Part shown: positions 1 through 64,000 of the stretch, one piece after another
Layout: each line of letters starts with the position of its first letter
Numbering within the stretch: position 1 is the first letter of the stretch
Assembly (NCBI RefSeq): GCF_030503675.1
Contig: NZ_CP129964.1
Coordinates: forward strand, 558,001-622,000
Source: Lutimonas zeaxanthinifaciens
Lineage (GTDB): Bacteria; Bacteroidota; Bacteroidia; Flavobacteriales; Flavobacteriaceae
Reading direction: 5' to 3'
DNA length: 64,000 bases
Translations under genes and position numbers: made by a program
The notes under the pieces: generated by a model
The model's database searches: none
What the model saw: the letters and a program-made list of their open reading frames with translations, nothing else
Told to the model about the DNA's origin: nothing

Positions 1-59
1 CGTTTGTTTTAACTTTTGAATCGGTCTGTGAAAAAGTCCTTTTCTTAAAAATATGGGTG

Positions 60-506
60 ATGAAAGTAGTTGTGTTGTATATGATCTTTTTATCTCTGAT
101 ATGTTCTGCCTGTGCCCCTATAATAGCTGATTATCCAGATCCAAATGAGGATTATAATATGGAGGATTATGAAAAGGAGGATTATGATATGGAGAATTTT
201 AAGAAGGAGGATTATAAAAAAGAGGATTATAAAAAAGAAGATTATAGTAGAACAGAACTGAACAAGGTGGCTTTCGTTCCTCATCCCAATTTATTGAATG
301 AGGAACTTTGGACAAGGGTTTCAGCCTATCGTTTTGAGTGTGAGTTTTTGCGTTTAGCAGTTGAGTTTAGGGATCATAATTATGTGCTGGTGGAAATGGA
401 CGGGGAACAACGTGAATTGGCTAAAAGTATCGACTATGAACTCATAAAAAATAAGATCGTAGAGCTAACCCTGAATATCCGGCCCAAATTCAATACAATT
501 CAGTGA
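60..506 (+). CDS. Small lipoprotein with acidic KEDY-type repeats
   Basis: The protein has 148 residues when read from the ATG at 60; a GTG one codon upstream is an alternative start. The N-terminus is a hydrophobic signal followed by Cys15 and Cys18, so it is probably an exported lipoprotein. Residues of about 29-62 form a low-complexity acidic tract in which the unit (K/M)EDY recurs about seven times. The rest is a short folded-looking region. I do not recognise a family. It is the only plus-strand gene near D1 and may belong to whatever lies left of the window. Confidence 0.55.
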   Translation: MKVVVLYMIFLSLICSACAPIIADYPDPNEDYNMEDYEKEDYDMENFKKEDYKKEDYKKEDYSRTELNKVAFVPHPNLLNEELWTRVSAYRFECEFLRLAVEFRDHNYVLVEMDGEQRELAKSIDYELIKNKIVELTLNIRPKFNTIQ

Positions 507-594
507 AGCAGAGGAGTTTGTTACATGTTATCATATATCCTTGATAAAATATAGCTGGATTTCGGACAATAGTCTTTTACCTTAATCTTTTCTT

Positions 595-1413
595 TTAGTT
601 TTTGAGTCTTTTAACTTCTTCATCTATAAGCCTTACTAAGTCAGAAGCTTTTTCTTTAGCCTCAATAGACCATATACAATGATAGTTCACTTCCAGTGCC
701 AAATATCTCAGTTGATACTCCACATCTCTTTTATTTTTTAAGGAAGCTATAGGATCTTTTAAATAAGAAACATCCAAAGTGAATATGCCATAATTGTCTC
801 TTAAAAAGCGAGTGGTTTCATTCGCCCATTCTTCATGTTCTTCAATGGCATACCCTTCCAGTCGCTGATTCAAAAAGCTGTAGTAATTACCTATTTTCTT
901 TTTTAGATTAGCATTTTGAATGTTTGAGAAGGAACCTGTGGAATTCAGTTCATTGATTACCGTTTTATTTATGGCAACACCTCCGAAACCACGTCCAAGT
1001 AATGAAAAAGCCAAGTCAGTAAATTCTCGGTTTAAGGTATCTGGAAATGAGCCCTTCCAAATGCGGTTTTCAATTTCATTTTTAGAGATATCAACCCATT
1101 TCATTTCTATAAAGGTTTGCGTATTCAACCCTGAATGTTTGAGTATATAAAAGATGCCTCTTAATCGTGTCTTGTTAAAGATCAGGTTTGAATCAATAGA
1201 AGCAATATCGTCATTCAGTGCTTCTTTTAAATTAAGTAAATCGTTAATAGTCTTTAATTCTTTTTTCTGATTTTCATTCCAATTATTGATCTGCAACGCA
1301 ATCAAGATTCCTAATACTACAAGTATTATCTCTCCAATGGCATATTTTAAATACTTAAAGAATTGACTTTCTTGAATCAGTTTGTGCCTTATTCGCCTAA
1401 AGAAGTTGATCAT
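595..1413 (-). CDS. DUF6090-family membrane protein D1 (MINFF type)
   Basis: The 272-residue protein starts with a basic amphipathic stretch (MINFFRRIRHK), then the family signature KYAIGE and one membrane span at about residues 27-43 ending in NNWNE. By the positive-inside rule the long C-terminal part faces the periplasm. That part is helical and carries an ELNSTG motif near its middle, followed by a YY-rich helix, which places D1 with D6, D12 and D14. The start is fixed by the family N-terminus. The leader holds a palindromic repeat also found before D8 and D9. Family identity is firm; the function is unknown. Confidence 0.8.
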   Translation of the reverse strand: MINFFRRIRHKLIQESQFFKYLKYAIGEIILVVLGILIALQINNWNENQKKELKTINDLLNLKEALNDDIASIDSNLIFNKTRLRGIFYILKHSGLNTQTFIEMKWVDISKNEIENRIWKGSFPDTLNREFTDLAFSLLGRGFGGVAINKTVINELNSTGSFSNIQNANLKKKIGNYYSFLNQRLEGYAIEEHEEWANETTRFLRDNYGIFTLDVSYLKDPIASLKNKRDVEYQLRYLALEVNYHCIWSIEAKEKASDLVRLIDEEVKRLKN

Positions 1414-1510
1414 AGTTTAATTGTTAAAGCCTCTGCGCGGCCTGGCCCTATCGCTAAAAATGTCTACCAGACATTTTCTTTATGCTCAGTCCTGAAAGAA
1501 GTGGAGCATA
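1414..1510 (-). repeat. Leader repeat of MINFF genes, copy A
   Basis: About 97 bp directly upstream of D1 recurs almost unchanged before D8 and D9. It contains an inverted repeat, AAAATGTCT-acc-AGACATTTT, at 1457-1477. At its upstream edge, read on the minus strand, is a fossil start: ATG followed by codons for LHFFQD and a stop. This resembles the 5' end of the MLHFF-type genes in the same array. Confidence 0.75.
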
Positions 1511-1515
1511 AGGCC

Positions 1516-1575
1516 TGGATTGACCTTTAAAGGTAACTTGCTGATCTTAAAATTACTATGACAAAAGTCAGTGAA
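1516..1575 (-). promoter_or_regulatory. Conserved leader with ACCTTTAAAGGT palindrome
   Basis: A perfect 12-bp palindrome ACCTTTAAAGGT lies at 1523-1534, and an inverted repeat TGAC-AAAA-GTCA at 1559-1570. The same order of elements occurs upstream of D9, D15, D16 and D17. The minus-strand read TACCTTTA resembles the TAnnTTTG promoter box, so this is probably the promoter or operator of the gene group. That is inferred from conservation only. Confidence 0.45.
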
Positions 1576-1623
1576 GGGATAGGTGATCTGGACGGTTATC
1601 GTCTATAAAGAACTTATCTCATT

Positions 1624-2382
1624 CTAATTTTTATAGTTAGATTGATTTATTTCTGATTCCAAAAGAGACAGAAGCGATTTCACCTGCTGTTTAAGATACT
1701 TCAATTCCCCATTATGATAATTGATCGTTATGCTCATATTCAAAAGATGGTAGATCATGAGTTCGTCCTTATAGATTTCAGACATCGCATTGCTCTTTAT
1801 TTGAACAGTTGCATCAGTATTTAGCTTGACAATTTCCTGAGTTGTTAATTGTCTTCCGGCGTATTCTGTAAAAGCCCTGGTACGCTGTATTGTTACTTCT
1901 TGTGTCCCTTTTTCGTAATCTTCGTTGTAATATTCAGAAAGCTTTGTTCTCAATTCCAGATCCGAAATTAGGTCTATTTTTTCGACATCTAATAAATTAT
2001 TAAAAGCAATTCGTTGGGGAATGAATATTTTAAATTGCGATAAGGGGTTCATCCGTCCAGCAAAATCAGCTAGATTGAAATTTTCTTTGGTCGATGTTTC
2101 AAAGAGTTTAAAAGTCTCATTGATGGCATTCTTTTTTGAGTTGTTGAAGGCTAAAACCTTGTTGATACTAGTCGTATCCTGAACCAAATTTTTACGAATT
2201 TCTCCCAGGTAAAAAAACTCCTTTTTTCTTTTTAGGCGTTCTTCATTCCATGTGTTGATCTGCAAGGCGATTAAAATTCCTATAACCACCAGAACAATCT
2301 CACCAATAGCATATCGGGAGTACTTGAAGAATTGATTGTCCTGAGCGAGTCGCCAGCGTATTTTACGGAAAAATGGGAGCAT
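1624..2382 (-). CDS. DUF6090-family membrane protein D2 (MLPFF type)
   Basis: The 252-residue protein opens with MLPFFRKIRWRLAQ, the commonest N-terminal form in this array. A membrane span covers residues 26-42 and is followed by INTWNE. The variable part is predicted helical and contains the central family motif in a divergent form (FNNLLDVEKIDLISD). The C-terminus has long charged helices and no extra beta domain. It is preceded by the TGATA...TATCA inverted repeat seen at other MLPFF genes, so it is probably a single transcription unit. No catalytic residues are recognisable. Confidence 0.8.
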   Translation of the reverse strand: MLPFFRKIRWRLAQDNQFFKYSRYAIGEIVLVVIGILIALQINTWNEERLKRKKEFFYLGEIRKNLVQDTTSINKVLAFNNSKKNAINETFKLFETSTKENFNLADFAGRMNPLSQFKIFIPQRIAFNNLLDVEKIDLISDLELRTKLSEYYNEDYEKGTQEVTIQRTRAFTEYAGRQLTTQEIVKLNTDATVQIKSNAMSEIYKDELMIYHLLNMSITINYHNGELKYLKQQVKSLLSLLESEINQSNYKN

Positions 2383-2722
2383 ATAGTAAGTTTGATAACT
2401 AATATAATATCAGCTATTCATTCGTTCCACTCATCAAGGACGAACGGTATAAATTCGTTTTCAAGAGCACTTAAATAGTTTTCGGGATGTATAGACGATT
2501 ACCATCTCTGGCGCAAGAACTCGGAAAATTGCTGGCTGGGAGTTATAATTAAATGGCTCGGGTTCATATAATTTTTCACCTTTTGATGAATTTTTAGTTA
2601 CTTGGTAATACGACATCAGTGTATTTGTTAACTAGGAATATATGATTCATAATAGATGAAATTTGACTAAATTGACGCATCATTAAGATGGGTTATCTAA
2701 TAAAAAATCACAGCAGGGATTC
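2383..2722. other. Intergenic region with operator-like inverted repeat and spacer relic
   Basis: This divergent region lies between D2 and the phosphotriesterase-like gene. Next to D2 is the inverted repeat TGATAACTAatataATATCA (2393-2412). From about 2435 to 2550 there is a decayed copy of the spacer sequence seen near 6506, 10632, 17740 and 20420, recognisable by GGACGAA and by the TATAgACGATTAcCAtCTC segment. The promoter of the rightward gene should lie after 2600; I see no clear box. Confidence 0.5.
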
Positions 2723-3754
2723 ATGAAAAAAGAACCGAGAATTTATATTTTACTTTTTTTCTTAATCATAGCTTGCGGAAATCCAACATCTAACAAACAA
2801 CAGTTAATAATAGATGTTAATGGAACACAGCGATTAGCATCAAATCAAATATGGTTATCACACGAACATATATTAGTCGATTTTATAGGGGCAGACAGTA
2901 TACAACCCAACAGATGGAACCATGATACTATCATGAAAGTAGTAATGCCTTATCTCGAAGAGCTTAAAGAATTTAATGTTAATTATTTTGTTGACGCAAC
3001 ACCAGATTACTTAGGAAGAGATGTATTGCTTCTTGAAAAAATTACCAATAAAACAGGTATTAGGATTGTTACTAATACCGGTCTTTACGGAGCTCGGAAT
3101 AATAAATTTATTCCTGATTATGCTCAAGAAATGACTGCAGAAGATCTTGCCGGGATGTGGATTAATGAATATGAGAATGGTATTGATGGAACTTCAATAA
3201 GACCTGGTTTTATTAAGATTGGTATCGACGATTCTGAATCCTTAGATCCGATGCATCAGAAGTTGGTAAAAGCTGCAGCGCTGACTCATTTAAAAACAGG
3301 TTTAACTATAGCATCACATACGGGAAAAGCTACAGGTTTATGGCCACAATTGAACATTCTTAAAGAAATGGGGGTGTCACCAGAGGCTTTTATTTGGGTA
3401 CATGCCCAGTCAGAAGAGGATACTGAAAGTTATCTAAAGGCTGCAGAGATGGGATGCTGGATAAGTCTCGATGGATTAGGCTGGGAATTGGAAAAACATG
3501 TTGAAAAACTATTGTTTGCAAAAAGAAATGGAATTTTAGACAGGGTTTTGATTTCACACGATTCTGGCTGGTATGATCCGCAAAAAGAAAATCAAACCAT
3601 CAAACCCTTTACAAATATTTTTAAGAAACTCTATCCGGAGCTAAAATCACGTGGTTTCTCAGATGATGAATTTAAAGAATTGATTAGCGTCAATCCGTCA
3701 AAAGCATTTTTGATAAAGGTCAGAAATTATCCTGCAGATAAGAATGATAAATAA
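2723..3754 (+). CDS. Phosphotriesterase-family (amidohydrolase-type) lipoprotein
   Basis: The 343-residue protein has an N-terminal signal with a lipobox Cys18 (IIAC). The mature part fits the phosphotriesterase branch of the amidohydrolase superfamily. It shows the metal-binding HxH (H47-E-H49) after the first strand, a lysine in FIKIG where the carbamylated bridge lies, histidines in ASHTG and WVHAQ, and SHDSG, whose Asp is the usual catalytic base. Family members hydrolyse phosphotriesters or lactones; the substrate here cannot be told. It is a single plus-strand gene between two DUF6090 genes, probably at the outer membrane or in the periplasm. Confidence 0.8.
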   Translation: MKKEPRIYILLFFLIIACGNPTSNKQQLIIDVNGTQRLASNQIWLSHEHILVDFIGADSIQPNRWNHDTIMKVVMPYLEELKEFNVNYFVDATPDYLGRDVLLLEKITNKTGIRIVTNTGLYGARNNKFIPDYAQEMTAEDLAGMWINEYENGIDGTSIRPGFIKIGIDDSESLDPMHQKLVKAAALTHLKTGLTIASHTGKATGLWPQLNILKEMGVSPEAFIWVHAQSEEDTESYLKAAEMGCWISLDGLGWELEKHVEKLLFAKRNGILDRVLISHDSGWYDPQKENQTIKPFTNIFKKLYPELKSRGFSDDEFKELISVNPSKAFLIKVRNYPADKNDK

Positions 3755-3828
3755 TTGTGAGGACTCTCAAAGAACTAATTATGGAGTTGGGGAATAATTC
3801 ATAAATTTATATTCCAAATCAAAAATTT

Positions 3829-4206
3829 ATGAAAAGACTACTTCTACTGACATTTGCACTTTTAGTTAGTGCAGTTCAAGCCCAATGGACCAAAGCAGAT
3901 TTTGAGGAGATTTTTAAAGAATATGATTACAAGAAGAGTCCGAATTTTGAGGAATACCATTTTCAATTAAAGGGTGGTGTTCCTGAGGATTTTAAATATA
4001 ATTGGTGGAAAACGAACAAGCGACCAGAATTAAGAGATACACACATTCTCATTTACATTGAAGATACACAAATTATGATTTTGTATGAGGATATACTCGA
4101 CTTAGAATATTTTATCTCTGATTTTCAACGTATCAAAGGCGAAGTATTTAATAGAGGACTTTGGCAACTAAACCTAATAATAGCAGTTAAAAAAGATGAT
4201 CCATAA
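3829..4206 (+). CDS. Small secreted protein, unknown
   Basis: The protein has 125 residues with a clear signal peptide ending in VQAQ (cleavage at about residue 18). The mature part is rich in aromatic and acidic residues and predicted mixed alpha/beta. I recognise no family. It follows the phosphotriesterase-like gene by 74 bp in the same direction and could share its transcript. It is followed by a terminator-like hairpin near 4290. Confidence 0.6.
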   Translation: MKRLLLLTFALLVSAVQAQWTKADFEEIFKEYDYKKSPNFEEYHFQLKGGVPEDFKYNWWKTNKRPELRDTHILIYIEDTQIMILYEDILDLEYFISDFQRIKGEVFNRGLWQLNLIIAVKKDDP

Positions 4207-4678
4207 AAAAACCCAGTCAATTAGGAATGGGAGAAGGGATGAGAGAGAATATTTAACTCTTAACTCTTGATTCTCATCAACAAAAAAAGAGCCAGCGATT
4301 AAGCTGACCCTCTTTCATTTACTATTTATGGGAAATTATTTTTTGTTAGAATTTGAAACGTTGTATCAAGTAAATCCCCTAAGATTATTCTTGAATAGAT
4401 TGTGCAAAAAGTGCTACCCGAACGTTTTCAAAAGTACAAGTGCGAAAGTGATAATTGTGAAAAAAATAAATGTTCCGAATATTCTGACTTTTGCTTTCAT
4501 TGTATGCTTATTTATACAACAAATCTATTATCAAAACCTGAACATTTAGCCGACACATCATGTCATAAACTTCCTGACCTTAAAATTACTATGACATATG
4601 TATGTCATTACAAGACTTATACGATGCTTCAAGTGACGCAGTGACGGAATGGATGAGGGAAGATATTCATCTTTGGTT
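4207..4678. other. Intergenic region with hairpin and palindromes
   Basis: The region holds a terminator-like hairpin (4288-4314), then about 230 bp without convincing coding sense although two overlapping frames are open. Two palindromic sites follow: GACACATCATGTC (4551-4563) and TGACATATGTATGTCA (4592-4607). The second overlaps the start of a 26-codon frame that ends inside D3's stop region. Confidence 0.45.
4288..4314 (+). terminator. Probable intrinsic terminator
   Basis: A run of A is followed by AGAG-cc-AGC...GCT-gacc-CTCT and a T-rich tail. The hairpin is imperfect but is flanked by A and T runs on both sides, as expected for a terminator after the 125-residue gene. Confidence 0.4.
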
Positions 4679-4682
4679 TTAG
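4602..4682 (+). other. 26-codon open frame, possible sORF or relic
   Basis: ATG at 4602 starts a frame reading MSLQDLYDASSDAVTEWM and ending REDIHLWF before TAG. Fragments with the same IHLWF-ENE sense occur at 31342-31390, 16945-16990 and 16043-16090, each at the 3' edge of a minus-strand DUF6090 gene. A related 25-codon frame with LQDLFDVS is at 29224. Repetition in one sense hints at a decayed or very short gene, but translation is unproven. Confidence 0.3.
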
Positions 4683-5407
4683 AGTTTACTATTTTTATTA
4701 AGTTCGATTTCAATCAACTCAATTACCGCCTGTGTTTTTTCTACTGCTATAATTTTACGTGAAGTTGAGCCTTTTCTTAACGCACCTCTAAAACTCCACA
4801 TATTCATAAATTCATCATCATTAATTAAGGCCTCATAGTTTGTCGGAATAGCCAAATTATCTCTAAATCTAAAATGTTTTTGAAACATAGGGACAACAAC
4901 TGATGGCCATACCTGATCCTCAAGTCGTTTTGTTTCTTGAAATAAATAAGGGTAGTCAACTTCAAATAAATTTATAATTGCTTGCCTCAAAGTATCTGAG
5001 CGTATCAATTCAAGTCCTGATGATCTCAAGGTTTCAAAGGCGGAAGAAGTTAATAATACATCAGGGGCCGGACTTCCATAGGAAATAAAATAACTTATGG
5101 AATCATTATATGGTTTCTTATTTTCCAAATGTAATTGAACAATGTCAATATAAGAAGCCTGTTCAATTTGAACTTCAATATCTTTTTCAAGGTTCTTAAT
5201 ATTTGTGTTTAGGTTAGTTCTCAATTCCTTTAGAAGATTAGTTTCCCTCACTCTTAATTTTTCAAGCTCGTTCCAATTGTTGATCTGTAAAGCTATCAAA
5301 ATCCCTACAACCACAAGAACAATCTCCCCTATAGCATATCTGGAGTACTTGAAGAACTGGTTGTCCTGAGCGAGTCGCAAGCGTATTTTACGAAAAAACG
5401 GGAGCAT
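4679..5407 (-). CDS. DUF6090-family membrane protein D3 (MLPFF type)
   Basis: The 242-residue protein has the standard N-terminal module (basic helix, span at 26-42, NNWNE). The central motif is in its clearest form, AFETLRSSGLELIRSDTLRQ, which is also recognisable in D5, D9, D10 and D13. It ends with a coiled-coil-like helix. Unlike other MLPFF genes its leader lacks the TGATA...TATCA inverted repeat and has a TTGATTTTAATCAC box, so it may be controlled with the lipoprotein genes. Function unknown. Confidence 0.8.
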   Translation of the reverse strand: MLPFFRKIRLRLAQDNQFFKYSRYAIGEIVLVVVGILIALQINNWNELEKLRVRETNLLKELRTNLNTNIKNLEKDIEVQIEQASYIDIVQLHLENKKPYNDSISYFISYGSPAPDVLLTSSAFETLRSSGLELIRSDTLRQAIINLFEVDYPYLFQETKRLEDQVWPSVVVPMFQKHFRFRDNLAIPTNYEALINDDEFMNMWSFRGALRKGSTSRKIIAVEKTQAVIELIEIELNKNSKL

Positions 5408-5462
5408 CTGAAATTATTTATTATTGTTTTTAATTACCAGTATGTTGACTTAATCACAAGGT

Positions 5463-5476
5463 TTGATTTTAATCAC
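5463..5476. promoter_or_regulatory. TTGAT-N4-ATCA box upstream of D3
   Basis: TTGATTTTAATCAC lies about 62 bp before the D3 start. It matches the palindromic box found in pairs upstream of five lipoprotein genes in this window. A second, shortened half-match (TTGACTTAATCA, 5445-5456) lies on the gene side. Confidence 0.4.
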
Positions 5477-5483
5477 TAGTCTT

Positions 5484-6437
5484 TCATTTGATTGCAATCG
5501 GATTTCCAGGTGAACCTGTTGCTCCTTTGATAGGCAGGGGTGAAAACATAAACGCAAATTCATAAACCTGATCTTGAGACAATTCCTCAAGATTAAGGCT
5601 CTCTAACAAATGGATACCATTTTCTTTAAGCATCATTAAATGCACTGGCCAACTAGCCTCTGCATTAGAGAAAGGAACAACTTCTACTCCGTAATTATCA
5701 GAACCTACGATTACGATCTTCTGGTCTGCCAACCACTGGCCGGCAGATGTTCCAATTCCAGGTTCTCCACCAACCCAATCATAGTAAGCATCATTGTCAA
5801 CTTTCCATAATCTGCTGTGCCCTGTTCGAATCAAAACTACATCTCCTTCGTTGATTGATACGTTTTGCTTCTTTAGGGTTTGCTGTATGTCATCCAGTGT
5901 GATTTCATAACCTGCCTCTAATCTTTCAACTCCTTTGAAACCTGCAACATCAATTAAAATTCCTCGGGTAAAAAAGGGCCCCGCATGTTCAACACCTAAT
6001 TTTCGCAATCCGGAGGATGAATATATTTCAGTACCTGTAAATCCATTGTAGTAGAAGTCTTCTTTCTCCTCTCTATATCCAATATGCCCTAAACCATCAA
6101 ACTGAGTTCCTATCTGACCAATTTCACCTGTGAAGAATTCAAGGTTGCCTACAGTGCTGTTTTTATTTGACTCATCAATTGGAGGTGGTCCAATAATATG
6201 AAGCGTAAAATTTCTTCCTCCCTTCGGCATACTTGTTTCATAGATTTGTCCCAATTTATAGATTTTGCCTTTTGATATGAGGTTTGCAGCTTGAACCACT
6301 TTTTCAGGTGTGATGTGATTTGTGGCTCCTTTTTGATCTCCTTTACCCCATTGTTGAGAAAATACCAAGGATGGATTTATTAATAATCCCAATGAAAAAA
6401 AAGAAAGAATTGTGTATAATTTTATTTCGTGATTCAT
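5484..6437 (-). CDS. Cyclase-family (kynurenine formamidase-like) secreted hydrolase
   Basis: The 317-residue protein has a signal peptide of about 28 residues. The body fits the cyclase family of metal-dependent hydrolases: GTQFDGLGHIG occupies the place of the usual HxGTHxDxPxH metal motif, and IRTGHSRLW and PVHLMML follow as in relatives. The first metal histidine is Gln here, as seen in some subfamilies. Members hydrolyse formamides or lactones. It stands alone between D3 and a spacer relic. The export signal suggests periplasmic action; the substrate is unknown. Confidence 0.75.
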   Translation of the reverse strand: MNHEIKLYTILSFFSLGLLINPSLVFSQQWGKGDQKGATNHITPEKVVQAANLISKGKIYKLGQIYETSMPKGGRNFTLHIIGPPPIDESNKNSTVGNLEFFTGEIGQIGTQFDGLGHIGYREEKEDFYYNGFTGTEIYSSSGLRKLGVEHAGPFFTRGILIDVAGFKGVERLEAGYEITLDDIQQTLKKQNVSINEGDVVLIRTGHSRLWKVDNDAYYDWVGGEPGIGTSAGQWLADQKIVIVGSDNYGVEVVPFSNAEASWPVHLMMLKENGIHLLESLNLEELSQDQVYEFAFMFSPLPIKGATGSPGNPIAIK

Positions 6438-6859
6438 GATTGTGGAATTATAGTTGATTCAGGATTTTATAATACCTTAAATAAATATATGATTAGCAGT
6501 TTAAAACGAATAATGGTTAAGGACGAATGGCATTATTTCACTTCCGAAAGTGATGGATTATTTATCGGGAAGTATAAACGATTATCAGCTCCGGTAATTG
6601 GAAAATTGCGTTATGGTCATTGACTAAGGGAATGATAAAAACCTAAAATGTCTTACAGTAGTCGTCGGAAAAATTATTCTATACTTCGGACAATTATAAG
6701 TGTACTTCGTCCTGATTGGTTTTAAACATAAGGATAGATTAGCTACATTAAGGAACGTATATTCAAAATTTACACAAAATTATAAAATCGATCAATCTCG
6801 TATCCGGTCGAAGATTAAAATAATTTAATATGCTTTTAGGAATTTAAAACACAAGAAAT
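6438..6859. other. Intergenic region with the best-preserved spacer relic
   Basis: From 6506 to 6623 is the least damaged copy of the dispersed spacer sequence. On the plus strand it keeps an open frame reading DEWHYFTSESDGLF then KRLSAPVIGKLRY and stops after GH. Copies near 10632, 17740 and 20420 are frameshifted or interrupted. The remaining 230 bp leads to the methyltransferase gene; I see no clear promoter box. Confidence 0.45.
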
Positions 6860-7897
6860 ATGGAACAATCAATTCAAAATCAAGTTACCCCGTCAAAGAT
6901 AATGCAGGTTGGGATGGGTTTTTGGGCATCTAAAACTTTATTGACAGCCGTAAACATGGGACTTTTCACAGAATTGTCTGCCGGAATGCTTTCGGGTTCA
7001 GAAATTCAAAACAAGCTAGGACTGCATGATCGATCACTTTATGATTTTTTGGATACACTTGTGGCTTTAGGATTTTTGAATCGTACAGGATTGAAAGAAA
7101 ACGCTATGTATGGCAATTCAGATGATTCCGAAATGTTTTTAGACAAAAACAAACCGAGTTATATTGGTGGTATTCTGGAAATGTCTAATAACCGACTCTA
7201 TCCATTTTGGAATGATTTAGAAGAATGCTTAAAAACCGGAGGCCCTCAAAACGAGTCAAAAAACGGTGGAAAACCTCTTTTTGAAGCTATTTATTCTGAT
7301 CAGGACAGACTTAGGGAATTCATTCATGGTATGGGAGGTGTTCAAGCCGGTAATTTTATGAAACTGGCTCGAGATTTTGATTTCTCAAATTACAGAACAC
7401 TATGTGATGTAGGAGGTTCAGGTGCTAACCTTTCCATTATCGTAGCAAAAAATAATAATCACATGAATTGTATTTCATTTGATTTACCGCCTGTAGGCCC
7501 CATAGCAAAGGAAAACGTAAGTCAATTTGGTTTAACTGAACGAATAGAGATTGTTTCGGGAGATTTTTTTATTGATGACTTCCCAAATGCAGATATTATA
7601 ACGATGGGAAATATTCTTCACGATTGGGGTGCCCAGGACAAAGTTATGTTAGTTAGAAAGGCCTATCAAGCTTTACCTGAAGGAGGTGCACTTATTGTTA
7701 TTGAAAATATTATTGATGATCAAAGGGAAAGAAATACTTTCGGATTGATGATGTCTTTGAATATGGCTATCGAAACGGATGAAGGATTTGATTTTTCATT
7801 ATCCGAATTTAAATCGTGGTCTGAGATGGCAGGGTTTAAAGAAACAATATTGATGCCACTTGAAGGGCCATCAAGCGCAATAATAGCTATTAAATAA
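6860..7897 (+). CDS. SAM-dependent O-methyltransferase (acetylserotonin OMT-like)
   Basis: The 345-residue protein has an N-terminal winged-helix dimerisation region (about 10-105) followed by a class I methyltransferase fold. The SAM site DVGGSGANLS is near residue 187, an acidic loop FDLPP follows, then SGDFF, and GNILHDWG, whose His is the usual catalytic base of plant- and bacterial-type small-molecule OMTs. The likely role is methylation of a hydroxyl on an aromatic or polyketide-like compound; the substrate is unknown. It is a single plus-strand gene in the DUF6090 array. Confidence 0.8.
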   Translation: MEQSIQNQVTPSKIMQVGMGFWASKTLLTAVNMGLFTELSAGMLSGSEIQNKLGLHDRSLYDFLDTLVALGFLNRTGLKENAMYGNSDDSEMFLDKNKPSYIGGILEMSNNRLYPFWNDLEECLKTGGPQNESKNGGKPLFEAIYSDQDRLREFIHGMGGVQAGNFMKLARDFDFSNYRTLCDVGGSGANLSIIVAKNNNHMNCISFDLPPVGPIAKENVSQFGLTERIEIVSGDFFIDDFPNADIITMGNILHDWGAQDKVMLVRKAYQALPEGGALIVIENIIDDQRERNTFGLMMSLNMAIETDEGFDFSLSEFKSWSEMAGFKETILMPLEGPSSAIIAIK

Positions 7898-7988
7898 ATC
7901 TGAGCTGGACAATATGGGACTAAATTGGATGGATCTCCAAGGGCAAACTGCTAAGGGATGCCTGGAGTAAGATGCCAGAGGTGAGTAA

Positions 7989-9047
7989 TTAACGGACCTT
8001 TTTCATCGTTAGAATAAATCTCGGGCCAGCGCTAAAACGAATACCTTCAACCTTCCCATGATTATCAAGTTCTAAATGATAAAAACCACCGTTACCTGAT
8101 CTAAATCGATGCTCCGTTATAGGAATGATGTTCATTTTTGTGTGAGGACCAGAAGATCTATAACCCGTATAGATCAGCTGACCTTTTTCAAGGCTTATTA
8201 CTATAGAATCATCGTGAATGTAGTTTTTATCGGAACACCATTTTGAATCATATTTACCGAGATAATGTTTATTCTTTTCGACATCAATATCAAGATTTAT
8301 TGAGTTAGCCCGTTCGATTTCCTTGTCATTTAAATATTTGTGCAGCTTTCTATAGGTTGAAACTGAGATACGATCGTAGTTATTTATCCATTGATTGTAT
8401 CTGCTTTGTTTTTTATAAACTACAGAAACTGAATTCAAGTGTTCTGGATTACGTAGAAAATAATTGGTAATGACCTCATCCTTTAATTCTTCAAACTGCC
8501 AATCTCTAAACCAGTCATACTTCTCTAGTATTCTTTCCTTTTTAAGGGCTGATTCTTTCACATCATCCTCAAAATCCTTAACAACATTTGCATAAAAATT
8601 ATGAACAGAGTTTAAACCAATTAGTATGGAGTCCTGCTCTGGTGTTAAGTCCTTCACTTGAGGCATTTTACTGAATGATTTGTCCTGAAGTTTAACTATA
8701 AAAGGATCACAGCCTATATTGGTCAACGCACGTCTAGCATATCCTTTATAGTCGTCAAATTGGAGGGTGTCAATCAGTACTTTTAGATAAATAGAATCGT
8801 AATATGAATGGAAGTAAATACCAGTTCTTACACTGGTAATGTTAAAAATAAGTTCTTTCTCAACTTCAACCAATGCCTGATCAAATCTTTCAAGATCTTT
8901 TCGTCGTTCGTTCCAGTTATTAATATACAGTGCAATCAAGATCCCAATAACAACAAGAACAATTTCCCCAATGGCATATCTTGAGTACTTGAAGAACTGA
9001 TTGTCTCGGGCTAATCGCAAGCGTATTTTACGGAAGAAGGGGAGCAT
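7989..9047 (-). CDS. DUF6090-family membrane protein D4 (MLPFF type, long form)
   Basis: The protein has 352 residues. After the membrane module (26-42) comes a helical part, then a C-terminal beta-rich domain of about 90 residues beginning YLGKYDSKW and ending RFSAGPRFILTMKKVR. The last 90 residues match D7 closely, including the exact ending MKKVR, so this part was duplicated or exchanged recently. It is the last gene of a tight run (D6-D5-D4, gaps of 4 and 2 bp). The N-terminus differs in type from D7, so the two halves have different histories. Confidence 0.8.
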   Translation of the reverse strand: MLPFFRKIRLRLARDNQFFKYSRYAIGEIVLVVIGILIALYINNWNERRKDLERFDQALVEVEKELIFNITSVRTGIYFHSYYDSIYLKVLIDTLQFDDYKGYARRALTNIGCDPFIVKLQDKSFSKMPQVKDLTPEQDSILIGLNSVHNFYANVVKDFEDDVKESALKKERILEKYDWFRDWQFEELKDEVITNYFLRNPEHLNSVSVVYKKQSRYNQWINNYDRISVSTYRKLHKYLNDKEIERANSINLDIDVEKNKHYLGKYDSKWCSDKNYIHDDSIVISLEKGQLIYTGYRSSGPHTKMNIIPITEHRFRSGNGGFYHLELDNHGKVEGIRFSAGPRFILTMKKVR

Positions 9048-9049
9048 AG

Positions 9050-9790
9050 TTAGGTATTCAAAGATTCTTTAATTGACTGTCTTATTTCCAATGCGGAATT
9101 TCTCATTTTTTCTAACTCTCTTAAAATTTCTTTTCTCCTATAGTACTCGTATCGTTTGAGATTTCTGAAATGAGGTGTCAGTATTTCTTCAAAGAGTAAT
9201 TCTATTTTTTCTTCATCGCTATGAATTGACGGAAAACCTCCTATACCTCGTTCTCTTTTGTTCTGGGGGCTAACCATCCATTCAGAGTTTAAGTCGTTGC
9301 CTTTTAGGTCCCAATTTATCCAGCGATTATAGTAGTTAAACTGAACGGTGTAATAGGTTGTTAATTTCTGTACTACTTCATGATGATCATAATATTCCAA
9401 TATACCAGAGTTCTTCAGTTTGTCAAATCCCCTTGTTACTATAATGTAGTCGAATGCAGTTGGTCTCAAATACATAAATATTGAATCAATCTGATCCTGC
9501 CGATAGTTCGTACTTTCAAGGCCCCAAATCTTCCAATTTATGTCTTCGTTGTACAATTCTACACCTCGATCGAAGGCTTCTATATCGGCATTTAGATCCT
9601 GATCGATCTCTTCAAGAATTTCTATAATCATCAATTCTTCCTTCCTTTCCTCATTCCAGTTATTGATGTAAAGAGCAATGAGTATTCCAACTACAACAAG
9701 AATAATCTCCCCAATAGCATATCTACTATACTTGAAGAACTGATTATCTTGTGCTAACCGGTAGCGTATTTTACGGAAGAATGGGAGCAT
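9050..9790 (-). CDS. DUF6090-family membrane protein D5 (MLPFF type)
   Basis: The 246-residue protein has a standard membrane module and LYINNWNE after the span. The central motif appears as GFDKLKNSGILEYYD, followed by TTYYTVQFNYYNRW and a basic, helical C-terminus with repeated Arg-Glu. It sits 4 bp below D6 and 2 bp above D4, which points to translational coupling of the three. No enzyme motif is seen. Confidence 0.8.
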   Translation of the reverse strand: MLPFFRKIRYRLAQDNQFFKYSRYAIGEIILVVVGILIALYINNWNEERKEELMIIEILEEIDQDLNADIEAFDRGVELYNEDINWKIWGLESTNYRQDQIDSIFMYLRPTAFDYIIVTRGFDKLKNSGILEYYDHHEVVQKLTTYYTVQFNYYNRWINWDLKGNDLNSEWMVSPQNKRERGIGGFPSIHSDEEKIELLFEEILTPHFRNLKRYEYYRRKEILRELEKMRNSALEIRQSIKESLNT

Positions 9791-9794
9791 CTGT

Positions 9795-10589
9795 TTAATT
9801 TTCTTTAATGAACTCTTTAATCATCGCAATCAGTTGGTTTCCCTTTTTGATCAAGGATTTACTGCAAGCATATCTCCAATCTGCGTTCGTTATCAAGTTT
9901 CTCAATGCAGCTTGACCTTCAGCACTTGAGCTTAACCATTCGAGAGTTTGTCTATAATTCGAAGCGCCTGCAGAATTGAATCCATTCTTCGCCAGAACAT
10001 TTGTCCAGTTGTTTCTAAACAAGAGAATGTTTTGATTTTCAGATTCACCAAGTCGCCATTCATAGGTTCGATAATACTCATTGATCGCATCGGCAAGTTC
10101 ATCCGTAACAAAGGAAAAGACACCTGAATTTTTCAGCTCTTCAATTGTTGATTTTCTCGGATCGATTCTTACAAGCCTTGAGGTGTGATCAAAAGAGACC
10201 TTTAAAAAGTCGTCATTTAAGGCGCTCGGGATTTCCCCGGGCCAATCTGTAATGTTACCTTCGTACTTTGGAACAGGACCAGATACTATCTCTTGTTCGG
10301 AAAGATCAGTTAAAGCCAACAGTTGCTGCATGCAATTAAATCGAAAAATCTGGTTATCTCTGTGATCTTCGAGTTGTAAGACATCATTTTGAATGTCATC
10401 AACCAAATTGCTCAAATAGACGTTCAAAGACTTTTTCAATTTTCTTTCCTCATTCCAATTGTTAATCTGAAGAGCAATGAGTATGCCTATCACAACCAGT
10501 ACTATCTCCCCGATAGCATATCTGCTATACTTGAAGAACTGATTATCTTGTGCTAGTCGCCAGCGTATTTTACGGAAAAATGGTAGCAT
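9795..10589 (-). CDS. DUF6090-family membrane protein D6 (MLPFF type)
   Basis: The 264-residue protein is the first gene of the D6-D5-D4 run. Its C-terminal region belongs to the subgroup with an ELKxxG motif (here EELKNSGVFSF) and a following EYYRTYEWRLGE helix, shared with D1, D12 and D14. The leader has the best copy of the TGATAACTA-aata-TAGTATCA inverted repeat, 11 bp before the ATG. A shadow frame inside is open for 63 codons but has no independent support. Confidence 0.8.
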   Translation of the reverse strand: MLPFFRKIRWRLAQDNQFFKYSRYAIGEIVLVVIGILIALQINNWNEERKLKKSLNVYLSNLVDDIQNDVLQLEDHRDNQIFRFNCMQQLLALTDLSEQEIVSGPVPKYEGNITDWPGEIPSALNDDFLKVSFDHTSRLVRIDPRKSTIEELKNSGVFSFVTDELADAINEYYRTYEWRLGESENQNILLFRNNWTNVLAKNGFNSAGASNYRQTLEWLSSSAEGQAALRNLITNADWRYACSKSLIKKGNQLIAMIKEFIKEN

Positions 10590-10599
10590 CTGCTAATTT

Positions 10600-10620
10600 T
10601 GATAACTAAATATAGTATCA
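10600..10620 (-). promoter_or_regulatory. Inverted repeat and promoter-like box of D6
   Basis: TGATAACTA-aata-TAGTATCA is palindromic except for one extra base. On the minus strand it contains TATATTTA, one base from the TAnnTTTG box, at a distance from the ATG that suits a promoter. The same element, slightly decayed, precedes D2, D11 and D14, so it may be a shared operator. Confidence 0.45.
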
Positions 10621-10631
10621 GTGGTTCAGAT

Positions 10632-10804
10632 GAAATAATGGATATGGACGAATGGCATTATTTCACTTCCGAAAGGGTTTGATTATTTATCGAGATGACT
10701 ATACGGTTATCAGCTCCGGTGGTTGGGAAATTCCGTTATGATGTTTACGATGCCATGAGTGAATTACTTGGGGATGTCTGAAGTAAGATGCCTGAGGTGA
10801 ATAA
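10632..10804. repeat. Spacer relic (GGACGAA...VYDAMS type)
   Basis: The first half matches the 6506 relic (GGACGAATGGCATTATTTCA). The second half (about 10705-10804) matches the 178-bp spacers at 31150 and 32438, including GTTTACGATGCCATGAG and AAGATGCCTGAGGTGAATAATTAG, which overlaps the D7 stop codon. It therefore links the spacer types of region 1 and region 2. Confidence 0.6.
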
Positions 10805-11854
10805 TTAGCGGACTTTTTTCATATCTAAAACTAATCCCGGACCAGCGCTAAACCGAATTCCTTCAACTTCTCCATGATCATCAAATTCTAAATGATAAAA
10901 TCCACCATTCGTCCTAAAATGATATTTATCGATAGGGGTAATCTCTCTAAGGATGTTCGGTTCTTCAGATCTGTATCCAGTGTACAACAATTTACCTTCC
11001 TCAATACTTATTGATATCGAGTCATCAGGAACATACCAGTTTTTAGAACTCCATTTTGATTCATATTTTCCTATATAATGCTTGTAGGCTTTATAATCAT
11101 GTTGAAATAATAAAGAATCTGAATGCCTGATCTCATGACCATCTAAATAATCATAAATTTTCCGATAAACCGAAACAGCTTTTTTATCATAAATTCTTAA
11201 AAATCGGCTATAGTCTGAGACTAAAATAAAATACTCAGCGGAAGAACTTAAATGTTCAGGATTATACAGATAATAGTCGTTGATTGTTTCTTCTTCGACT
11301 CCAAAGACCATGTTTTTGAACCAATCGTACTTCTTTATGGTAGTCAAATTCTTTTTGTGTCCCTCCAACATGTATGCTTTCGCTTCTTCAAGCCGTATCA
11401 GTGTATTATTAATGTCATTCAAATCATCTACTAACTGCTCTTGTTCAAGTGTTAAATTATTGTATTGATTAAGTTTTTTGAATGAATCATCCTTAATCGG
11501 AGCAAATCCATAAGTATAAGCTAAAGTTCTTAGTCTATATCCTTGTTGACCTTTATAATCCTCAGTATCCACAGAGTCAATCAGTACTTTTAGAAATAGT
11601 GAATCTTCAATCGCAAAATCGTAGATATAATATCTGGCTACCGAAATGTTTGTTTCCAATTCTTTCTCAACTTCTACCAGCACTTGATTGATTCTCTCTT
11701 GCTCCTTTTTCTGTTCATTTTGATTATTGATATATAAGGCTATCAATATCCCCAGGACAACCAACACAATCTCACCAATGGCATATTTCAAATACTTAAA
11801 AAACTGGCTATTGGCTAAAAGGTCTCGACGAATTTTACGAAAAAAGTGAAGCAT
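10805..11854 (-). CDS. DUF6090-family membrane protein D7 (MLHFF type, long form)
   Basis: The 349-residue protein has an N-terminus of the MLHFFRKIRRDLLAN type, a span at about 26-42 and YINNQNEQ. The middle is helical, then a beta-rich C-terminal domain (from YIGKYESKW) ends in GLVLDMKKVR. This domain is nearly the same as in D4 although the N-terminal type differs. The stop codon lies within a repeated spacer sequence. It is probably a separate unit from D6, which starts 215 bp further on. Confidence 0.8.
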   Translation of the reverse strand: MLHFFRKIRRDLLANSQFFKYLKYAIGEIVLVVLGILIALYINNQNEQKKEQERINQVLVEVEKELETNISVARYYIYDFAIEDSLFLKVLIDSVDTEDYKGQQGYRLRTLAYTYGFAPIKDDSFKKLNQYNNLTLEQEQLVDDLNDINNTLIRLEEAKAYMLEGHKKNLTTIKKYDWFKNMVFGVEEETINDYYLYNPEHLSSSAEYFILVSDYSRFLRIYDKKAVSVYRKIYDYLDGHEIRHSDSLLFQHDYKAYKHYIGKYESKWSSKNWYVPDDSISISIEEGKLLYTGYRSEEPNILREITPIDKYHFRTNGGFYHLEFDDHGEVEGIRFSAGPGLVLDMKKVR

Positions 11855-11898
11855 AGGAATTGGATTGATTTTATAAACTGATTTATAATGAAACTACA

Positions 11899-13023
11899 CT
11901 AATCAGGATCTGTCTGTTTTATAAAGTATAAAGATTCTTCCCTCAATTGCAACTCTGCCCCTATGACCTGATTGTTATCGTACGCAAACCATACTTGAAA
12001 AAATTCTGAGAAACCTGAAAATTTACTTTCCTCATAGGGGAAGATTTCTAGAATAATTTGATCATTTAATTTTAAATATAAGCACCCATTATCTAAAATG
12101 ATATTAAATGATTCAAGAGGACTGTCTATGTTTTGTGATTCGAATCGGTAGGTGCCAGTAAAGTTTTCCAATGATGTTCTTGGCAATTCGATTCTTTTGA
12201 AAAAATAGCCTTCAGGAAATGTAGGCAAAGGAGGAGTGGTCGGATCATACTTTTTGAGCTCTTTATATATTACCTGCAACAAGTTTATTGATCTCAATAA
12301 ATAATATTCAATTCTTTCCAAGGCAGACTTTTTACTTTGAAGATCATCCATGATTAAATTTTGACCCGTAACTGAATTTATATAATTCAATATCCCTTCC
12401 CGTTGTTCACTTTGCAGTTCAGATTCAGACATACCGAATAGCGTACCATATTCTTCAAGATCTGGAATATCTGAGTTATAACGAAAATAACTTTGATCAT
12501 AATACAAATAAGATTCGTATTCAATTAATCTATCAAATGCATATTCCATCATCATTTTAAAATCATTGACATAAGTATTGTAATGGGTCAATATCCTTGA
12601 ATTGAGTTTGTCATTATCCGTGAGCTCAGAGATACCCAAATTATTCATTTTATTAAATGTCACTTCACTAATTCTAATTTCCAAATTGATTGGATTCACA
12701 ACTTCCTTCAAACTATCCAAAGGCAACTCACCAATTTTATCAGAGTGGACAACCTTTTCCTGGTCCTTTATTCTTGTCTTGAGTCGGTCAAGATGCCCTA
12801 TACCTAAAATCCAAACATCATTTTGCAATTCAGAGCGCATCTCTTTTAAATAGGTTATGCCTCTTATAAGCGCCTTTCTATCCTCATTCCAATTATTGAT
12901 CTGTAAGGCGATTAATATCCCCAGTACAACCAATATAATTTCTCCAATAGCATATTTCAGATATTTAAAAAACTGGCTTTCTTGAATTAGTTTGTGCCTT
13001 ATTCGCCTAAAGAAGTTGATCAT
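11899..13023 (-). CDS. DUF6090-family membrane protein D8 (MINFF type, longest member)
   Basis: At 374 residues it is the longest member. It has a standard membrane module, a helical middle with VTFNKMNNLGISELTD as the central motif, then from about residue 280 a beta-rich domain starting LENFTGTYRF. This second domain resembles the DUF3471-type barrel that follows serine beta-lactamase-like domains rather than the D4/D7 ending. The leader is copy B of the palindromic repeat. Function unknown; ligand binding by the C-terminal domain is a guess. Confidence 0.8.
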   Translation of the reverse strand: MINFFRRIRHKLIQESQFFKYLKYAIGEIILVVLGILIALQINNWNEDRKALIRGITYLKEMRSELQNDVWILGIGHLDRLKTRIKDQEKVVHSDKIGELPLDSLKEVVNPINLEIRISEVTFNKMNNLGISELTDNDKLNSRILTHYNTYVNDFKMMMEYAFDRLIEYESYLYYDQSYFRYNSDIPDLEEYGTLFGMSESELQSEQREGILNYINSVTGQNLIMDDLQSKKSALERIEYYLLRSINLLQVIYKELKKYDPTTPPLPTFPEGYFFKRIELPRTSLENFTGTYRFESQNIDSPLESFNIILDNGCLYLKLNDQIILEIFPYEESKFSGFSEFFQVWFAYDNNQVIGAELQLREESLYFIKQTDPD

Positions 13024-13120
13024 AGTTTAATTGTTAAAGCCTCCGCGCTGCCTGGCCCTGTCTCTAAAAATGTCTACCAGACATTTTCTTTACGCTCAGT
13101 CCTGGAAGAAGTGAAGCATA
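13024..13120 (-). repeat. Leader repeat of MINFF genes, copy B
   Basis: Same unit as at 1414 and 13904, with the inverted repeat AAAATGTCT-acc-AGACATTTT at 13067-13087. The fossil start (ATG, then LHFFQD, stop) is intact. Unlike the other two copies it is not preceded by the ACCTTTAAAGGT leader, so D8 may depend on transcription coming from D9. Confidence 0.75.
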
Positions 13121-13180
13121 CTTAATTTAGTAGTTTATTTAAGGCATGAGCGGTTGCGTTGCTATCTGTTTTAATATTTT

Positions 13181-13903
13181 CTAACGGCTCCCCAATTCTG
13201 TTTCTATATTTTTTCGCACCCTGGTTACCCCCTCTTTTAAATCTTTTCTACCCTCAAGCACTAATTTTAGGGTTCCTAAGTAGACTCTTTCTCGTTTCGC
13301 ATAATCCTCAGCTTCTAAGAATTTTTCATAGTCATAAATGCGAATGTTCTGGTAATCACTAAAATCATACAATGACGAAAAGTCATTCAGGTAGGACGTT
13401 CCCCAATGAACCTTGGATTGTGATTCATTCAATAAATCACAATATTCAACCCCAGACTCAAAAACTTCTATTATGTCTTTTCTTAGTAAGTCATTTTCAA
13501 TATTCGACATTCCCCATCCTTTCAGGGTTTCATAGGAAGTTGTTGTGATGTATTCTGGTTTTAACTCCCAAAACTTATTCAAATGATCCTGTAGAGTGTC
13601 ATTCCAAATCAGGTCCTCATCAATAGTTTTGATTATAGCCTTTTTACCTTCGATTGTCTCTTGCATGTTAATGATGGTCTCCTGAAATTTATTCTCTGTT
13701 TGCAACAGATCTTCTCTAATTTCCTTGAGGATTTTGGTTTCTCTGTCTCTGTTAATCCTGTCTTCATTCCAATTGTTGATCTGCAGTGCAATCAATATAC
13801 CCAGAACCACTAAGATTATCTCCCCAACGGCATATTTCAGATACTTAAAAAACTGGCTTTCTTGAATTAGTTTGTGCCTTATTCGCCTAAAGAAGTTGAT
13901 CAT
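13181..13903 (-). CDS. DUF6090-family membrane protein D9 (MINFF type)
   Basis: The 240-residue protein has residues 1-50 almost the same as D1 and D8. The variable part contains SYETLKGWGMSNIEND, the central family motif with Trp in place of Ser, and a predicted coiled coil around residues 50-90. It has no C-terminal beta domain. It is probably transcribed before D8 in the same direction, with a 157-bp gap that holds leader copy B. Confidence 0.8.
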   Translation of the reverse strand: MINFFRRIRHKLIQESQFFKYLKYAVGEIILVVLGILIALQINNWNEDRINRDRETKILKEIREDLLQTENKFQETIINMQETIEGKKAIIKTIDEDLIWNDTLQDHLNKFWELKPEYITTTSYETLKGWGMSNIENDLLRKDIIEVFESGVEYCDLLNESQSKVHWGTSYLNDFSSLYDFSDYQNIRIYDYEKFLEAEDYAKRERVYLGTLKLVLEGRKDLKEGVTRVRKNIETELGSR

Positions 13904-14000
13904 AGTTTAATTGTTAAAGCCTCCGCGCTGCCTGGCCCTATCGCTAAAAATGTCTACCAGACATTTTCTTTACGCTCAGTCCTGGAAGAAGTGAAGCATA
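13904..14000 (-). repeat. Leader repeat of MINFF genes, copy C
   Basis: Third copy of the unit; the inverted repeat is at 13947-13967. It is followed upstream by ATCTTTAAAGGT (14013-14024) and the palindrome TGACAAATGTCA (14049-14060), so the original leader is still attached, displaced by about 100 bp from the coding start. Confidence 0.75.
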
Positions 14001-14206
14001 TGATCTGGATTGATCTTTAAAGGTAACTTCCTGACCTTAAAATTACTATGACAAATGTCAGTGAATAACAGTGAGCTAAAGGGCCACCAGATCCGAAGCC
14101 GGAATCGGAAAATAGCAGGTTGGGGTATGAAAGATGTATTGGAATATGGATGCCTGATAATGTACCATATTGGTTTAATGAATGATCGTAAAGGGGGCAG
14201 GCTTAG

Positions 14207-14668
14207 CTACTTCAATTTTATATTGATTACTCCATTGGATCCACGAAGCCCATAACGGGCTAATTCATGAGGTTTTTTATACACCTCTACCGATTTAACA
14301 TTTTGAGGATTTATACCTTCTCGAACACTTTGAAAATCAGTTGAATAGGGAGATCCATTTAATAGAAACAAAGGTTCCGAAGATTCATTATTGAAATAAT
14401 TTTCAGATTCCGGAGATGAATGAGTGAAAAAACTTCCGGTCATAACGATTACCTGAGTGTTGTTGCCCGACCCCCTAACAACAACCCCTGATAATTGTTG
14501 TATTATTTGCTCCATAGACGTCTCATATTTTGCGTCCACAATTCTTGGATTTGAATTCATATTCTTTTGAATATCTGATTCCGAATAACTTGAATTATTT
14601 GACGTTGCGCAACTGAAAAAAAGTATACTGCAAAGAAATATAAATGATATAATTTTTTTGAAGACCAT
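14207..14668 (-). CDS. TonB-plug-like lipoprotein
   Basis: The 153-residue protein has a signal with lipobox (FFSC at about residue 20). The C-terminal half reads like the end of a TonB-dependent receptor plug or carboxypeptidase-associated tail: PLFLLNGSPYS, then NVKSVEVYK and YGLRGSNGVINI. Many Bacteroidota proteins of this size carry such a plug-like domain without a barrel; their role is unclear. A pair of TGAT-N4-ATCA boxes lies 150-190 bp upstream. Confidence 0.7.
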   Translation of the reverse strand: MVFKKIISFIFLCSILFFSCATSNNSSYSESDIQKNMNSNPRIVDAKYETSMEQIIQQLSGVVVRGSGNNTQVIVMTGSFFTHSSPESENYFNNESSEPLFLLNGSPYSTDFQSVREGINPQNVKSVEVYKKPHELARYGLRGSNGVINIKLK

Positions 14669-14980
14669 AATATTATTGTATTTGTGATAATGAATTAACT
14701 TCGTTCAAAACCCCTATTAAAACCTTAATATATAAGTTTGACTTATGATTAAGGACTAATAATAAATTGAAAAAGTATTTTTTCTAATGGTAAAGGAAGG
14801 TCATAAAAAACTAATAACCAATGATATAAATCAATTGAAATAATGATTGTGGTCAATGAGTCGGCGCCTGGTCAAGAACTCGAAAATAGCAGGTTGGGGT
14901 ATTGGAAATGGGGAGCCCGAATGAAATATTAATCACATCATTTCAGATCGTTAACATTTACTTCTGATTTTATCCAGGTA
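14669..14980. other. Intergenic region with paired boxes and spacer relic
   Basis: The region contains the paired boxes at 14821-14856 and, from 14862 to 14920, a short piece of the spacer family (CAAGAACTCGAAAATAGCAGGTTGGGGTATTGG, given here by its position only as a match to 14086-14130 and 21990-22040). No coding frame is convincing. Confidence 0.4.
14821..14856 (-). promoter_or_regulatory. Paired TGAT-N4-ATCA boxes upstream of plug-like lipoprotein gene
   Basis: Box 1 is ATGATATAAATCAA (14821-14834) and box 2 is ATGATTGTGGTCAA (14843-14856). The centres are 22 bp apart, the same spacing as at four other lipoprotein genes in the window. The box sequence is like the FNR-type consensus TTGATnnnnATCAA. 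Confidence 0.5.
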
Positions 14981-15862
14981 TTAGTATTTTAAAAATTTCT
15001 CACCCTTGATGGTTTTGCCATAAAAACTAACAACTGCTCTGGTACTGGTTTTGTCCGGAAATTGAAAAGTTACTTTAGTATTCGCTATTCCTCCTTCAAA
15101 AGTATTGCTGCCAATGTACCTCATGCCCTCTAACAATTGACCATTCCTTTTAAGAAATAACAGATCGTCATTCTTAATGAACTCGATATTACTTTTATCA
15201 TCCATTTCATAGATACCCGTTATTTTATTATAAACATTGTCATCAAGGGGGTATTCTTTTCGCAATACCACATCAAAAGTTACTGCTTGTTCACCTTTAT
15301 TATTTTTAACAATTTCTAAAACTCTGTTTTCAGCCCCAGGAGCTGATGCCCATGTATCATTGTCAATATATTGGTCACCTTTAAAATAAATCTGAGTGAT
15401 AAGATCCTGTTGTTTAGCAACAGATACTCTCATATGAATATGCGCAGGGCGCCAGGAGGATTCATCATTCGGATTGACTTTATAAGGCACCGGTACAATG
15501 GTTTTGAAGTAATATTTGCCATCTTCTCCAGTCTTAACAGCTCCCCTGAATACATAGTCATCGGATGTGTTATCATAGTGCTGGTTCTCATCGCATTGCC
15601 AGATTTCCACCAGGGTATTTTTCAATGGCATGTTGCCATTTTCGTCAAAAATGGTTCCGGCTAAATTCATGGGAATTCCTTGAGAATTCTCTGGAATAAT
15701 ATTACTTCTCATTGGTGATCCAGGCCTGTAAAACGGACCAAGTATATCTGTAGTGGTAGGGGAATTCCCAATAAATATTTTTCCGTCCCATATGATCCCT
15801 CCAAAGGCACTTACAGCAAATGCCATCATGGATGATTTCTGAATAAAATTTCTTCTTTTCAT
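14981..15862 (-). CDS. Intradiol ring-cleavage dioxygenase-like protein
   Basis: The start chosen is the ATG at 15862, because MKRRNFIQKSS begins a typical export signal; an earlier in-frame start would add 31 unlikely residues. The body matches the protocatechuate 3,4-dioxygenase fold: GPFYRPGSP, GNMPLKNTLVEIWQCD, DENQHYD, then RPAHIHMRV, whose histidines bind iron. Such enzymes open catechol rings. After the dioxygenase part, about 80 residues (from KITGIYEM) form a beta-rich tail resembling the C-terminal domains of D8 and the serine hydrolase at 27552. Confidence 0.8.
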   Translation of the reverse strand: MKRRNFIQKSSMMAFAVSAFGGIIWDGKIFIGNSPTTTDILGPFYRPGSPMRSNIIPENSQGIPMNLAGTIFDENGNMPLKNTLVEIWQCDENQHYDNTSDDYVFRGAVKTGEDGKYYFKTIVPVPYKVNPNDESSWRPAHIHMRVSVAKQQDLITQIYFKGDQYIDNDTWASAPGAENRVLEIVKNNKGEQAVTFDVVLRKEYPLDDNVYNKITGIYEMDDKSNIEFIKNDDLLFLKRNGQLLEGMRYIGSNTFEGGIANTKVTFQFPDKTSTRAVVSFYGKTIKGEKFLKY

Positions 15863-16096
15863 CCGAGTTGTATAATTTATATTGAGTTTCAACTTAGTGT
15901 AATTGATAGCACCATCAAAATGATATAGGATGAAACACGTGAATTTCTTTCCCAAGCTACCACTATTGTTAACCGAGGTTCAAATACTTATTAAAAAATT
16001 AAAACTACAAGGTCTATATGGTACTTCTACTTCAGCAATAAGGAAATGGATGTACATGAAGATTCATCTTTTGTTAAAAAAGAATGATTAGTAGTT

Positions 16097-16891
16097 TTAG
16101 TCATCAAGATTTTGATCAATAATCCCAATAACTCGCTCAACTTTTTCTTTCAGGATTTCTGATGAAAGCTGACCGCTTACAGCCCATAAATTTACGAGTG
16201 AAAGCAAACTTTCAAATTCCGGATCGTTCAACAATCTGGAATATTTTAATTCCGCTACGGATGAATTTCGGTTGATTCTCCATCTCTTATCAAAATACGT
16301 ATTGTTATCCCATAGGGTTTTTACGATATAATTGTCGGATAACAGTAAAGTATGTTTTTTGGTTAAATAAGGATTTAACTGAAAAACTATTATATCCTGA
16401 AGTGCATCTTCCTTGCGTCGAAGATCATCTAATTCTCCGGTCCAATTTGAAAGAGACTTTCGGAGCGTTCCATTCTGAATAATGCTCAGTTGCCCAGAGC
16501 TAATAATGTTTTCCAAAACTCCTGTCTTGGCTTCAAAATTCGGAATATATCTGCTTAGCCCTATCAGGCTATCAATTTCAGAGTACTTGACAACTAAGCG
16601 AGGGTCCATGATTAATGAGTCAAATCTCCTGAGCCCATTTAACTGAATCTGCCTCTTACTTAAGACCGAATTAATCGTGTTTAAATTTTCCTCAAATTCT
16701 TGTTTGAGATTAAACAGTAATCTTTTCTCGAGTTCCCTTTCCTTTCTATACTCATTCCAATTGTTTATTGACAAAGCAATCAATATCCCAATAACAACAA
16801 GGACAATCTCACCAATGGCATATCGTGAGTACTTGAAGAACTGATTGTCCTGAGCTAGTCGCCAACGTATTTTACGGAAGAAGGGGAGCAT
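16097..16891 (-). CDS. DUF6090-family membrane protein D10 (MLPFF type)
   Basis: The 264-residue protein is taken from the ATG at 16891, which gives the family N-terminus; an upstream ATG would add 16 unrelated residues. LSINNWNEY follows the span. The central motif is VLENIISSGQLSIIQNGTLR, and a WTGELDDLR helix follows. The 3' flank carries one of the IHLWF-ENE relics (16043-16090). Function unknown. Confidence 0.8.
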   Translation of the reverse strand: MLPFFRKIRWRLAQDNQFFKYSRYAIGEIVLVVIGILIALSINNWNEYRKERELEKRLLFNLKQEFEENLNTINSVLSKRQIQLNGLRRFDSLIMDPRLVVKYSEIDSLIGLSRYIPNFEAKTGVLENIISSGQLSIIQNGTLRKSLSNWTGELDDLRRKEDALQDIIVFQLNPYLTKKHTLLLSDNYIVKTLWDNNTYFDKRWRINRNSSVAELKYSRLLNDPEFESLLSLVNLWAVSGQLSSEILKEKVERVIGIIDQNLDD

Positions 16892-17009
16892 TTGAATTAT
16901 TATTGATGTTTCAAGGTACGAAAAAAAAAATCGGTCCATTTCTGGAAGGGTGAGAAAATATTCATCTTTGTTTCAAGGAGAATGATTTTCAATATTGAAA
17001 TATCGCCTT

Positions 17010-17693
17010 TTATTTTGCCTCTCTGAACAGGTTTAGAATATGCGCAGATCTATCTTGCATGTAATTGTAGATTCTCAATTCTTCTTTGCGGTTTGATCGA
17101 AGATATTTTAGCTGGGTCTTGAATATGGAATCCTCTCTTAATTTTTGAAAGGCGTCGATGTCCCGTTGAGTGAATGCTTCTGTTTCTTCCGGATAGAACC
17201 CCTTTTTTATTAAATATCTTTGTAAATCGTTGGTTTCCGTCACACTCTGACCAATTCTGAGGTAATGAAAGTCTGTCCATTGGTAATATTCATAGATGCG
17301 AAACATCAATTCCCCATCATAATCATCCGAGACTATTTTACTTGATAACAACTGATTGAATCCAGTTAAAACGTAATCAGGCCAATCAACAAAGAGCATT
17401 AATCTAAAACAAGAGGCTAAATGATTTCCATCTGAACTTTCCTTATCCCATAGACTATCATCAAGGAACATATCCAAACATTCGATCTGTTTTAAAACAT
17501 CTGATTTGTCGATCAATATTTCTATGGAGTCCAACCTTATGTTATTTTCAATTTCATTCATAATCTTTCTGTAACCCTCCTTATCTTGATTCTCTTCTCG
17601 CCAATTATCAGCAAGAAATGCCATCATGACACCGATGAAAATAATTGAGATTTCAATCAAATATTTGCTGATTTTTCGGAAGAATTTGAGCAT
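17010..17693 (-). CDS. Divergent relative of the DUF6090 array, D11
   Basis: The 227-residue protein starts like the family (MLKFFRKISK) but lacks the KYAIGE box and goes directly into a membrane span (about 12-28) that ends ADNWREE instead of NNWNE. The rest follows the family plan, with GFNQLLSSKIVSDDY at the central motif and YEYYQW after it. It is probably an ancient paralogue or a sister family. Its leader has the TGATA...ATCA-type repeat of the MLPFF genes, so it was integrated into the same expression context. Confidence 0.65.
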   Translation of the reverse strand: MLKFFRKISKYLIEISIIFIGVMMAFLADNWREENQDKEGYRKIMNEIENNIRLDSIEILIDKSDVLKQIECLDMFLDDSLWDKESSDGNHLASCFRLMLFVDWPDYVLTGFNQLLSSKIVSDDYDGELMFRIYEYYQWTDFHYLRIGQSVTETNDLQRYLIKKGFYPEETEAFTQRDIDAFQKLREDSIFKTQLKYLRSNRKEELRIYNYMQDRSAHILNLFREAK

Positions 17694-17703
17694 CTGCTAA
17701 GTT

Positions 17704-17862
17704 TTATAACTAAATATAGCATCAGTGGTTGAGATGAAATAATGGATATGGACGAAAAGCATCGAATGACTTCCGAAAGTCATGGATTATTTATCGAGAT
17801 GTTTATATGAGCATCAGCTCCGGAGCCGGAACTCGAAAATTGCAGGCTGGGGTATTGAAAAG
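17704..17862. repeat. Operator-like repeat plus spacer relic upstream of D11
   Basis: 17704-17724 is a decayed copy of TGATAACTA-aata-TAGTATCA. From about 17740 to 17862 the sequence follows the spacer family (GGACGAAaaGCATcgaatgAC, ATTATTTATCGAGATGTTTATA, then GGCTGGGGTATTG). The plus-strand frame is broken here. Confidence 0.5.
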
Positions 17863-17912
17863 AGACCTGCAATAATTTAATCACATTACCATTTACCTTT
17901 CTAATTATAAGT

Positions 17913-18713
17913 TTAATTAGAAAGCACTTCTTCATCGATCATAAGAATTAAGTTTTGGGCCTGAGCGATTAAAACATCTGCGGATGCAGCTATCCATAGA
18001 GACTCTCTAGCCATTCTTTGAACTAAATACATTCGATTTAAGTTTCCACGAATTAAATCTAAAGGCTCATTCAAAGTCATGATGCTTGATGTCAATAAAC
18101 CTTCTTTTCCAAGAGATGTTTCCCATAATTCACGAATTTCTTCATTCTTATTTTCTTTTGTTTCCCCAATTCTTTGATCAGCAATTGTGTAATAAGAGTT
18201 GATGGCGCTTTTCAATTCATTTTTTTCTAAATAAGAATACATTCCGGTACTTTTGAACTCGTCCAGAGCTGCATGATTTAAATCTTGATTGACGAGTCGA
18301 TGAGACCATAAAAATGCTAATCTTATAAATTCAGGATCATATTTTGAAGGGTATGGTTTTTTCCAAATAGAATTCGTTTCAAATGGAAACATTCTTAACT
18401 CATCACCTTTATAATCAAAAATGGGATGACCAGATTGATCCAAGAGGTATTGAAAAGCATAAAATTTGAAAACATTTACAGCTTTAAGGTCCTTTAAAAC
18501 TAGAACATCGCTATTTAAATTTTGCCGAAGGTTTTCAAGGTATACTTTTACTTTTGCATCCTTTTCTTTCTCTTCCTTCCAAGTGTTAATCTGAAGAGCA
18601 ATGAGTATACCTATAACCACTAGAACTATTTCCCCAATCGCATATCGGGAGTATTTGAAGAACTGATTGTCTTGAGCTAATCGCCAGCGTATTTTTCTAA
18701 AGAATGGTAGCAT
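17913..18713 (-). CDS. DUF6090-family membrane protein D12 (MLPFF type)
   Basis: The 266-residue protein has INTWKEEKE after the span, with Lys replacing the usual Asn. The C-terminal part is of the ELKSTG subgroup: LDEFKSTGMYSYLE, then NSYYTIADQRIGE, and a long C-terminal amphipathic helix. It closely resembles D14 and D6 in layout. It is the last gene of the D14-D13-D12 run; 22 bp separate it from D13. Confidence 0.8.
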   Translation of the reverse strand: MLPFFRKIRWRLAQDNQFFKYSRYAIGEIVLVVIGILIALQINTWKEEKEKDAKVKVYLENLRQNLNSDVLVLKDLKAVNVFKFYAFQYLLDQSGHPIFDYKGDELRMFPFETNSIWKKPYPSKYDPEFIRLAFLWSHRLVNQDLNHAALDEFKSTGMYSYLEKNELKSAINSYYTIADQRIGETKENKNEEIRELWETSLGKEGLLTSSIMTLNEPLDLIRGNLNRMYLVQRMARESLWIAASADVLIAQAQNLILMIDEEVLSN

Positions 18714-18735
18714 CTTTTGGTTGTTTATTTTAACG

Positions 18736-19560
18736 CTAAAAGAGAGTTTTGGCTAGTTCTATTTCAATTTCAGCCAACGCTTTGTTCATATTCATTTCAT
18801 AAAGTCTATGTATGTGCAACTGCATGACTCGATAAGTCATTACCTGATTGACATATGAGTTTAGTTCAGCATCTTGAACCATTGCATCCCAGTCAAAATA
18901 CTCTTGTACTGAAACCTGTTCATTCGTCAAATCCATCCCAAGGTATGGAACCTTATTGCCATCGTTCACATATAACTGACCCAAAATTCTCTGTATCCTT
19001 GATCTTACAAATGGAGAAGTCGAATGGTAATGTAACCTATCAAGATAATCTTGATAAGAACTAATAATACTGGTTTTAATTATTGTTTGACCCCAATCGT
19101 CCTTGTTGTAAATTTCACCGATTATCGATACCAAAGAATCATTTTCTATTAATTCCATATTGCCAGAGGTGACTAGACTCTGATATGCAGCCTCAGTTGG
19201 TCTGAAAATTGCAAATGTTCCTGCGAGCGAAAGAGAATTAGCTAATTCAACCGTATCAATCTTTGTCAACTCAGAGTTCAAGAATCTGCTTACTAAAATT
19301 GCTGAATTATCACCTAAAAGAAGGAAGGAGTTCATGTTTTCAAGGCTTTTCAAACTGAATTTCAGTTCATTCCTCAATTTAATTAGATTCCCTGATAATT
19401 CTTGCCTCATTTTCCTCTCCTCATTCCAATTATTTATCTGCAATGCTATAAGTATCCCAATCACGACTAGCACAATCTCGCCAATAGCATATCTGCTATA
19501 CTTGAATAACTGATTATCTTGGGCTAACCGGTATCGTATTTTACGGAAGAATGGGAACAT
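18736..19560 (-). CDS. DUF6090-family membrane protein D13 (MLPFF type)
   Basis: The ATG at 19560 gives MFPFFRKIRYRL and lies 4 bp beyond the D14 stop; the longer start would overlap D14. The protein has 274 residues. The central motif is AYQSLVTSGNMELIENDSL, the cleanest match to D3. The order subgroup-ELKSTG gene, motif gene, then a third gene is the same in the D14-D13-D12 and D6-D5-D4 runs, so the two runs may stem from one duplicated operon. Confidence 0.8.
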   Translation of the reverse strand: MFPFFRKIRYRLAQDNQLFKYSRYAIGEIVLVVIGILIALQINNWNEERKMRQELSGNLIKLRNELKFSLKSLENMNSFLLLGDNSAILVSRFLNSELTKIDTVELANSLSLAGTFAIFRPTEAAYQSLVTSGNMELIENDSLVSIIGEIYNKDDWGQTIIKTSIISSYQDYLDRLHYHSTSPFVRSRIQRILGQLYVNDGNKVPYLGMDLTNEQVSVQEYFDWDAMVQDAELNSYVNQVMTYRVMQLHIHRLYEMNMNKALAEIEIELAKTLF

Positions 19561-19564
19561 AACT

Positions 19565-20371
19565 TTAGTGATAAATAAGTTCTTTTTCAATCAATTCTAA
19601 GATTATTAACAATTGATCAATACTATTTTGGGCCATTGTTGCCCTCCATTGCGCTATTCCCATAAGGTTTTTGACTAGACCAGTCCTAAAAGGACTTTTT
19701 TCAATATACCGAAGCGGATCACTTACGTTGGTTACATCAATATAAGTGATCCCATCCTCTAATAATGATTTTTCCCAGGTTGTTTCCAAAAAGTAATTTT
19801 TCGTATATAAATGTTCTTCTAAATGAGACTCTACAATACTATAGTATTGGTTCAATGCATTTTTCAATTCCTTGCTTGAAATTTTAGAATATATGCCCGT
19901 GCTTTTTATTTCTTCCAGAGTTTCTTTGTGGATATTTACTGGAACATGACGTCCAGTCCATGAAAAAGCAACTTGAATAAACTCCATATTTTTTTCTTTC
20001 GGAATAGAATCTTTATAAATCCAATTTGATCGATAGGGAACCATCTTTTCAAAATCTTTCAATTCTTCAGTATTTATGGCAGATTCTCCAATAAAATCTA
20101 AAATTTTTTTCATTGAATAGTATCTGAACATTTCCGTTTCTTTAGAAAACTCTAAAACTTTCAAATCTTCTTGCAAGTCTAACTTTAGCGATGATAGATT
20201 TTCCTTTAGCGACTGTTCTCCTTTCTTCTCCTCATTCCAATTATTGATTTGAAGCGCAATAAGAATTCCAACTACCACCAACACTATCTCCCCAATCGCA
20301 TACCTAGAGTATTTGAAGAACTGATTGTCTCGGGCTAAACGCCAGCGTATTTTTCGGAAGAATGGAAGCAT
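19565..20371 (-). CDS. DUF6090-family membrane protein D14 (MLPFF type)
   Basis: The 268-residue protein heads the D14-D13-D12 run. It belongs to the ELKSTG subgroup: LEEIKSTGIYSKIS, then NQYYSIVESHLEEH. A membrane module is followed by NNWNEEKK. The leader includes the TGAAAACTA-aata-TAGTATCA element 11 bp before the ATG. The hydrophobic core positions agree with D12 through most of the length, but surface residues differ widely, a pattern expected for a diversified ectodomain. Confidence 0.8.
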   Translation of the reverse strand: MLPFFRKIRWRLARDNQFFKYSRYAIGEIVLVVVGILIALQINNWNEEKKGEQSLKENLSSLKLDLQEDLKVLEFSKETEMFRYYSMKKILDFIGESAINTEELKDFEKMVPYRSNWIYKDSIPKEKNMEFIQVAFSWTGRHVPVNIHKETLEEIKSTGIYSKISSKELKNALNQYYSIVESHLEEHLYTKNYFLETTWEKSLLEDGITYIDVTNVSDPLRYIEKSPFRTGLVKNLMGIAQWRATMAQNSIDQLLIILELIEKELIYH

Positions 20372-20381
20372 CTGCTAAGTT

Positions 20382-20540
20382 TGAAAACTAAATATAGTAT
20401 CAGTGGTTCAGATGTAATAATGGTTAAGGACGAATAGCATTATTTCACTTCCGAATGGGATAGATTATTTATCGAGATGTTTAAATGGGCATCAGTTCCG
20501 GAGCCGTAACTAGAAAATAAGAGGCTGGGGTATTGGAAAA
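20382..20540. repeat. Operator-like repeat plus spacer relic upstream of D14
   Basis: 20382-20402 is the inverted repeat with one changed base in the left arm. From 20420 to 20540 is the spacer sequence (AAGGACGAATAGCATTATTT, ATTATTTATCGAGATGTTTA, GAGGCTGGGGTATTGG). Matches to 10632 and 17740 are strong over both parts. Confidence 0.55.
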
Positions 20541-20568
20541 GGGATCTGAATAATTGATCCTCATCAAG

Positions 20569-20599
20569 AAAACCCGATAGCATCTCGCTACCGGGTTTT
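20569..20599 (-). terminator. Intrinsic terminator of the 20619 gene
   Basis: AAAACCCGaTAGC and GCTAcCGGGTTTT form a long stem with a 5-base loop, with T-rich tails on both sides. It lies 20 bp after the stop codon of the InlB/LRR lipoprotein gene. Confidence 0.7.
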
Positions 20600-20618
20600 C
20601 ATTTTCTTGAGGGGAAGT

Positions 20619-21719
20619 TTAGTTGTCGCAGTCCAAAGAGAAGGTAACTCCTTCGTCTACAACCATGCAGGTGTCATAGGGTGAAGGTGGTAGATAAGGC
20701 GGAGGCGTACAATCATTTAGGGCGTTGGTCCATTGATCCTCATAGGCCTGGATACATTTTAAGTTGTTATTATCAGCCCATAAATTTATCCATTCTGTCA
20801 AGTGCGAAATATCGAGCCTTTTGAGCTCATTGTTAGATAAAATTAAAATATAAAGATTCTTGTTATTGGTCAAGTCTATGTCTTCAAGTGAATTGTTTGA
20901 CAGATCTAAGCTGGACAGATTAATGTTTTTAGAGAGATCAATGGAGCTCAATTCATTGTTTGAGCAGTTCAAGCTTTCGAGGCGGATATTTTTAGTAAGA
21001 TCTAATGTGCTCAATTCATTATTCGAGCAATTTAATTCTTTCAGATTGGTAAAGGCCTCGATGCCTAAACCGCTTAGGTCCAATTCTTCGATGTAAGCCA
21101 CGTAAAGATCAAACACATAGTCGTCCATCAGTCTGTCCAGTCCGAGGTCTACAAGTGCCTTTTCAAAGTTGTCGTCTGGAACATAGGTCTGTTTAGTTGG
21201 CTCGAAATAAGCGGTAATGGTCATGGACTTTGTCATTGTAATTTCCATAGGATTCTCCACGCCCTCAACATCACCTTCCCAAAATACGAATTGCCATCCG
21301 GGAAAAGGAGTAGCAATTAGCTTCAAATGTGTTCCGGATGGGAAAGTCGTTGTTTTGGATTGAAGGACTTCCTGCTTCACAGTACCCCCTCCATTGGTAA
21401 TGATTTCCAGGGTGTATTCTACTTTTTCAAAAACAGCCGTAATATTTTTATCTTCAAGCATGATAACTTTCAAAGGGTTTGCATTACCACTGGCATCGCC
21501 GGTCCAGTTTTTAAAAATATACTCATCTATAGGGGTTGCCTTGAGTTCAATTTCGCTTCCTTCATTATACATGCCGGGTAAAGGGGTTACGGTTCCTGTT
21601 TCTTTCGGGATGCACGATGTTTCAAGCTGATACTGAATTGGGTCGTCATCTGCACAAAAAGTCAAAAGGGCCAAAAACATCACAGATACTGTAAGTTTTA
21701 GATTAATAGGATTCTTCAT
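20619..21719 (-). CDS. Lipoprotein with InlB-type B-repeats and leucine-rich repeats
   Basis: The 366-residue protein has a signal with lipobox (LLTFC22). Two divergent InlB-type B-repeats cover about residues 38-170 (markers KNWTGDASG and VFWEGDVEG, each with a following TAxFE strand). Then YVPDDNFEKALVDLG introduces a leucine-rich part of about six repeats (LNCSNNELSxLDL pattern), ending with a cysteine-bearing cap. It is probably surface exposed and engaged in protein or glycan contact. The YVPDDxFE junction and LRR part are shared with the genes at 33850 and 34830. Paired boxes lie upstream. Confidence 0.8.
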   Translation of the reverse strand: MKNPINLKLTVSVMFLALLTFCADDDPIQYQLETSCIPKETGTVTPLPGMYNEGSEIELKATPIDEYIFKNWTGDASGNANPLKVIMLEDKNITAVFEKVEYTLEIITNGGGTVKQEVLQSKTTTFPSGTHLKLIATPFPGWQFVFWEGDVEGVENPMEITMTKSMTITAYFEPTKQTYVPDDNFEKALVDLGLDRLMDDYVFDLYVAYIEELDLSGLGIEAFTNLKELNCSNNELSTLDLTKNIRLESLNCSNNELSSIDLSKNINLSSLDLSNNSLEDIDLTNNKNLYILILSNNELKRLDISHLTEWINLWADNNNLKCIQAYEDQWTNALNDCTPPPYLPPSPYDTCMVVDEGVTFSLDCDN

Positions 21720-22053
21720 ATCGTTAGATTTTTGAGTTATATTAATTTTAAAAATCTATGCCATTTGGCATTTATCACGCAGTATCCTATTATAAGAGAT
21801 AAAATTAGCAGGGAATTATAAATTCAACAATGATACTAATCAATTTACAACTTGATTTTAATCAACGAAATATCTGATATACAGATATATATACCCTCCC
21901 AAGGGTATATAACCTCAAGAACAAACAATTAATGACTATAAGTTTTCGGAAGAAAATTGATGCTGTTGCCGACACCGTACAAACACCCCTTGGTCAGCAT
22001 ATTGAAACGGAAAAATAGCAGCCTGGGGTATTGGAGAGGGAAGCCTGTATGCT
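21720..22053. other. Intergenic region with paired boxes and small hairpins
   Basis: It contains the paired boxes (21830-21865), a palindrome ATCTGATATACAGAT (21872-21886), a hairpin TATACCCTcccAAGGGTATA (21892-21911), and from 21960 a fragment of the spacer family including GCAGCCTGGGGTATTGG. No coding frame is convincing. Confidence 0.45.
21830..21865 (-). promoter_or_regulatory. Paired TGAT-N4-ATCA boxes upstream of InlB/LRR lipoprotein gene
   Basis: ATGATACTAATCAA (21830-21843) and TTGATTTTAATCAA (21852-21865) have centres 22 bp apart. The second box is a perfect palindrome and a perfect match to TTGATnnnnATCAA. Confidence 0.55.
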
Positions 22054-22323
22054 TTAGGCCTCAGAAAGCATGTGCATTTCCCTTAAAAGATCCTTGGGTT
22101 TGAGATTGCCGGTAAGCTTTGTAAGTAAGGTATCTTGTTTGAAAATAATAGTGTCGAAGGTGTTATAGAAAGGAGTGTCCTTATACTTCTCTTTGATCTT
22201 TTTAAGTCCTGTTAGTATTCCTTCGCAAAAGACAATATTCATCATTCGTCGAAACTGGTCTGGATTCAGATTAGGTTGACCGTTCTCGCTGGTTACTGCC
22301 GAGAAATACCTGGAATAAATCAT
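22054..22323 (-). CDS. Small hypothetical protein (89 aa)
   Basis: The protein has 89 residues, is predicted helical, and has no signal peptide or membrane span. The frame is complete with ATG and stop, and the sequence looks natural (balanced composition, no low complexity). I do not recognise the family. It is the last gene before the tRNA-derived att repeats and is therefore probably part of the older chromosome or of an earlier insertion. Confidence 0.55.
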   Translation of the reverse strand: MIYSRYFSAVTSENGQPNLNPDQFRRMMNIVFCEGILTGLKKIKEKYKDTPFYNTFDTIIFKQDTLLTKLTGNLKPKDLLREMHMLSEA

Positions 22324-22507
22324 GACTCAAAATTACTAAGAAGTGACTATGAGTCTTGATTCGATTTGTACCAAATTGGGAAGAAATTGCTGGCCGAATT
22401 TTATATTGGGAGAATTAGAAATTGGTCGAGTCAGGATTGCTCTGCGAGCCTCCTGATAAAGCTCCGTTTTGAAAAAGAAAACCTTCGATCTTCCTTGCGT
22501 CAGATCT

Positions 22508-22572
22508 GGGTTTTTTATTTGGATATCACTTATGCAAATGAATTTGCAACGCGCTCTCCAAATAAAAAACCC
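22508..22572. repeat. Nested hairpin, module 1
   Basis: GGGTTTTTTATTTGGA (22508-22523) pairs perfectly over 16 bp with TCCAAATAAAAAACCC (22557-22572). The loop contains TGCAAAT-GA-ATTTGCA (22533-22548). It is immediately joined to a terminator-like stem, CCCTTCGCT-ttt-AGCGAAGGG (22570-22590). Confidence 0.7.
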
Positions 22573-22603
22573 TTCGCTTTTAGCGAAGGGTTTTCTTTCA
22601 TTC

Positions 22604-22620
22604 GTGACCTCGACAGGATT
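22604..22620. repeat. att-like repeat 1 (tRNA-Arg 3' end copy)
   Basis: GTGACCTCGACAGGATT is identical over 17 bp to 43124-43140 inside the tRNA-Arg gene. On the minus strand it is followed by a terminator stem, as a real tRNA 3' end would be. It may be the original chromosomal end or the scar of an earlier insertion. Confidence 0.7.
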
Positions 22621-22678
22621 ATTTCATGATCCTTAGGAGCTCCGAATTCCGAAAAGAAATCCCTCTCCTTCGTCGAAT

Positions 22679-22751
22679 GGGCTTTTTGTTTATTCTTATC
22701 GTTCAAGTTGCACTTGACTCAACACCAAACAAAAAGCCCAGCGTTCCGCTG
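22679..22751. repeat. Nested hairpin, module 2
   Basis: GGGCTTTTTGTTT (22679-22691) pairs perfectly with AAACAAAAAGCCC (22727-22739); the loop holds CAAGT-tgc-ACTTG (22704-22716). It is followed by CAGCG-ttc-CGCTG (22739-22751). The architecture is the same as module 1 but the sequence is different. Confidence 0.65.
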
Positions 22752-22766
22752 AGCTTTCTTTTCTTA

Positions 22767-22782
22767 GTGACCTCGACAGGAT
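22767..22782. repeat. att-like repeat 2, probable left end of the element
   Basis: GTGACCTCGACAGGAT matches the tRNA-Arg 3' end at 43124 (17 bp if the preceding A is counted). It is the copy nearest the integrase gene (214 bp away), so it is the best candidate for attL of the element that ends at 43124-43140. Confidence 0.7.
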
Positions 22783-22959
22783 CCCAATATATTTTTTTGT
22801 AAGATTTTAATACAAATTTGTATATCAAAATATTATAATAAATAATATTAAATATTACTATTATTATACTATATATGAACTTATTATATTAAATTGAATG
22901 GGCTGGAATTGGACTTAAATAGATTTTATGTTATTGATTAATTATGGGAATTTTGTGGA

Positions 22960-22977
22960 CTAAGTTTTGTAACTTAG
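22960..22977. promoter_or_regulatory. Inverted repeat upstream of the integrase gene
   Basis: CTAAGTT-ttgt-AACTTAG lies 18 bp before the integrase ATG, enclosed by GTGG and CCAC. It overlaps a promoter-like TAAGTTTTG, so it could be an operator for control of the integrase. Confidence 0.4.
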
Positions 22978-22995
22978 CAAAGTTAATCCACTCAG

Positions 22996-24339
22996 ATGAC
23001 AGTTACTTATTTCACACAATCAAAAAAAAACCCGGCTGGAATTTATATCAGAATTAGAGAGGGGAAATTTGTAGATGCCAAGGCCAAAACAAAATTCATT
23101 ATTAATCCTGATCTTTTGGTAAAGGGAGTTGTAAAATTTCCTAAAAACCCTCCTAACATTTCTGCTCAGGAAAAATTAGCTAATCAAGAGCTTACAAATT
23201 CATTGATCATTCTCCAAAAGGGTTTGAACGATTTAAAGATAGATGTTACCAATCATCTAAATAATAGGAAGGACTATGAAATAATCAATAGTACATGGTT
23301 AAAAAACGTAATTAACCCTGAAGATGATGGCCAGAATGTACCGAATGACTTGATTGGATATTTTGAATACTACCTTGATTGTAAAAAGAGCTCATTAAAA
23401 TCATCAACATTAAAAAAACTGAAAGTATTTATGCATCGTATCGAAAATTTTCAAAAGAAATACGGTCGAATTTATATTCAAGAAATTAATAAGAAATTTA
23501 GCCTATCAATGCAGAAATGGTGTGATGATAATGGTTATGCACATAATACCAAGGTTAAAACTCTTAAAGTAATACTAACCGTATGTAATCATGCTCTTGA
23601 TAACCAGGTCCCAGCTCATCCTGAACTCTCACTTATCACTAAAAACTTGGAATATGAGGAAACTGAGAATATTACCTTGAGTTTTGAGGAATTGGAAAGA
23701 ATTATTAAAACCAAAATTAAAGATGCAAGATTAAATGCCGCTAAGGATTGGTTGATAATAAGTTGCTATACGGCTCAAAGGGTTTCAGATTTTTTAAGGT
23801 TTACAAAAGATGATGTAGTAATAAAATATGGACAACATTTGCTAGATATACGACAAAAAAAAACTGATGAAGATATTTATATTCCATTGAATGAAGAGGT
23901 CCTCACAATATTAAGGAAAAGAAATGGAAATTTTCCACCGACATTTTCTAGTAACCAAGATAGCAATAGCGCTATTTATAATGTCCTAATCAAAGAAGTG
24001 GGCAAGATTGCCGGTATTACTAAGAAAGTGACTGCTAAAGTTAGGAACCCAAAAACGAATAGATATGAATCAAAAGTGGTTCCAAAATATGAAGCCATTA
24101 CTTCTCACATTGGGCGAAGATCATTTGCCACTAATTATTACGGAGAAATAGAAACATCATTATTGATAAGTGCTACCGGACATTCAACTGAAGGTCAATT
24201 CCTAAGATATGTTGGAAAGAAAGGACCTAAAAAAGCAATTTTATTGGCCAAAGGAATGAGGGACCTAAAGGAACGAAGGGCTCAGGAAGAGATAAGAAGG
24301 AATGAATCCAGTTTGAATGTTATTCGAAATTTGCCTTAA
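22996..24339 (+). CDS. Tyrosine recombinase (integrase)
   Basis: The 447-residue protein has the layout of Bacteroidota phage/ICE-type integrases: arm-binding N-terminus (about 1-60), SAM-like core-binding domain (about 118-215) and catalytic domain (225-415). Catalytic residues are visible: R262 (AQRVSD), K288 or K289, H371 and R374 in HIGRR, H396 in TGHST and nucleophile Y405 (FLRYVG). It is placed just inside the left att repeat and points into the element, as expected for the enzyme that inserts the element into tRNA-Arg. Confidence 0.92.
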   Translation: MTVTYFTQSKKNPAGIYIRIREGKFVDAKAKTKFIINPDLLVKGVVKFPKNPPNISAQEKLANQELTNSLIILQKGLNDLKIDVTNHLNNRKDYEIINSTWLKNVINPEDDGQNVPNDLIGYFEYYLDCKKSSLKSSTLKKLKVFMHRIENFQKKYGRIYIQEINKKFSLSMQKWCDDNGYAHNTKVKTLKVILTVCNHALDNQVPAHPELSLITKNLEYEETENITLSFEELERIIKTKIKDARLNAAKDWLIISCYTAQRVSDFLRFTKDDVVIKYGQHLLDIRQKKTDEDIYIPLNEEVLTILRKRNGNFPPTFSSNQDSNSAIYNVLIKEVGKIAGITKKVTAKVRNPKTNRYESKVVPKYEAITSHIGRRSFATNYYGEIETSLLISATGHSTEGQFLRYVGKKGPKKAILLAKGMRDLKERRAQEEIRRNESSLNVIRNLP

Positions 24340-24364
24340 ATAATCAATAAATATTCGATCCAGA

Positions 24365-24847
24365 ATGAATTTCCAAAATTATTTTCATTTTTTCAGAGAT
24401 AAAAGGGATATAAGAGGATTTCCTGATTCACGGAAATTTTACAATTACCTCAGAGAATTATTTTTTGACTATTCTTGTTATAAGTGGAAGGTGAAAAAAT
24501 TCAACCTTTTTGTTGCCGAAAATGATCTCGATTATGAATTTTGTGTCAATCTCCTAAAAGATTTCTATCAATATAATTCAACTGAATATTTTATTAGAAA
24601 AAAGGGATTTAGAGATTTTATAACATTTTTACAGAATAATTTATCACGATTTGCATCGAAGAACACCTCAAGAATCAAATTGAAAATTGATCGTGATATT
24701 TTCATCCATGAATGTTACGCTTTTTATAAAAATTCCACAGTCTTAACTAAGCAAGAAATATTCATTCAAATGGCTCGGAATTTTGACATAGGTCTGAGTA
24801 CTTCGTCTTTAAAATCATATTACTACAAGAAAATATATAATATTTGA
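24365..24847 (+). CDS. Element-borne protein of unknown function
   Basis: The 160-residue protein is basic and unusually rich in Phe and Tyr, predicted all-helical. The C-terminal part (QMARNFDIGLSTSSLKSYY) could form a helix-turn-helix. It has no signal or span. It lies 25 bp after the integrase and may be its operon partner, perhaps a DNA-binding accessory. I do not recognise the family. Confidence 0.55.
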   Translation: MNFQNYFHFFRDKRDIRGFPDSRKFYNYLRELFFDYSCYKWKVKKFNLFVAENDLDYEFCVNLLKDFYQYNSTEYFIRKKGFRDFITFLQNNLSRFASKNTSRIKLKIDRDIFIHECYAFYKNSTVLTKQEIFIQMARNFDIGLSTSSLKSYYYKKIYNI

Positions 24848-25182
24848 TATAAAAAAAACTTCGATTTATCAATTTTAAAACGGAAGATTTTTCCAAAAAA
24901 ATATATCTAAATATCATTAAATATACATAACTATAACAATAGATATATTTCAACGAGAATTATACCTGAAAATAAAGTGATTTATGTACAAATTATAATA
25001 CAATATCATGTTGTATCTATAAATACACAACCTCCATATTTTTGAATTGTTAATAAAAAAAAGGCAACAGACCTACAAAAGTAAAATCTACTGCCCTTGA
25101 ATATTGGTAAAACAAAGGTATTAATTTAAGATTTCAATTTGTAGGATTTTGTTAAGTATTAATTATTCAAAAAAAAACTACA
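24848..25182. other. AT-rich intergenic region before the replication-like genes
   Basis: The region is extremely AT-rich, with runs of A and short inverted repeats (for example TTGTATcTATAAATACAcAA near 25012). Its position between the integrase block and the excisionase-polymerase block makes it a candidate origin or control region; there are no clear iterons. This is a guess from position and composition. Confidence 0.3.
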
Positions 25183-25458
25183 ATGGAAAACATTCAGTTC
25201 ATTGGCTTAACGCCAACCCAATTAGTCGATCTTATCGATGACAGAAACCAACATCGTTTAGAAGAGTTAAAAAGAAGCTATTGTCTCAAAGAACCTGAAG
25301 AATATTTGACTCGTGATGAAGTAAAAAAAATGCTCAAGGTCGATCTGTCAACAATTCATAACTGGACCAAAAAAGGTTATTTAATTCATTACGGTATTGG
25401 GGGAAGGGTTTACTACAAGAGATCAGAATTAGAGAATGCATTAATAAGACTCAAATAA
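25183..25458 (+). CDS. Excisionase-like helix-turn-helix protein
   Basis: The 91-residue protein has a C-terminal half of MerR/excisionase type: EYLTRDEVKKMLKVDLSTIH forms the helix-turn-helix, then WTKKGYL and a short wing with GRVYYKRSEL. Such proteins act as recombination directionality factors or as small regulators in Bacteroidota mobile elements. It is the first gene of a three-gene run with the 25467 and 25730 genes (gaps of 8 and 2 bp). Confidence 0.8.
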   Translation: MENIQFIGLTPTQLVDLIDDRNQHRLEELKRSYCLKEPEEYLTRDEVKKMLKVDLSTIHNWTKKGYLIHYGIGGRVYYKRSELENALIRLK

Positions 25459-25466
25459 ATACCCCG

Positions 25467-25727
25467 ATGAAACAACTTCAATCAAATTTCATCGGAAAGG
25501 GAGAAGTAAAAGGGTACAAATTTTCTCTTCTGGGCATGACAGATCGAGCATTTATCTACGAAGTTAACTCCGGTGGTAGCAAACATTATGAAGTATTTAA
25601 AAAGAGGCTAAATCATCTTTTCGGATGTATTTCTTATCCAACATCAAAAGCATTCGGAATCTGGGCCTGGACCTACAACGATCTCAGAGCTGCGATAAGA
25701 AAGTACAATTATTTGTCAGGATTTTAG
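25467..25727 (+). CDS. Small protein between excisionase and polymerase-like gene
   Basis: The 86-residue protein is predicted mixed alpha/beta (GYKFSLLGM, AFIYEV, KHYEVFKKR, FGIWAWTYNDL). No family is recognised. Its tight spacing, 2 bp before the polymerase-like start, suggests a role in the same process, for instance an accessory of replication or DNA binding. Confidence 0.55.
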   Translation: MKQLQSNFIGKGEVKGYKFSLLGMTDRAFIYEVNSGGSKHYEVFKKRLNHLFGCISYPTSKAFGIWAWTYNDLRAAIRKYNYLSGF

Positions 25728-25729
25728 CT

Positions 25730-27025
25730 ATGAGGGTCAACAAACCAATAACATGGTATATGCCGGAGTTACTAATCACACGGCTCCGGCAACGGCTCAT
25801 TGATAAACCGCCGTATTTCAAATACCGCAAGGAAGTCTTTTATTACATCGTTCACCAACTAATTATCATCGAACAGATCAGGAAGAAAGAGGAGTATCAT
25901 GTCTTGAATAAATCAAAATTAAGGGACGTAACTATTTGTGATCCATATAAATATATCAAATACTTAGAAAATGGTGAATTTATAATCAGCGACAATAAGC
26001 ATCAGAGAGGCAAAAAAAGTAAATGGTATAAGATCAACGAGAAGTTAAAGCAAGGGGTAATTAAAGTTGTGCTAGAACCAACTTCTAAACTATATAAAGC
26101 CATTATCAAATTTCAACGCAAAAGAAGGGCTCATTTTAATAGATTGGCTCCACATTTAAAGTTGATGAAGGACAAATTTATGGGAATGGAGCTTGATTAT
26201 TCCAGAGCTTACAAATGGGCGGAAAGGTGCCCGGAAACCGCTAAACGATACAGTTATATAACTACTATCAACAATATCGAGGATAAACGCTTCAGGTATT
26301 TTAAAAGAAACAAAACTAATAATCGTCTGGACACAAACCTGACGAACCTAAAAAGTGATCTCCGGCAATATATGATAGGAGACTTTGTCAGCATAGATGT
26401 AAGAAATTCCCAACCGTTCCTTTTAGCTATTCTACTACAAAGCATCCTGTATCCTAAGGGTACCTTATGTTGGTATTTACAGGAGGGCAATCTGGCCAAA
26501 ACCTTTGGTATAAGGGTAATCGAACGGATCGTATTAGTTCACCAAAAACAGGAAAAAGCAGAAATGGTGAATTTTAGAAGCTTCCAAGACTCGGTCGTCC
26601 AAGGTCAATTATATGATAATTTCATCGAGCTACATTCTGGTAATATTGAAAGGTGTCAAGCCAAGGAGATTATGTTCGAGGTACTCTTTTCTCAAAATAC
26701 GATCTATAAACATGGAGGTAAATTTATTCCGTACAAGGAGGATAAAAGAATCTTTGCCAGGTCGTATCCTTTCGTTGCTCAGGCTGTTAAGGATCTTAAG
26801 AGCAAGAACCATAAAATTCTTCCAATATATCTACAGCAACTTGAGAGCTACCTGTTTATTGATCGTATTGCCAAGGAGCTTGTTGAAAATGGTGTTATAC
26901 CTTTTACTATTCATGACTCAGTAATAGTTAATGCAAGTGATCAGGAGAAAACGCTTGGAATAATGACCAAGCTTTTTAAGGAAGAACTGGGATTAGTACC
27001 AGCACTTGACATCAAGAAAATGTAA
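25730..27025 (+). CDS. Family A-like (single-subunit) polymerase of a mobile element
   Basis: The 431-residue protein is read from the ATG at 25730 next to an AGGA site; an earlier start overlaps the previous gene. Four motifs match the palm and fingers of PolI-type polymerases in order. R199-L-D precedes motif A. D223 lies in SIDVRNSQPF (Asp plus Gln228 at the steric-gate position). The fingers helix has R308, K312, F316 and F320 at exact four-residue spacing, as R-x3-K-x3-F-x3-Y in PolI. H395-D396-S397 in IHDSVIV is motif C. There is no 3'-5' exonuclease domain. A DNA polymerase for element replication is the best guess; T7-type RNA polymerase also has HDS in motif C. Confidence 0.6.
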   Translation: MRVNKPITWYMPELLITRLRQRLIDKPPYFKYRKEVFYYIVHQLIIIEQIRKKEEYHVLNKSKLRDVTICDPYKYIKYLENGEFIISDNKHQRGKKSKWYKINEKLKQGVIKVVLEPTSKLYKAIIKFQRKRRAHFNRLAPHLKLMKDKFMGMELDYSRAYKWAERCPETAKRYSYITTINNIEDKRFRYFKRNKTNNRLDTNLTNLKSDLRQYMIGDFVSIDVRNSQPFLLAILLQSILYPKGTLCWYLQEGNLAKTFGIRVIERIVLVHQKQEKAEMVNFRSFQDSVVQGQLYDNFIELHSGNIERCQAKEIMFEVLFSQNTIYKHGGKFIPYKEDKRIFARSYPFVAQAVKDLKSKNHKILPIYLQQLESYLFIDRIAKELVENGVIPFTIHDSVIVNASDQEKTLGIMTKLFKEELGLVPALDIKKM

Positions 27026-27551
27026 TGTTATCATTTGTAAACATTCTCCGGAACCTATGAGTGGATCAGCGAATAATTTTATATAATTTTTCTGTTCCAA
27101 GATGATGAATAAGGGCCTATTGAATTTATTACATGTATTACATCCAGTAGGCCTAAATTTAGCAGAATTTTAAACTTGGAATAAAAAGGTAAAAAGTTTT
27201 GTATCCTGGTCCGGAAAACGACCCCTATGGTCTTCTAGAATCAGTTTTCTTTTTTTGAAAATGTTGCCGGAGTTAGTGGTATAGTTCCCAGTGTCCTACC
27301 ATATATAATTTTTTTTTCCTCAGGAGCTATAGTGTGTTTTTACGATAACGGACCGATGAAAGAAGAAGGCAGTCTAAAATATGGTGGTAGTTCATTTCAT
27401 CGTTACACCGAAAGTGGAGAGATCAGAGAAAGATATAATAATGGGGTATACGAAAAGTTTAATCTCAATGGAAAAACTTGATCTATAGTTCAAACAATAA
27501 CCCTTACTCGATTATCATTACTGAACTATAATTAGAACTTACTGAATATAA
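27026..27551. other. Intergenic region with hairpin and gene relic
   Basis: After the polymerase-like gene comes an inverted repeat GGCCTA...TAGGCC (27114-27153) around a near-palindrome ATTACATGTATTACAT. Next is a relic of a MORN/YwqK-type repeat gene (27239-27481). The rest is without recognisable features. Confidence 0.45.
27239..27481 (+). pseudogene. Remnant of a MORN-like (YwqK-type) repeat protein
   Basis: The frame is open for 80 codons without any start codon and ends in TGA. From FYDNGPMKEEGSLKYGG to IRERYNNGVYEKFNLNG it shows the Y-x-NG-x-hydrophobic pattern of YwqK-type repeats. The 5' part is hydrophobic and repeat-free. It is probably the 3' end of a gene cut off by rearrangement. 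Confidence 0.45.
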
Positions 27552-28994
27552 CTATCGGATTTTTTTAGCTTCGTAGTTTTGAACTTTTATTCCACTAATT
27601 GAGTCTGAATCTTTAAGAAATGTAAAATATTCGCCGTTTTGCTTATCGAAAAAGGTGTCATTAGATTCAGGCAGCAATATAAAGGGTTCCTCTGTAAAAT
27701 CTGCTACAGCTTCTAATCCATTATCTTTAACGATTATCTCAATATTCCCAAATTCAGGGAAATTATATTCACCAATGAATTTCTCTAAGTCTTGAAGAGG
27801 CAATTTTTTCACTGTACGCTTCTTTGGCTCGATTCCTGGTAATTGATACTCTTTCGACATGCTTAGTAGAACTTCCTGAATAATACTGCCATTATCAGAG
27901 TTGACCATTATTACAACTGCTACTGGCTTATCTTTCCATGCTATGAGGTTCGCTCTGAACCCTTCGTCCGCTCCTCCATGCCCAAAGGTATGCTCGCTTA
28001 CTCCAGGACCAAGCCCATGATCATTCATTCCGGGGGTAAGCATTTCATCAACCGTTTCTTTGCTCAATATACCATCTTCTTTAAGCTGATGTATTTTTTG
28101 AATTTCTTTCGCCCATAAAATAAGTTCCGATGGTGTCGTCCACAGGCCGGCGGCGGCCATCTCAGGGTATATAGGCCATTTTCCTTCTACTTCGTTGCCA
28201 TCAGTCCTGTAACCAGTAGCTGCTAACGAATGATATTGATCGGGCAATGGGTTTTCAAATGTACTTGAATTCATTCCCAAAGGATTCAAAACAGCGTCTT
28301 GCATAATCTCTGGAAATTTCCTTCCTTCAATATCAGTAATCATGAGCTGCATAATCGTATAACCTCCACCGGAGTACATCCAACTTTCACCAGGCTCCTT
28401 GTAGACTCTTACTGAATCGGTGTTTCCTTTTCCGTCCAGAACGTCAACAACACTTGGTATTGTATCACCCTTATCATATCCTGGAAATCCCCAAACTGTC
28501 AAACCTGCAGTATGGTTCAATATTCTTCGAGTTGTTACTTTTTCATTTTGGGTAAACTCATTGTCTGGAACCTTCCAGCTAACTAAATAATTATTAACAT
28601 TAGTATCAAGTTCGAACCTATCTTCTTCGACCAATTGCAAAGTTCTGGTAGCAGCCACCGGTTTACTTATAGACCCTGCTAAAAACAATGTTTCTGTAGT
28701 TACTTCCCGACTTTCAGTGCTATCTGCCATTCCATAGCCCCGGGCCCACTCTACTTCACCATTGTTCAAAACTGCGATACTCAACCCAGGAATTCCCAAT
28801 TCTTTCAACCTTTCTTCTAAGTTGTAAACAGGAATAGTATCACCCTGTATCTGAAGATCTGGCTGAAGACCATTTTCGATTCTTTGAATTCTTTCATTGA
28901 GCAATTCTTCCTCCACCTTTGACTTAGGAGAACAATTAATTAAAAGAAATAATACTAGGTATAATACGACGATTTGATTCGTTAGTTTTTTCAA
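27552..28994 (-). CDS. Serine hydrolase of the beta-lactamase class C family, lipoprotein
   Basis: The 480-residue protein has lipobox Cys21 (LLINC). The penicillin-binding-protein-like fold shows the nucleophile motif S108-I-S-K111, Y207-S-G as the second motif and HGG (in FGHGGADEG) as the third. From about residue 400 a beta-rich domain starts (FIGEYNF) of the DUF3471 kind. These proteins are esterases or peptidases more often than true beta-lactamases. It is anchored in the envelope and stands alone. The C-terminal domain type recurs in D8 and in the dioxygenase. Confidence 0.85.
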   Translation of the reverse strand: MKKLTNQIVVLYLVLFLLINCSPKSKVEEELLNERIQRIENGLQPDLQIQGDTIPVYNLEERLKELGIPGLSIAVLNNGEVEWARGYGMADSTESREVTTETLFLAGSISKPVAATRTLQLVEEDRFELDTNVNNYLVSWKVPDNEFTQNEKVTTRRILNHTAGLTVWGFPGYDKGDTIPSVVDVLDGKGNTDSVRVYKEPGESWMYSGGGYTIMQLMITDIEGRKFPEIMQDAVLNPLGMNSSTFENPLPDQYHSLAATGYRTDGNEVEGKWPIYPEMAAAGLWTTPSELILWAKEIQKIHQLKEDGILSKETVDEMLTPGMNDHGLGPGVSEHTFGHGGADEGFRANLIAWKDKPVAVVIMVNSDNGSIIQEVLLSMSKEYQLPGIEPKKRTVKKLPLQDLEKFIGEYNFPEFGNIEIIVKDNGLEAVADFTEEPFILLPESNDTFFDKQNGEYFTFLKDSDSISGIKVQNYEAKKIR

Positions 28995-29374
28995 TAGACT
29001 AAAATTGTTTTTAAATTAAGCAGTGATTAACTGAATCAATTTGAATGATTTTGGTTTGTCCTACAAGGTAATAATTTTAGAGATAAGAGCTAACGCTTGT
29101 GACTATTGGAAAAAAGAAAATACCTTGCTTCATTCGACAATTAACCGACATATTATGTCATACACTACCAAGAGTAAGGCTTTTCCTTACCAAAAAATCA
29201 ATATTAGTTTCTAACTTTGGATTATGGTAGAAATGCAAGGTTTAACGCTTCAAGAATTACAGGACTTATTCGATGTTTCAAATAATGAAGTGTGGGAATG
29301 AATGTTATAAAATTGTCAAGAATGGCGGAATAAAAAAACCCTCGTTTCCAGCATCGGAAAGTAAATAATTAATA
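28995..29374. other. Intergenic region with palindrome and small open frame
   Basis: It holds GACATAtTATGTC (29147-29159), a perfect TAACTTTG promoter box (29212-29219) and a 25-codon frame (29224-29301). The palindrome with its flanks (CCGACAyATyATGTCATA) matches 4550-4567, where a similar short frame follows. The remaining sequence shows nothing recognisable. Confidence 0.45.
29224..29301 (+). other. 25-codon open frame behind a promoter box
   Basis: ATG at 29224 reads MVEMQGLTLQELQDLFDVS then NNEVWE and stop. LQDLFDVS resembles LQDLYDAS of the frame at 4602. TAACTTTG five bases upstream fits the -7 box, though it would leave almost no leader. It may be a short peptide gene or a truncated gene start. 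Confidence 0.3.
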
Positions 29375-29884
29375 TCAATCTCTCAATGTGAACTCAAAAT
29401 ATCCCTCTGTAATTTCATGCCTTTGGCCTCCTCCAGAGGATTCGGTTATTCCAGAAAAAGTTCCTTCAAATCTTTCTCCTAGTTCGATGAGTTCGACAGT
29501 GCCGCTTTTAAAGTATTCGATGGGAGGAGACGTTTGATTCGATTCATCACTGTCCCAGCCACAACCTGTTTGATTATAATAATCAAATCGGATTAGGGAT
29601 TTATCAGGCATGATCTCTTGCTCTCCAAAATCATTAACCAAATTTAAATAGAAGTCTATTTTGTTTCTACAGTCGACTGCACCAAATCCTAGTATCCCTT
29701 CTTCCGGGAAATTACCTTGATAGGTAATTGTTCCACCCCATACTTTCAATGTATAAGACCTACCATTTATCTTCATATTTACAGATCCAATGTACTCAGG
29801 CCCCCAATTATCGTCACTATCATCGTCACCACCGCATTGAACAAATAAAAGCGCAATTGCGATCAAAAAAGTATACCATTTCAT
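29375..29884 (-). CDS. Small lipoprotein, unknown
   Basis: The 169-residue protein has lipobox FVQC17 followed by an Asp-rich linker (GGDDDSDDN), typical of outer-membrane lipoproteins in this phylum. The mature domain is beta-rich, with GSVNMKINGRSYTLK near the start and RHEITEGYFEFTL at the end, resembling the small beta-sandwich lipoproteins of unknown function common in flavobacteria. Paired TGAT-N4-ATCA boxes lie 50-90 bp upstream. Confidence 0.7.
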   Translation of the reverse strand: MKWYTFLIAIALLFVQCGGDDDSDDNWGPEYIGSVNMKINGRSYTLKVWGGTITYQGNFPEEGILGFGAVDCRNKIDFYLNLVNDFGEQEIMPDKSLIRFDYYNQTGCGWDSDESNQTSPPIEYFKSGTVELIELGERFEGTFSGITESSGGGQRHEITEGYFEFTLRD

Positions 29885-29935
29885 ATCAATCGATTTAGTC
29901 TTGAATGAAATTAGACAATAAATGATTCTTAATAA

Positions 29936-29971
29936 ATGATCCCAATCAAATTAAAGAGTGATTCTAATCAA
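29936..29971 (-). promoter_or_regulatory. Paired TGAT-N4-ATCA boxes upstream of the 169-aa lipoprotein gene
   Basis: ATGATCCCAATCAA (29936-29949) and GTGATTCTAATCAA (29958-29971) have centres 22 bp apart. The N4 parts differ from those at other genes, which argues that the outer bases are what is conserved. Confidence 0.55.
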
Positions 29972-30063
29972 CAAAAACCTCTACCCTGAAGTAAGTGGAA
30001 TATGGAGTTAGATAAAATGATTGAGGAGTTGGGGGAAATTAGTATTTGATATGAGGAGGATGA

Positions 30064-31149
30064 TTAATGGATTTTCTTATTCTTGAATCGTACATTGGCG
30101 ATTTTATACACAAAATCTGAAACTTCACCCATTTCGTTAAAATGAAACCTATAATATCCTGTACTTGGATATTTGGTGGAAATAAAACACGATTTCGAAA
30201 TTGGATAAATCTCTGCTTTAGAATAAAAGCCATCATTTTTATATCTCGTCATATTCAACATATTATTAACTGTATCGATCACTCCATATTCCGCCGTAGA
30301 TTCTTCGAACCAATTATCCCCATATGAATCCCACTGAACCAATTTGTATCGCCCCATGACATATTTATAATCCATTGGGTTATAGCGAAAATGAAGAGAG
30401 TCGTTGTGTTGAAGATCATTTTTCTCCAGATATTGATAAACAGAAAGATAACTCTTCAAATATTTCTGAAACCATAATTGAAGACGGGATAAGTGAGATC
30501 TTGTTGTTAACAATGAATATTCTGCCGCAATCTTTTTGAACTCTGGATCGTTCAGGTAAAATTCAATTTCATTTTCTCCGTAAGGCTGATTCAATATGAG
30601 ATCTACATACCAATCATGTCTTTTAAAAGATTCCATAGTTTTATAATATAAATCCTCGCTTTTTACAGCGGCCGTTCTTGATTCTTGAATGGAATCCTTA
30701 TTGTAGAGGTTTGACAACATCTTGCTAATTGAAAGCTGTTCTTCATTCAAGCCATTTTCAATATCCATTAACTTCTTAAATGCCTTGTCCTCAATAGTAA
30801 AGCCCCAAGTATCAAAAAAGGATCTATATAATTTTAAAGTATCCTTGTCTAATTGCTCTCTTTTCAGTCCTCCATACAATATCTCGGAGCACAGTGAATC
30901 TTGTACAGTTAATGCTTTTACTCCCTCAAATGCATTGTATGTATTCCAAATTAGTTCTGCTTCGACCTCAACAAGAATTTCATTGAACTTTTCCTGTTCT
31001 TTTCTCTCTTCGTTTTGGTTATTGATATACAAGGCAATCAATATCCCCAACACAACCAAAACAATCTCGCCCACGGCATATTTCAAATACTTAAAAAATT
31101 GGCTATTGGCTAAAAGGTCTCGACGGATTTTACGGAAGAAGTGAAGCAT
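30064..31149 (-). CDS. DUF6090-family membrane protein D15 (MLHFF type, long form)
   Basis: The 361-residue protein has the MLHFFRKIRRDLL start, a span at about 26-42 and YINNQNEERK. The middle helical part and the C-terminal beta-rich domain (from YVMGRYKLVQW) are homologous to D17 over the whole length, including the ending K-K-(I/V)-H, so D15 and D17 are a duplicated pair with D16 between them. It lies inside the presumed integrative element. Confidence 0.8.
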   Translation of the reverse strand: MLHFFRKIRRDLLANSQFFKYLKYAVGEIVLVVLGILIALYINNQNEERKEQEKFNEILVEVEAELIWNTYNAFEGVKALTVQDSLCSEILYGGLKREQLDKDTLKLYRSFFDTWGFTIEDKAFKKLMDIENGLNEEQLSISKMLSNLYNKDSIQESRTAAVKSEDLYYKTMESFKRHDWYVDLILNQPYGENEIEFYLNDPEFKKIAAEYSLLTTRSHLSRLQLWFQKYLKSYLSVYQYLEKNDLQHNDSLHFRYNPMDYKYVMGRYKLVQWDSYGDNWFEESTAEYGVIDTVNNMLNMTRYKNDGFYSKAEIYPISKSCFISTKYPSTGYYRFHFNEMGEVSDFVYKIANVRFKNKKIH

Positions 31150-31328
31150 AAGATCTGGATTGACCTTTAAAGGTAACTAGCTGATCTAAAAATTACTATG
31201 ATAATTGTCATTAGGAAACTAAACGGTTATCATCTCCGGTGGTCGGGGAATTCCATTATGATGTTTACGATGCCATGAGCAAATTACTAGGGGATGCTTG
31301 GAGTAAGATGCCAGAGGTGAATAATTGA
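31150..31328. repeat. 178-bp spacer repeat, copy 1
   Basis: It is nearly identical to 32438-32614. It starts directly at the D15 ATG with the leader palindrome ACCTTTAAAGGT (31163-31174), then ATGATAATTGTCAT (31198-31211), then GTTTACGATGCCATGAG and AAGATGCCaGAGGTGAATAATT. The second half also occurs at 10705-10804 and the last part at 7945-7990. Confidence 0.75.
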
Positions 31329-31375
31329 AGTTTAGCGGTGGATAATATCCATCTTTGGTTTGAGGAGAATGAGGA

Positions 31376-32437
31376 TCAATCAACTCTCCGAAACATCGGT
31401 CTTTTTCCATCTATCTCATCAAGGCTTTTTGTTGTTAATGTTATTCCTACAACCTTTTTGTCTGCGTCAAAATGAATTTGATGCATTCCTACAAGACTGA
31501 AATCTTGATTCCTGATTATATGATATGAATCAGAATAGGGGTGAACAATAAGTTCAATCTCCAAATGATCATTTTTGAAATATCGAAGTTTCATTTGATC
31601 TTCCCCTGAGATTTCAACTTTTTCCACATCTGAGTTCGGACGAATTAACTCATATGTGCCTCTGTATTGCTGATAGTCCTCCAAGTTTCTAGTTATTGAA
31701 GAATCTTTAGCCAAACTTAATGCGTCGCAGATATCTTCATAAGCCTTTAGTGACTTTAATCTGAAAATATTCACCCAATATAAATGATTTCTCGTACCAA
31801 CAAAATAAATGTCAGCGACCTCATTACGATAATACTCATCGTTTAAACAGTACTCTATCAATTCGTCACTAGTTTTACTATTCCTAAAATCGGAGAAAGA
31901 AGGGATTTCACGTTTTAATTTGTCTCTAAGTTCAAGTGCTTGATCCGTCATATCTTCATCGTAGTTGTCCACAAAGTTTTTCTCATTTCCATAAATATCT
32001 TTGAGCCTCGAGACGATAGTGTCCAACTGTGGTGAAAAGCTGCTGTATCCTCGAATTAGTTTTTGAAAGTTGTCATCAATAGGGTTAACTTGCCTATGGT
32101 CCAATGGGAAGTTGACGTGAAGGAAAAAATCAGACTTGTAATCTTCATAGGTTAACTTTTTGTTTAGCATCTTAAAAAAAAGTGAATCATTCTCCAATCG
32201 GTAGTCGATAACTACCTCTGACTTGATAATGTTTTTGGCCAATTCCAGGGCAACTTCTTCCAATAGAATTTTTGTTTGATCTCTTGCCTTACGTTCCTCA
32301 TTCCAATTATTAATCTGCAGGGCAATCAATATCCCCAGAACTACCAATACAATCTCACCTATAGCATATTTCAAATACTTAAAAAATTGGCTATTGGCTA
32401 AAAGGTCTCTACGGATTTTACGGAAGAAGTGAAGCAT
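31376..32437 (-). CDS. DUF6090-family membrane protein D16 (MLHFF type, long form)
   Basis: The 353-residue protein has an N-terminus like D15 and D17 but with LQINNWNEERK after the span, as in MLPFF proteins. The middle part is distinct. The C-terminal domain starts YRGTYELIRP and ends MFRRVD; it is related to, but clearly apart from, the D15/D17 type. It is bounded on both sides by the 178-bp spacer, so gene and spacer look like one repeat unit. Confidence 0.8.
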   Translation of the reverse strand: MLHFFRKIRRDLLANSQFFKYLKYAIGEIVLVVLGILIALQINNWNEERKARDQTKILLEEVALELAKNIIKSEVVIDYRLENDSLFFKMLNKKLTYEDYKSDFFLHVNFPLDHRQVNPIDDNFQKLIRGYSSFSPQLDTIVSRLKDIYGNEKNFVDNYDEDMTDQALELRDKLKREIPSFSDFRNSKTSDELIEYCLNDEYYRNEVADIYFVGTRNHLYWVNIFRLKSLKAYEDICDALSLAKDSSITRNLEDYQQYRGTYELIRPNSDVEKVEISGEDQMKLRYFKNDHLEIELIVHPYSDSYHIIRNQDFSLVGMHQIHFDADKKVVGITLTTKSLDEIDGKRPMFRRVD

Positions 32438-32614
32438 AAGGTCTGGATTGACCTTTAAAGGTAACTACCTGATCCAAAAATTACTATGATAATTGTCATT
32501 AGGAAACTAAACGGTTATCATCTCCGGTAGTTAGGAAATTCGGTTATGATGTTTACGATGCCATGAGCAAACTACTAGGGAATGCCTTGAGTAAGATGCC
32601 TGAGGTGAATAATT
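32438..32614. repeat. 178-bp spacer repeat, copy 2
   Basis: It matches 31150-31328 almost base for base from the ATG of D16 to the stop of D17, with ACCTTTAAAGGT at 32451-32462. The right end, AAGATGCCtGAGGTGAATAATTAG, overlaps the D17 stop codon, exactly as at D7 and D4. Confidence 0.75.
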
Positions 32615-33698
32615 AGTGGACTTTTTTTGATTTAACCCTCAATATTCCAAAATTATGTTCCAGAAAAGTGACCTCTTTTAAATCATTATAGAGTATTCTT
32701 CTATATCCAGATTCGTGAATGCCTTTGGTCACAAAAGTGGTGCTGTTAAGTGGGAATATTTTAGATTTTCCGGTTAAACTATCCTTTACAAAGTATTTTA
32801 TGACGTATTCATTATTCTCTAACTCTATCTCACTACTAAAATACTCTGCATCAGGAATATTTTCTTTAAGTAGATAAGACATTTCAACTGGTTTATATTT
32901 TCCAATCCAATGTTGATATTCACTTAAATTGAAGGTGAAATGAAGTGAGTCATTATGCTTAATATTATGATTCTCAAGATAGTCATAAACAATATTGTAT
33001 GTTTTATAATACTTTTGAAACCAATTTAAAATCCATCGAAAATAGTCGTGCATAGTTCTTCTCAAGAACTCAGCTGCATTTTTCTTATATTCTTTGTCAT
33101 GAAGATAATAATCGATTTCCTCCTTGCTGTAGGGCTCCCCTAAAGAATAATCTATAAACCAGTCATATCGCTTTAAAGAATTGAAGATGCTAATTTCCCG
33201 ATCCCGGCTATCCTGGCTAAGAAGATGAGTATAATGTATTGAATCAGTATTGTATAATTTTGTCATGATACGACCAATTGCCTTCTGTTCTTTAGTAAGT
33301 CCATTATTGTTTTCTATTAATCTTCTAAAAACTTTGTCCTCAACCTCAAATCCAAAGCCACCATACAAGTCTCGGAATCGGAATGAAGAATCTTCCTCAA
33401 GCTGCGCCCTGGTTAATTTGTCGTTAACAACGATATTGTTTAATGAATCTCGCCAAATCAAGGACTTCATACCTAAAAGGGCATTTTGAGTATTCCAAAT
33501 AAGCTCTTCTTCGAGTTCAGCAAGAATTTCATTGAACTTTTCCTGTTCTTTCCTTTGTTCATTTTGGTTATTGATATACAAGGCTATCAATATCCCCAAC
33601 ACAACCAAAATTATTTCCCCTAGAGCATATTTCAAATACTTAAAAAATTGGCTATTGGCTAAAAGGTCTCGACGGATTCTACGGAAGAAGTGAAGCAT
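32613..33698 (-). CDS. DUF6090-family membrane protein D17 (MLHFF type, long form)
   Basis: The 361-residue protein has the same length as D15 and can be aligned throughout (for example KRYDWFIDYSLGEPYSKEE against KRHDWYVDLILNQPYGENE). The beta-rich C-terminal domain starts HWIGKYKPVE. Sequence differences are spread over the ectodomain while residues 1-50 stay nearly constant. It is the outermost gene of the three-gene block and has its own leader upstream. Confidence 0.8.
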   Translation of the reverse strand: MLHFFRRIRRDLLANSQFFKYLKYALGEIILVVLGILIALYINNQNEQRKEQEKFNEILAELEEELIWNTQNALLGMKSLIWRDSLNNIVVNDKLTRAQLEEDSSFRFRDLYGGFGFEVEDKVFRRLIENNNGLTKEQKAIGRIMTKLYNTDSIHYTHLLSQDSRDREISIFNSLKRYDWFIDYSLGEPYSKEEIDYYLHDKEYKKNAAEFLRRTMHDYFRWILNWFQKYYKTYNIVYDYLENHNIKHNDSLHFTFNLSEYQHWIGKYKPVEMSYLLKENIPDAEYFSSEIELENNEYVIKYFVKDSLTGKSKIFPLNSTTFVTKGIHESGYRRILYNDLKEVTFLEHNFGILRVKSKKVH

Positions 33699-33815
33699 AA
33701 GGTTTAGATTGACCTTTAAAGGTAACTACCTGATCTAAAAATTACTATGATAATTGTCAGGAGTGAATTATAAGGTTATCATCTCTGGTGGTTGGGAAAT
33801 TCCGTTATTATAATT
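33699..33815. repeat. Spacer repeat, partial copy 3
   Basis: It begins with the leader containing ACCTTTAAAGGT (33712-33723) and TGATAATTGTCA (33749-33760), then diverges after TTCCGTTATtATAATTTTTGG, a branch also seen at 34755 and 36340 upstream of the LRR genes. Confidence 0.6.
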
Positions 33816-33849
33816 TTTGGAATATGGTGTTAGATTAAATCTGTCCATG

Positions 33850-34665
33850 TCAATCACATTCCAATGACCAGGTAGCAGTATCATCTTTCGACCATTGATT
33901 AATGGTTCCATTGAATTGTCTTTCGTTAACCTTAATACATTCTATTTGATTATCACTACAATGTAATAACTCAAGCGCTCGATTATTACTTACATCCAAT
34001 CTTGTCAAATTATTAGAACGGCAATAAAGATGCTGTAATTTTGGCTTATTGTTCAAATTCAATTCTGTTATTTCATTCCCGTCACAGAAAAGCTGATAAA
34101 GTGATTCATTTCCGGTCAAAGCCAAACTTGACAATCTGTTATTATTACAATGGAAAATTGTTAAGTTACTTTTGTTTATTACCTCCAGAAAATCTATTTG
34201 ATTATTGCTGCATTTTAGATCGTTAATATGTGAATTTTTCGACAAGTTCAATTTTGTTAGTTTATTATTCGAACAATTTAAAACACGCAGATTTACTAAA
34301 TCAGTTAGGTCCAAACTACTTATGTTATTATCCGAACATTTTATTTCTTCTAGAAGTGGGTTTTCACTTAAATCCAATGATGTTAAACTGTGTCCAGCTA
34401 CATTTAAATCTTCTAGTTGTTTAAAATCCTGTAACCCTGTCAGCTCCTTTATTTTATGCTGACTCCTTAAGTCCAATACCCTGAGCTTTTCGATTCTTCC
34501 CGTCAAAACATAATTATCCAATACATCGTCGTAACCCAAATCAATTAATATTTGCTCAAAATTATCATCAGGAACATAAGTTCTTGGTAGGTCAATATCA
34601 TCATCATTATTACAACCAATTAAAACAACGACAAACAGCAAATTGAAGAGTATATTTTTAATCAT
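33850..34665 (-). CDS. Leucine-rich-repeat lipoprotein (short)
   Basis: The 271-residue protein has a lipobox (VVLIGC18). YVPDDNFEQILIDLGYDDVLDNYVL forms the conserved entry region at about residues 30-55, given here in parts: YVPDDNFE, then LGYDDVLDNYV. About eight repeats of the pattern LxxLxCSNNxLxxLdLs follow, with Cys at the same place in each turn, and the end is TWSLECD. It is related to the genes at 34830 and 20619, and is probably a surface-exposed binding protein. Confidence 0.75.
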   Translation of the reverse strand: MIKNILFNLLFVVVLIGCNNDDDIDLPRTYVPDDNFEQILIDLGYDDVLDNYVLTGRIEKLRVLDLRSQHKIKELTGLQDFKQLEDLNVAGHSLTSLDLSENPLLEEIKCSDNNISSLDLTDLVNLRVLNCSNNKLTKLNLSKNSHINDLKCSNNQIDFLEVINKSNLTIFHCNNNRLSSLALTGNESLYQLFCDGNEITELNLNNKPKLQHLYCRSNNLTRLDVSNNRALELLHCSDNQIECIKVNERQFNGTINQWSKDDTATWSLECD

Positions 34666-34699
34666 GAGATAAAGGAAGTTCTCAAAAACCTAATATCCA

Positions 34700-34735
34700 A
34701 TGACATAAATCATGTAAGGAATTGATCTTGGTCAA
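34700..34735 (-). promoter_or_regulatory. Paired TGAT-N4-ATCA boxes upstream of the short LRR gene
   Basis: ATGACATAAATCAT (34700-34713) and TTGATCTTGGTCAA (34722-34735) have centres 22 bp apart. The stretch ACCTAATATCCA just before box 1 is shared with the 36248 gene. Confidence 0.55.
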
Positions 34736-34829
34736 TATACCGGGTCCGGAAGATGGCAAATTGCGTTATTAATATTTTTGAAATATGGAGTTAGATGAAT
34801 TGATTGAGGAGTTGGGAAAACATGAATGA

Positions 34830-36248
34830 TCAATCACATTCTAATGACCAGGTCGCAGTATCATCTTTAGTCCATCTCCAATCACCATTTGCTTTTTCAA
34901 TTTGAGCTTGATTCATTTTAATGCAAGTTAAGTTGTTGTTTTCACAACGTAAAACTTTAAAATTTGTGAAATGGCTTATGTCGAGTTCTTCCAATTGATT
35001 ATCCTGACACCAAATTGCTCTTATATTAAAATTTTGACTCAGATCGAGTTCCTTCAATTCATTTTCATAGCAAACCAATAGTTCCAATAAACTATTGTTA
35101 CTAATATCCAATTCTTTCAATTCACTTTCCGAGCACCATAAAAAACTAAGAGCTAATAAATTACTAACATTCAATGATTTTAGCTTAGTCTTTTGAATAT
35201 CTATAAATTCTAGACTACTTATTTCACCCAAATTTATTGATTCTATCGGGCTATTAAAAATTCTCATATCTCTAAGCAAGTAGTTATTTGCAAGATCCAA
35301 AGTTTTTAAAGAGGTTTCGTAACATCCAAGATCCTGAAGTTGGGTGTTATTACTTAAATCTATTTGGTCTATAGCTTGTACACTAAAGCCTAACCTTTCA
35401 ATCAATATATTTCTTGATAGATCCAGATCATGCAAATTGTTTGAACTGCAAAATAATACCTTTAACAAAGGATTATAGCGTAAATCTAAATCTGATATTT
35501 GATTTCGGTTACAAGATAAATACTCTAGATTTTTTTTGTCTTTTACATCTAAGCTTTGAATATTATTTCGGGAGCAATTCAAATAGGTTAATTCATTATT
35601 ATTCCTCAGATTCAATTCTGTAATCTGGTTTATATCGCAATTGAGATACTCGAGTAATGGATTTTGGCTTACGTCTAACTCTGAAAGTTTATTCACTTGG
35701 CACTCCAGCTCGATTAATGATTTATTCTTGCTTATATCTAGGACTTCTAACTCATTACCTGAACAATCTAATCTCTGAAGTTTGGTATTCTGACTAATAT
35801 CCAATGAAGTGATTTTATTTTCATCGCATTCTAAAATTTTTAAATTCTTCAAATGATTTATTTCTAATTTTTTAATCTTGGTCCAACCACACCTTAATTC
35901 TGTGATAAGTTTGTTATTGCTTAGATCCAATTCGGAAATCTGATTGCCAGAAATATTCAAGACCCTTAGATTTTCAAAATATTCGATGCCCGTTAAATTA
36001 GTGATATCATTAGGATAGCCATCGTCCACTTCAAGACGTTCTATATTTTCAATGTTTTCAATCAAAACATAATTATTCATAACATCGTCATGACCTAATC
36101 TTATAAGCCAGCTTTCAAACTCATCATCAGGAACATAGGCATAACCTAACCTATCATTGGGGCTTTTGGGAATGTAAGGTTCATCATCATTATTACAACC
36201 AAACATTATGAGGACAAACAGCAAAGTGAAGAGTATATTTTTAACCAT
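34830..36248 (-). CDS. Leucine-rich-repeat lipoprotein (long)
   Basis: The 472-residue protein has a lipobox (LIMFGC18), then the conserved entry region YVPDDEFESWLIRLG and a long solenoid of about 17 leucine-rich repeats (LxxLdcSxNxLexLdIS), with Cys recurring in many turns. It ends with the same cap (TWSLECD) as the 33850 protein. The repeat number differs between the three LRR lipoproteins, which suggests growth and loss of repeats. There is no T9SS domain; export is by the lipoprotein route. Confidence 0.8.
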   Translation of the reverse strand: MVKNILFTLLFVLIMFGCNNDDEPYIPKSPNDRLGYAYVPDDEFESWLIRLGHDDVMNNYVLIENIENIERLEVDDGYPNDITNLTGIEYFENLRVLNISGNQISELDLSNNKLITELRCGWTKIKKLEINHLKNLKILECDENKITSLDISQNTKLQRLDCSGNELEVLDISKNKSLIELECQVNKLSELDVSQNPLLEYLNCDINQITELNLRNNNELTYLNCSRNNIQSLDVKDKKNLEYLSCNRNQISDLDLRYNPLLKVLFCSSNNLHDLDLSRNILIERLGFSVQAIDQIDLSNNTQLQDLGCYETSLKTLDLANNYLLRDMRIFNSPIESINLGEISSLEFIDIQKTKLKSLNVSNLLALSFLWCSESELKELDISNNSLLELLVCYENELKELDLSQNFNIRAIWCQDNQLEELDISHFTNFKVLRCENNNLTCIKMNQAQIEKANGDWRWTKDDTATWSLECD

Positions 36249-36282
36249 GATATAAAGGAACCCTTCAAAAACCTAATATCCA

Positions 36283-36318
36283 ATGACATAAATCATGTAG
36301 GGCGATGATCGTGGTCAA
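36283..36318 (-). promoter_or_regulatory. Paired TGAT-N4-ATCA boxes upstream of the long LRR gene
   Basis: ATGACATAAATCAT (36283-36296) and ATGATCGTGGTCAA (36305-36318) have centres 22 bp apart. The distance of box 1 to the ATG is the same (41 bp) as at the 34665 gene. Confidence 0.55.
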
Positions 36319-36420
36319 TTTGCTGGCTCCGGTGGTTGGGAAATTCCGTTATTATAATTTTTGGGATATGGAGTTAGATGATATGATTGAGGAGTTGAGG
36401 GAAGAAAATACATACTGTTA
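36319..36420. repeat. Spacer relic with short acidic plus-strand frame
   Basis: It contains GGCTCCGGTGGTTGGGAAAT and then ATGGAGTTAGATGATATGAT, which reads MELDDMIEELREEN on the plus strand. Versions occur at 34786 (MELDELIEELGKHE) and 30002 (MELDKMIEELGEISI). The conservation at protein level is stronger than expected for random spacer, but each frame is only 14-25 codons long. Confidence 0.35.
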
Positions 36421-36477
36421 CCGGAGCCAGAAGTAAGAAATCGAAAAACATCAGGCTGGCTTATGATTAAAGAAAGA

Positions 36478-36499
36478 CCCCTTACTGGTATGTAAGGGG
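36478..36499 (-). terminator. Intrinsic terminator of the T9SS-protein gene
   Basis: CCCCTTAC-tggtat-GTAAGGGG is a perfect 8-bp stem located just after the stop codon at 36506 in the direction of transcription. Confidence 0.65.
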
Positions 36500-36505
36500 A
36501 TTAAA

Positions 36506-37123
36506 CTAATTCTTTATTACTTTGTAAGTTGAAACTATTTTATCTCCTTCATCATAAAGATTAACCAAATAAATACCTGTCTTAAGTTCTGTAAAATCTA
36601 TGGAAGTACTATTCGTTTCAAACATTTTTCTTCCTTGAAGATCATAAACTTCTACCTTGAATATTTCATCTGAATTAATTGTTAGTTGGGAATCAGTAGG
36701 ATTCGGGAACAAGATCAAATTATCTTGTGATAATGTGGTTTCTTGAATGGCTAATGTTCCGTCATATCCCGTGGGATTCTTATACTCTAAAATTTGGATT
36801 AATGGGAAAGCACCATTTTCAGCGAAATATAATTGAGTTCCAGATGTATATATAAATGGTATGTATCTGATTTTTCCACCTGCCAAGGACTGAGCCTCTA
36901 CATAACGTCCTCCTTCAATTTTAGCATAAACACCATGGTCACCATTAGTATTTAAAACCCAAAATTTACCTGAAGGCACGGTCAACGCATTGCCTTCATT
37001 ATCATGATAACTAACTTCAATAGTAATGATATCCGTAAGTTCTGAGTTCTCCAATTGGGCAAAAGAAATTGATATAATAAAATAAGAAATAATTAAAGCT
37101 ATTAGTTTCGGTTTCATAATCAA
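36506..37123 (-). CDS. Secreted protein with T9SS C-terminal sorting domain
   Basis: The 205-residue protein has a signal peptide (about 1-22, ending SFAQ). The central beta-rich part (45-120) has no family that I recognise. The last 75 residues are a type A T9SS sorting domain: LILFPNPTDSQLTI, VEVYDLQGRKMFE, then GIYLVNLYDEGDK and a basic end. The protein should be secreted across the outer membrane and attached to the cell surface or released. Confidence 0.8.
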   Translation of the reverse strand: MIMKPKLIALIISYFIISISFAQLENSELTDIITIEVSYHDNEGNALTVPSGKFWVLNTNGDHGVYAKIEGGRYVEAQSLAGGKIRYIPFIYTSGTQLYFAENGAFPLIQILEYKNPTGYDGTLAIQETTLSQDNLILFPNPTDSQLTINSDEIFKVEVYDLQGRKMFETNSTSIDFTELKTGIYLVNLYDEGDKIVSTYKVIKN

Positions 37124-37173
37124 AGGATTTTAAAATGAAATCACAAGTTATTAAGTACTGTGATCCATTATCA

Positions 37174-37242
37174 TGATAATTATCACTATAACAGTAAAAT
37201 ACCCTGATGAGGGTACTAAAATTATCAAATGATATAAATGTT
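37174..37242 (-). promoter_or_regulatory. Palindrome and single TGAT box upstream of the T9SS-protein gene
   Basis: TGATAATTATCA (37174-37185) is a perfect palindrome and matches the leader element of D15-D17 (TGATAATTGTCA). ATGATATAAATGTT (37229-37242) resembles box 1 of the paired sites, but no second box lies 22 bp away. A small hairpin ACCCTgatgAGGGT is between them. Confidence 0.35.
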
Positions 37243-37409
37243 TTTCGATTTGCGTATGGGAGGTTAAAATTGGGGGAATGACCATCACAAACATGCGCTC
37301 ACAGCCTTCCGATTTGGACTTTTACAGACTTTTAGCAACTCCAGGTAGTTTGATATGGAATTGAAAAAATAAGCTTTAATTATGCTAATTGGCAGACTTG
37401 TTATCACCT

Positions 37410-37760
37410 CTAATCTTTACTTTTCAATTTGGATTTAGCCCTTTCCTTTAATCGTCTGTTAATGATCCTATTTCTGTGATTGTGATATTCATTTATCATC
37501 GTGGATCCTTTCAAACCGTTTAGTCCATAGGTACAGACTTCAGTTAACCAATAATTAAATAATAACACATCATACTCCTGCTTAGGATTTTTTACCCATT
37601 TCTCGAAATCAATATACCTGGGGAAAAACTTCATGACAAACCGGGCATCGAATCTTTGTCTTTGAAAAAATTCATTGTTATACTCCTCTAACTTATCTTT
37701 CGGCACATAATCATATAGGCCATTAAATAAAACAATTGCTATTTTTTTGACTGTAGGCAT
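37410..37760 (-). CDS. Small hypothetical protein (116 aa)
   Basis: The 116-residue protein has no signal peptide or membrane span. The N-terminal part (KKIAIVLFNGLYDYV) resembles a first beta strand of an alpha/beta fold, and the C-terminus is strongly basic (RRLKERAKSKLKSKD). I do not recognise a family. A single ATGATATAAATCAC box lies at 37869-37882, about 110 bp upstream. Confidence 0.5.
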   Translation of the reverse strand: MPTVKKIAIVLFNGLYDYVPKDKLEEYNNEFFQRQRFDARFVMKFFPRYIDFEKWVKNPKQEYDVLLFNYWLTEVCTYGLNGLKGSTMINEYHNHRNRIINRRLKERAKSKLKSKD

Positions 37761-37868
37761 GTAATTTATTGCTAATGAAGATGACTATTAAAATTAGAGA
37801 ATCATCCTAAAAATATCTAGGTTTGTTGATAAATATGCATCCCCTTATAAGGGTATTTTTTATTGAAA

Positions 37869-37882
37869 ATGATATAAATCAC
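37869..37882 (-). promoter_or_regulatory. Single TGAT-N4-ATCA box
   Basis: ATGATATAAATCAC equals box 1 of the 14668 gene in 13 of 14 positions. At the 22-bp distance there is only CCGAATATTTCGAA, a different near-palindrome, so this may be a degenerate pair. Confidence 0.35.
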
Positions 37883-38004
37883 AACTTCTTCCGAATATTT
37901 CGAATACTTTAGATGGTAATTTTATAAAAACTAGTTAAATAAAGATTGGAATGTTATCCAACTAAAAAGTCTGATATACAACGACTATTTATTTCATATA
38001 ACTA

Positions 38005-38014
38005 GTTAGCAACA
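38005..38014. repeat. Left boundary inverted repeat of cassette 1
   Basis: GTTAGCAACA (38005-38014) is the exact reverse complement of TGTTGCTAAC at 41778-41787. The two enclose the 1244-residue gene and nothing else. Confidence 0.6.
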
Positions 38015-38036
38015 AGATAAAATCTTAAAATTATTT

Positions 38037-41000
38037 GTGAGCAAGAAGATTGGACGAAATGATAAGTGCCCATGTGGAAGTGGTAAGAAATACAAAAAGT
38101 GCTGTATTAACTCTGGGCGTAGATTTAATACCACTCAAGCCCAGGCTGAACCTCCTTCTATCTTCAGTCAATACAATTCTGTTGACCTGATTAAAACTTT
38201 TGCTGGCCTCACACTTTTACCACAAAATCATGGTAAGAATGTCAGATTAGAAGTACTGACCAGAAAAGCGGCACAGAACTTTAACGAGCAGAATACAATT
38301 CCAGAAACAGAACTTCAAGCTTATCTGGGTGAGCATTATGCTATGCATTATCTGGAAGATCCCGCAACCAATCTATTCACTGATCTTATCACATTTTATG
38401 ATGGAGATTTTATCATTTTCCCAGGTATTACGGACGGAGGAAGCTATGTACTCACCTATTTGTTAACTGCCATTTACAACTGGCCTGAGTCTGGTATCCC
38501 GGAGCAGTTCAGGAGCAACTGTGCTCATGTTTCCCGATTAATGCTGAATCTATCGAACAACATTGCGCAAAGCTTAGGCTATCAACGATACACGAAAGAC
38601 CAAGTAGAAAACAATGCCATTCATTTCCCAACGAGTGTTCAGCTCAACCGATTGAAGAATGCCATAGTGTTTAGTGAAGACGAAATGCAACAACTTCTTC
38701 TGGAAGAGCAAATTGCACCACAAGCACTTGACTGTTTTATTCTGGACAGGAACGATCGGGCACTGCAAACTGAACACATGCAGGATAGCCCTTTATTAAA
38801 ACAGCCAATTATTCATCACAACCAAGAATACATTATTGCTTCACCTGCCACATTAAGCTATGCGTTAACAGAGTGGATCTTAACAGAGGCAACAGCTGCA
38901 GGTTGTCAGGAGCAAGTAAGTCAGGCATATCATAATACAATCTGGAATTACACTCAGCTCCATTTAGGGCAACTTGGCTTTTCTCGTGTTGAAGTTTCTA
39001 CCATTCCTGAAACCAACGACCCCAATATAAGAGAAGCAATTTATCGTTTTGATGACGATAAACTGGCTTTTGTACAATATGTATCTGAAGGCACCGATCA
39101 TCAAGAAAGGAAGCAGCATATTATAAACAACACTTTAGCGCTATCAGAATTTACAGGGTATAAGTTCATGGACATTACATTGGTTTCATCTATGGGCAGA
39201 GAACTATTCTTCATGTTCAGCAGAACCGAAAATTCGAAGAGCATTGGCATGCCCATTCATGACTTTGACACATTGATCAAACTGAAGGAACATACAGCTT
39301 TCGATTTATGGAAATATGCCACGGCCTGGGAAGAAAAATTAGGCGATAATCCACCAATGGGAGCTTCCTTTTTAGATGTTTTTAAGGTTTATAAGGAAAA
39401 AGAAGACTCTTTTTACATTTCAGATGATGCCGCTCAAGTAATGCTGCATGTAGAACCGGGGTATGCGGAGGATTTATATCAAGGAGCAAAGTTACTTACT
39501 GATGAGCATTCGGCACTTAGATCAATGGAAGGTGGCAGGTTAGCCAATATTCCTGTTGAAAGAAAAGACAAGTACTCACCTATCTACTATTCAAAATCAG
39601 ATTTAGAGAATGAGTTGCAATTTTTGGTCATAGGTTATCATCAGCCCGTTTGGGTTTCTCCAATCAAAGACGTGAACACCATCCATGAAGTAGCAAGGGG
39701 ATTATATTTTGAAATGAATGACGCCATAGCTTATTGGTTGTGGCAATGTCAGGAACATATTAAAGATGAGGTAGCCATTTTGGGAGTTGCTCCCCTTACC
39801 GTCAAATTTGAATTTGATCAGGAAGAACGTTTTCACCCTATTGAACGAAATTTTGATAGAGACCCGGATTTCACAAATCACTTCACTGTGAGTGCAGCTA
39901 ACAATGAAATCTCTATTTCCATCCCACCGTCCATAATCCCATACCTCTATGGAGCGGATAATGAAGGCGAAAGAGTGCTTTTACGGCAACTCATAAATGG
40001 GTTCAATCAGCTTCTTACGAGCAACGAACAGGCCAACATAACAGAAAACCGAATCGATGAGATTATTGATGAAGTAGCACCATTAGGCGCTAAAAAGAAG
40101 GTATTTATTCTTGATACGGCAGACAACCTATTGCTTGACCCTTCCAATTTAGACAAGCACCGCTACATTCAAGACTATGATGTAAATGTGGTGTTGGATA
40201 GCATAGTACCAGGCTTGGGAGACTTGTGTCCGGAAACAGGAGATATTATGGAAAAAGCAGATAAAACAACGCTGACCAGAAACATTGTCATGCGGTTTTT
40301 ACTGCCCAAACTTCAAACTACAATCAGTCAGTATGACAATGAGGTACTGCTAAAAAGATTGATTAGTCTTAATGAAAGTCTGATCAGAAAAAGAGAAGAT
40401 TTAAGGATAAAGACACCAACCCGGATCGCATGTTTTGTTTCAGTAAGGGAGCAAACTGAGGATCTACAAGATAGTCTGTCCATACTCAATCAGACAACCA
40501 TAGCTGTTAGATGTTTAATTGAACATTTGGCAGCAGAACCAAGTACAGGAAACAAGATTGTAAGCACTGCGGCAATTGACGAACTCATTGCTATAATGAG
40601 TGCAATTATTGACTGGGGTTCATTAGGTGATCAAATTGAATTTGACCTTTTTGATATTGAAATGGGCATCCTTCCTTCGGGAAGAGTAGGTACGTCTAAG
40701 AAACTAATTAAGGAAATATTTGACCCATACCATTCTTCAAAGTCAAAAGAGAACGTACAAAACGCACTCGATACCTTCGAGCAAGCATTCCCGCAACTAA
40801 ATCCAGTCGAAGGAAAGGATGTACCCGAAAACTTGGACAAGGCTTACATGGAGGAATTTGGAATATCGTTCACTCGCATTTGCGAGTTCATTAATGATCT
40901 TGGAATAATAGCATATCAGCAACCTGCTGCCTGTGCAAGTCTATCAAAAAGCGACCTATTCGTACAAATCAACCAACAGGACCATGTTTTCACTCAAGAG

Positions 41001-41771
41001 GAATTTGATCATGCCATGAACTATTTGTGCCTCGTCAACAGAGGTAAAGTTCATAAAATACCTGAAGGTTTTGATGGGATAGATATTTCTCCATGGCGCT
41101 TTAACAGGCGATTGTCTCTATTACGAAAGCCGCTGGTTGTTGTAGACGACCCTAAAGCACCCGACAATCCCACAATTTATTGGGGATTCAGGCAATTGCT
41201 AACAAGTAAAATGTACTTATTCGACCAATGCACTACAAATAGGTTAAGAGTTACAGAAGATGGCCCGGTTCAGAAAGTGCTTGGGAAATTGGCACAACAA
41301 AATGGAAGTGGATTGGTGCAATCAGTTCTTGAAGAAGTGGGTAGTGATGAACTCATCATTGATTCTGAAGTACCAATCAATCGGAAATCGGCTTTGAAAC
41401 ATGACAAGAATATTGGAGATGTTGATGTATTGGTGATTGATGCTACTGAAAAAGTGGTCTACAGTCTTGAATGCAAAAGCATGGCTCCAAGTAGAAATAT
41501 TAAAGAAATGGTCGAAGAAGTAGGCAAGCTCTTTGGTAGTGATTCCAAAAAAGGTTGGATTGAAAAACACGTTGAACGTGATGTCTGGTTAAATAGTAAT
41601 CTGGACCTACTGGGAGCCAAGTACAAATTGGATCTTTCAGGATTTACTGTCCGATCATTTTTTATTACTCAGGAAGATATGCTGACACCATATCTGACTA
41701 CGAAAAAAGCAGCACTCCCATTTGTGACATTGTATAATCTGAGAGAAAATGGGATTAATGCATTAACATAA
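38037..41771 (+). CDS. Large SEC-C protein with C-terminal PD-(D/E)xK-like nuclease motif
   Basis: The 1244-residue protein uses GTG as start; no ATG nearby gives the zinc motif. At the N-terminus is a SEC-C motif (C11-P-C13-GSG-KKYKKC22-C23) that binds zinc. The long middle shows no family I recognise. Near the C-terminus, GDVDVLVID (1127-1135) and LECKS (E1145, K1147) form the D...ExK pattern of restriction-type nucleases. It is bracketed by its own inverted repeat. A role in defence or nucleic-acid surveillance is a guess from architecture and neighbourhood. Confidence 0.65.
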   Translation: MSKKIGRNDKCPCGSGKKYKKCCINSGRRFNTTQAQAEPPSIFSQYNSVDLIKTFAGLTLLPQNHGKNVRLEVLTRKAAQNFNEQNTIPETELQAYLGEHYAMHYLEDPATNLFTDLITFYDGDFIIFPGITDGGSYVLTYLLTAIYNWPESGIPEQFRSNCAHVSRLMLNLSNNIAQSLGYQRYTKDQVENNAIHFPTSVQLNRLKNAIVFSEDEMQQLLLEEQIAPQALDCFILDRNDRALQTEHMQDSPLLKQPIIHHNQEYIIASPATLSYALTEWILTEATAAGCQEQVSQAYHNTIWNYTQLHLGQLGFSRVEVSTIPETNDPNIREAIYRFDDDKLAFVQYVSEGTDHQERKQHIINNTLALSEFTGYKFMDITLVSSMGRELFFMFSRTENSKSIGMPIHDFDTLIKLKEHTAFDLWKYATAWEEKLGDNPPMGASFLDVFKVYKEKEDSFYISDDAAQVMLHVEPGYAEDLYQGAKLLTDEHSALRSMEGGRLANIPVERKDKYSPIYYSKSDLENELQFLVIGYHQPVWVSPIKDVNTIHEVARGLYFEMNDAIAYWLWQCQEHIKDEVAILGVAPLTVKFEFDQEERFHPIERNFDRDPDFTNHFTVSAANNEISISIPPSIIPYLYGADNEGERVLLRQLINGFNQLLTSNEQANITENRIDEIIDEVAPLGAKKKVFILDTADNLLLDPSNLDKHRYIQDYDVNVVLDSIVPGLGDLCPETGDIMEKADKTTLTRNIVMRFLLPKLQTTISQYDNEVLLKRLISLNESLIRKREDLRIKTPTRIACFVSVREQTEDLQDSLSILNQTTIAVRCLIEHLAAEPSTGNKIVSTAAIDELIAIMSAIIDWGSLGDQIEFDLFDIEMGILPSGRVGTSKKLIKEIFDPYHSSKSKENVQNALDTFEQAFPQLNPVEGKDVPENLDKAYMEEFGISFTRICEFINDLGIIAYQQPAACASLSKSDLFVQINQQDHVFTQEEFDHAMNYLCLVNRGKVHKIPEGFDGIDISPWRFNRRLSLLRKPLVVVDDPKAPDNPTIYWGFRQLLTSKMYLFDQCTTNRLRVTEDGPVQKVLGKLAQQNGSGLVQSVLEEVGSDELIIDSEVPINRKSALKHDKNIGDVDVLVIDATEKVVYSLECKSMAPSRNIKEMVEEVGKLFGSDSKKGWIEKHVERDVWLNSNLDLLGAKYKLDLSGFTVRSFFITQEDMLTPYLTTKKAALPFVTLYNLRENGINALT

Positions 41772-41777
41772 AAACCC

Positions 41778-41843
41778 TGTTGCTAACATTGTATATAAGC
41801 CATGCCCTCCGGGACACGGCTCATATACTAACCGTTGTGCACT
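41778..41843. repeat. attC-like hairpin between two gene cassettes
   Basis: From left to right: TGTTGCTAAC (closing cassette 1), GTATATAAGCC (41791-41801), a loop, GGCTCATATAC (41818-41828, pairing 10 of 11), and GTTGTGCACT (41834-41843, opening cassette 2). An imperfect hairpin flanked by short outer arms that match each cassette's other end resembles the organisation of integron attC sites, although the core sequences differ from the GTTRRRY consensus. Confidence 0.5.
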
Positions 41844-41852
41844 ATTTGAGAA

Positions 41853-42947
41853 ATGAAGAAAACCATAGGAAAACCCGAAAACTGGCAAGATTTTGAATCA
41901 CTTTGCAAAAAACTTTGGGGAGAAGTATGGGAAATTCCAACTAAAATCAAAAAGAACGGAAGATTAGGTCAAGAACAAGCTGGTGTAGATGTTTATGGAA
42001 TACCAAAAAATGCGACTAAATATTGGGGAATTCAAGCCAAAGGAAAAGATGACTATACGGAAGCAAAATTAACCGAAAAAGAAATCATAACTGAAATTGG
42101 AAAAGCGAAAACTTTTAAACCTGAATTAGAAGTATACATTATTGCTACTAGCCAAAATAAGGACTCAAAAATTGAAGAACTTGTAAGATTAAAAGATATT
42201 GAAAACAGAAAAAGCGGTTCATTTGAAATTTTACTTTATTGTTGGGAAGATATAGTAGATTTATTGGAAGAAAATAAAGACACCTATCAATGGTATCAAC
42301 ACGGAATTGGACAAAAAGGGAAATTTGATTTTAAAATATCGTTTAATAAGTTAGAGGACAATTTAACCTTAAATCCAATTTTTGAGAAAAAGATTACTAA
42401 ATATAAACACACAAATAAGTCTACCTCTGAAATCTTAATGGAAAGCCTTAAATCTCATAGGTCAATACTCGATGGAATTAATCCATTATTTCCATTTCAT
42501 TCAAATAAAGTAAATAAGTCTTGGTGTAGTTTTGACTTTGTAATGGAAAACACTGGTTCTCTTGTAATTGAGGATTGGAGAGTAATAATTAAATTTTTAG
42601 ACGGAGTTGCAAAACTTGATGAAGGAACACCTCTTTTCCCTAACTTACCTCTAACCGAGTCTATTGATGACGAGTCAAAAACAATTACATATCGACCAAG
42701 AGATAATAATCCATTAATTCAAAAAGACAATCGATATTTTGAAATATCTCTACTTCCTGACACTGATTCTGACAAGATTGTATTTGAATGGGAGTTATTA
42801 GCGAGAGATTTTAATCGTAAAGAAGTCGCTGAAATATCGGTTAAACCAGAATATATCGAGAAAATCGAATTTGAATTAATAAATGACAAAGAAGAATTGA
42901 AAGAAGACGAAATTTTCATTTCATATCACGTTGTCGAAAAAGAATAA
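41853..42947 (+). CDS. Mrr-type PD-(D/E)xK nuclease-like protein
   Basis: The 364-residue protein has an N-terminal domain of about 150 residues that looks like a restriction endonuclease: GQEQAGVDVYG with D46, then YWGIQAKGK with Q61-A-K63, the QxK variant used by Mrr-like enzymes; a helix WQDFESLCKKLWG precedes it. The C-terminal half (about 200-350) is beta-rich, resembling an Ig-like sensor domain. There is no ATPase. Similar nuclease heads occur in anti-phage STAND proteins, so a defence role is plausible but unproven. Confidence 0.65.
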   Translation: MKKTIGKPENWQDFESLCKKLWGEVWEIPTKIKKNGRLGQEQAGVDVYGIPKNATKYWGIQAKGKDDYTEAKLTEKEIITEIGKAKTFKPELEVYIIATSQNKDSKIEELVRLKDIENRKSGSFEILLYCWEDIVDLLEENKDTYQWYQHGIGQKGKFDFKISFNKLEDNLTLNPIFEKKITKYKHTNKSTSEILMESLKSHRSILDGINPLFPFHSNKVNKSWCSFDFVMENTGSLVIEDWRVIIKFLDGVAKLDEGTPLFPNLPLTESIDDESKTITYRPRDNNPLIQKDNRYFEISLLPDTDSDKIVFEWELLARDFNRKEVAEISVKPEYIEKIEFELINDKEELKEDEIFISYHVVEKE

Positions 42948-42951
42948 AAGC

Positions 42952-43010
42952 AGTGCACAACAATGGCTATAAGTAATTGCTTGTTCTCGCTTACTTCTGA
43001 AAATTTTCGG
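42952..43010. repeat. Right boundary of cassette 2 with attC-like hairpin
   Basis: AGTGCACAAC (42952-42961) is the exact reverse complement of GTTGTGCACT at 41834-41843. It is followed by AAGTAA...TTACTT (42971-42996) as a small hairpin, in the same place where the 41778 spacer has its hairpin. Confidence 0.5.
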
Positions 43011-43082
43011 TGATCTTCAGCCCTGACTTAATAAAATTCTTACGATTTTGGGCTTAATATGGACCAAGACATCTAAATAAAA

Positions 43083-43115
43083 AATGCAACCAACTAGTTT
43101 ATAGATGATTGCATT
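43083..43115 (-). terminator. Terminator downstream of tRNA-Arg
   Basis: On the minus strand AATGCAA and TTGCATT pair around a long loop and are followed by TTTTTTATTT. It is probably supplied by the integrated element, since the two other att copies have their own, different terminators. Confidence 0.55.
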
Positions 43116-43123
43116 ATTGTAAA

Positions 43124-43140
43124 GTGACCTCGACAGGATT
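43124..43140. repeat. att-like repeat 3 (attR within tRNA-Arg)
   Basis: GTGACCTCGACAGGATT covers the last part of the tRNA gene (T arm and acceptor strand). The copies at 22604 (17 bp identical) and 22767 (16 bp) delimit about 20.4 kb of DNA carrying the integrase. Confidence 0.75.
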
Positions 43141-43198
43141 CAAACCTGTAACCTTCTGAGCCGTAATCAGATGCGCTATTCAGTTGCGCCACGAGGCC
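43125..43198 (-). tRNA. tRNA-Arg (anticodon ACG)
   Basis: The 74-nt minus-strand sequence folds as a standard cloverleaf: acceptor GGCCTCG/CGAGGTC with one G-T pair, D stem GCGC/GCGC, anticodon stem TCTGA/TCAGA with loop TTACGGC (anticodon ACG, reading CGU), T stem ACAGG/CCTGT, discriminator A. No CCA is encoded. A TATATTTG promoter box lies 17 bp upstream. The 3' end is used as an integration site. Confidence 0.95.
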
Positions 43199-43214
43199 CT
43201 AATTATTCGGGCTG

Positions 43215-43222
43215 CAAATATA
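43215..43222 (-). promoter_or_regulatory. Promoter box of tRNA-Arg
   Basis: The minus strand reads TATATTTG, an exact TAnnTTTG element, 17 bp before the mature tRNA 5' end. A convincing -33 TTG is not seen at the ideal distance. Confidence 0.55.
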
Positions 43223-43261
43223 TTTCTTTTTTGGAAAACAGGAAAAAAAATCGTCTAAAAG

Positions 43262-43501
43262 TTAAAGATTCATGGCTTCTTTAAAGGAGTCGAGAATGGG
43301 TTTGGCTTTTTCCATGTCTTCTTCGTAAATAAAGAGTTCCACCAGAGAAGGTGATCCGCCATAGAAACCGGCTCTCAGCCCGGATTGAAAGTTGTTTTTA
43401 ATCATAGAAGGGATTGCGTTGTCATCCAGATCCAGCTGCAATCTTTGAATTTCAATTAATGATCCGGTAAAAAATTTGATGTGTTTTGATTGATCGTCCA
43501 T
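43262..43501 (-). CDS. DUF2007-type small protein
   Basis: The 79-residue product is read from the ATG at 43501 (MDDQSKHIKFFTGS); an in-frame ATG 66 bp upstream would overlap the preceding small gene. IKFFTGSLIEIQRLQLDLDD, then AGFYGGSPSLVELFI, follows the DUF2007 pattern (a small ferredoxin-like fold sometimes called putative signal transducer). It is located directly next to tRNA-Arg, on the chromosomal side. The role is unknown. Confidence 0.75.
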   Translation of the reverse strand: MDDQSKHIKFFTGSLIEIQRLQLDLDDNAIPSMIKNNFQSGLRAGFYGGSPSLVELFIYEEDMEKAKPILDSFKEAMNL

Positions 43502-43541
43502 AACAAAGCGTTTTCTTAAAGATACAAAAAAGCTTGCATTT

Positions 43542-43694
43542 TTAGTCCAGGCTGTTTCGGGTAACATAGTAACGCCATCCGATCAGTGCCATCTGCCACT
43601 TTTTGGCCTTGCTCATGTCGACTTCTCTTTTGCCAAGGCTAGGTAAAACCGCCTTGTTGATCGAGGCTAAAAGTTTGAATAGTTGTTTCTTCAT
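43542..43694 (-). CDS. Conserved-looking 50-aa basic protein
   Basis: A complete frame of 50 codons from ATG (43694) to TAA (43542): MKKQLFKLLASINKAVLPSL, then GKREVDMSKAKKWQMALIGW and RYYVTRNSLD. The composition (basic, amphipathic start, Trp-rich end) resembles a small protein that I recall from other Flavobacteriaceae, but I cannot name it. It overlaps the longer reading of the DUF2007 gene, which supports the shorter start there. It may share a transcript with the DUF2007 gene. Confidence 0.6.
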   Translation of the reverse strand: MKKQLFKLLASINKAVLPSLGKREVDMSKAKKWQMALIGWRYYVTRNSLD

Positions 43695-43705
43695 GGAACA
43701 AAAAT

Positions 43706-43736
43706 AAAAAATCGCCTGGAAAAAGGCGATTTTTTT
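43706..43736 (-). terminator. Terminator after the M56-peptidase gene
   Basis: AAAAAATCGCCT-ggaaaa-AGGCGATTTTTTT gives a strong stem with a T tract on the minus strand, 20 bp after the stop at 43756. Confidence 0.8.
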
Positions 43737-43755
43737 AGTTTATTATGTGTCAGCC

Positions 43756-45480
43756 CTATTTCTTGGTCTTGATGATAACAACACCATCTTTGGCTTTTTC
43801 ACCGTATTTTTCAACGGCTTTATCTCCCTTTAAAACCTCAACGGTTTCGATATTTTTAGAATCGATATCCTTTAAGCTGCCTCCTTCAATTTCTTTTCCG
43901 TCAACGATCATCAAAGGCTTTTCACCGTCTTCACTGATAAACATGGCATGGGTTCCGGATTTGTGCTTATCTCCAATTATTTTAACTTCTATTTCCTTAT
44001 CATCTTCATGAATTCTTTCGATAATCACATTTTTATCCGAATCGGTATCTTCGTCTATTTCAATGATCTTGATCTTTTTTATTTTGGTGGTGTCACCCTC
44101 CTTGCTAACCCACACCTTATGATCTCCGGGTCCGTGAACTTCTTCAATAACTTTTTTCCCGTTAATCATTTTAACATGTGTAGTACCTCCGTCCTCTGTT
44201 ACATATACAAAGCTTTGTTCATCCTTTGTGATGTCACCACTGGTTGTTACAATTACTTTTTTGTGAATTTCGTCGCCATTCGTGGTAACAAAAACATTAT
44301 GATCTTTCATGCTTTCAAGATTTCCAACGGCAAGTGCCCCCTTGTCATCATATTTGATGCTGATGGGTTTTATTGGAGCCGATCCCATCTGTTCGATCTG
44401 GGTTTTATTATTTTGCTTGTTCGATAAAGAAATTTGAATACTTATGATTTCATTGTTATCATTGTACTTTAATTTCTTGTAATTCATGGTAATTCCATCT
44501 TTTAAGAGTTCAGACTTTAAATTTTCAAGGTCACTTTTTTGAAAATCTTTTGTGATGATCTCTACTTCAAGTTTGGACTGCCATTTTACTTTGTTCTCTG
44601 CGGTCCATTCCACTTTTTCTTCTGTTTTTTGCTGCGCGATTACTTTGGTGTTAAACGTTAATACGAAAGCAACCAGCAATGGTATGATAAACATGAATTT
44701 GACATACATGAATTTGTTTGACTTGTTTTGATGCAACATTTTAATTCTTTTTTTAATGATTGAGTTATAAAAATTACTTGTTAATGCGAATGAATAGTTT
44801 GGTGTTACTGTTTTTAACAGCAGGTATTGATAAGATTCCTTGTTGTTATGTATTCCCTGGGCTCCCTGATCGGCAATAAATTCCAGGTTCTTTTGTATTT
44901 CCTTTTGCATCATCCAGGCGATAGGGTTCCACCAGTTAAAAATGATGAGCAATTGAGTCAAAAGGATGTCAAAACTGTGGTACTGCGAGGCATGAACTTT
45001 TTCATGTGCAATGATCTGTTCTTTTTCGTCTTGATTAAACCCGTTTTTTGGATAAATGATATAATTGAAAAATGAAAAAGGGCTGGTTGAACCCGAAGAT
45101 TCGATAAGAACAAAACCATCCTTTCGCTTTTTGGAAAAACGAAATATGAACCTGAAAAGCGATCCGAGTTGAATCAGAAATCGGGCCCCGAAAAACAATA
45201 CCCCGATTCCATAAGCCACGTACAGGATGTTCCAAACATTAAAGGGACTGGGATCCTGAAGGGAAACAATTTCCTGGTTGCTGGTACTAACGGTATTTGT
45301 AATAATTGTATCAACATATACATATTCTGGAATAACGATCAGGGGTAACAAGGCCGCAGCAATGATGGCCACTAAAAAGTAGGCTCTAATGGCATTGAAA
45401 AAGGTTTCTTTTTCTAATAACAGTTTGTAAATTACATAGAACAAACCCAGAATTGCCGAAAATTTAACGAAATACTCCAT
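43756..45480 (-). CDS. BlaR1-like M56 metallopeptidase with C-terminal plug-like domain
   Basis: The 574-residue protein has four N-terminal membrane spans (about 4-22, 33-50, 80-112 and near 275-295) surrounding a gluzincin site: H159-E-K-V-H163 and E200 in NLEFIADQG. After the last span come about 280 residues with repeated short beta units (VTTSGD, VVVT-like) and a C-terminal plug-like tail (NIETVEVLKG, YGEKAKDGVVIIKT). It probably senses a signal outside and cleaves the BlaI-type repressor encoded upstream. The stop-start distance to that gene is 3 bp. Confidence 0.85.
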   Translation of the reverse strand: MEYFVKFSAILGLFYVIYKLLLEKETFFNAIRAYFLVAIIAAALLPLIVIPEYVYVDTIITNTVSTSNQEIVSLQDPSPFNVWNILYVAYGIGVLFFGARFLIQLGSLFRFIFRFSKKRKDGFVLIESSGSTSPFSFFNYIIYPKNGFNQDEKEQIIAHEKVHASQYHSFDILLTQLLIIFNWWNPIAWMMQKEIQKNLEFIADQGAQGIHNNKESYQYLLLKTVTPNYSFALTSNFYNSIIKKRIKMLHQNKSNKFMYVKFMFIIPLLVAFVLTFNTKVIAQQKTEEKVEWTAENKVKWQSKLEVEIITKDFQKSDLENLKSELLKDGITMNYKKLKYNDNNEIISIQISLSNKQNNKTQIEQMGSAPIKPISIKYDDKGALAVGNLESMKDHNVFVTTNGDEIHKKVIVTTSGDITKDEQSFVYVTEDGGTTHVKMINGKKVIEEVHGPGDHKVWVSKEGDTTKIKKIKIIEIDEDTDSDKNVIIERIHEDDKEIEVKIIGDKHKSGTHAMFISEDGEKPLMIVDGKEIEGGSLKDIDSKNIETVEVLKGDKAVEKYGEKAKDGVVIIKTKK

Positions 45481-45483
45481 GGT

Positions 45484-45855
45484 CTACGCTTTTTTGTTTT
45501 GGTTGTTTTCGATGATCGAAATGATCTCCTTTAGTTCACTGACACTTATTTTTTCTTCTTTTGCAAAGAAGGAAACAACATTTTTGTAGGAGTTCTCAAA
45601 ATAGTGCTGGATGGTCTTATGCATAAAGGTTTTTTTATAATCTTCCTGGCTGATTGCCGGATAGTATTGATGAGACTTTCCAAAAGCACTGTGATTGATA
45701 AACCCTTTTTCCTCCATGTTTCTCACCACGGTTGAAATGGTATTGTAATGAGGTTTTGGCTCAGGTAATTCTGCCACAATTTCTTTAACGAAGGCCTTTT
45801 TTAATTTCCAGAGGACCCTCATGATTTCTTCTTCTTTATTAGTGAGTTTTTCCAT
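45484..45855 (-). CDS. BlaI/MecI/CopY-family transcriptional repressor
   Basis: The 123-residue protein has an N-terminal winged helix (NKEEEIMRVLWKLKKAFVKE, then HYNTISTVVRNMEEKGFI) and a C-terminal dimerisation helix region. It forms an operon with the M56 peptidase gene. Two 16-bp operators of the form AACTA-N6-TAGTT lie directly upstream of its promoter, indicating autorepression. The regulated targets beyond the operon cannot be told. Confidence 0.9.
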   Translation of the reverse strand: MEKLTNKEEEIMRVLWKLKKAFVKEIVAELPEPKPHYNTISTVVRNMEEKGFINHSAFGKSHQYYPAISQEDYKKTFMHKTIQHYFENSYKNVVSFFAKEEKISVSELKEIISIIENNQNKKA

Positions 45856-45874
45856 GTATAATTAATTATGTTGT

Positions 45875-45882
45875 CAAATATA
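45875..45882 (-). promoter_or_regulatory. Promoter box of the BlaI-M56 operon
   Basis: The minus strand reads TATATTTG, an exact TAnnTTTG element, 20 bp before the start codon and adjoining the first operator. Confidence 0.65.
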
Positions 45883-45918
45883 AACTAAAAAAATAGTTAT
45901 AAAACTAAAAATGTAGTT
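45883..45918 (-). promoter_or_regulatory. Two BlaI-type operators
   Basis: AACTA-aaaaaa-TAGTT (45883-45898) and AACTA-aaaatg-TAGTT (45903-45918) are two perfect 5-bp inverted repeats with the same spacer, 20 bp centre to centre. They sit immediately upstream of the -7 box of the repressor gene, where bound repressor would cover the polymerase. Confidence 0.7.
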
Positions 45919-45972
45919 ATTTAACAAAAAATTAAGAGCAGCATATTATTGAAATCAATCATTTGTATCAAC

Positions 45973-45980
45973 TATATTTG
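45973..45980 (+). promoter_or_regulatory. Promoter box of the antiporter gene
   Basis: TATATTTG lies 14 bp before the ATG at 45995. A TTG occurs 21 bp further upstream, slightly beyond the usual 17-19 bp. Confidence 0.5.
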
Positions 45981-45994
45981 TCAAAATTTCAATT

Positions 45995-46939
45995 ATGAAT
46001 TATTTGATGATCCTTGGTGGATTTGCACTTTTGATCCTCGGAGGGAACTGGCTGCTTAAATCGGCAGTTTCACTGTCTCTTAAATTGCAGATACCAAAGA
46101 TTGTCATCGGAATGACAGTTGTTTCCTTTGCAACCTCGGCTCCGGAATTAATTGTGAGCCTCAAAGCTGCTCTCGACGGGCATGCAGATATTGCCCTCGG
46201 AAATGTTATTGGCTCCAACATTGCCAATTTAGGATTTGTACTGGCTATCGTGGTCATGGTTTCCACTATCCAGGTTGAAAAGAGCTTTTATATAAACGAC
46301 TGGCCGGTTATGATGTTCTCCTCTCTGGTCTTATACGGGTTTTTTGCTTTTGATGGGGTCATTCAGCGGTGGGAGGGCCTGATACTGTTTCTTATGCTTA
46401 CCGTGTTCCTGATATACCTCTTGAAATTTCAAAAAGCAGCCGTAGTGGATGAGATGCCTGAGGATGATGAAGGTTTTCCCATTGGGCCAACCTTGGTTTA
46501 TCTCCTTATGGGGTCTGTTGGATTATGGGCCGGATCCGAATTGCTCATTGAAGGGGCCGTGAATCTTGCAGAACAATTTGGAGTCACAAAGCGTCTTATA
46601 GGGGTAACCATTATTTCAATTGGTACAAGTATCCCGGAATTGGCGGCCTCCATGGTTGCCATAATTAAAAAGGAGAAAGCGATCTCACTTGGGAATTTAT
46701 TAGGCTCAAATGTTTTTAATATACTTGCCGTTTTGGGAATTACCGCCATGGTGACGCCAATTACAGCTAAAGACAAAGGATTGATAGAATTCGATATACT
46801 CTGGATGCTTTATTTTGCATTGGTCATTTTCCCTCTTGTATTCGCTCCTGCCAAAATGAAATTGTCATGGAGAGAAGGGCTCATACTTTTAGGAAGCTAT
46901 ATTATCTTTATAAGTTTACTAGTTGATTCACTTCAATAA
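45995..46939 (+). CDS. Calcium/sodium antiporter (CaCA family, YrbG type)
   Basis: The 314-residue protein has about ten spans in two inverted halves. Each half has the alpha-repeat of cation/Ca2+ exchangers: ATSAPELIVS with GNVIGSNIAN in the first, GTSIPELAAS with GNLLGSNVFN in the second. The acidic residues in the PEL motifs coordinate the ion. It exports Ca2+ at the cytoplasmic membrane. It is a single gene with a terminator shared with the converging GSII gene. Confidence 0.9.
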   Translation: MNYLMILGGFALLILGGNWLLKSAVSLSLKLQIPKIVIGMTVVSFATSAPELIVSLKAALDGHADIALGNVIGSNIANLGFVLAIVVMVSTIQVEKSFYINDWPVMMFSSLVLYGFFAFDGVIQRWEGLILFLMLTVFLIYLLKFQKAAVVDEMPEDDEGFPIGPTLVYLLMGSVGLWAGSELLIEGAVNLAEQFGVTKRLIGVTIISIGTSIPELAASMVAIIKKEKAISLGNLLGSNVFNILAVLGITAMVTPITAKDKGLIEFDILWMLYFALVIFPLVFAPAKMKLSWREGLILLGSYIIFISLLVDSLQ

Positions 46940-46973
46940 TTGCCTGAATGCACAGGGAGTACATAAAAAGAAA

Positions 46974-46998
46974 AAGCCCTCTCAAACGAGAAGGCTTT
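46974..46998. terminator. Bidirectional terminator
   Basis: AAGCCcTCTC-aaac-GAGAaGGCTT is flanked by A on the left and T on the right. It lies between the converging antiporter and GSII genes. Confidence 0.75.
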
Positions 46999-47021
46999 AT
47001 TCTTAACCAAATTTAAATTAT

Positions 47022-48032
47022 TTAGATCTTGGCAGACTTAACTGTTTCGATAATTCTACCTGCAATCTTATAAGGATCTCCGTTTGAAGCCGGTCTACGG
47101 TCTTCCAACCATCCTTTCCATCCGTTTTCTACTGTAATAATCGGGATACGAATAGAAGCACCTCTGTCAGAAATTCCAAAGCTGAAGTCAGAAACGTGAG
47201 CTGTTTCATGCAATCCTGTCAATCTTTCATCATTATAGGCACCGTATACTTCAATATGCTTATCCGCTACCGGTCTAAAAGCCTCACATATTTTTTCATA
47301 CACTTCCTGAGAACCACAAGTTCTTAGTGTCGTGTTTGAGAAGTTGGCGTGCATACCTGAACCGTTCCAGTCACCTTTTACAGGTTTTGGGTGTAATTCT
47401 ATATAGTAACCATAGCTTTCAGTCAACCTGTTTAATAAGTAACGTGCTACCCAGATCTCATCACCGGCTTTTTTCGCACCTTTTGCAAACAACTGGAATT
47501 CCCATTGTCCCGGAGCAACTTCCTGGTTGATACCTTCAAAGTTTAATCCTGCAGCGATACAAAGGTCAGCGTGTTCTTCAACAAATTCTCTACCCCAGGT
47601 ATATCGACCACCAACTGAACAGTAGTACTTTCCTTGTGGTCCAGGGAACCCTCCTCTAGGAAATCCTAATGGAAGATCAGTTTCAGTATCCATTAAGAAA
47701 TATTCCTGTTCAAAACCAAACCAGAAATCATTGTCATCATCATCAATTCTAGCTCTTGCGTTTGACTCATGTGGTGTTCCGTCGGCATTAAGTACCTCTG
47801 CCATTACCAACCATCCGTTGTCTCTTGCAGGATCAGGGTAGATAGCAACAGGCTTTAATAAACAATCTGATGATCCTCCTTCTGCTTGCTCAGTTGAAGA
47901 TCCATCAAAAGACCACACTTTACAATCTTCTAATTTTCCACTAAAATCATCTTCGATTTTAGTTTTACTTCTCAACTCTTGAGTAGGTTGGTGTCCGTCT
48001 AACCAAATGTACTCTAACTTCGATTTGCTCAT
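47022..48032 (-). CDS. Glutamine synthetase, class II (eukaryotic type)
   Basis: The 336-residue protein has the short length of GSII enzymes. Recognisable parts are YIWLDG at the N-terminus, SFDGSSTEQAEG (metal-binding loop), EQEYFLMD, the catalytic GQWEFQ segment, SGMHANFSN and the RGASIRIP arginine motif. It makes glutamine from glutamate, ammonia and ATP. It lacks the adenylylation-loop Tyr context of GSI. It is divergently arranged with the GSIII gene, 173 bp apart, with its own TATATTTG promoter box. Confidence 0.9.
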   Translation of the reverse strand: MSKSKLEYIWLDGHQPTQELRSKTKIEDDFSGKLEDCKVWSFDGSSTEQAEGGSSDCLLKPVAIYPDPARDNGWLVMAEVLNADGTPHESNARARIDDDDNDFWFGFEQEYFLMDTETDLPLGFPRGGFPGPQGKYYCSVGGRYTWGREFVEEHADLCIAAGLNFEGINQEVAPGQWEFQLFAKGAKKAGDEIWVARYLLNRLTESYGYYIELHPKPVKGDWNGSGMHANFSNTTLRTCGSQEVYEKICEAFRPVADKHIEVYGAYNDERLTGLHETAHVSDFSFGISDRGASIRIPIITVENGWKGWLEDRRPASNGDPYKIAGRIIETVKSAKI

Positions 48033-48061
48033 ATATTTCTAGATTAATTAATTTTCAGTCG

Positions 48062-48069
48062 CAAATATA
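48062..48069 (-). promoter_or_regulatory. Promoter box of the GSII gene
   Basis: TATATTTG on the minus strand, 30 bp before the start codon. The remaining intergenic DNA to 48205 is AT-rich with many TATA runs; I see no clear nitrogen-control operator. Confidence 0.5.
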
Positions 48070-48205
48070 ATTATAATACACACACATCAAAAATATTGGG
48101 GGTAAATATATATATGTATATAATATTTTTATGAATACCCAATTTTTTGAGGGGTACATTTAAAAAATCAGTATTTTTATCCCCGAATTTTTTAATTTTT
48201 AATGT

Positions 48206-50392
48206 ATGTCTACTTTCAGATCCAGAGCCTTGGCTCAGACCTTTAACAGAAAACTCAGACCGGTTACAGAAACACAACATCGATCTGAATATTTTGGGAG
48301 CCACGTTTTCAATGAGGAAACAATGAAGCAGTATCTTACTAATGAGGCTTTTGACGGGGTTATGAACGCTGTAAGTCATGGATCCAATATAGACAGAAAG
48401 ATCGCCGATCAGGTGGCAAACTCCATGAAGAACTGGGCCCTCGAAAAAGGAGCCACGCATTATACACATTGGTTTCAGCCGCTGACGGGAGGTACAGCTG
48501 AAAAGCATGATGCATTTTTTGAGCTGGGAAAAGACGGTAAAGCCCTGGAACGATTCGGTGGAAACGAACTGGTTCAGCAAGAACCTGATGCCTCAAGTTT
48601 TCCAAGTGGAGGAATTCGTAACACATTTGAAGCGAGAGGCTACACGGCCTGGGATCCAACTTCTCCGGCCTTCATTTATGGGACAACATTGTGTGTACCT
48701 ACAATTTTTGTGGCCTATACAGGTGAAGCCTTAGATCATAAAACTCCTTTATTAAGAGCCCTTCATGCTGTGGATGATCAAGCCACAGGGGTAGCGAGAT
48801 ATTTTGATAAAAATGTATCAAAGGTATATGCTTCTCTGGGCTGGGAACAGGAATATTTTCTTATTGACAAAGCCCTGGTGATGTCAAGGCCTGATATAGT
48901 CCTTACAGGACGCACCTTGTTGGGGCAGACTTCTGCCAAGGGTCAACAGCTTGACGATCATTATTTTGGAAGTATTCCACAACGTGTGATCAATTTTATG
49001 ATTGAACTTGAAACGGAATGCATAAAACTCGGGATTCCGGTCAAGACAAGACATAATGAGGTAGCTCCGAATCAATTTGAAATAGCCGCCATTCATGAAG
49101 AAGCGAATTTAGCGGTTGATCATAATGCGCTTTTAATGGACATCATGGGTAAGGTCGCTTCAAAGCACGAGTTAAAAGTCTTACTTCATGAAAAACCATT
49201 TAAGGGTATAAACGGGTCGGGAAAACACAATAACTGGTCCTTGAATACAGATAGTGGTGTAAACCTCTTGAGCCCTGGTAAAACCCCGATGAGGAATTTG
49301 CAGTTCCTGACCTTCTTTATCAATACAATCAAAGCAATACATACTTATGAAGAACTGATGCGTGCGGAAGTTGCATCCGCAAGTAATGACCACAGGCTTG
49401 GGTCAAGTGAAGCCCCTCCTGCAATAGTTTCCGTTTTTATAGGGGAACAATTAACATCGGTATTAAAAGAACTTGAAAATGTAACAGACGGGAAACTGTC
49501 TCCTCAGGAAAAAACAGATCTAAAACTAAATGTAGTTGGTAAAATTCCTGAAATCCTTTTGGATAACACAGACCGAAACAGAACCTCTCCTTTTGCATTT
49601 ACCGGGAACAAATTTGAATTCAGAGCGGTGGGTTCCATGGCCAGTTGTGCCAATTCCATGACGGTTTTAAACACGATCGTAGCCAAACAGTTAAAACGAT
49701 TCAAAGAAGAAGTCGACAAATTGATCGACAATAAAGCCTTTAAAAAAGATGAGGCTATATTCAATGTTTTAAGGGAGTATATCAAGGATTCAAAAGACAT
49801 TCTGTTTGAAGGCAACAGTTATGGGGAATTATGGGAAAAAGAAGCGATGAAAAGAGGATTGAGCAATCATAAGACTACCCCGGAAGCTATCAAGGCCAAG
49901 ATAAGTGATAAAGCCATGAACCTGTATAAGGAAATGCGGGTAATGAATGAAACCGAAATTTTTGCACGCCATGAAATAGAATATGCGGCCTATTCCTTAA
50001 GAATTCAACTTGAAGGAAGAGTTCTTGGAGATATTGCCATGAATCATGTAATTCCTACGGCTGTAAATTATCAAAACACCCTGATCCGAAATGTTAAAGG
50101 ACTGAAAGAGGTTTTTGGTAAGGAATTTGAAACTGTGGCAAAAGAGCAAATGGATATGATCAAAAAAATTTCTGAACATATTTCGGGTATTACCCAGAAG
50201 ACTAATGCAATGGTTGAGGAACGCAAGAAAGCCAATATTGTGAAAGAGGAAGGTATAAAGGCAAGTTTGTATTGCAACAAGGTAAAGCCGTATTTTGAGC
50301 AGATAAGGCACCACTGTGATAAACTTGAACTGATGATCGATGATGAATTATGGCCTTTGGTGAAGTATCGCGAAATGTTATTTACACGTTAA
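48206..50392 (+). CDS. glnN: Glutamine synthetase, class III
   Basis: The 728-residue protein has the usual GSIII length. The N-terminal GSIII region (about 1-150) contains THWFQPLTGGTAEKHDAF; the catalytic part has LGWEQEYFLID, HNEVAPNQFE, GSGKHNNWS and RTSPFAFTGNKFEFR. GSIII makes glutamine and forms double hexameric rings; it is common in Bacteroidota. Possessing GSII and GSIII side by side suggests condition-dependent use. The start ATG at 48206 is preferred to an out-of-frame ATG four bases earlier. Confidence 0.93.
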   Translation: MSTFRSRALAQTFNRKLRPVTETQHRSEYFGSHVFNEETMKQYLTNEAFDGVMNAVSHGSNIDRKIADQVANSMKNWALEKGATHYTHWFQPLTGGTAEKHDAFFELGKDGKALERFGGNELVQQEPDASSFPSGGIRNTFEARGYTAWDPTSPAFIYGTTLCVPTIFVAYTGEALDHKTPLLRALHAVDDQATGVARYFDKNVSKVYASLGWEQEYFLIDKALVMSRPDIVLTGRTLLGQTSAKGQQLDDHYFGSIPQRVINFMIELETECIKLGIPVKTRHNEVAPNQFEIAAIHEEANLAVDHNALLMDIMGKVASKHELKVLLHEKPFKGINGSGKHNNWSLNTDSGVNLLSPGKTPMRNLQFLTFFINTIKAIHTYEELMRAEVASASNDHRLGSSEAPPAIVSVFIGEQLTSVLKELENVTDGKLSPQEKTDLKLNVVGKIPEILLDNTDRNRTSPFAFTGNKFEFRAVGSMASCANSMTVLNTIVAKQLKRFKEEVDKLIDNKAFKKDEAIFNVLREYIKDSKDILFEGNSYGELWEKEAMKRGLSNHKTTPEAIKAKISDKAMNLYKEMRVMNETEIFARHEIEYAAYSLRIQLEGRVLGDIAMNHVIPTAVNYQNTLIRNVKGLKEVFGKEFETVAKEQMDMIKKISEHISGITQKTNAMVEERKKANIVKEEGIKASLYCNKVKPYFEQIRHHCDKLELMIDDELWPLVKYREMLFTR

Positions 50393-50465
50393 TTGTAACG
50401 GGCGTTACATATTATTGAGAGAATTTTCAGACATTTGCACAGAATTTTTAATAAGTAGAAGAAAT

Positions 50466-50777
50466 ATGGGATTATTTAATTTATTTGGAGGAAGCACTAG
50501 CGTAGATTCAATAGAGCAGTATTTAGAGAAGGGTGCTGTAGTTATCGACGTGAGAACAATTGAAGAGTTTGAACAAGGCCATGTGCAAGGTTCAAAGAAC
50601 ATTCCTTTAAATACGATTGGTAGCCGGGTAGAGGAGATCAAGAAGCTGAACAAGCCTGTGATTACATGTTGCAGAAGTGGAGCAAGGAGTGGATCTGCAG
50701 CAACCATCCTCAAACAACACGGTGTGGATGCGATTAACGGTGGCCCTTGGGGGAACGTGGTAAATTGTATCAAGTAA
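50466..50777 (+). CDS. Rhodanese-like sulfurtransferase domain protein
   Basis: The 103-residue product starts at the ATG at 50466 (MGLFNLFGG); a longer frame upstream lacks support. VIDVRTIEEFEQGHVQGSKN and CCRSGARS form the rhodanese fold with the active-site loop CRSGARS, the first Arg and Cys in place. It transfers sulfane sulfur; the partner is unknown. A strong terminator follows. Confidence 0.88.
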   Translation: MGLFNLFGGSTSVDSIEQYLEKGAVVIDVRTIEEFEQGHVQGSKNIPLNTIGSRVEEIKKLNKPVITCCRSGARSGSAATILKQHGVDAINGGPWGNVVNCIK

Positions 50778-50796
50778 GGAAGACAATAAAATTAAA

Positions 50797-50825
50797 AAGG
50801 GAAGTCATTTGACTTCCCTTTTTTT
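50797..50825. terminator. Strong bidirectional terminator
   Basis: AAGGGAAGTCA-tt-TGACTTCCCTT is an 11-bp perfect stem with A and T runs on either side, between the converging rhodanese and GSCFA genes. Confidence 0.9.
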
Positions 50826-50852
50826 ATGCATTCGTTTGAGCTTATTGCTGTC

Positions 50853-51797
50853 TCAATCAAATTCTAAATCCGGAATCCTCTTTTTAATATCCTGAATCTT
50901 TTTCTGCAGATTTTTCAGAAACTTTTGATGGGCGTCTGAATCCGGTTCAAAAGGTTTGTGCGCCAGCGATTTTTGAATCCTTTCGATTTCGATCATGTCT
51001 TTAAGGGCTGATGCATTGATCCAGGACTTTTTAAATAATTCCCAGATATAGTCCACAGCCATTTCATTGGGATGAACCAGGTCCTGTTTATAAAATCGGT
51101 AATCCCGCAGATCATCCATCATGATTTCATAAGACGGGAAATAATTTATTTTTGATTCTTTAAGCTCATGTATTGCCTTATGAAGCAAGGCTTTGCTTAA
51201 GGTATTTTCAATAAAACCGTCTTTTTTATGACGTACAGGACTCACTGTAAAGATGATCGTACAGCCAGAATTTGCTTCTCTGATCAGAGAGATGATTGTT
51301 TTTAAACTATTAAGAATATCCTCTGAACTCAACAACTCCTTGGTAAATTCCTTTTGAGGTATTTTATGGCAGTTTCCTACTATTTTTTGACTTTTACGTA
51401 ATCGGTAAACCCATGAGGTACCCAAGGTAATGATTACATGAGAAGCTTTTTGAAGGGCTTTTTGACCAGTCACAATTTTTTGGTTGATCTGAGCGAGTAC
51501 CTGGTCAGGATCGGCGTGGTCAAAACTCCCGTGATGAAAAAGGCTCATCCATTTGTCCTGGTGAAAATGCAGGTCTGTACGTTCAAAGGTCCTTCCGCGA
51601 ACACAATGCTTTACCGCATTCTTTATGGATACCGGATTAAAGAGCATACCGAAAGGATTTGCAAAGGTTTTAAATTTAAAGTAGTCAAATTTAGCCGAGA
51701 TTTCCTCAGAAAAACAGGAGCCTATCAACACTATCTCAGACTGATGATCGATCTGAACCAATCCTTTTGGAATGTCTATCTCAGTTCTGAATTTCAT
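50853..51797 (-). CDS. GSCFA-domain protein
   Basis: The 314-residue protein shows the name-giving GSCFSEEI motif near residue 27 and NPFGMLFNP, ITLGTSWVYR, TVSPVRHKKDG and DLVHPNEMAVDYIWE, all typical for this SGNH-hydrolase-like family of Bacteroidota. The Ser of GSC and the late D-x-x-H would be the catalytic pair. The substrate is unknown. The gene starts 6 bp after alaS in the same direction and is probably cotranscribed. Confidence 0.88.
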   Translation of the reverse strand: MKFRTEIDIPKGLVQIDHQSEIVLIGSCFSEEISAKFDYFKFKTFANPFGMLFNPVSIKNAVKHCVRGRTFERTDLHFHQDKWMSLFHHGSFDHADPDQVLAQINQKIVTGQKALQKASHVIITLGTSWVYRLRKSQKIVGNCHKIPQKEFTKELLSSEDILNSLKTIISLIREANSGCTIIFTVSPVRHKKDGFIENTLSKALLHKAIHELKESKINYFPSYEIMMDDLRDYRFYKQDLVHPNEMAVDYIWELFKKSWINASALKDMIEIERIQKSLAHKPFEPDSDAHQKFLKNLQKKIQDIKKRIPDLEFD

Positions 51798-51803
51798 AGT
51801 TTT

Positions 51804-54416
51804 TTAAGCTAATAGTTTTTCGGCTGCCTCAATGGCATCTTTCAATCCTGAAGGGTTTTTCCCACCGGCCGTGGCAAAGAATGGCTGGCCACCGCCCCCG
51901 CCCTGGATAAAACGTCCTAATTCGCGTACGATATTTCCTGCGTTCAAATTCTTTGATTCTACCAGATTTTTTGAGATATAAACCGTGAGCAAGGCTTTTC
52001 CATTCATGTCAGATCCACCAATAAAAAATAAATCATCTACTTCCCCGGCTATTTCAAAGGCGATATTCTTCATAGAGGCAGCATCACTATCCAGCAGGCT
52101 TCCTATAAAATTCACCCCATTGATCACCTTTTTATTTTTGATGAGGTCATCCTTAAATGAAGCGGCTTTTAACTTATTGAGCTGTTCTATTTCTTTTTTA
52201 AGCTGTGCATTTTCTTCCTGAAGGCTCTGAATTGATTTTACAGGGTCTGAAGGGTTTTTCAGCGCAGACCTGATCTTTCCATAAGTTTCTTCCTGTTCAA
52301 AATAGTAGTCGCGTACGGCATCGTTAGTGATCGCTTCAATTCTTCTGATTCCGGAAGCAATTGCACTTTCACTCATGATCTTAAAATGCCAGAGATCACT
52401 GGTTTGGCTTACGTGCGTTCCGCCACATAGTTCTGTTGACTGACCAAATTTTATGGTTCTTACCGTGTCTCCGTATTTTTCTCCAAATAGCATGATGGCA
52501 CCCGATTTTTGAGCTTCGGCCATGGGTACATTTCGATTTTCTTCAAGTGAAATGTTTTCTTGTATTCTGGAATTCACAAATTGTTCTATCTCCTTTAATT
52601 CTTCCTGACTCACCTTTGAGAAATGGGAAAAGTCGAACCTTAGATTCCGGGCATGAACTGCCGATCCTTTTTGTTCCACATGGGTTCCCAGAACTGTCCT
52701 TAGTGCCTGATGAAGCAGATGTGTTGCCGTATGGTTGCACATCGTCCTGAAGCGTTGATCTTCATCCACAACTACTTTAATGATCTCTGAGGGGTCTTCC
52801 GGCAGGTTTTTTGCGTAGTGAAGAATGAGGTTGTTTTCCTTTTTTGTGTCAAGGATATAGATCACATCACCATTTCTGCTTTCAATATATCCTTTATCTC
52901 CAACCTGTCCGCCACCTTCTGGATAAAAAGGGGTCATGTTGAAGGCAAGTTGATACATTTCACCATCTTTTTTCGATGTCACCTTGCGATATCTTGTAAT
53001 TTTAACTTCAGCCTCCAGGTAGTCATACCCTATGAATTCCTGTTCTTTATCATCGATCAGAATTTGCCAGTCATCTGTATCCACAGCAGCTGCGGCTCTT
53101 GAACGGGACTTCTGTTTGGCCATTTCCTGATCAAATTCAGACTCGTCAAATTCCATACCTTTCTCTCTTAATATTAAAGAGGTCAAATCTTTAGGAAAAC
53201 CGTAAGTGTCATAAAGCTCGAAAGCTTTTTTCCCTGAGATCTTTTTCTTGTTGGAATTTGAGATGATCGTATCCAGCATGACCAGGCCCTGATCCAGCGT
53301 TCTGAGAAAAGATTGTTCTTCTTCTTTGATCACATTATGTATTAAGTGTTTCTGGGCAACAATTTCAGGAAAATTATCTCCCATCTGCTTTTCAAGAATG
53401 TCTGCCAACTGGAAAATAAAGGGTTCTTTTTTGTTTAAAAAAGTAAATCCATAACGGATGGCTCTTCTCAGAATCCTTCGAATGACGTAGCCGGCCCCAT
53501 TATTTGACGGTAATTGTCCGTCTGCAATGGCAAAAGCAACGGCTCTTACATGGTCGGCAATTACCCGGATCGCAATATCTGTTTTTTCATCTTTACCATA
53601 TGCATTATCCGTAATGGTTTCGATTTCTCTGATGATAGGCATAAAAACATCCGTATCATAATTTGACTGCTGTTTTTGAATAACCATACAGAGTCTTTCA
53701 AATCCCATACCGGTATCGACGTGTTTTTCAGGAAGTTTTTCCAGTGATCCGTTGGCTCGTCTGTTGAATTCCATAAAAACGAGGTTCCAGATTTCTATTA
53801 CCAGCGGATGGTCCTTATTGACAAGGTCCTTTCCCGGGACCTTTTTCTTTTCTTCTTCAGATCTGATATCAACATGGATCTCGCTGCATGGGCCACAGGG
53901 TCCCTGTGCACCCATTTCCCAAAAATTATCCTTTTTGTTCCCTCTAAGAATTCTCTCAGCAGGAATATGTTTCAGCCAGTAATTCTTAGCTTCTTCATCA
54001 AAATCAAGTTGATCTGCTTTATCCCCCTCGAATACAGTTACGTATAAACTGTCTTTATCTATTTTGAATACTTCTGTTAACAATTCCCAGGCCCAGGAGA
54101 TGGCATCTTCTTTAAAATAGTCACCAAAACTCCAGTTTCCCAGCATCTCAAACATGGTATGGTGGTAGGTGTCCATTCCAACTTCTTCCAGATCATTGTG
54201 TTTTCCTGAAACGCGCAAACATTTCTGTGAATCAGCTATTCTTGGGCTGTCAGGTTCCTTTTGCCCTAAAAAATATTCTTTAAAAGGATTCATCCCGGCG
54301 TTTACGAACATAAGGCTGGGATCGTTTTTATTGACAAGAGGTGCCGAAGGAACTATTTTATGCTGTTTTGAAGCAAAGAAGTCCAAAAATTGTTTTCTGA
54401 TTTCCTGTGAAGTCAT
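51804..54416 (-). CDS. alaS: Alanine--tRNA ligase
   Basis: The 870-residue protein is complete by family standards. Aminoacylation domain: [16 protein letters not shown] start, [27 protein letters not shown]. Editing domain zinc ligands are HTATHLLHQ and CGGTHV. A C-terminal coiled coil ([17 protein letters not shown]) and a glycine-rich end, [14 protein letters not shown], follow. It charges tRNA-Ala and hydrolyses mischarged Ser/Gly. It is divergent from the M23 peptidase gene. Confidence 0.96.
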
Positions 54417-54468
54417 AAAGTATTATTAAAAGCCATAAAGAACCGTTATATCATTGGCAAAAAAAATG

Positions 54469-54476
54469 TAAATTTG
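54469..54476 (+). promoter_or_regulatory. Promoter box before the M23 peptidase gene
   Basis: TAAATTTG matches TAnnTTTG; transcription would begin about 50 bp before the ATG at 54534. Confidence 0.5.
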
Positions 54477-54533
54477 TTTTTCATGCGACTGATACAGGGC
54501 TGTATTAGTTGCAAAAATAGTATATTTATAGTT

Positions 54534-55505
54534 ATGGCGAAGGTAAAATATTATTACGATGCAGACACCCTTTCCTACAGAAAAATAGAGCTGAGGAAGA
54601 GGGATAAATTCAGGCGTACGATGGTATTTTTTACCGCTGCAGCTCTTATGGGAGGGCTAATGGTATTTATCATGTACCAGTTTGTGGAATCCCCAAGACA
54701 GAAAGTACTGAAGCGTGAGCTGGAGAACATGAAGCTGCATTATGAATTACTCGATAAGAAAATGGCTCAGGCGGAGGAGGTTCTTGATGGAATTCAAAAG
54801 AGGGACAACAATATTTACCGCACTTATTTTGAGGCAAATCCTATTCCTGAAGAACAGAGAAAAGCAGGTTTTGGTGGTGTTAACCGTTATAAATCCATGG
54901 AAGGATTTGATAACTCCCAAATGATTATCGAAGCATCGAGAAATCTGGATATCTTATCCAAACAATTATATGTGCAGTCAAAATCGCTTGATGAGATCAT
55001 CAATCTTGCCGCAGACAAGGAAGAGTTGCTGGCCTCCATTCCGGCGATTCAGCCTGTAAGCAAGGCCGATCTGACAAGAATGGCCTCGGGTTTTGGCTGG
55101 AGGCTTGATCCTTTTACAAAGGCACGTAAAAGGCATAAAGGAATGGACTTTACCTCCCCAAGAGGCACACCTGTCTATGCTACCGGAAACGGAAAAGTGA
55201 TCAGGGCAGATGCAGGATCATCAGGTTTTGGAAAGCATATCAGAATCGATCATGGCTTTGGTTATGTTACACTTTACGCTCACCTGTCAAAATACAATGT
55301 TAAAAGAGGGCAGAAGGTAAAAAGAGGTGATCTGATTGGTTATGTAGGAAGTACGGGCCGGTCACAGGCTCCTCATTTACATTATGAAGTGAGGTACAAC
55401 AAGAATCAGGTAAATCCAATTAATTTTTATTACGGAGATCTTTCTCCGGAGGAATTTCAGGAAATGTTAAAAATGGCTTCACAAGAAGGACAATCATTAG
55501 ACTAA
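54534..55505 (+). CDS. M23-family metallopeptidase, membrane anchored
   Basis: The 323-residue product starts at the ATG at 54534 (MAKVKYYYD), the conserved flavobacterial N-terminus. One span (about 30-48), a coiled coil (60-95), then a LytM/M23 domain at the C-terminus: RKRHKGMDFTSP (H and D bind zinc), then VTLYAHLSKY and HLHYEV complete the HxH site. It cleaves peptidoglycan cross-links in the periplasm, or activates such enzymes. Its stop overlaps the start of the MerR gene (TAATG). Confidence 0.9.
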   Translation: MAKVKYYYDADTLSYRKIELRKRDKFRRTMVFFTAAALMGGLMVFIMYQFVESPRQKVLKRELENMKLHYELLDKKMAQAEEVLDGIQKRDNNIYRTYFEANPIPEEQRKAGFGGVNRYKSMEGFDNSQMIIEASRNLDILSKQLYVQSKSLDEIINLAADKEELLASIPAIQPVSKADLTRMASGFGWRLDPFTKARKRHKGMDFTSPRGTPVYATGNGKVIRADAGSSGFGKHIRIDHGFGYVTLYAHLSKYNVKRGQKVKRGDLIGYVGSTGRSQAPHLHYEVRYNKNQVNPINFYYGDLSPEEFQEMLKMASQEGQSLD

Positions 55506-55834
55506 TGCATATAGACCTACCAGACAAACGATATTATAAAATTGGAGAAGTGGCAAAAGCCTTCAATGTAAATACTTCTTTGATTCGATTTTGGGAAAAT
55601 GAATTTGATGTTCTGAAGCCCAAAAAGAACAAAAAAGGAAATCGGTTGTTTACACCTGAGGACCTTCAGAATCTGAAATTGATTTATTTTTTAGTAAAAG
55701 AGAAGGGTTTTACCCTGGAAGGTGCAAAGAATAAATTAAAGGAAAATCCTGATGAGGTATTTTCAAAACACAAGATCATTCAGAGACTTGAAGAGGTCAA
55801 GAATGAACTAATAGCTATTAAAAACCAACTTTAA
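55505..55834 (+). CDS. MerR-family transcriptional regulator
   Basis: The 109-residue protein has an N-terminal MerR helix-turn-helix (YYKIGEVAKAFNVNTSLIRF, then WENEF) and a wing; the remainder is a short helix without Cys or ligand domain. One-base overlap with the M23 peptidase gene means they are coupled; this pair is common in flavobacteria. The target is unknown. Confidence 0.88.
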   Translation: MHIDLPDKRYYKIGEVAKAFNVNTSLIRFWENEFDVLKPKKNKKGNRLFTPEDLQNLKLIYFLVKEKGFTLEGAKNKLKENPDEVFSKHKIIQRLEEVKNELIAIKNQL

Positions 55835-55849
55835 TCTAAATATTTTATC

Positions 55850-56440
55850 ATGAAAAAATGGCTCCCCTTAATTGTCATAGCAGTAATCGTTATCGGTATA
55901 ATCCGATGGGGTGTGGGTTTGAACAATACTATGGTTGAAAAACAGGAAACTGCCAAGACCCAATGGGCAAATGTTGAGAGTGCCTATCAAAGAAGATCCG
56001 ATCTGATTCCGAATCTGGTGAACACCGTTAAGGGATATGCGGATTTTGAAAAAGAAACCCTTGAAAGTGTTATTCAGGCAAGAGCAAATGCCACTAAAAC
56101 AACAATTGACCCAACAAATATAACTCCCGAACAAATGGCAGCTTTCCAGGAATCTCAAAGTAACCTGTCAGGTGCATTGAGCCGATTGATGGTGGTCGTT
56201 GAAAGATACCCTGACCTTAAGGCAAATCAGAATTTTCTTGAACTTCAGAGCCAGCTTGAAGGAACCGAAAACAGAATTAATGTCGAACGAAACAGATTTA
56301 ATCAGGTTGCGAAAGATTATAATGTCTACATCAGAAAAGTACCGGCAAATTTCGTAGCCGGTTTCTTGAATTTTGATCCCATGGCATTATTTCAGGCAGC
56401 TCCCGGAAGTGAGCAGGCACCTACGGTTGATTTTAATTAA
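55850..56440 (+). CDS. LemA-family protein
   Basis: The 196-residue protein has one N-terminal span (about 4-22) and the helical-bundle LemA domain: AYQRRSDLIPNLVNTVKGYA, then RLMVVVERYPDLKANQNF and VAKDYN. The C-terminus faces the periplasm. The function of LemA is unclear; it often pairs with TPM-domain genes, as here. It is cotranscribed with the upstream genes (15 bp gap). Confidence 0.92.
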   Translation: MKKWLPLIVIAVIVIGIIRWGVGLNNTMVEKQETAKTQWANVESAYQRRSDLIPNLVNTVKGYADFEKETLESVIQARANATKTTIDPTNITPEQMAAFQESQSNLSGALSRLMVVVERYPDLKANQNFLELQSQLEGTENRINVERNRFNQVAKDYNVYIRKVPANFVAGFLNFDPMALFQAAPGSEQAPTVDFN

Positions 56441-56457
56441 TTTTATAAATTTTCATA

Positions 56458-56488
56458 AAAGGTCAAAGCTGGGTTTTGGCCTTTTTTT
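56458..56488 (+). terminator. Terminator-like hairpin after lemA
   Basis: AAAGGTCAAA and TTTGGCCTTT pair with one G-T pair and a 7-base loop, followed by TTTT. It may attenuate rather than end transcription, since the TPM gene follows in the same direction. Confidence 0.65.
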
Positions 56489-56502
56489 AGTACCTAGAAG
56501 TT

Positions 56503-56940
56503 ATGGAAGTAGAAGAATTTTTAACGGCAGAACAGGAAAATGAAGTGATCAAGGCGATTCGTGAAGCTGAAAAAAATACATCTGGAGAAATACGTGTACA
56601 TTTTGAGAACGGCCCCGATCATGATGCCCTGAAAAGAGCTCAAGTCATTTTTCATGAACTGGGAATGGATCAAACCAGATTTAAAAACGGAATATTGTTC
56701 TACGTTGCTGTAGACGACCATAAATTTGCCGTTATTGGAGATCAAGGGATTGACGAGGTTGTTCCGGATGATTTTTGGGAGAGCATCAAAGATGAGGTGA
56801 TCTCAGAGTTTGTCAAGGGAGATTTTACCAAGGGCCTGGTCATGGGTATTCTACATACGGGTGAAAAGTTAAAAGAATTCTTTCCGGCAACAGATGAAGA
56901 TGAAAACGAATTATCCGACGATATTTCAAAAAATCATTAG
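56503..56940 (+). CDS. TPM-domain (TLP18.3/Psb32/MOLO-1) protein
   Basis: The 145-residue protein carries a TPM domain through most of its length: FLTAEQENEVIKAIREAEKN, then TSGEIRVHFE, GILFYVAVDDHKFAVIGDQG and WESIKDEV. It has no signal peptide or span, unlike many relatives, so it may act in the cytoplasm with LemA. The role is unknown; a phosphatase-like activity is reported for some plant relatives. It ends with an acidic tail. Confidence 0.85.
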   Translation: MEVEEFLTAEQENEVIKAIREAEKNTSGEIRVHFENGPDHDALKRAQVIFHELGMDQTRFKNGILFYVAVDDHKFAVIGDQGIDEVVPDDFWESIKDEVISEFVKGDFTKGLVMGILHTGEKLKEFFPATDEDENELSDDISKNH

Positions 56941-56974
56941 TCATGTATTAGTCCCTTTAACACAATCATTTTTG

Positions 56975-56982
56975 TATTTTTG
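56975..56982 (+). promoter_or_regulatory. Promoter box of the reductase gene
   Basis: TATTTTTG matches TAnnTTTG, 21 bp before the ATG at 57004. Confidence 0.55.
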
Positions 56983-57003
56983 CAAGAACTTTAATTTACT
57001 TAA

Positions 57004-58056
57004 ATGTCAATATTTCATAAACTCCGTGTAAAGGAGGTAAGAAGGGAAACTTCAGATTCGGTTTCTGTAGCTTTTGAAGTCCCGAATGAGTTAGAAAAAG
57101 AATTCAAGTTTATTCCAGGTCAATACATTACAATTCAAAAGGACCTTCAAGGTAATCTTCTCAGGAGGGCCTATTCAATTTGTTCCTCTCCGAACAGTTC
57201 CGAGTTGAGAGTCGCGGTTAAGGAGGTTGAAAAAGGAAGGTTTTCTCAATTTGCGAATAAAAAACTAAAGGAAGGTGATACCCTTGATGTTGCGGGTCCT
57301 GAAGGGCGTTTTGTTTTAGAAGCGAAAGCGGAGAATAAAAAAGATTATCTGGCCATTGCGGCAGGTAGCGGTATTACACCTGTTATTTCCATGATAAAAT
57401 CGGTGCTGGAAGATGAGAAAGACAGTCGGTTCGTATTACTTTATGGTAGTAAATCGAGTGAAAAGACCATTTTTAAGAAAGAGCTCGATGAACTCGTTTC
57501 CCTGTACGAAAACCGTCTTAAAATTCAGTATGTCTACAGCCAGATCATAAGCGACAAGGCGCTGTTTGGAAGAATTGAGGGTAATATGATCAAGGAATTG
57601 CTCAAGGGGGAACTTTCAGGCTATAAATTTGATAATTATTTTATTTGCGGACCTGAAGAGATGATAGATTCGGCAAAACTGGCCTTAATCAATCAGGGTG
57701 TTCAGGAAGACGACATTAATTTCGAATTATTTACAAGTACGTCGCACAAAAAGGAAATTAATAAATCCCTTGATGGAAATGCTGAAATCACAGTAATTCT
57801 GGATGATGAGGAAACGACATTTCAAATGAGAATGGATGAATTGATTCTTGACGCTGCTTTGGTGAAAGGCCTTGATGCACCTTATTCATGTCAGGGAGGG
57901 GTTTGCAGCAGTTGCCTTGCCAAGGTCATTGAAGGTTCGGCGGTTATGGAACGAAATACCATCCTTGATCAGGATGAAATAAATGAAGGGTTGATTCTAA
58001 CGTGTCAGGCTCATCCAACTTCATCCCAGATAAAAATTGATTACGACGACGTTTAG
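57004..58056 (+). CDS. PaaE-like FAD/NAD(P)/2Fe-2S oxidoreductase
   Basis: The 350-residue protein has three domains in the order of class IB phthalate- or PaaE-type reductases. FAD domain with RRAYSICSSP (R-x-Y-S); NAD(P) domain with AAGSGITPVISM and FICGPEEMI; C-terminal plant-type ferredoxin with CQGGVCSSC and a later LTCQ, four Cys for a 2Fe-2S cluster. It passes electrons from NAD(P)H to an oxygenase or desaturase. No paa genes are nearby, so the partner is unknown. Confidence 0.88.
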   Translation: MSIFHKLRVKEVRRETSDSVSVAFEVPNELEKEFKFIPGQYITIQKDLQGNLLRRAYSICSSPNSSELRVAVKEVEKGRFSQFANKKLKEGDTLDVAGPEGRFVLEAKAENKKDYLAIAAGSGITPVISMIKSVLEDEKDSRFVLLYGSKSSEKTIFKKELDELVSLYENRLKIQYVYSQIISDKALFGRIEGNMIKELLKGELSGYKFDNYFICGPEEMIDSAKLALINQGVQEDDINFELFTSTSHKKEINKSLDGNAEITVILDDEETTFQMRMDELILDAALVKGLDAPYSCQGGVCSSCLAKVIEGSAVMERNTILDQDEINEGLILTCQAHPTSSQIKIDYDDV

Positions 58057-58083
58057 ATCGATAGAATTGAAATAGATTTAACT

Positions 58084-58761
58084 ATGTTCAATGAATATGT
58101 CAATGCGGTATTATTGGGATTCGGACTTGCTTTTATGGTGGGCCCGGTGTTTTTTACATTGATCGAAACGAGCATTACAAAAGGTATGAGAGCGGCGATA
58201 ACCTTTGATGCCGGAGTAATTCTCGCCGATATTATGTTCATTGTCGTCTCCTATTATGGAAGTATAACTATTTTAGAACGTATCCAGGATGATCCAAGAA
58301 TATTTATGGTCGGAGGATTGGCCCTGGTGAGTTATGGGCTCTATACCATTTTTTACAGAAAAACAAAGAAAATAGTAACTGATGAAGAACTTGTTGTTGT
58401 TGAATCAAATAATTACCTGACACTGTTTCTTAAGGGCTTTTTTTTAAATACCATTAATTTTGGGGTACTCGCTTTCTGGCTCGCCATTGTCATTGCGGTT
58501 AGTTCTAATTTTCAAACGGAATCAGGAAGAGTATTTAAATATTTTAGCCTTGTTATTGTGACCTTTTTAATTACGGATTTTTTCAAGATCCTTGCTGCAA
58601 AACAATTAAAGGCAAAACTTACTCCTGTAGTTTTGAGAAAAATACGTCATGCCCTCGGTGTATTTTTTATCGTCTTTGGAATTATTCTGGCTGCAAAAAG
58701 ATACATCCCGGAAAAAACCATGGACAAAATAGATGATGTGATCGAAAAAGTAAGGTCCTAA
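58084..58761 (+). CDS. LysE-family exporter
   Basis: The 225-residue protein has six predicted spans. The start (LLGFGLAFMVGPVFFTLIET) with a GP-x-FF motif and the following basic loop follow the LysE/RhtB pattern of amino-acid exporters. The substrate cannot be inferred. The stop overlaps the stop of the converging TPR gene by 4 bp. Confidence 0.85.
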   Translation: MFNEYVNAVLLGFGLAFMVGPVFFTLIETSITKGMRAAITFDAGVILADIMFIVVSYYGSITILERIQDDPRIFMVGGLALVSYGLYTIFYRKTKKIVTDEELVVVESNNYLTLFLKGFFLNTINFGVLAFWLAIVIAVSSNFQTESGRVFKYFSLVIVTFLITDFFKILAAKQLKAKLTPVVLRKIRHALGVFFIVFGIILAAKRYIPEKTMDKIDDVIEKVRS

Positions 58762-59660
58762 TTACTCTGTACCTTCAGGTTGTATTTATCGGCAACTTTG
58801 TGGAAAATATCAAGTTTGTTCTGATTTTTCAGATCCTTGTACATATAACCTATTTTCTTTGCAGCATCGGCGCGATAGGGTGAATTCTGGTTCGTATATA
58901 TGGTATAGGCTCTGATCAGGTTGTCAAGCCCTGCCTCTTCCTGATCCTGTGTGTAAAGGATCAATCCCAAACCATAATAACCTTCGGGATCGTCCGCATA
59001 GATCTCGATAAACTTTTCATAATACACCACAGCCTTATCATATTGCTGATTCAGGTTATAGGTTATTGCAATATTCAGTAAAGGAAGTCTTCCTTCCGGA
59101 TAGATTTCAAGAGATTTTAAGTAAGCGTTGATCGCCTGTTCATATTGTTTGTTTTTTCTGTAGCTGATTCCGAGATTATCCCAGGCAAATGCGAACATGG
59201 GGTCTATGTCTACCGCTTTGGAAAATTTCAAAATAGCATTCTCTGTGTCTCCCTGATTGATGTATTCCATTCCGTCATCATAAGCAAGTTGAGCCAGAAC
59301 ATTGTTTGAAGAAGCATATTTAAACTTCTTATTTTCAGTAAAAGCCAGTTCTTTTAACGGTTTGCAGTGTTGAACCAGATAATTCTCCACCATTTTGTAG
59401 TTTACAACTTTTGATGTGGTGGAATTATCCTTTGTTTCTTCCATTGAAGTGTCAGATGCAAGTTCTAAAGATCTTGTAATACAGTCTTTGATCATGCTAT
59501 TTTTATCCTCAGAAGACAGCTCAATTTTTGCTATACAGTCGCAAGCTCCGTTAACTGAAGCTAAAAGTTCTTCATTATCATGTTCCTGAGCATATCCAAG
59601 CCCGACAAATAAGAGAAATATATATTTAATAATTTTCAAAAGCAGAATTTTTAAGTCCAA
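58758..59660 (-). CDS. Exported TPR protein
   Basis: The 300-residue protein has an N-terminal signal (about 1-23). From about residue 125 on there are four or five TPR units (for example AYDDGMEYINQGDTENAILK, AWDNLGISYRKNKQYEQAIN, PLLNIAITYNLNQQYDKAVV). The N-terminal 100 residues contain four Cys and no family I recognise. TPR proteins mediate protein contact; the partner is unknown. The gene lies 4 bp after dut. Confidence 0.85.
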   Translation of the reverse strand: MDLKILLLKIIKYIFLLFVGLGYAQEHDNEELLASVNGACDCIAKIELSSEDKNSMIKDCITRSLELASDTSMEETKDNSTTSKVVNYKMVENYLVQHCKPLKELAFTENKKFKYASSNNVLAQLAYDDGMEYINQGDTENAILKFSKAVDIDPMFAFAWDNLGISYRKNKQYEQAINAYLKSLEIYPEGRLPLLNIAITYNLNQQYDKAVVYYEKFIEIYADDPEGYYGLGLILYTQDQEEAGLDNLIRAYTIYTNQNSPYRADAAKKIGYMYKDLKNQNKLDIFHKVADKYNLKVQSN

Positions 59661-59663
59661 ATT

Positions 59664-60104
59664 TTAAATTCCGGTACTTCCGAAGCCCCCGGATCCACGT
59701 TCGGTCTCATCTAAAACGTTTACTTCCTCCCATTTAGTATGTGCGTACCTCGCAATTATCATTTGAGCAATTCTGTCGCCATCATTTATTGTGAAGTTTT
59801 CATTGGATAAATTGACTAAAATCACGCCTATTTCACCTCTGTAATCCGCATCAATTGTTCCTGGTGCGTTCAGTACGCTAATGCCAAATTTTGCTGCCAG
59901 TCCGCTTCGTGGCCTGATCTGTGCCTCAAAACCCGGAGGCAAGGCAATGTATAGTCCTGTTTTGACGATGTGTCTGTCCAAAGGTTTTAACACTACAGCT
60001 TCTTTTAATTCGGCTCTCAGGTCCATTCCTGCTGAAGCATTGGTTTCATATGCAGGCGTAGGATGTTTTGATTTATTTATTATTTTAATGCTTACGTTTT
60101 CCAT
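59664..60104 (-). CDS. dut: dUTP diphosphatase
   Basis: The 146-residue protein shows all five trimeric dUTPase motifs: [32 protein letters not shown] and the C-terminal [10 protein letters not shown]. It hydrolyses dUTP to dUMP and protects DNA from uracil. The start overlaps the end of the flippase gene by 13 bp, so the two are cotranscribed. Confidence 0.96.
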
Positions 60105-61546
60105 ATTTTTTTAATTTCAGTTTTTTGAGTCAGGATGATTCCGGCCAGGAAGATCAGCACAATGGCTATAGATGCCAGATAGTTGGCCCGAAAATAGTAA
60201 AAGGAAATAAAACTTCCTACAGCTGCCGTGATCAACGCGAAAAAATTTACAGATAGATTGTAAGGGATGCGATAGTATTTTCTTCCGTACAGATAGCTTA
60301 ATAAGGCCACGAGAATATAGGTTGCCAGCGTTGCCCAGGCCGAGGCCATATACCCGTATTTAGGTATAAAAATGATATTTAATCCAACGGTAAGTGCTGC
60401 CCCCAAAACGGAAAAATACATGCCGTATCTTGTTTTATCCGTGAGCTTAAACCATACAGACAGGTTGTAATAGATTCCCAGAAACAGGTTGGCCAGAAGA
60501 ATGACAGGAACGATTTCAAGGGCCGAGAAATATACGGATTGTCCTAACAGTAAATTGGCAAAAAGGTCAATAAAACAAACGATTATCACCATAAACAACG
60601 CTCCGAATACAATGAACCAGTTCATGACTCTTGAATAGGTGATTTTTGCATCTGATTTTTCGGCCTGATTAAAAAAGAAAGGTTCGGCCCCCATCTTAAA
60701 GGCCATGATGTAGAGGGACATAAAAACACCAAGTTTATAACAGGCGGCATAGATACCCATTTGTTCCTTCCCCAGATAACGTGTAAGGAGTAATTTATCA
60801 AGATTTTCATTGGTAACATAAGCAAGGCCACTGATCATGATAGGTAGTCCGTAGCCCAGCATTTTGTACAATAAAGCTCTGTCATAATTCAATTTAAACT
60901 TAAAAACGAGTGGGAAAAGCAATAGGAATGTAATAGCACTTCCCATTAAATTTGCGACAAAAATATAGAGAACAAGGGGCTGATCATAAAAGTGTTCCGC
61001 CAAAAATCCGGGAACATAATTGCCATATTCCAGCGCGTTGGGAACATACAGCAGGAAGTACAGGTTGAATATGGCAAAAATGACAACGTTTAGAACCTTA
61101 TAAAAGGTGAATTTTATGGGCCGGTTTGTCACTCTTAAATAGGCAAATGGAATCACCAGCAGTGTATCAAATGTGGTTACAAGAATAAGGATCTTAAGTG
61201 CCAGCGGACTCGTGAATCCCATATGAACCGAAAGCTCATCACTGTAAAATAAGGCAAGAAACATAAAGGCCAGGGTAGTTCCGAGCAAGGTCAGAAAAGC
61301 CGTTGAGATGACTTTGCCTTTTTCTTTTTCGCCTGTGAAAAACCTGAAAAATGCTGTTTCCATGCCATAGGTTAGCAAAGCATTTAAATAGGCAGCATAA
61401 ACAAAATAGATTGTACTGTCTGCGTAACTGGCAGAAACTAATGTATTGGTATGGAGTTTTACAAGTACAATATTGATGGCTCTGGGCAAAACGGCAGCAA
61501 TTCCGTAAATTATGGTATCCCTGAAAAACCTTTTTAATGTGCTCAA
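60092..61546 (-). CDS. Polysaccharide (O-antigen/teichoic-type) flippase
   Basis: The 484-residue protein has about 14 spans. The beginning ([20 protein letters not shown]) and the loops follow the Wzx/MATE-like flippase pattern of lipopolysaccharide biosynthesis proteins. It moves lipid-linked sugars across the inner membrane. It heads a run of flippase, dut and TPR gene with tight spacing, an arrangement often seen in flavobacterial chromosomes. No glycosyltransferases are nearby. Confidence 0.88.
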
Positions 61547-61573
61547 AGTGTACTTGATTGAAAATCTTCAAAC

Positions 61574-61581
61574 AAAAATAT
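61574..61581 (-). promoter_or_regulatory. Promoter box of the flippase gene
   Basis: The minus strand reads TATTTTTG, an exact TAnnTTTG element, 28 bp before the ATG. Confidence 0.5.
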
Positions 61582-61628
61582 AATTTATGGTATATAAATT
61601 AAGATTTAAGGCTAAAATCTTTTGAAAC

Positions 61629-61660
61629 AAAAAAAGCCCTTGCTTCAGCAAGGGCCTTTC
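61629..61660 (-). terminator. Terminator of the rplU-rpmA operon
   Basis: GCCCTTGCT-tc-AGCAAGGGC is a perfect 9-bp stem followed on the minus strand by TTTTTTTGTTT, 25 bp after the rpmA stop. Confidence 0.88.
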
Positions 61661-61678
61661 AATATCTTTTTCTGGATA

Positions 61679-61939
61679 CTAAGCTTCGATTGGTTCAATC
61701 GATACGTAAGACCTGTTGTCTTTCTTCTTCGTAAACTTAACGATTCCATCTACCTGAGCATGAAGTGTATGGTCTTTACCCATATATACATTTTCACCCG
61801 GATGATGTGTTGTGCCTCTTTGACGTACTAGAATGTTACCAGCTAATGCGCCTTGACCACCAAAGATTTTTACTCCTAATCGTTTCGATTCTGATTCTCT
61901 ACCGTTCTTAGAACTACCTACACCTTTTTTATGAGCCAT
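61679..61939 (-). CDS. rpmA: 50S ribosomal protein L27
   Basis: The 86-residue protein has the typical start [20 protein letters not shown] and the following LGVKIFGGQ and GRN-like glycine loops with [13 protein letters not shown]. There is no Firmicutes-type cleavable N-terminal extension. The gene is 24 bp downstream of rplU. Confidence 0.97.
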
Positions 61940-61963
61940 GATCTACTATTTTTACTGGGTTAA

Positions 61964-62455
61964 TTATTTTTTTGGGCTTTCCTTTTTGGCTGCAGGTTTC
62001 TTAGCTGCAGTTTTTTTTGCAGTCGCCTTTGGAGCGGCTTTTGCAGGTGCCTTTGTTTCTTTTTTAGCAGGAGCTTCCTTTTTGGCAGCTGGTGCTTTTT
62101 CAGCTTTGGCTTCGTCTTTTTTAGCAGCAGCTTTCTTAGCCGGAGCCTTTACAGAAATTCCATCAATCTGGATTTCAGATAAAAACTGACGATGACCATT
62201 TTTCTTTTTAAATCCTTTTCTTCTTTTCTTTTTGAAAACGATTACCTTATCACCTTTAAGGTGCTTCAATACCTTTGCAGTAACTACTGCATCTTTTATA
62301 ACCGGGGCGCCAATGGTAACTTTTCCATCATTCATTAAAAGAACTTTGTCAAAAGAAACTTTTGATCCTTCTTTTTCTTCCAAACGATGAACAAAAACCT
62401 TTTGGTCTTTAGCAACTTTAAATTGCTGCCCTGCTATCTCTACAATTGCGTACAT
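61964..62455 (-). CDS. rplU: 50S ribosomal protein L21 with Lys/Ala-rich tail
   Basis: The first 103 residues are an ordinary L21 ([20 protein letters not shown] start; [16 protein letters not shown] near the end). Residues of about 106-163 form a low-complexity tail of repeated AKK, PAKK and APAK units, which about half again extends the usual length. Such tails occur in several Bacteroidota ribosomal proteins and are probably disordered and RNA-contacting. The operon partner is rpmA. Confidence 0.95.
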
Positions 62456-62509
62456 GATAAATGTTTTTGCTTTAAATTTTAAATACTGCCCTTTTCATTT
62501 AGGCGGGTG

Positions 62510-62517
62510 CAAATATA
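62510..62517 (-). promoter_or_regulatory. Promoter box of rplU-rpmA
   Basis: The minus strand reads TATATTTG, leaving a leader of about 45 nt before the ATG. The leader may form a weak stem; I see no known L21 leader motif with certainty. Confidence 0.6.
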
Positions 62518-62597
62518 CATCTTTTTATTAAATAGGAAAAACTTTTTAATTTCATTATTCGGATAAAAATCAAGCCAATCCTCTCGGGCTGAGTCTA

Positions 62598-63467
62598 TCA
62601 CTTTCCTTTGTTGGTGAGATATACTCCAAATAAGATGACAGAACCTGCAATAATCTGACCCGGAAAAAGTCTTTCGCCATCCAAAACACCCCAGAAAATA
62701 GCTACAATTGGAATCAAATAAGTAACAGAACTTGAAAAAATGGGGGAAGAGATATGAATAAGCTTGTTGAACAGTGTTTTTGCCATGGCCGTTCCAAAAA
62801 CCGACAACAGAAGCAGGTAACCCAATGAACTTTTTGCTCCAATCATATAGGATACTTCAAAGAAATCAGTCATCCAAAGTACAATTAATGCAGGAATAAA
62901 AATAACAACAAAATTTCCGGTTACAATGGTCAGGGCTGACAACTCACTCAAATGCCGTTTAATAATATTTACGTTAAAGGCATATCCCACAGAGGCAATG
63001 ACGATGGCTAAGGCATAGAGATAATTTTGATCGGGGTTCAATTCGGCTCCTTTTAAAATCAGGAACAAAGCACCTAGCAAACCTATGATGACTCCAAGAA
63101 ATTGTTTTCTTAGGAAGCTGAATCCGAAAAAAAATGCGCCAACCATCAGGGTATTCAGAGGGGTAAGTGAATTCAAAATTGATACAATAGAGCTATCAAT
63201 GTTTTCTACTGCATAGGCAAAAAGGAAAACAGGAAAAAAAGTACCGAGCAGGGCTGTTAGGACAATATAGATCCACTCTTTTCGGTTTATTCGTTTTATT
63301 TTTTTTAAAGCGATAAGAAAAAGCGCCAAAGCAGAGAATATAATTCGCAGGGCTCCAACCTGAACAGGACTGAGATCAATTAATGCCAGTTTCATCAAAA
63401 TGAAGGAACTTCCCCAAATAAGAGAGAGAACAATTAGGATAAACCAGCGAGACTGTTTACTATTCAT
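62598..63467 (-). CDS. EamA-family (DMT) transporter
   Basis: The 289-residue protein has ten predicted spans in two EamA halves. The first begins WFILIVLSLIWGSSFILMKL, with the usual WGSSF; the second half begins near residue 150 (YALAIVIASVGYAFN). It is a drug/metabolite-type exporter at the inner membrane with unknown substrate. Single gene. Confidence 0.9.
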   Translation of the reverse strand: MNSKQSRWFILIVLSLIWGSSFILMKLALIDLSPVQVGALRIIFSALALFLIALKKIKRINRKEWIYIVLTALLGTFFPVFLFAYAVENIDSSIVSILNSLTPLNTLMVGAFFFGFSFLRKQFLGVIIGLLGALFLILKGAELNPDQNYLYALAIVIASVGYAFNVNIIKRHLSELSALTIVTGNFVVIFIPALIVLWMTDFFEVSYMIGAKSSLGYLLLLSVFGTAMAKTLFNKLIHISSPIFSSSVTYLIPIVAIFWGVLDGERLFPGQIIAGSVILFGVYLTNKGK

Positions 63468-63498
63468 GGATCAACGTTCTTATTGAAAATATTATCCT

Positions 63499-63506
63499 TA
63501 TTTTTG
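63499..63506 (+). promoter_or_regulatory. Promoter box of the HMA lipoprotein gene
   Basis: TATTTTTG matches TAnnTTTG, 24 bp before the GTG start. Confidence 0.5.
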
Positions 63507-63530
63507 TCGGACAATTTTTAAAAAACAGAG

Positions 63531-63926
63531 GTGGTGAAATTACACATTAAATATTTGTCAGTTGCAGTGTTTTTGTTGTTTTTTGTTTCATGTGATTCAT
63601 TTAAAAAATCAGGGAAAGATACAGAGGAGAATGTCAAGACTCATGTTATTGCTGAAAACATTCAGGAGGTCAAAATTGATATAAAAGGAATGACTTGCGA
63701 AATTGGTTGTGCCCGTTTGATTCAATCTAAATTGTATAAAGCAGATGGAATCAGTTATGCGAAAGTTTCATTTGAAGATAGCTCGGGAGTAGTTCGATAT
63801 GATCAGAACAGAATTGACAGGGAGAAAATAAAAGGCATAATTGAGAAAACTGCAGGTGGAGAGATCTATACGGTTACTTCAATCGAAGAAATTTCTATAG
63901 ATAGTTCTGATGATGAAACTCAGTAA
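63531..63926 (+). CDS. Lipoprotein with heavy-metal-associated (HMA) domain
   Basis: The 131-residue product uses GTG as start (two consecutive GTG codons at 63531 and 63534) behind an AGAGG site. The lipobox is FFVSC. An HMA-like domain follows at about 47-115: IKGMTCEIGCARLIQSKL, then GISYAKVSFEDS. The metal motif is C-x3-C instead of the usual C-x2-C, which could change or abolish metal binding. The last residues are acidic. It may be a periplasmic metal chaperone or a relative with lost binding. Confidence 0.75.
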   Translation: MVKLHIKYLSVAVFLLFFVSCDSFKKSGKDTEENVKTHVIAENIQEVKIDIKGMTCEIGCARLIQSKLYKADGISYAKVSFEDSSGVVRYDQNRIDREKIKGIIEKTAGGEIYTVTSIEEISIDSSDDETQ

Positions 63927-64000
63927 ATAATGGATGGATTGAGTTGCATTTCAGTCTTAAATGTCATTTCTTTGTACATATACTTAACCTTTAAAGAATT

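Follow-up and report, generated by a model that had tools for sequence, protein, structure and literature searches.

An ORF (P0001, 431 amino acid long) of Lutimonas zeaxanthinifaciens probably encodes the replication protein of a tRNA-integrating element, in the form of a compact, exonuclease-less, winged-helix polymerase of the family A superfamily. The ORF is located in a 64,000-nucleotide stretch of DNA (contig NZ_CP129964.1, positions 558,001 to 622,000), which was analysed as a whole and is called here the window. It exhibits a predicted palm and fingers fold with conserved catalytic residues, belongs to a gene module recurring in other genomes, and lies in an island inserted at a tRNA gene.

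The polymerase ORF, the HTH_17 ORF and the 86-aa ORF between them are all found on the forward strand at the positions given in a preliminary description of this DNA (Table 1). The closest homologue (L003, 55% identical) begins at the position corresponding to the 431-aa start, which lies two bases after the stop of the 86-aa ORF. A longer frame of 466 aa uses an in-frame start further upstream. P0001 is single-copy in its own genome. The host has a separate ordinary chromosomal PolA at 304.5 kb, the sole place found when its own genome was searched for the DNA_pol_A family. In the predicted model of P0001, the N-terminal part forms a winged helix, a feature absent from the preliminary description.

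Table 1. Features of the polymerase gene and of the island around it (window coordinates, or P0001 residues for the protein domains).
Feature	Position	Strand	Evidence or remark
Second 17-bp tRNA-Arg 3' end copy	22604..22620	.	exact repeat GTGACCTCGACAGGATT
Attachment-site copy, integrase end of island	22766..22782	.	exact 17-bp repeat of 43123-43139, tRNA-Arg 3' end
Tyrosine integrase, 447 aa	22996..24339	+	PF13102 1.1e-11, PF00589 1.3e-8, phrog_1 1e-20
160-aa ORF between integrase and HTH_17, function unknown	24365..24847	+	no confident match
91-aa HTH protein	25183..25458	+	PF12728 HTH_17 E 1.5e-11; PHROG excisionase models
86-aa ORF, unknown	25467..25727	+	ends 2 bases before polymerase start
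Compact family A-like polymerase P0001, 431 aa	25730..27025	+	
Winged-helix-like domain of P0001	residues 1-115		predicted model
Helical linker or short thumb of P0001	residues ~120-184		
Palm and fingers of P0001	residues ~190-431		
Motif 1 R199 codon	26324..26326	+	invariant 74/74
Motif A Asp D223 codon	26396..26398	+	invariant 74/74
Motif B fingers helix R308-K312-F316-F320	26651..26689	+	helix 308-320 in model; conservation
Motif C H395-D396-S397	26912..26920	+	between two strands in model; conservation
Attachment site, tRNA end of island	43123..43139	.	17-bp repeat of 22766-22782
tRNA-Arg(acg), insertion target	43124..43198	-	ARAGORN and Rfam RF00005

Motif conservation was scored over 74 aligned relatives of P0001. 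Seven residues (R199, D223, Y295, K312, E372, H395 and D396) are invariant in all of them, Q228 is present in 72 and S397 in 68. Position 308 is an arginine in 64 sequences and a lysine in 7; position 316 is F (45), L (14) or M (12), and position 320 is F (57) or Y (17). The order of the family A motifs is kept: motif 1 (R-L/F-H-S/T-x-L-T-N, the Pol I counterpart of which is R-L-S-S..P-N-L), motif A (D-x3-S-Q-P), motif B (R-x3-K-x3-F-x3-F/Y), a Q-x2-E helix and motif C (I-H-D-S). Some of this constancy reflects how the sequences were chosen, because motif 1, motif A and motif C served as search patterns in the locus scans; a 16-member set obtained by a whole-protein search exhibits nine invariant positions, with all seven among them. 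The residues singled out in the preliminary description (D223, Q228, R308-x3-K312-x3-F316-x3-F320 and H395-D396-S397) are present as described, and given their conservation in 74 relatives they are beyond chance.

The fold comparison and the family-wide conservation of the motifs together uphold the earlier assignment of P0001 as a family A-like polymerase. The palm and fingers topology is found in the predicted fold, and the placement of D223 and D396 on the secondary structure, together with the superposition, suggests that the two aspartates are close in the model. The 50 structural matches listed are DNA polymerases. P0001 shares with family A DNA polymerases (the Klenow fragment of E. coli Pol I, T7 gp5 and Pol theta) the palm and fingers fold (residues 137-431), the motif order, the invariant Asp pair, the R-x3-K helix, the Q/E helix and the H-D hairpin. 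In contrast to those enzymes, it is only 431 aa long, has no room for a 3'-5' or a 5'-3' exonuclease, exhibits a short thumb region and carries the winged helix in front; identities in the listed matches are 10-17%. The earlier statement that there is no room for an exonuclease stands. The long thumb, also said to be missing, appears reduced and not necessarily absent: the family A structural match begins at about model residue 137, ahead of motif 1.

PF00476 (DNA_pol_A) did not match P0001 at E-value ≤ 10, and is not among the 19 families listed for the 16 members at E-value ≤ 1. In profile-profile alignments, of which all P-values are weak alone, the profile of residues 190-431 matched 22 PolA sequences with motifs B to C in register (local P = 0.0066, global P = 0.00066). 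Against seven phage RNA polymerases, the local match of the same profile comprises motif C only (P = 0.0041), and the global alignment falls in an unrelated N-terminal region (P = 0.0098). With the whole profile, hhalign in local mode matched PolA at motif B (P = 0.019) and RNA polymerase at motif C (P = 0.0096), where the T7 RNA polymerase sequence reads IHDSFGT. The family A consensus has a steric-gate glutamate in motif A and a glutamate after the HD of motif C. The P0001 family has neither: the glutamine at the gate (72/74) and the serine after HD (68/74) set it apart from the Pol I consensus, and these two replacements may permit the use of NTPs or self-priming.

Those same residues speak for a tenable if improbable reading, in which a family A-fold enzyme takes NTPs and lays an RNA primer or a short transcript at the origin of the element, the copying being left to the host polymerase. 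The H-D-S of motif C is that of T7 RNA polymerase, the gate residue is altered, and the commonest neighbour clusters, labelled from their sequences, contain no recognised primase-like gene; one delimited element also encodes a DnaG zinc-ribbon protein. It is opposed by the DNA polymerases that fill the 50 fold matches listed, by the PolA match extending from motif B to motif C whereas that to RNA polymerases is confined to motif C, and by the misplaced global alignment to the latter. A single-subunit RNA polymerase transcribing the element is very improbable. It would account for motif C and for the D-x3-S of motif A, which resembles motif A of T7 RNA polymerase, and the "RNA polymerase" model phrog_2051 touches two of the 74 members (best E-value = 0.016). 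However, P0001 has roughly half the length of T7 RNA polymerase (431 versus 883 aa), the listed fold matches are DNA polymerases, and no promoter-like repeats are prominent between the genes. T7 RNA polymerase is not among the 50 fold matches listed, which excludes nothing.

No acceptable match to P0001 was obtained from Pfam, PHROGs, NCBIfam, PADLOC or the PDB sequences. The PDB sequences yielded nothing with either the single protein or the 74-member profile, and the 16-member profile obtained there two flagellar matches only, at chance level. Weak Pfam and PHROG matches of the polymerase family were discarded. A PHROG of unknown function, phrog_4756, matches 19 of the 74 members (best E-value = 2.7e-11) and is taken for a putative branch of the family in phages. 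Among the viral proteins of the BFVD library, a nameless protein of 409 aa (A0A516L5C2) matches the P0001 structure over nearly the whole length (E-value = 1.1e-23, TM 0.71/0.75), followed by a 403-aa protein (A0A8D9FR19, "Putative DNA polymerase I [uncultured marine phage]"; E-value = 2.2e-15, TM 0.67/0.71). Both exhibit 21-25% identity to P0001 and, in contrast to it, come from a viral library instead of tRNA-integrating elements.

Relatives were detected in 19 of 299 same-family genomes by single-protein search (own genome and a decayed copy in G157 counted), and a profile search of the phylum gave 16 of 395 genomes (own genome counted); the other single-protein scans gave no relatives. A pattern scan of a genome collection returned 112 matching stretches, 88 of which encode a relative. 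The best 80 of the 88 were retained and 79 loci used. L093 was left out for lack of a polymerase frame. All 79 are from Bacteroidota by record title, except L126 ("bacterium" only), and the pattern scan may miss relatives outside this phylum. A relative is present in one of 72,556 plasmids and in 6 of 50,697 phage records, all six being uncultured genomes of 0.60-0.74 Mb. The huge-phage relatives (LR756501, LR756502, LR756503, LR756504, LR756511 and LR745206) belong to the same polymerase family by tblastn, with 23-35% identity over the matched parts, and differ from the present case in residing in very large uncultured phage genomes. Near-identical polymerases in Maribacter, Winogradskyella and Algibacter records (L103, L105, L111), together with an identical pair in two records (L106 and L124), indicate recent movement. 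A polymerase tree has many long branches and is used for context only.

A few members depart from the common form. In L143 and L144, two polymerase-family frames are found in one locus, one frame being partial (255 aa). One of the 74 aligned members (alignment A3) strongly matches HNH endonuclease models (phrog_59, E-value = 1.5e-40), and L079 encodes a 686-aa version of the polymerase (8523-10583). The last two are perhaps homing-endonuclease insertions or fusions.

The gene neighbourhood was compared over 108 non-redundant loci, polymerases with identical last 200 residues having been removed. Neighbours were counted as single-linkage blastp clusters within 7 kb and named from one or a few members, so that a few of them may be unrelated. 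The integrase cluster occurs in 72 loci and HTH_17 in 58, with both present in 48. In 58 loci the nearest integrase precedes the polymerase on the same strand, and in 12 it lies downstream in convergent orientation; among the 36 loci without an integrase, 15 are at most 3 kb from where the examined DNA ends. Of 55 cases with HTH_17 on the polymerase strand, 29 have its stop at most 20 bases from the polymerase start, and 20 of the 29 overlap by one base, a sign of coupled translation, though many of these overlaps come from close relatives of one another. The excisionase-like partner reported earlier is confirmed by the HTH_17 and PHROG matches of the 91-aa protein, probably an excisionase or recombination directionality factor. 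The 160-aa ORF is replaced by a differing ORF in several relatives. The 86-aa ORF has no acceptable match in the four libraries searched and no relative across the 108 loci (phmmer, E-value 1e-3). No primase-like neighbour was recognised among the commonest clusters. An AAA_24-like ATPase cluster is found near the polymerase in 13 loci and a DUF3871 cluster in 14 (L133, L139, L141 and others); the two may form an accessory pair for replication or recombination.

A type I restriction-like cluster is present in 21 of the 108 loci. This cargo, together with a Upx-like protein in the present island and the fact that small polymerases can be defence genes, gives some ground for regarding P0001 as an accessory enzyme of repair, lesion bypass or anti-phage defence instead of the replication protein. 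We consider that quite unlikely: the polymerase and its neighbours, integrase and HTH_17, recur in a set order in which stop and start often overlap, and no PADLOC model matches the polymerase at E-value ≤ 0.01.

The element is larger than the 25183-27025 region first described, being an insertion of about 20.4 kb between the repeats at 22766 and 43123. In a relative (G253), the tRNA-Arg adjoins 155 bases identical to window positions 22766-22612, and 22783-43123 is not present at that place. Over 171 bp, window 22612-22782 is 100% identical to the G253 sequence beside its tRNA-Arg; past the 155 bases the two diverge. On its opposite side, the tRNA is flanked by a gene with 91% protein identity between the two genomes. 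The mobile nature claimed in the preliminary description is borne out both by the linkage to an integrase and HTH_17 and by this relative without an insertion at that place; with the integrase lying near direct repeats of a tRNA end, the element is a tRNA-targeting one. An element of 4-5 kb ending just past the polymerase was considered and rejected: copies of the tRNA end in the window occur only at 22604, 22766 and 43124, and the island end was therefore placed at the tRNA. No outer end of the integrase-polymerase module alone was found. The copy at 22604 is probably the trace of an earlier insertion. Inverted repeats precede each tRNA-end copy in 22604-22782, and the 155 bp (22612-22766) are kept beside the G253 tRNA; this segment is probably an older insertion scar.

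The polymerase module occupies one end of the island, and the Upx-like gene with a 364-aa neighbour the other. In G253, the region after the tRNA holds counterparts of window 34.6-36.4 kb, as well as of the genes repeated at 16-20 and 30-34 kb. As genes of the island interior have G253 relatives after a tRNA that lacks the module, the island may be composite. This composite look, and the broken state of some relatives (two frames in L063/L138, stops in G157, split frames in L122 and L150), would fit a decayed, functionless remnant, which is nonetheless highly unlikely for the present gene: its reading frame is open over the full length and keeps all the invariant residues, and the frames of the integrase and HTH_17, also open, give matches to their families.

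Half of the integrases in the 108 loci (37 of 72) are within 600 bp of a tRNA gene, the mean in these loci being 0.046 tRNA per kb. The tRNAs at the 37 integrases include 22 tRNA-Ser, the others being Arg, Met, Asn, Gly, His, Pro and Val. In six loci, 18-46-bp repeats of the tRNA end enclose the polymerase and delimit elements of about 8-16 kb. Repeats of neighbouring tandem tRNAs (L062, L081, L149), the L141 repeat (244 bp from a tRNA) and a 13-bp match in L172 were not counted as element ends. A circular plasmid was also considered for L126-L129, L141 and five other loci, where no exact terminal overlap was found. In 33 ORFs selected from five of the six delimited elements (L086 left out), Pfam identified integrases, methylases, resolvases, AAA_24, DUF3871, DUF5131, HTH, HNH, GIY-YIG and one DnaG zinc ribbon. 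No relaxase, helicase, terminase or virion protein was recognised in these ORFs at E-value ≤ 1e-5.

Our preferred reading, a replication polymerase, suggests the following cycle. The tyrosine integrase and the HTH_17 protein would excise the element as a circle, and the winged helix of the polymerase would bind an origin on it. The palm and fingers would then extend a primer at this origin, be it a host transcript, a host primase product or self-made. Such extension would open replication for host fork proteins, and the copy number would rise ahead of transfer and re-integration. Here we infer catalysis, origin binding and the replication of the element rather than another task. An origin sought as intergenic repeats yielded only AT-rich, short or imperfect ones.

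The earlier proposal that the polymerase is carried instead of a Rep or primase protein fits the module in the window. It fits less well with the AAA_24-like ATPases (13/108), with the one element encoding a DnaG zinc ribbon, and with the initiator of a Hymenobacter plasmid. The Hymenobacter qilianensis plasmid (L210) encodes an annotated replication initiation protein and a polymerase-family member (29230-30450 and 2824-4398). Having a separate initiator, it was dropped as proof of a sole replication gene; the polymerase there would be an addition, and this plasmid provides the clearest counter-evidence to the replication role. A bolder version is doubtful: a "Rep-polymerase", the winged helix of which would pick the origin while a minimal family A palm would start the strand (primerless or with NTPs) and extend it. 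This single chain would replace initiator, primase and polymerase throughout a class of integrative elements in Bacteroidota, and huge phages would share it.

PICI, PICMI and tycheposon types are small tRNA-integrated islands with an integrase, an HTH protein, a replication gene and defence cargo. The present islands resemble phage satellites or integrative mobilizable elements, with no virion or relaxase genes in the 33 selected ORFs of five elements, and some of the class also carry restriction-like or other anti-phage genes. Unlike in those types, the replication gene would be a winged-helix family A-like polymerase. The winged helix exhibits weak similarity, common to many regulators, to 4pt7 ("Structure of initiator") and 4pql ("N-Terminal domain of DNA binding protein"), which we take to be plasmid RepA proteins; unlike P0001, plasmid initiators have no polymerase domain. 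Family A polymerases were reportedly reclassified in a 2023 study. The family A fold and satellite-like elements are already known; what appears new is that a class of Bacteroidota elements carries, beside the integrase, a compact form that has a winged helix and no exonuclease. In integrative elements, the genes for replication usually stand out as those of a Rep protein, a primase or a helicase. With a polymerase nameless in the libraries searched, the Bacteroidota islands are easily missed. Small and changed at both the nucleotide gate and motif C, this family A-type enzyme offers a test case for the differences between the DNA and RNA polymerase branches, and for whether chains can start unaided. 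A literature search that included PMC12324425 and PMC11348598 gave no recognised description of such elements or of a winged-helix family A polymerase, and a prior description is possible. The Charybdis elements of PMC12324425 are different from these islands.

Other genes in and around the island deserve mention. Tandem paralogues with MLPFFRKIR/MLHFFRKIR-type starts occur on both sides of the attachment site (16097-20371 and 30064-33698), and the array is rearranged in G253. The gene at 27552-28994 encodes a beta-lactamase-family serine hydrolase domain (PF00144, E-value = 1.1e-48) with a DUF3471; the product may equally be an esterase- or peptidase-like lipoprotein or a resistance enzyme. 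In the segment 38037-42947, a 1244-aa SEC-C protein matches PADLOC Upx over residues 514-1192 (E-value = 6.5e-49) and is followed by the 364-aa protein, which has no match; the two are a possible anti-phage pair.
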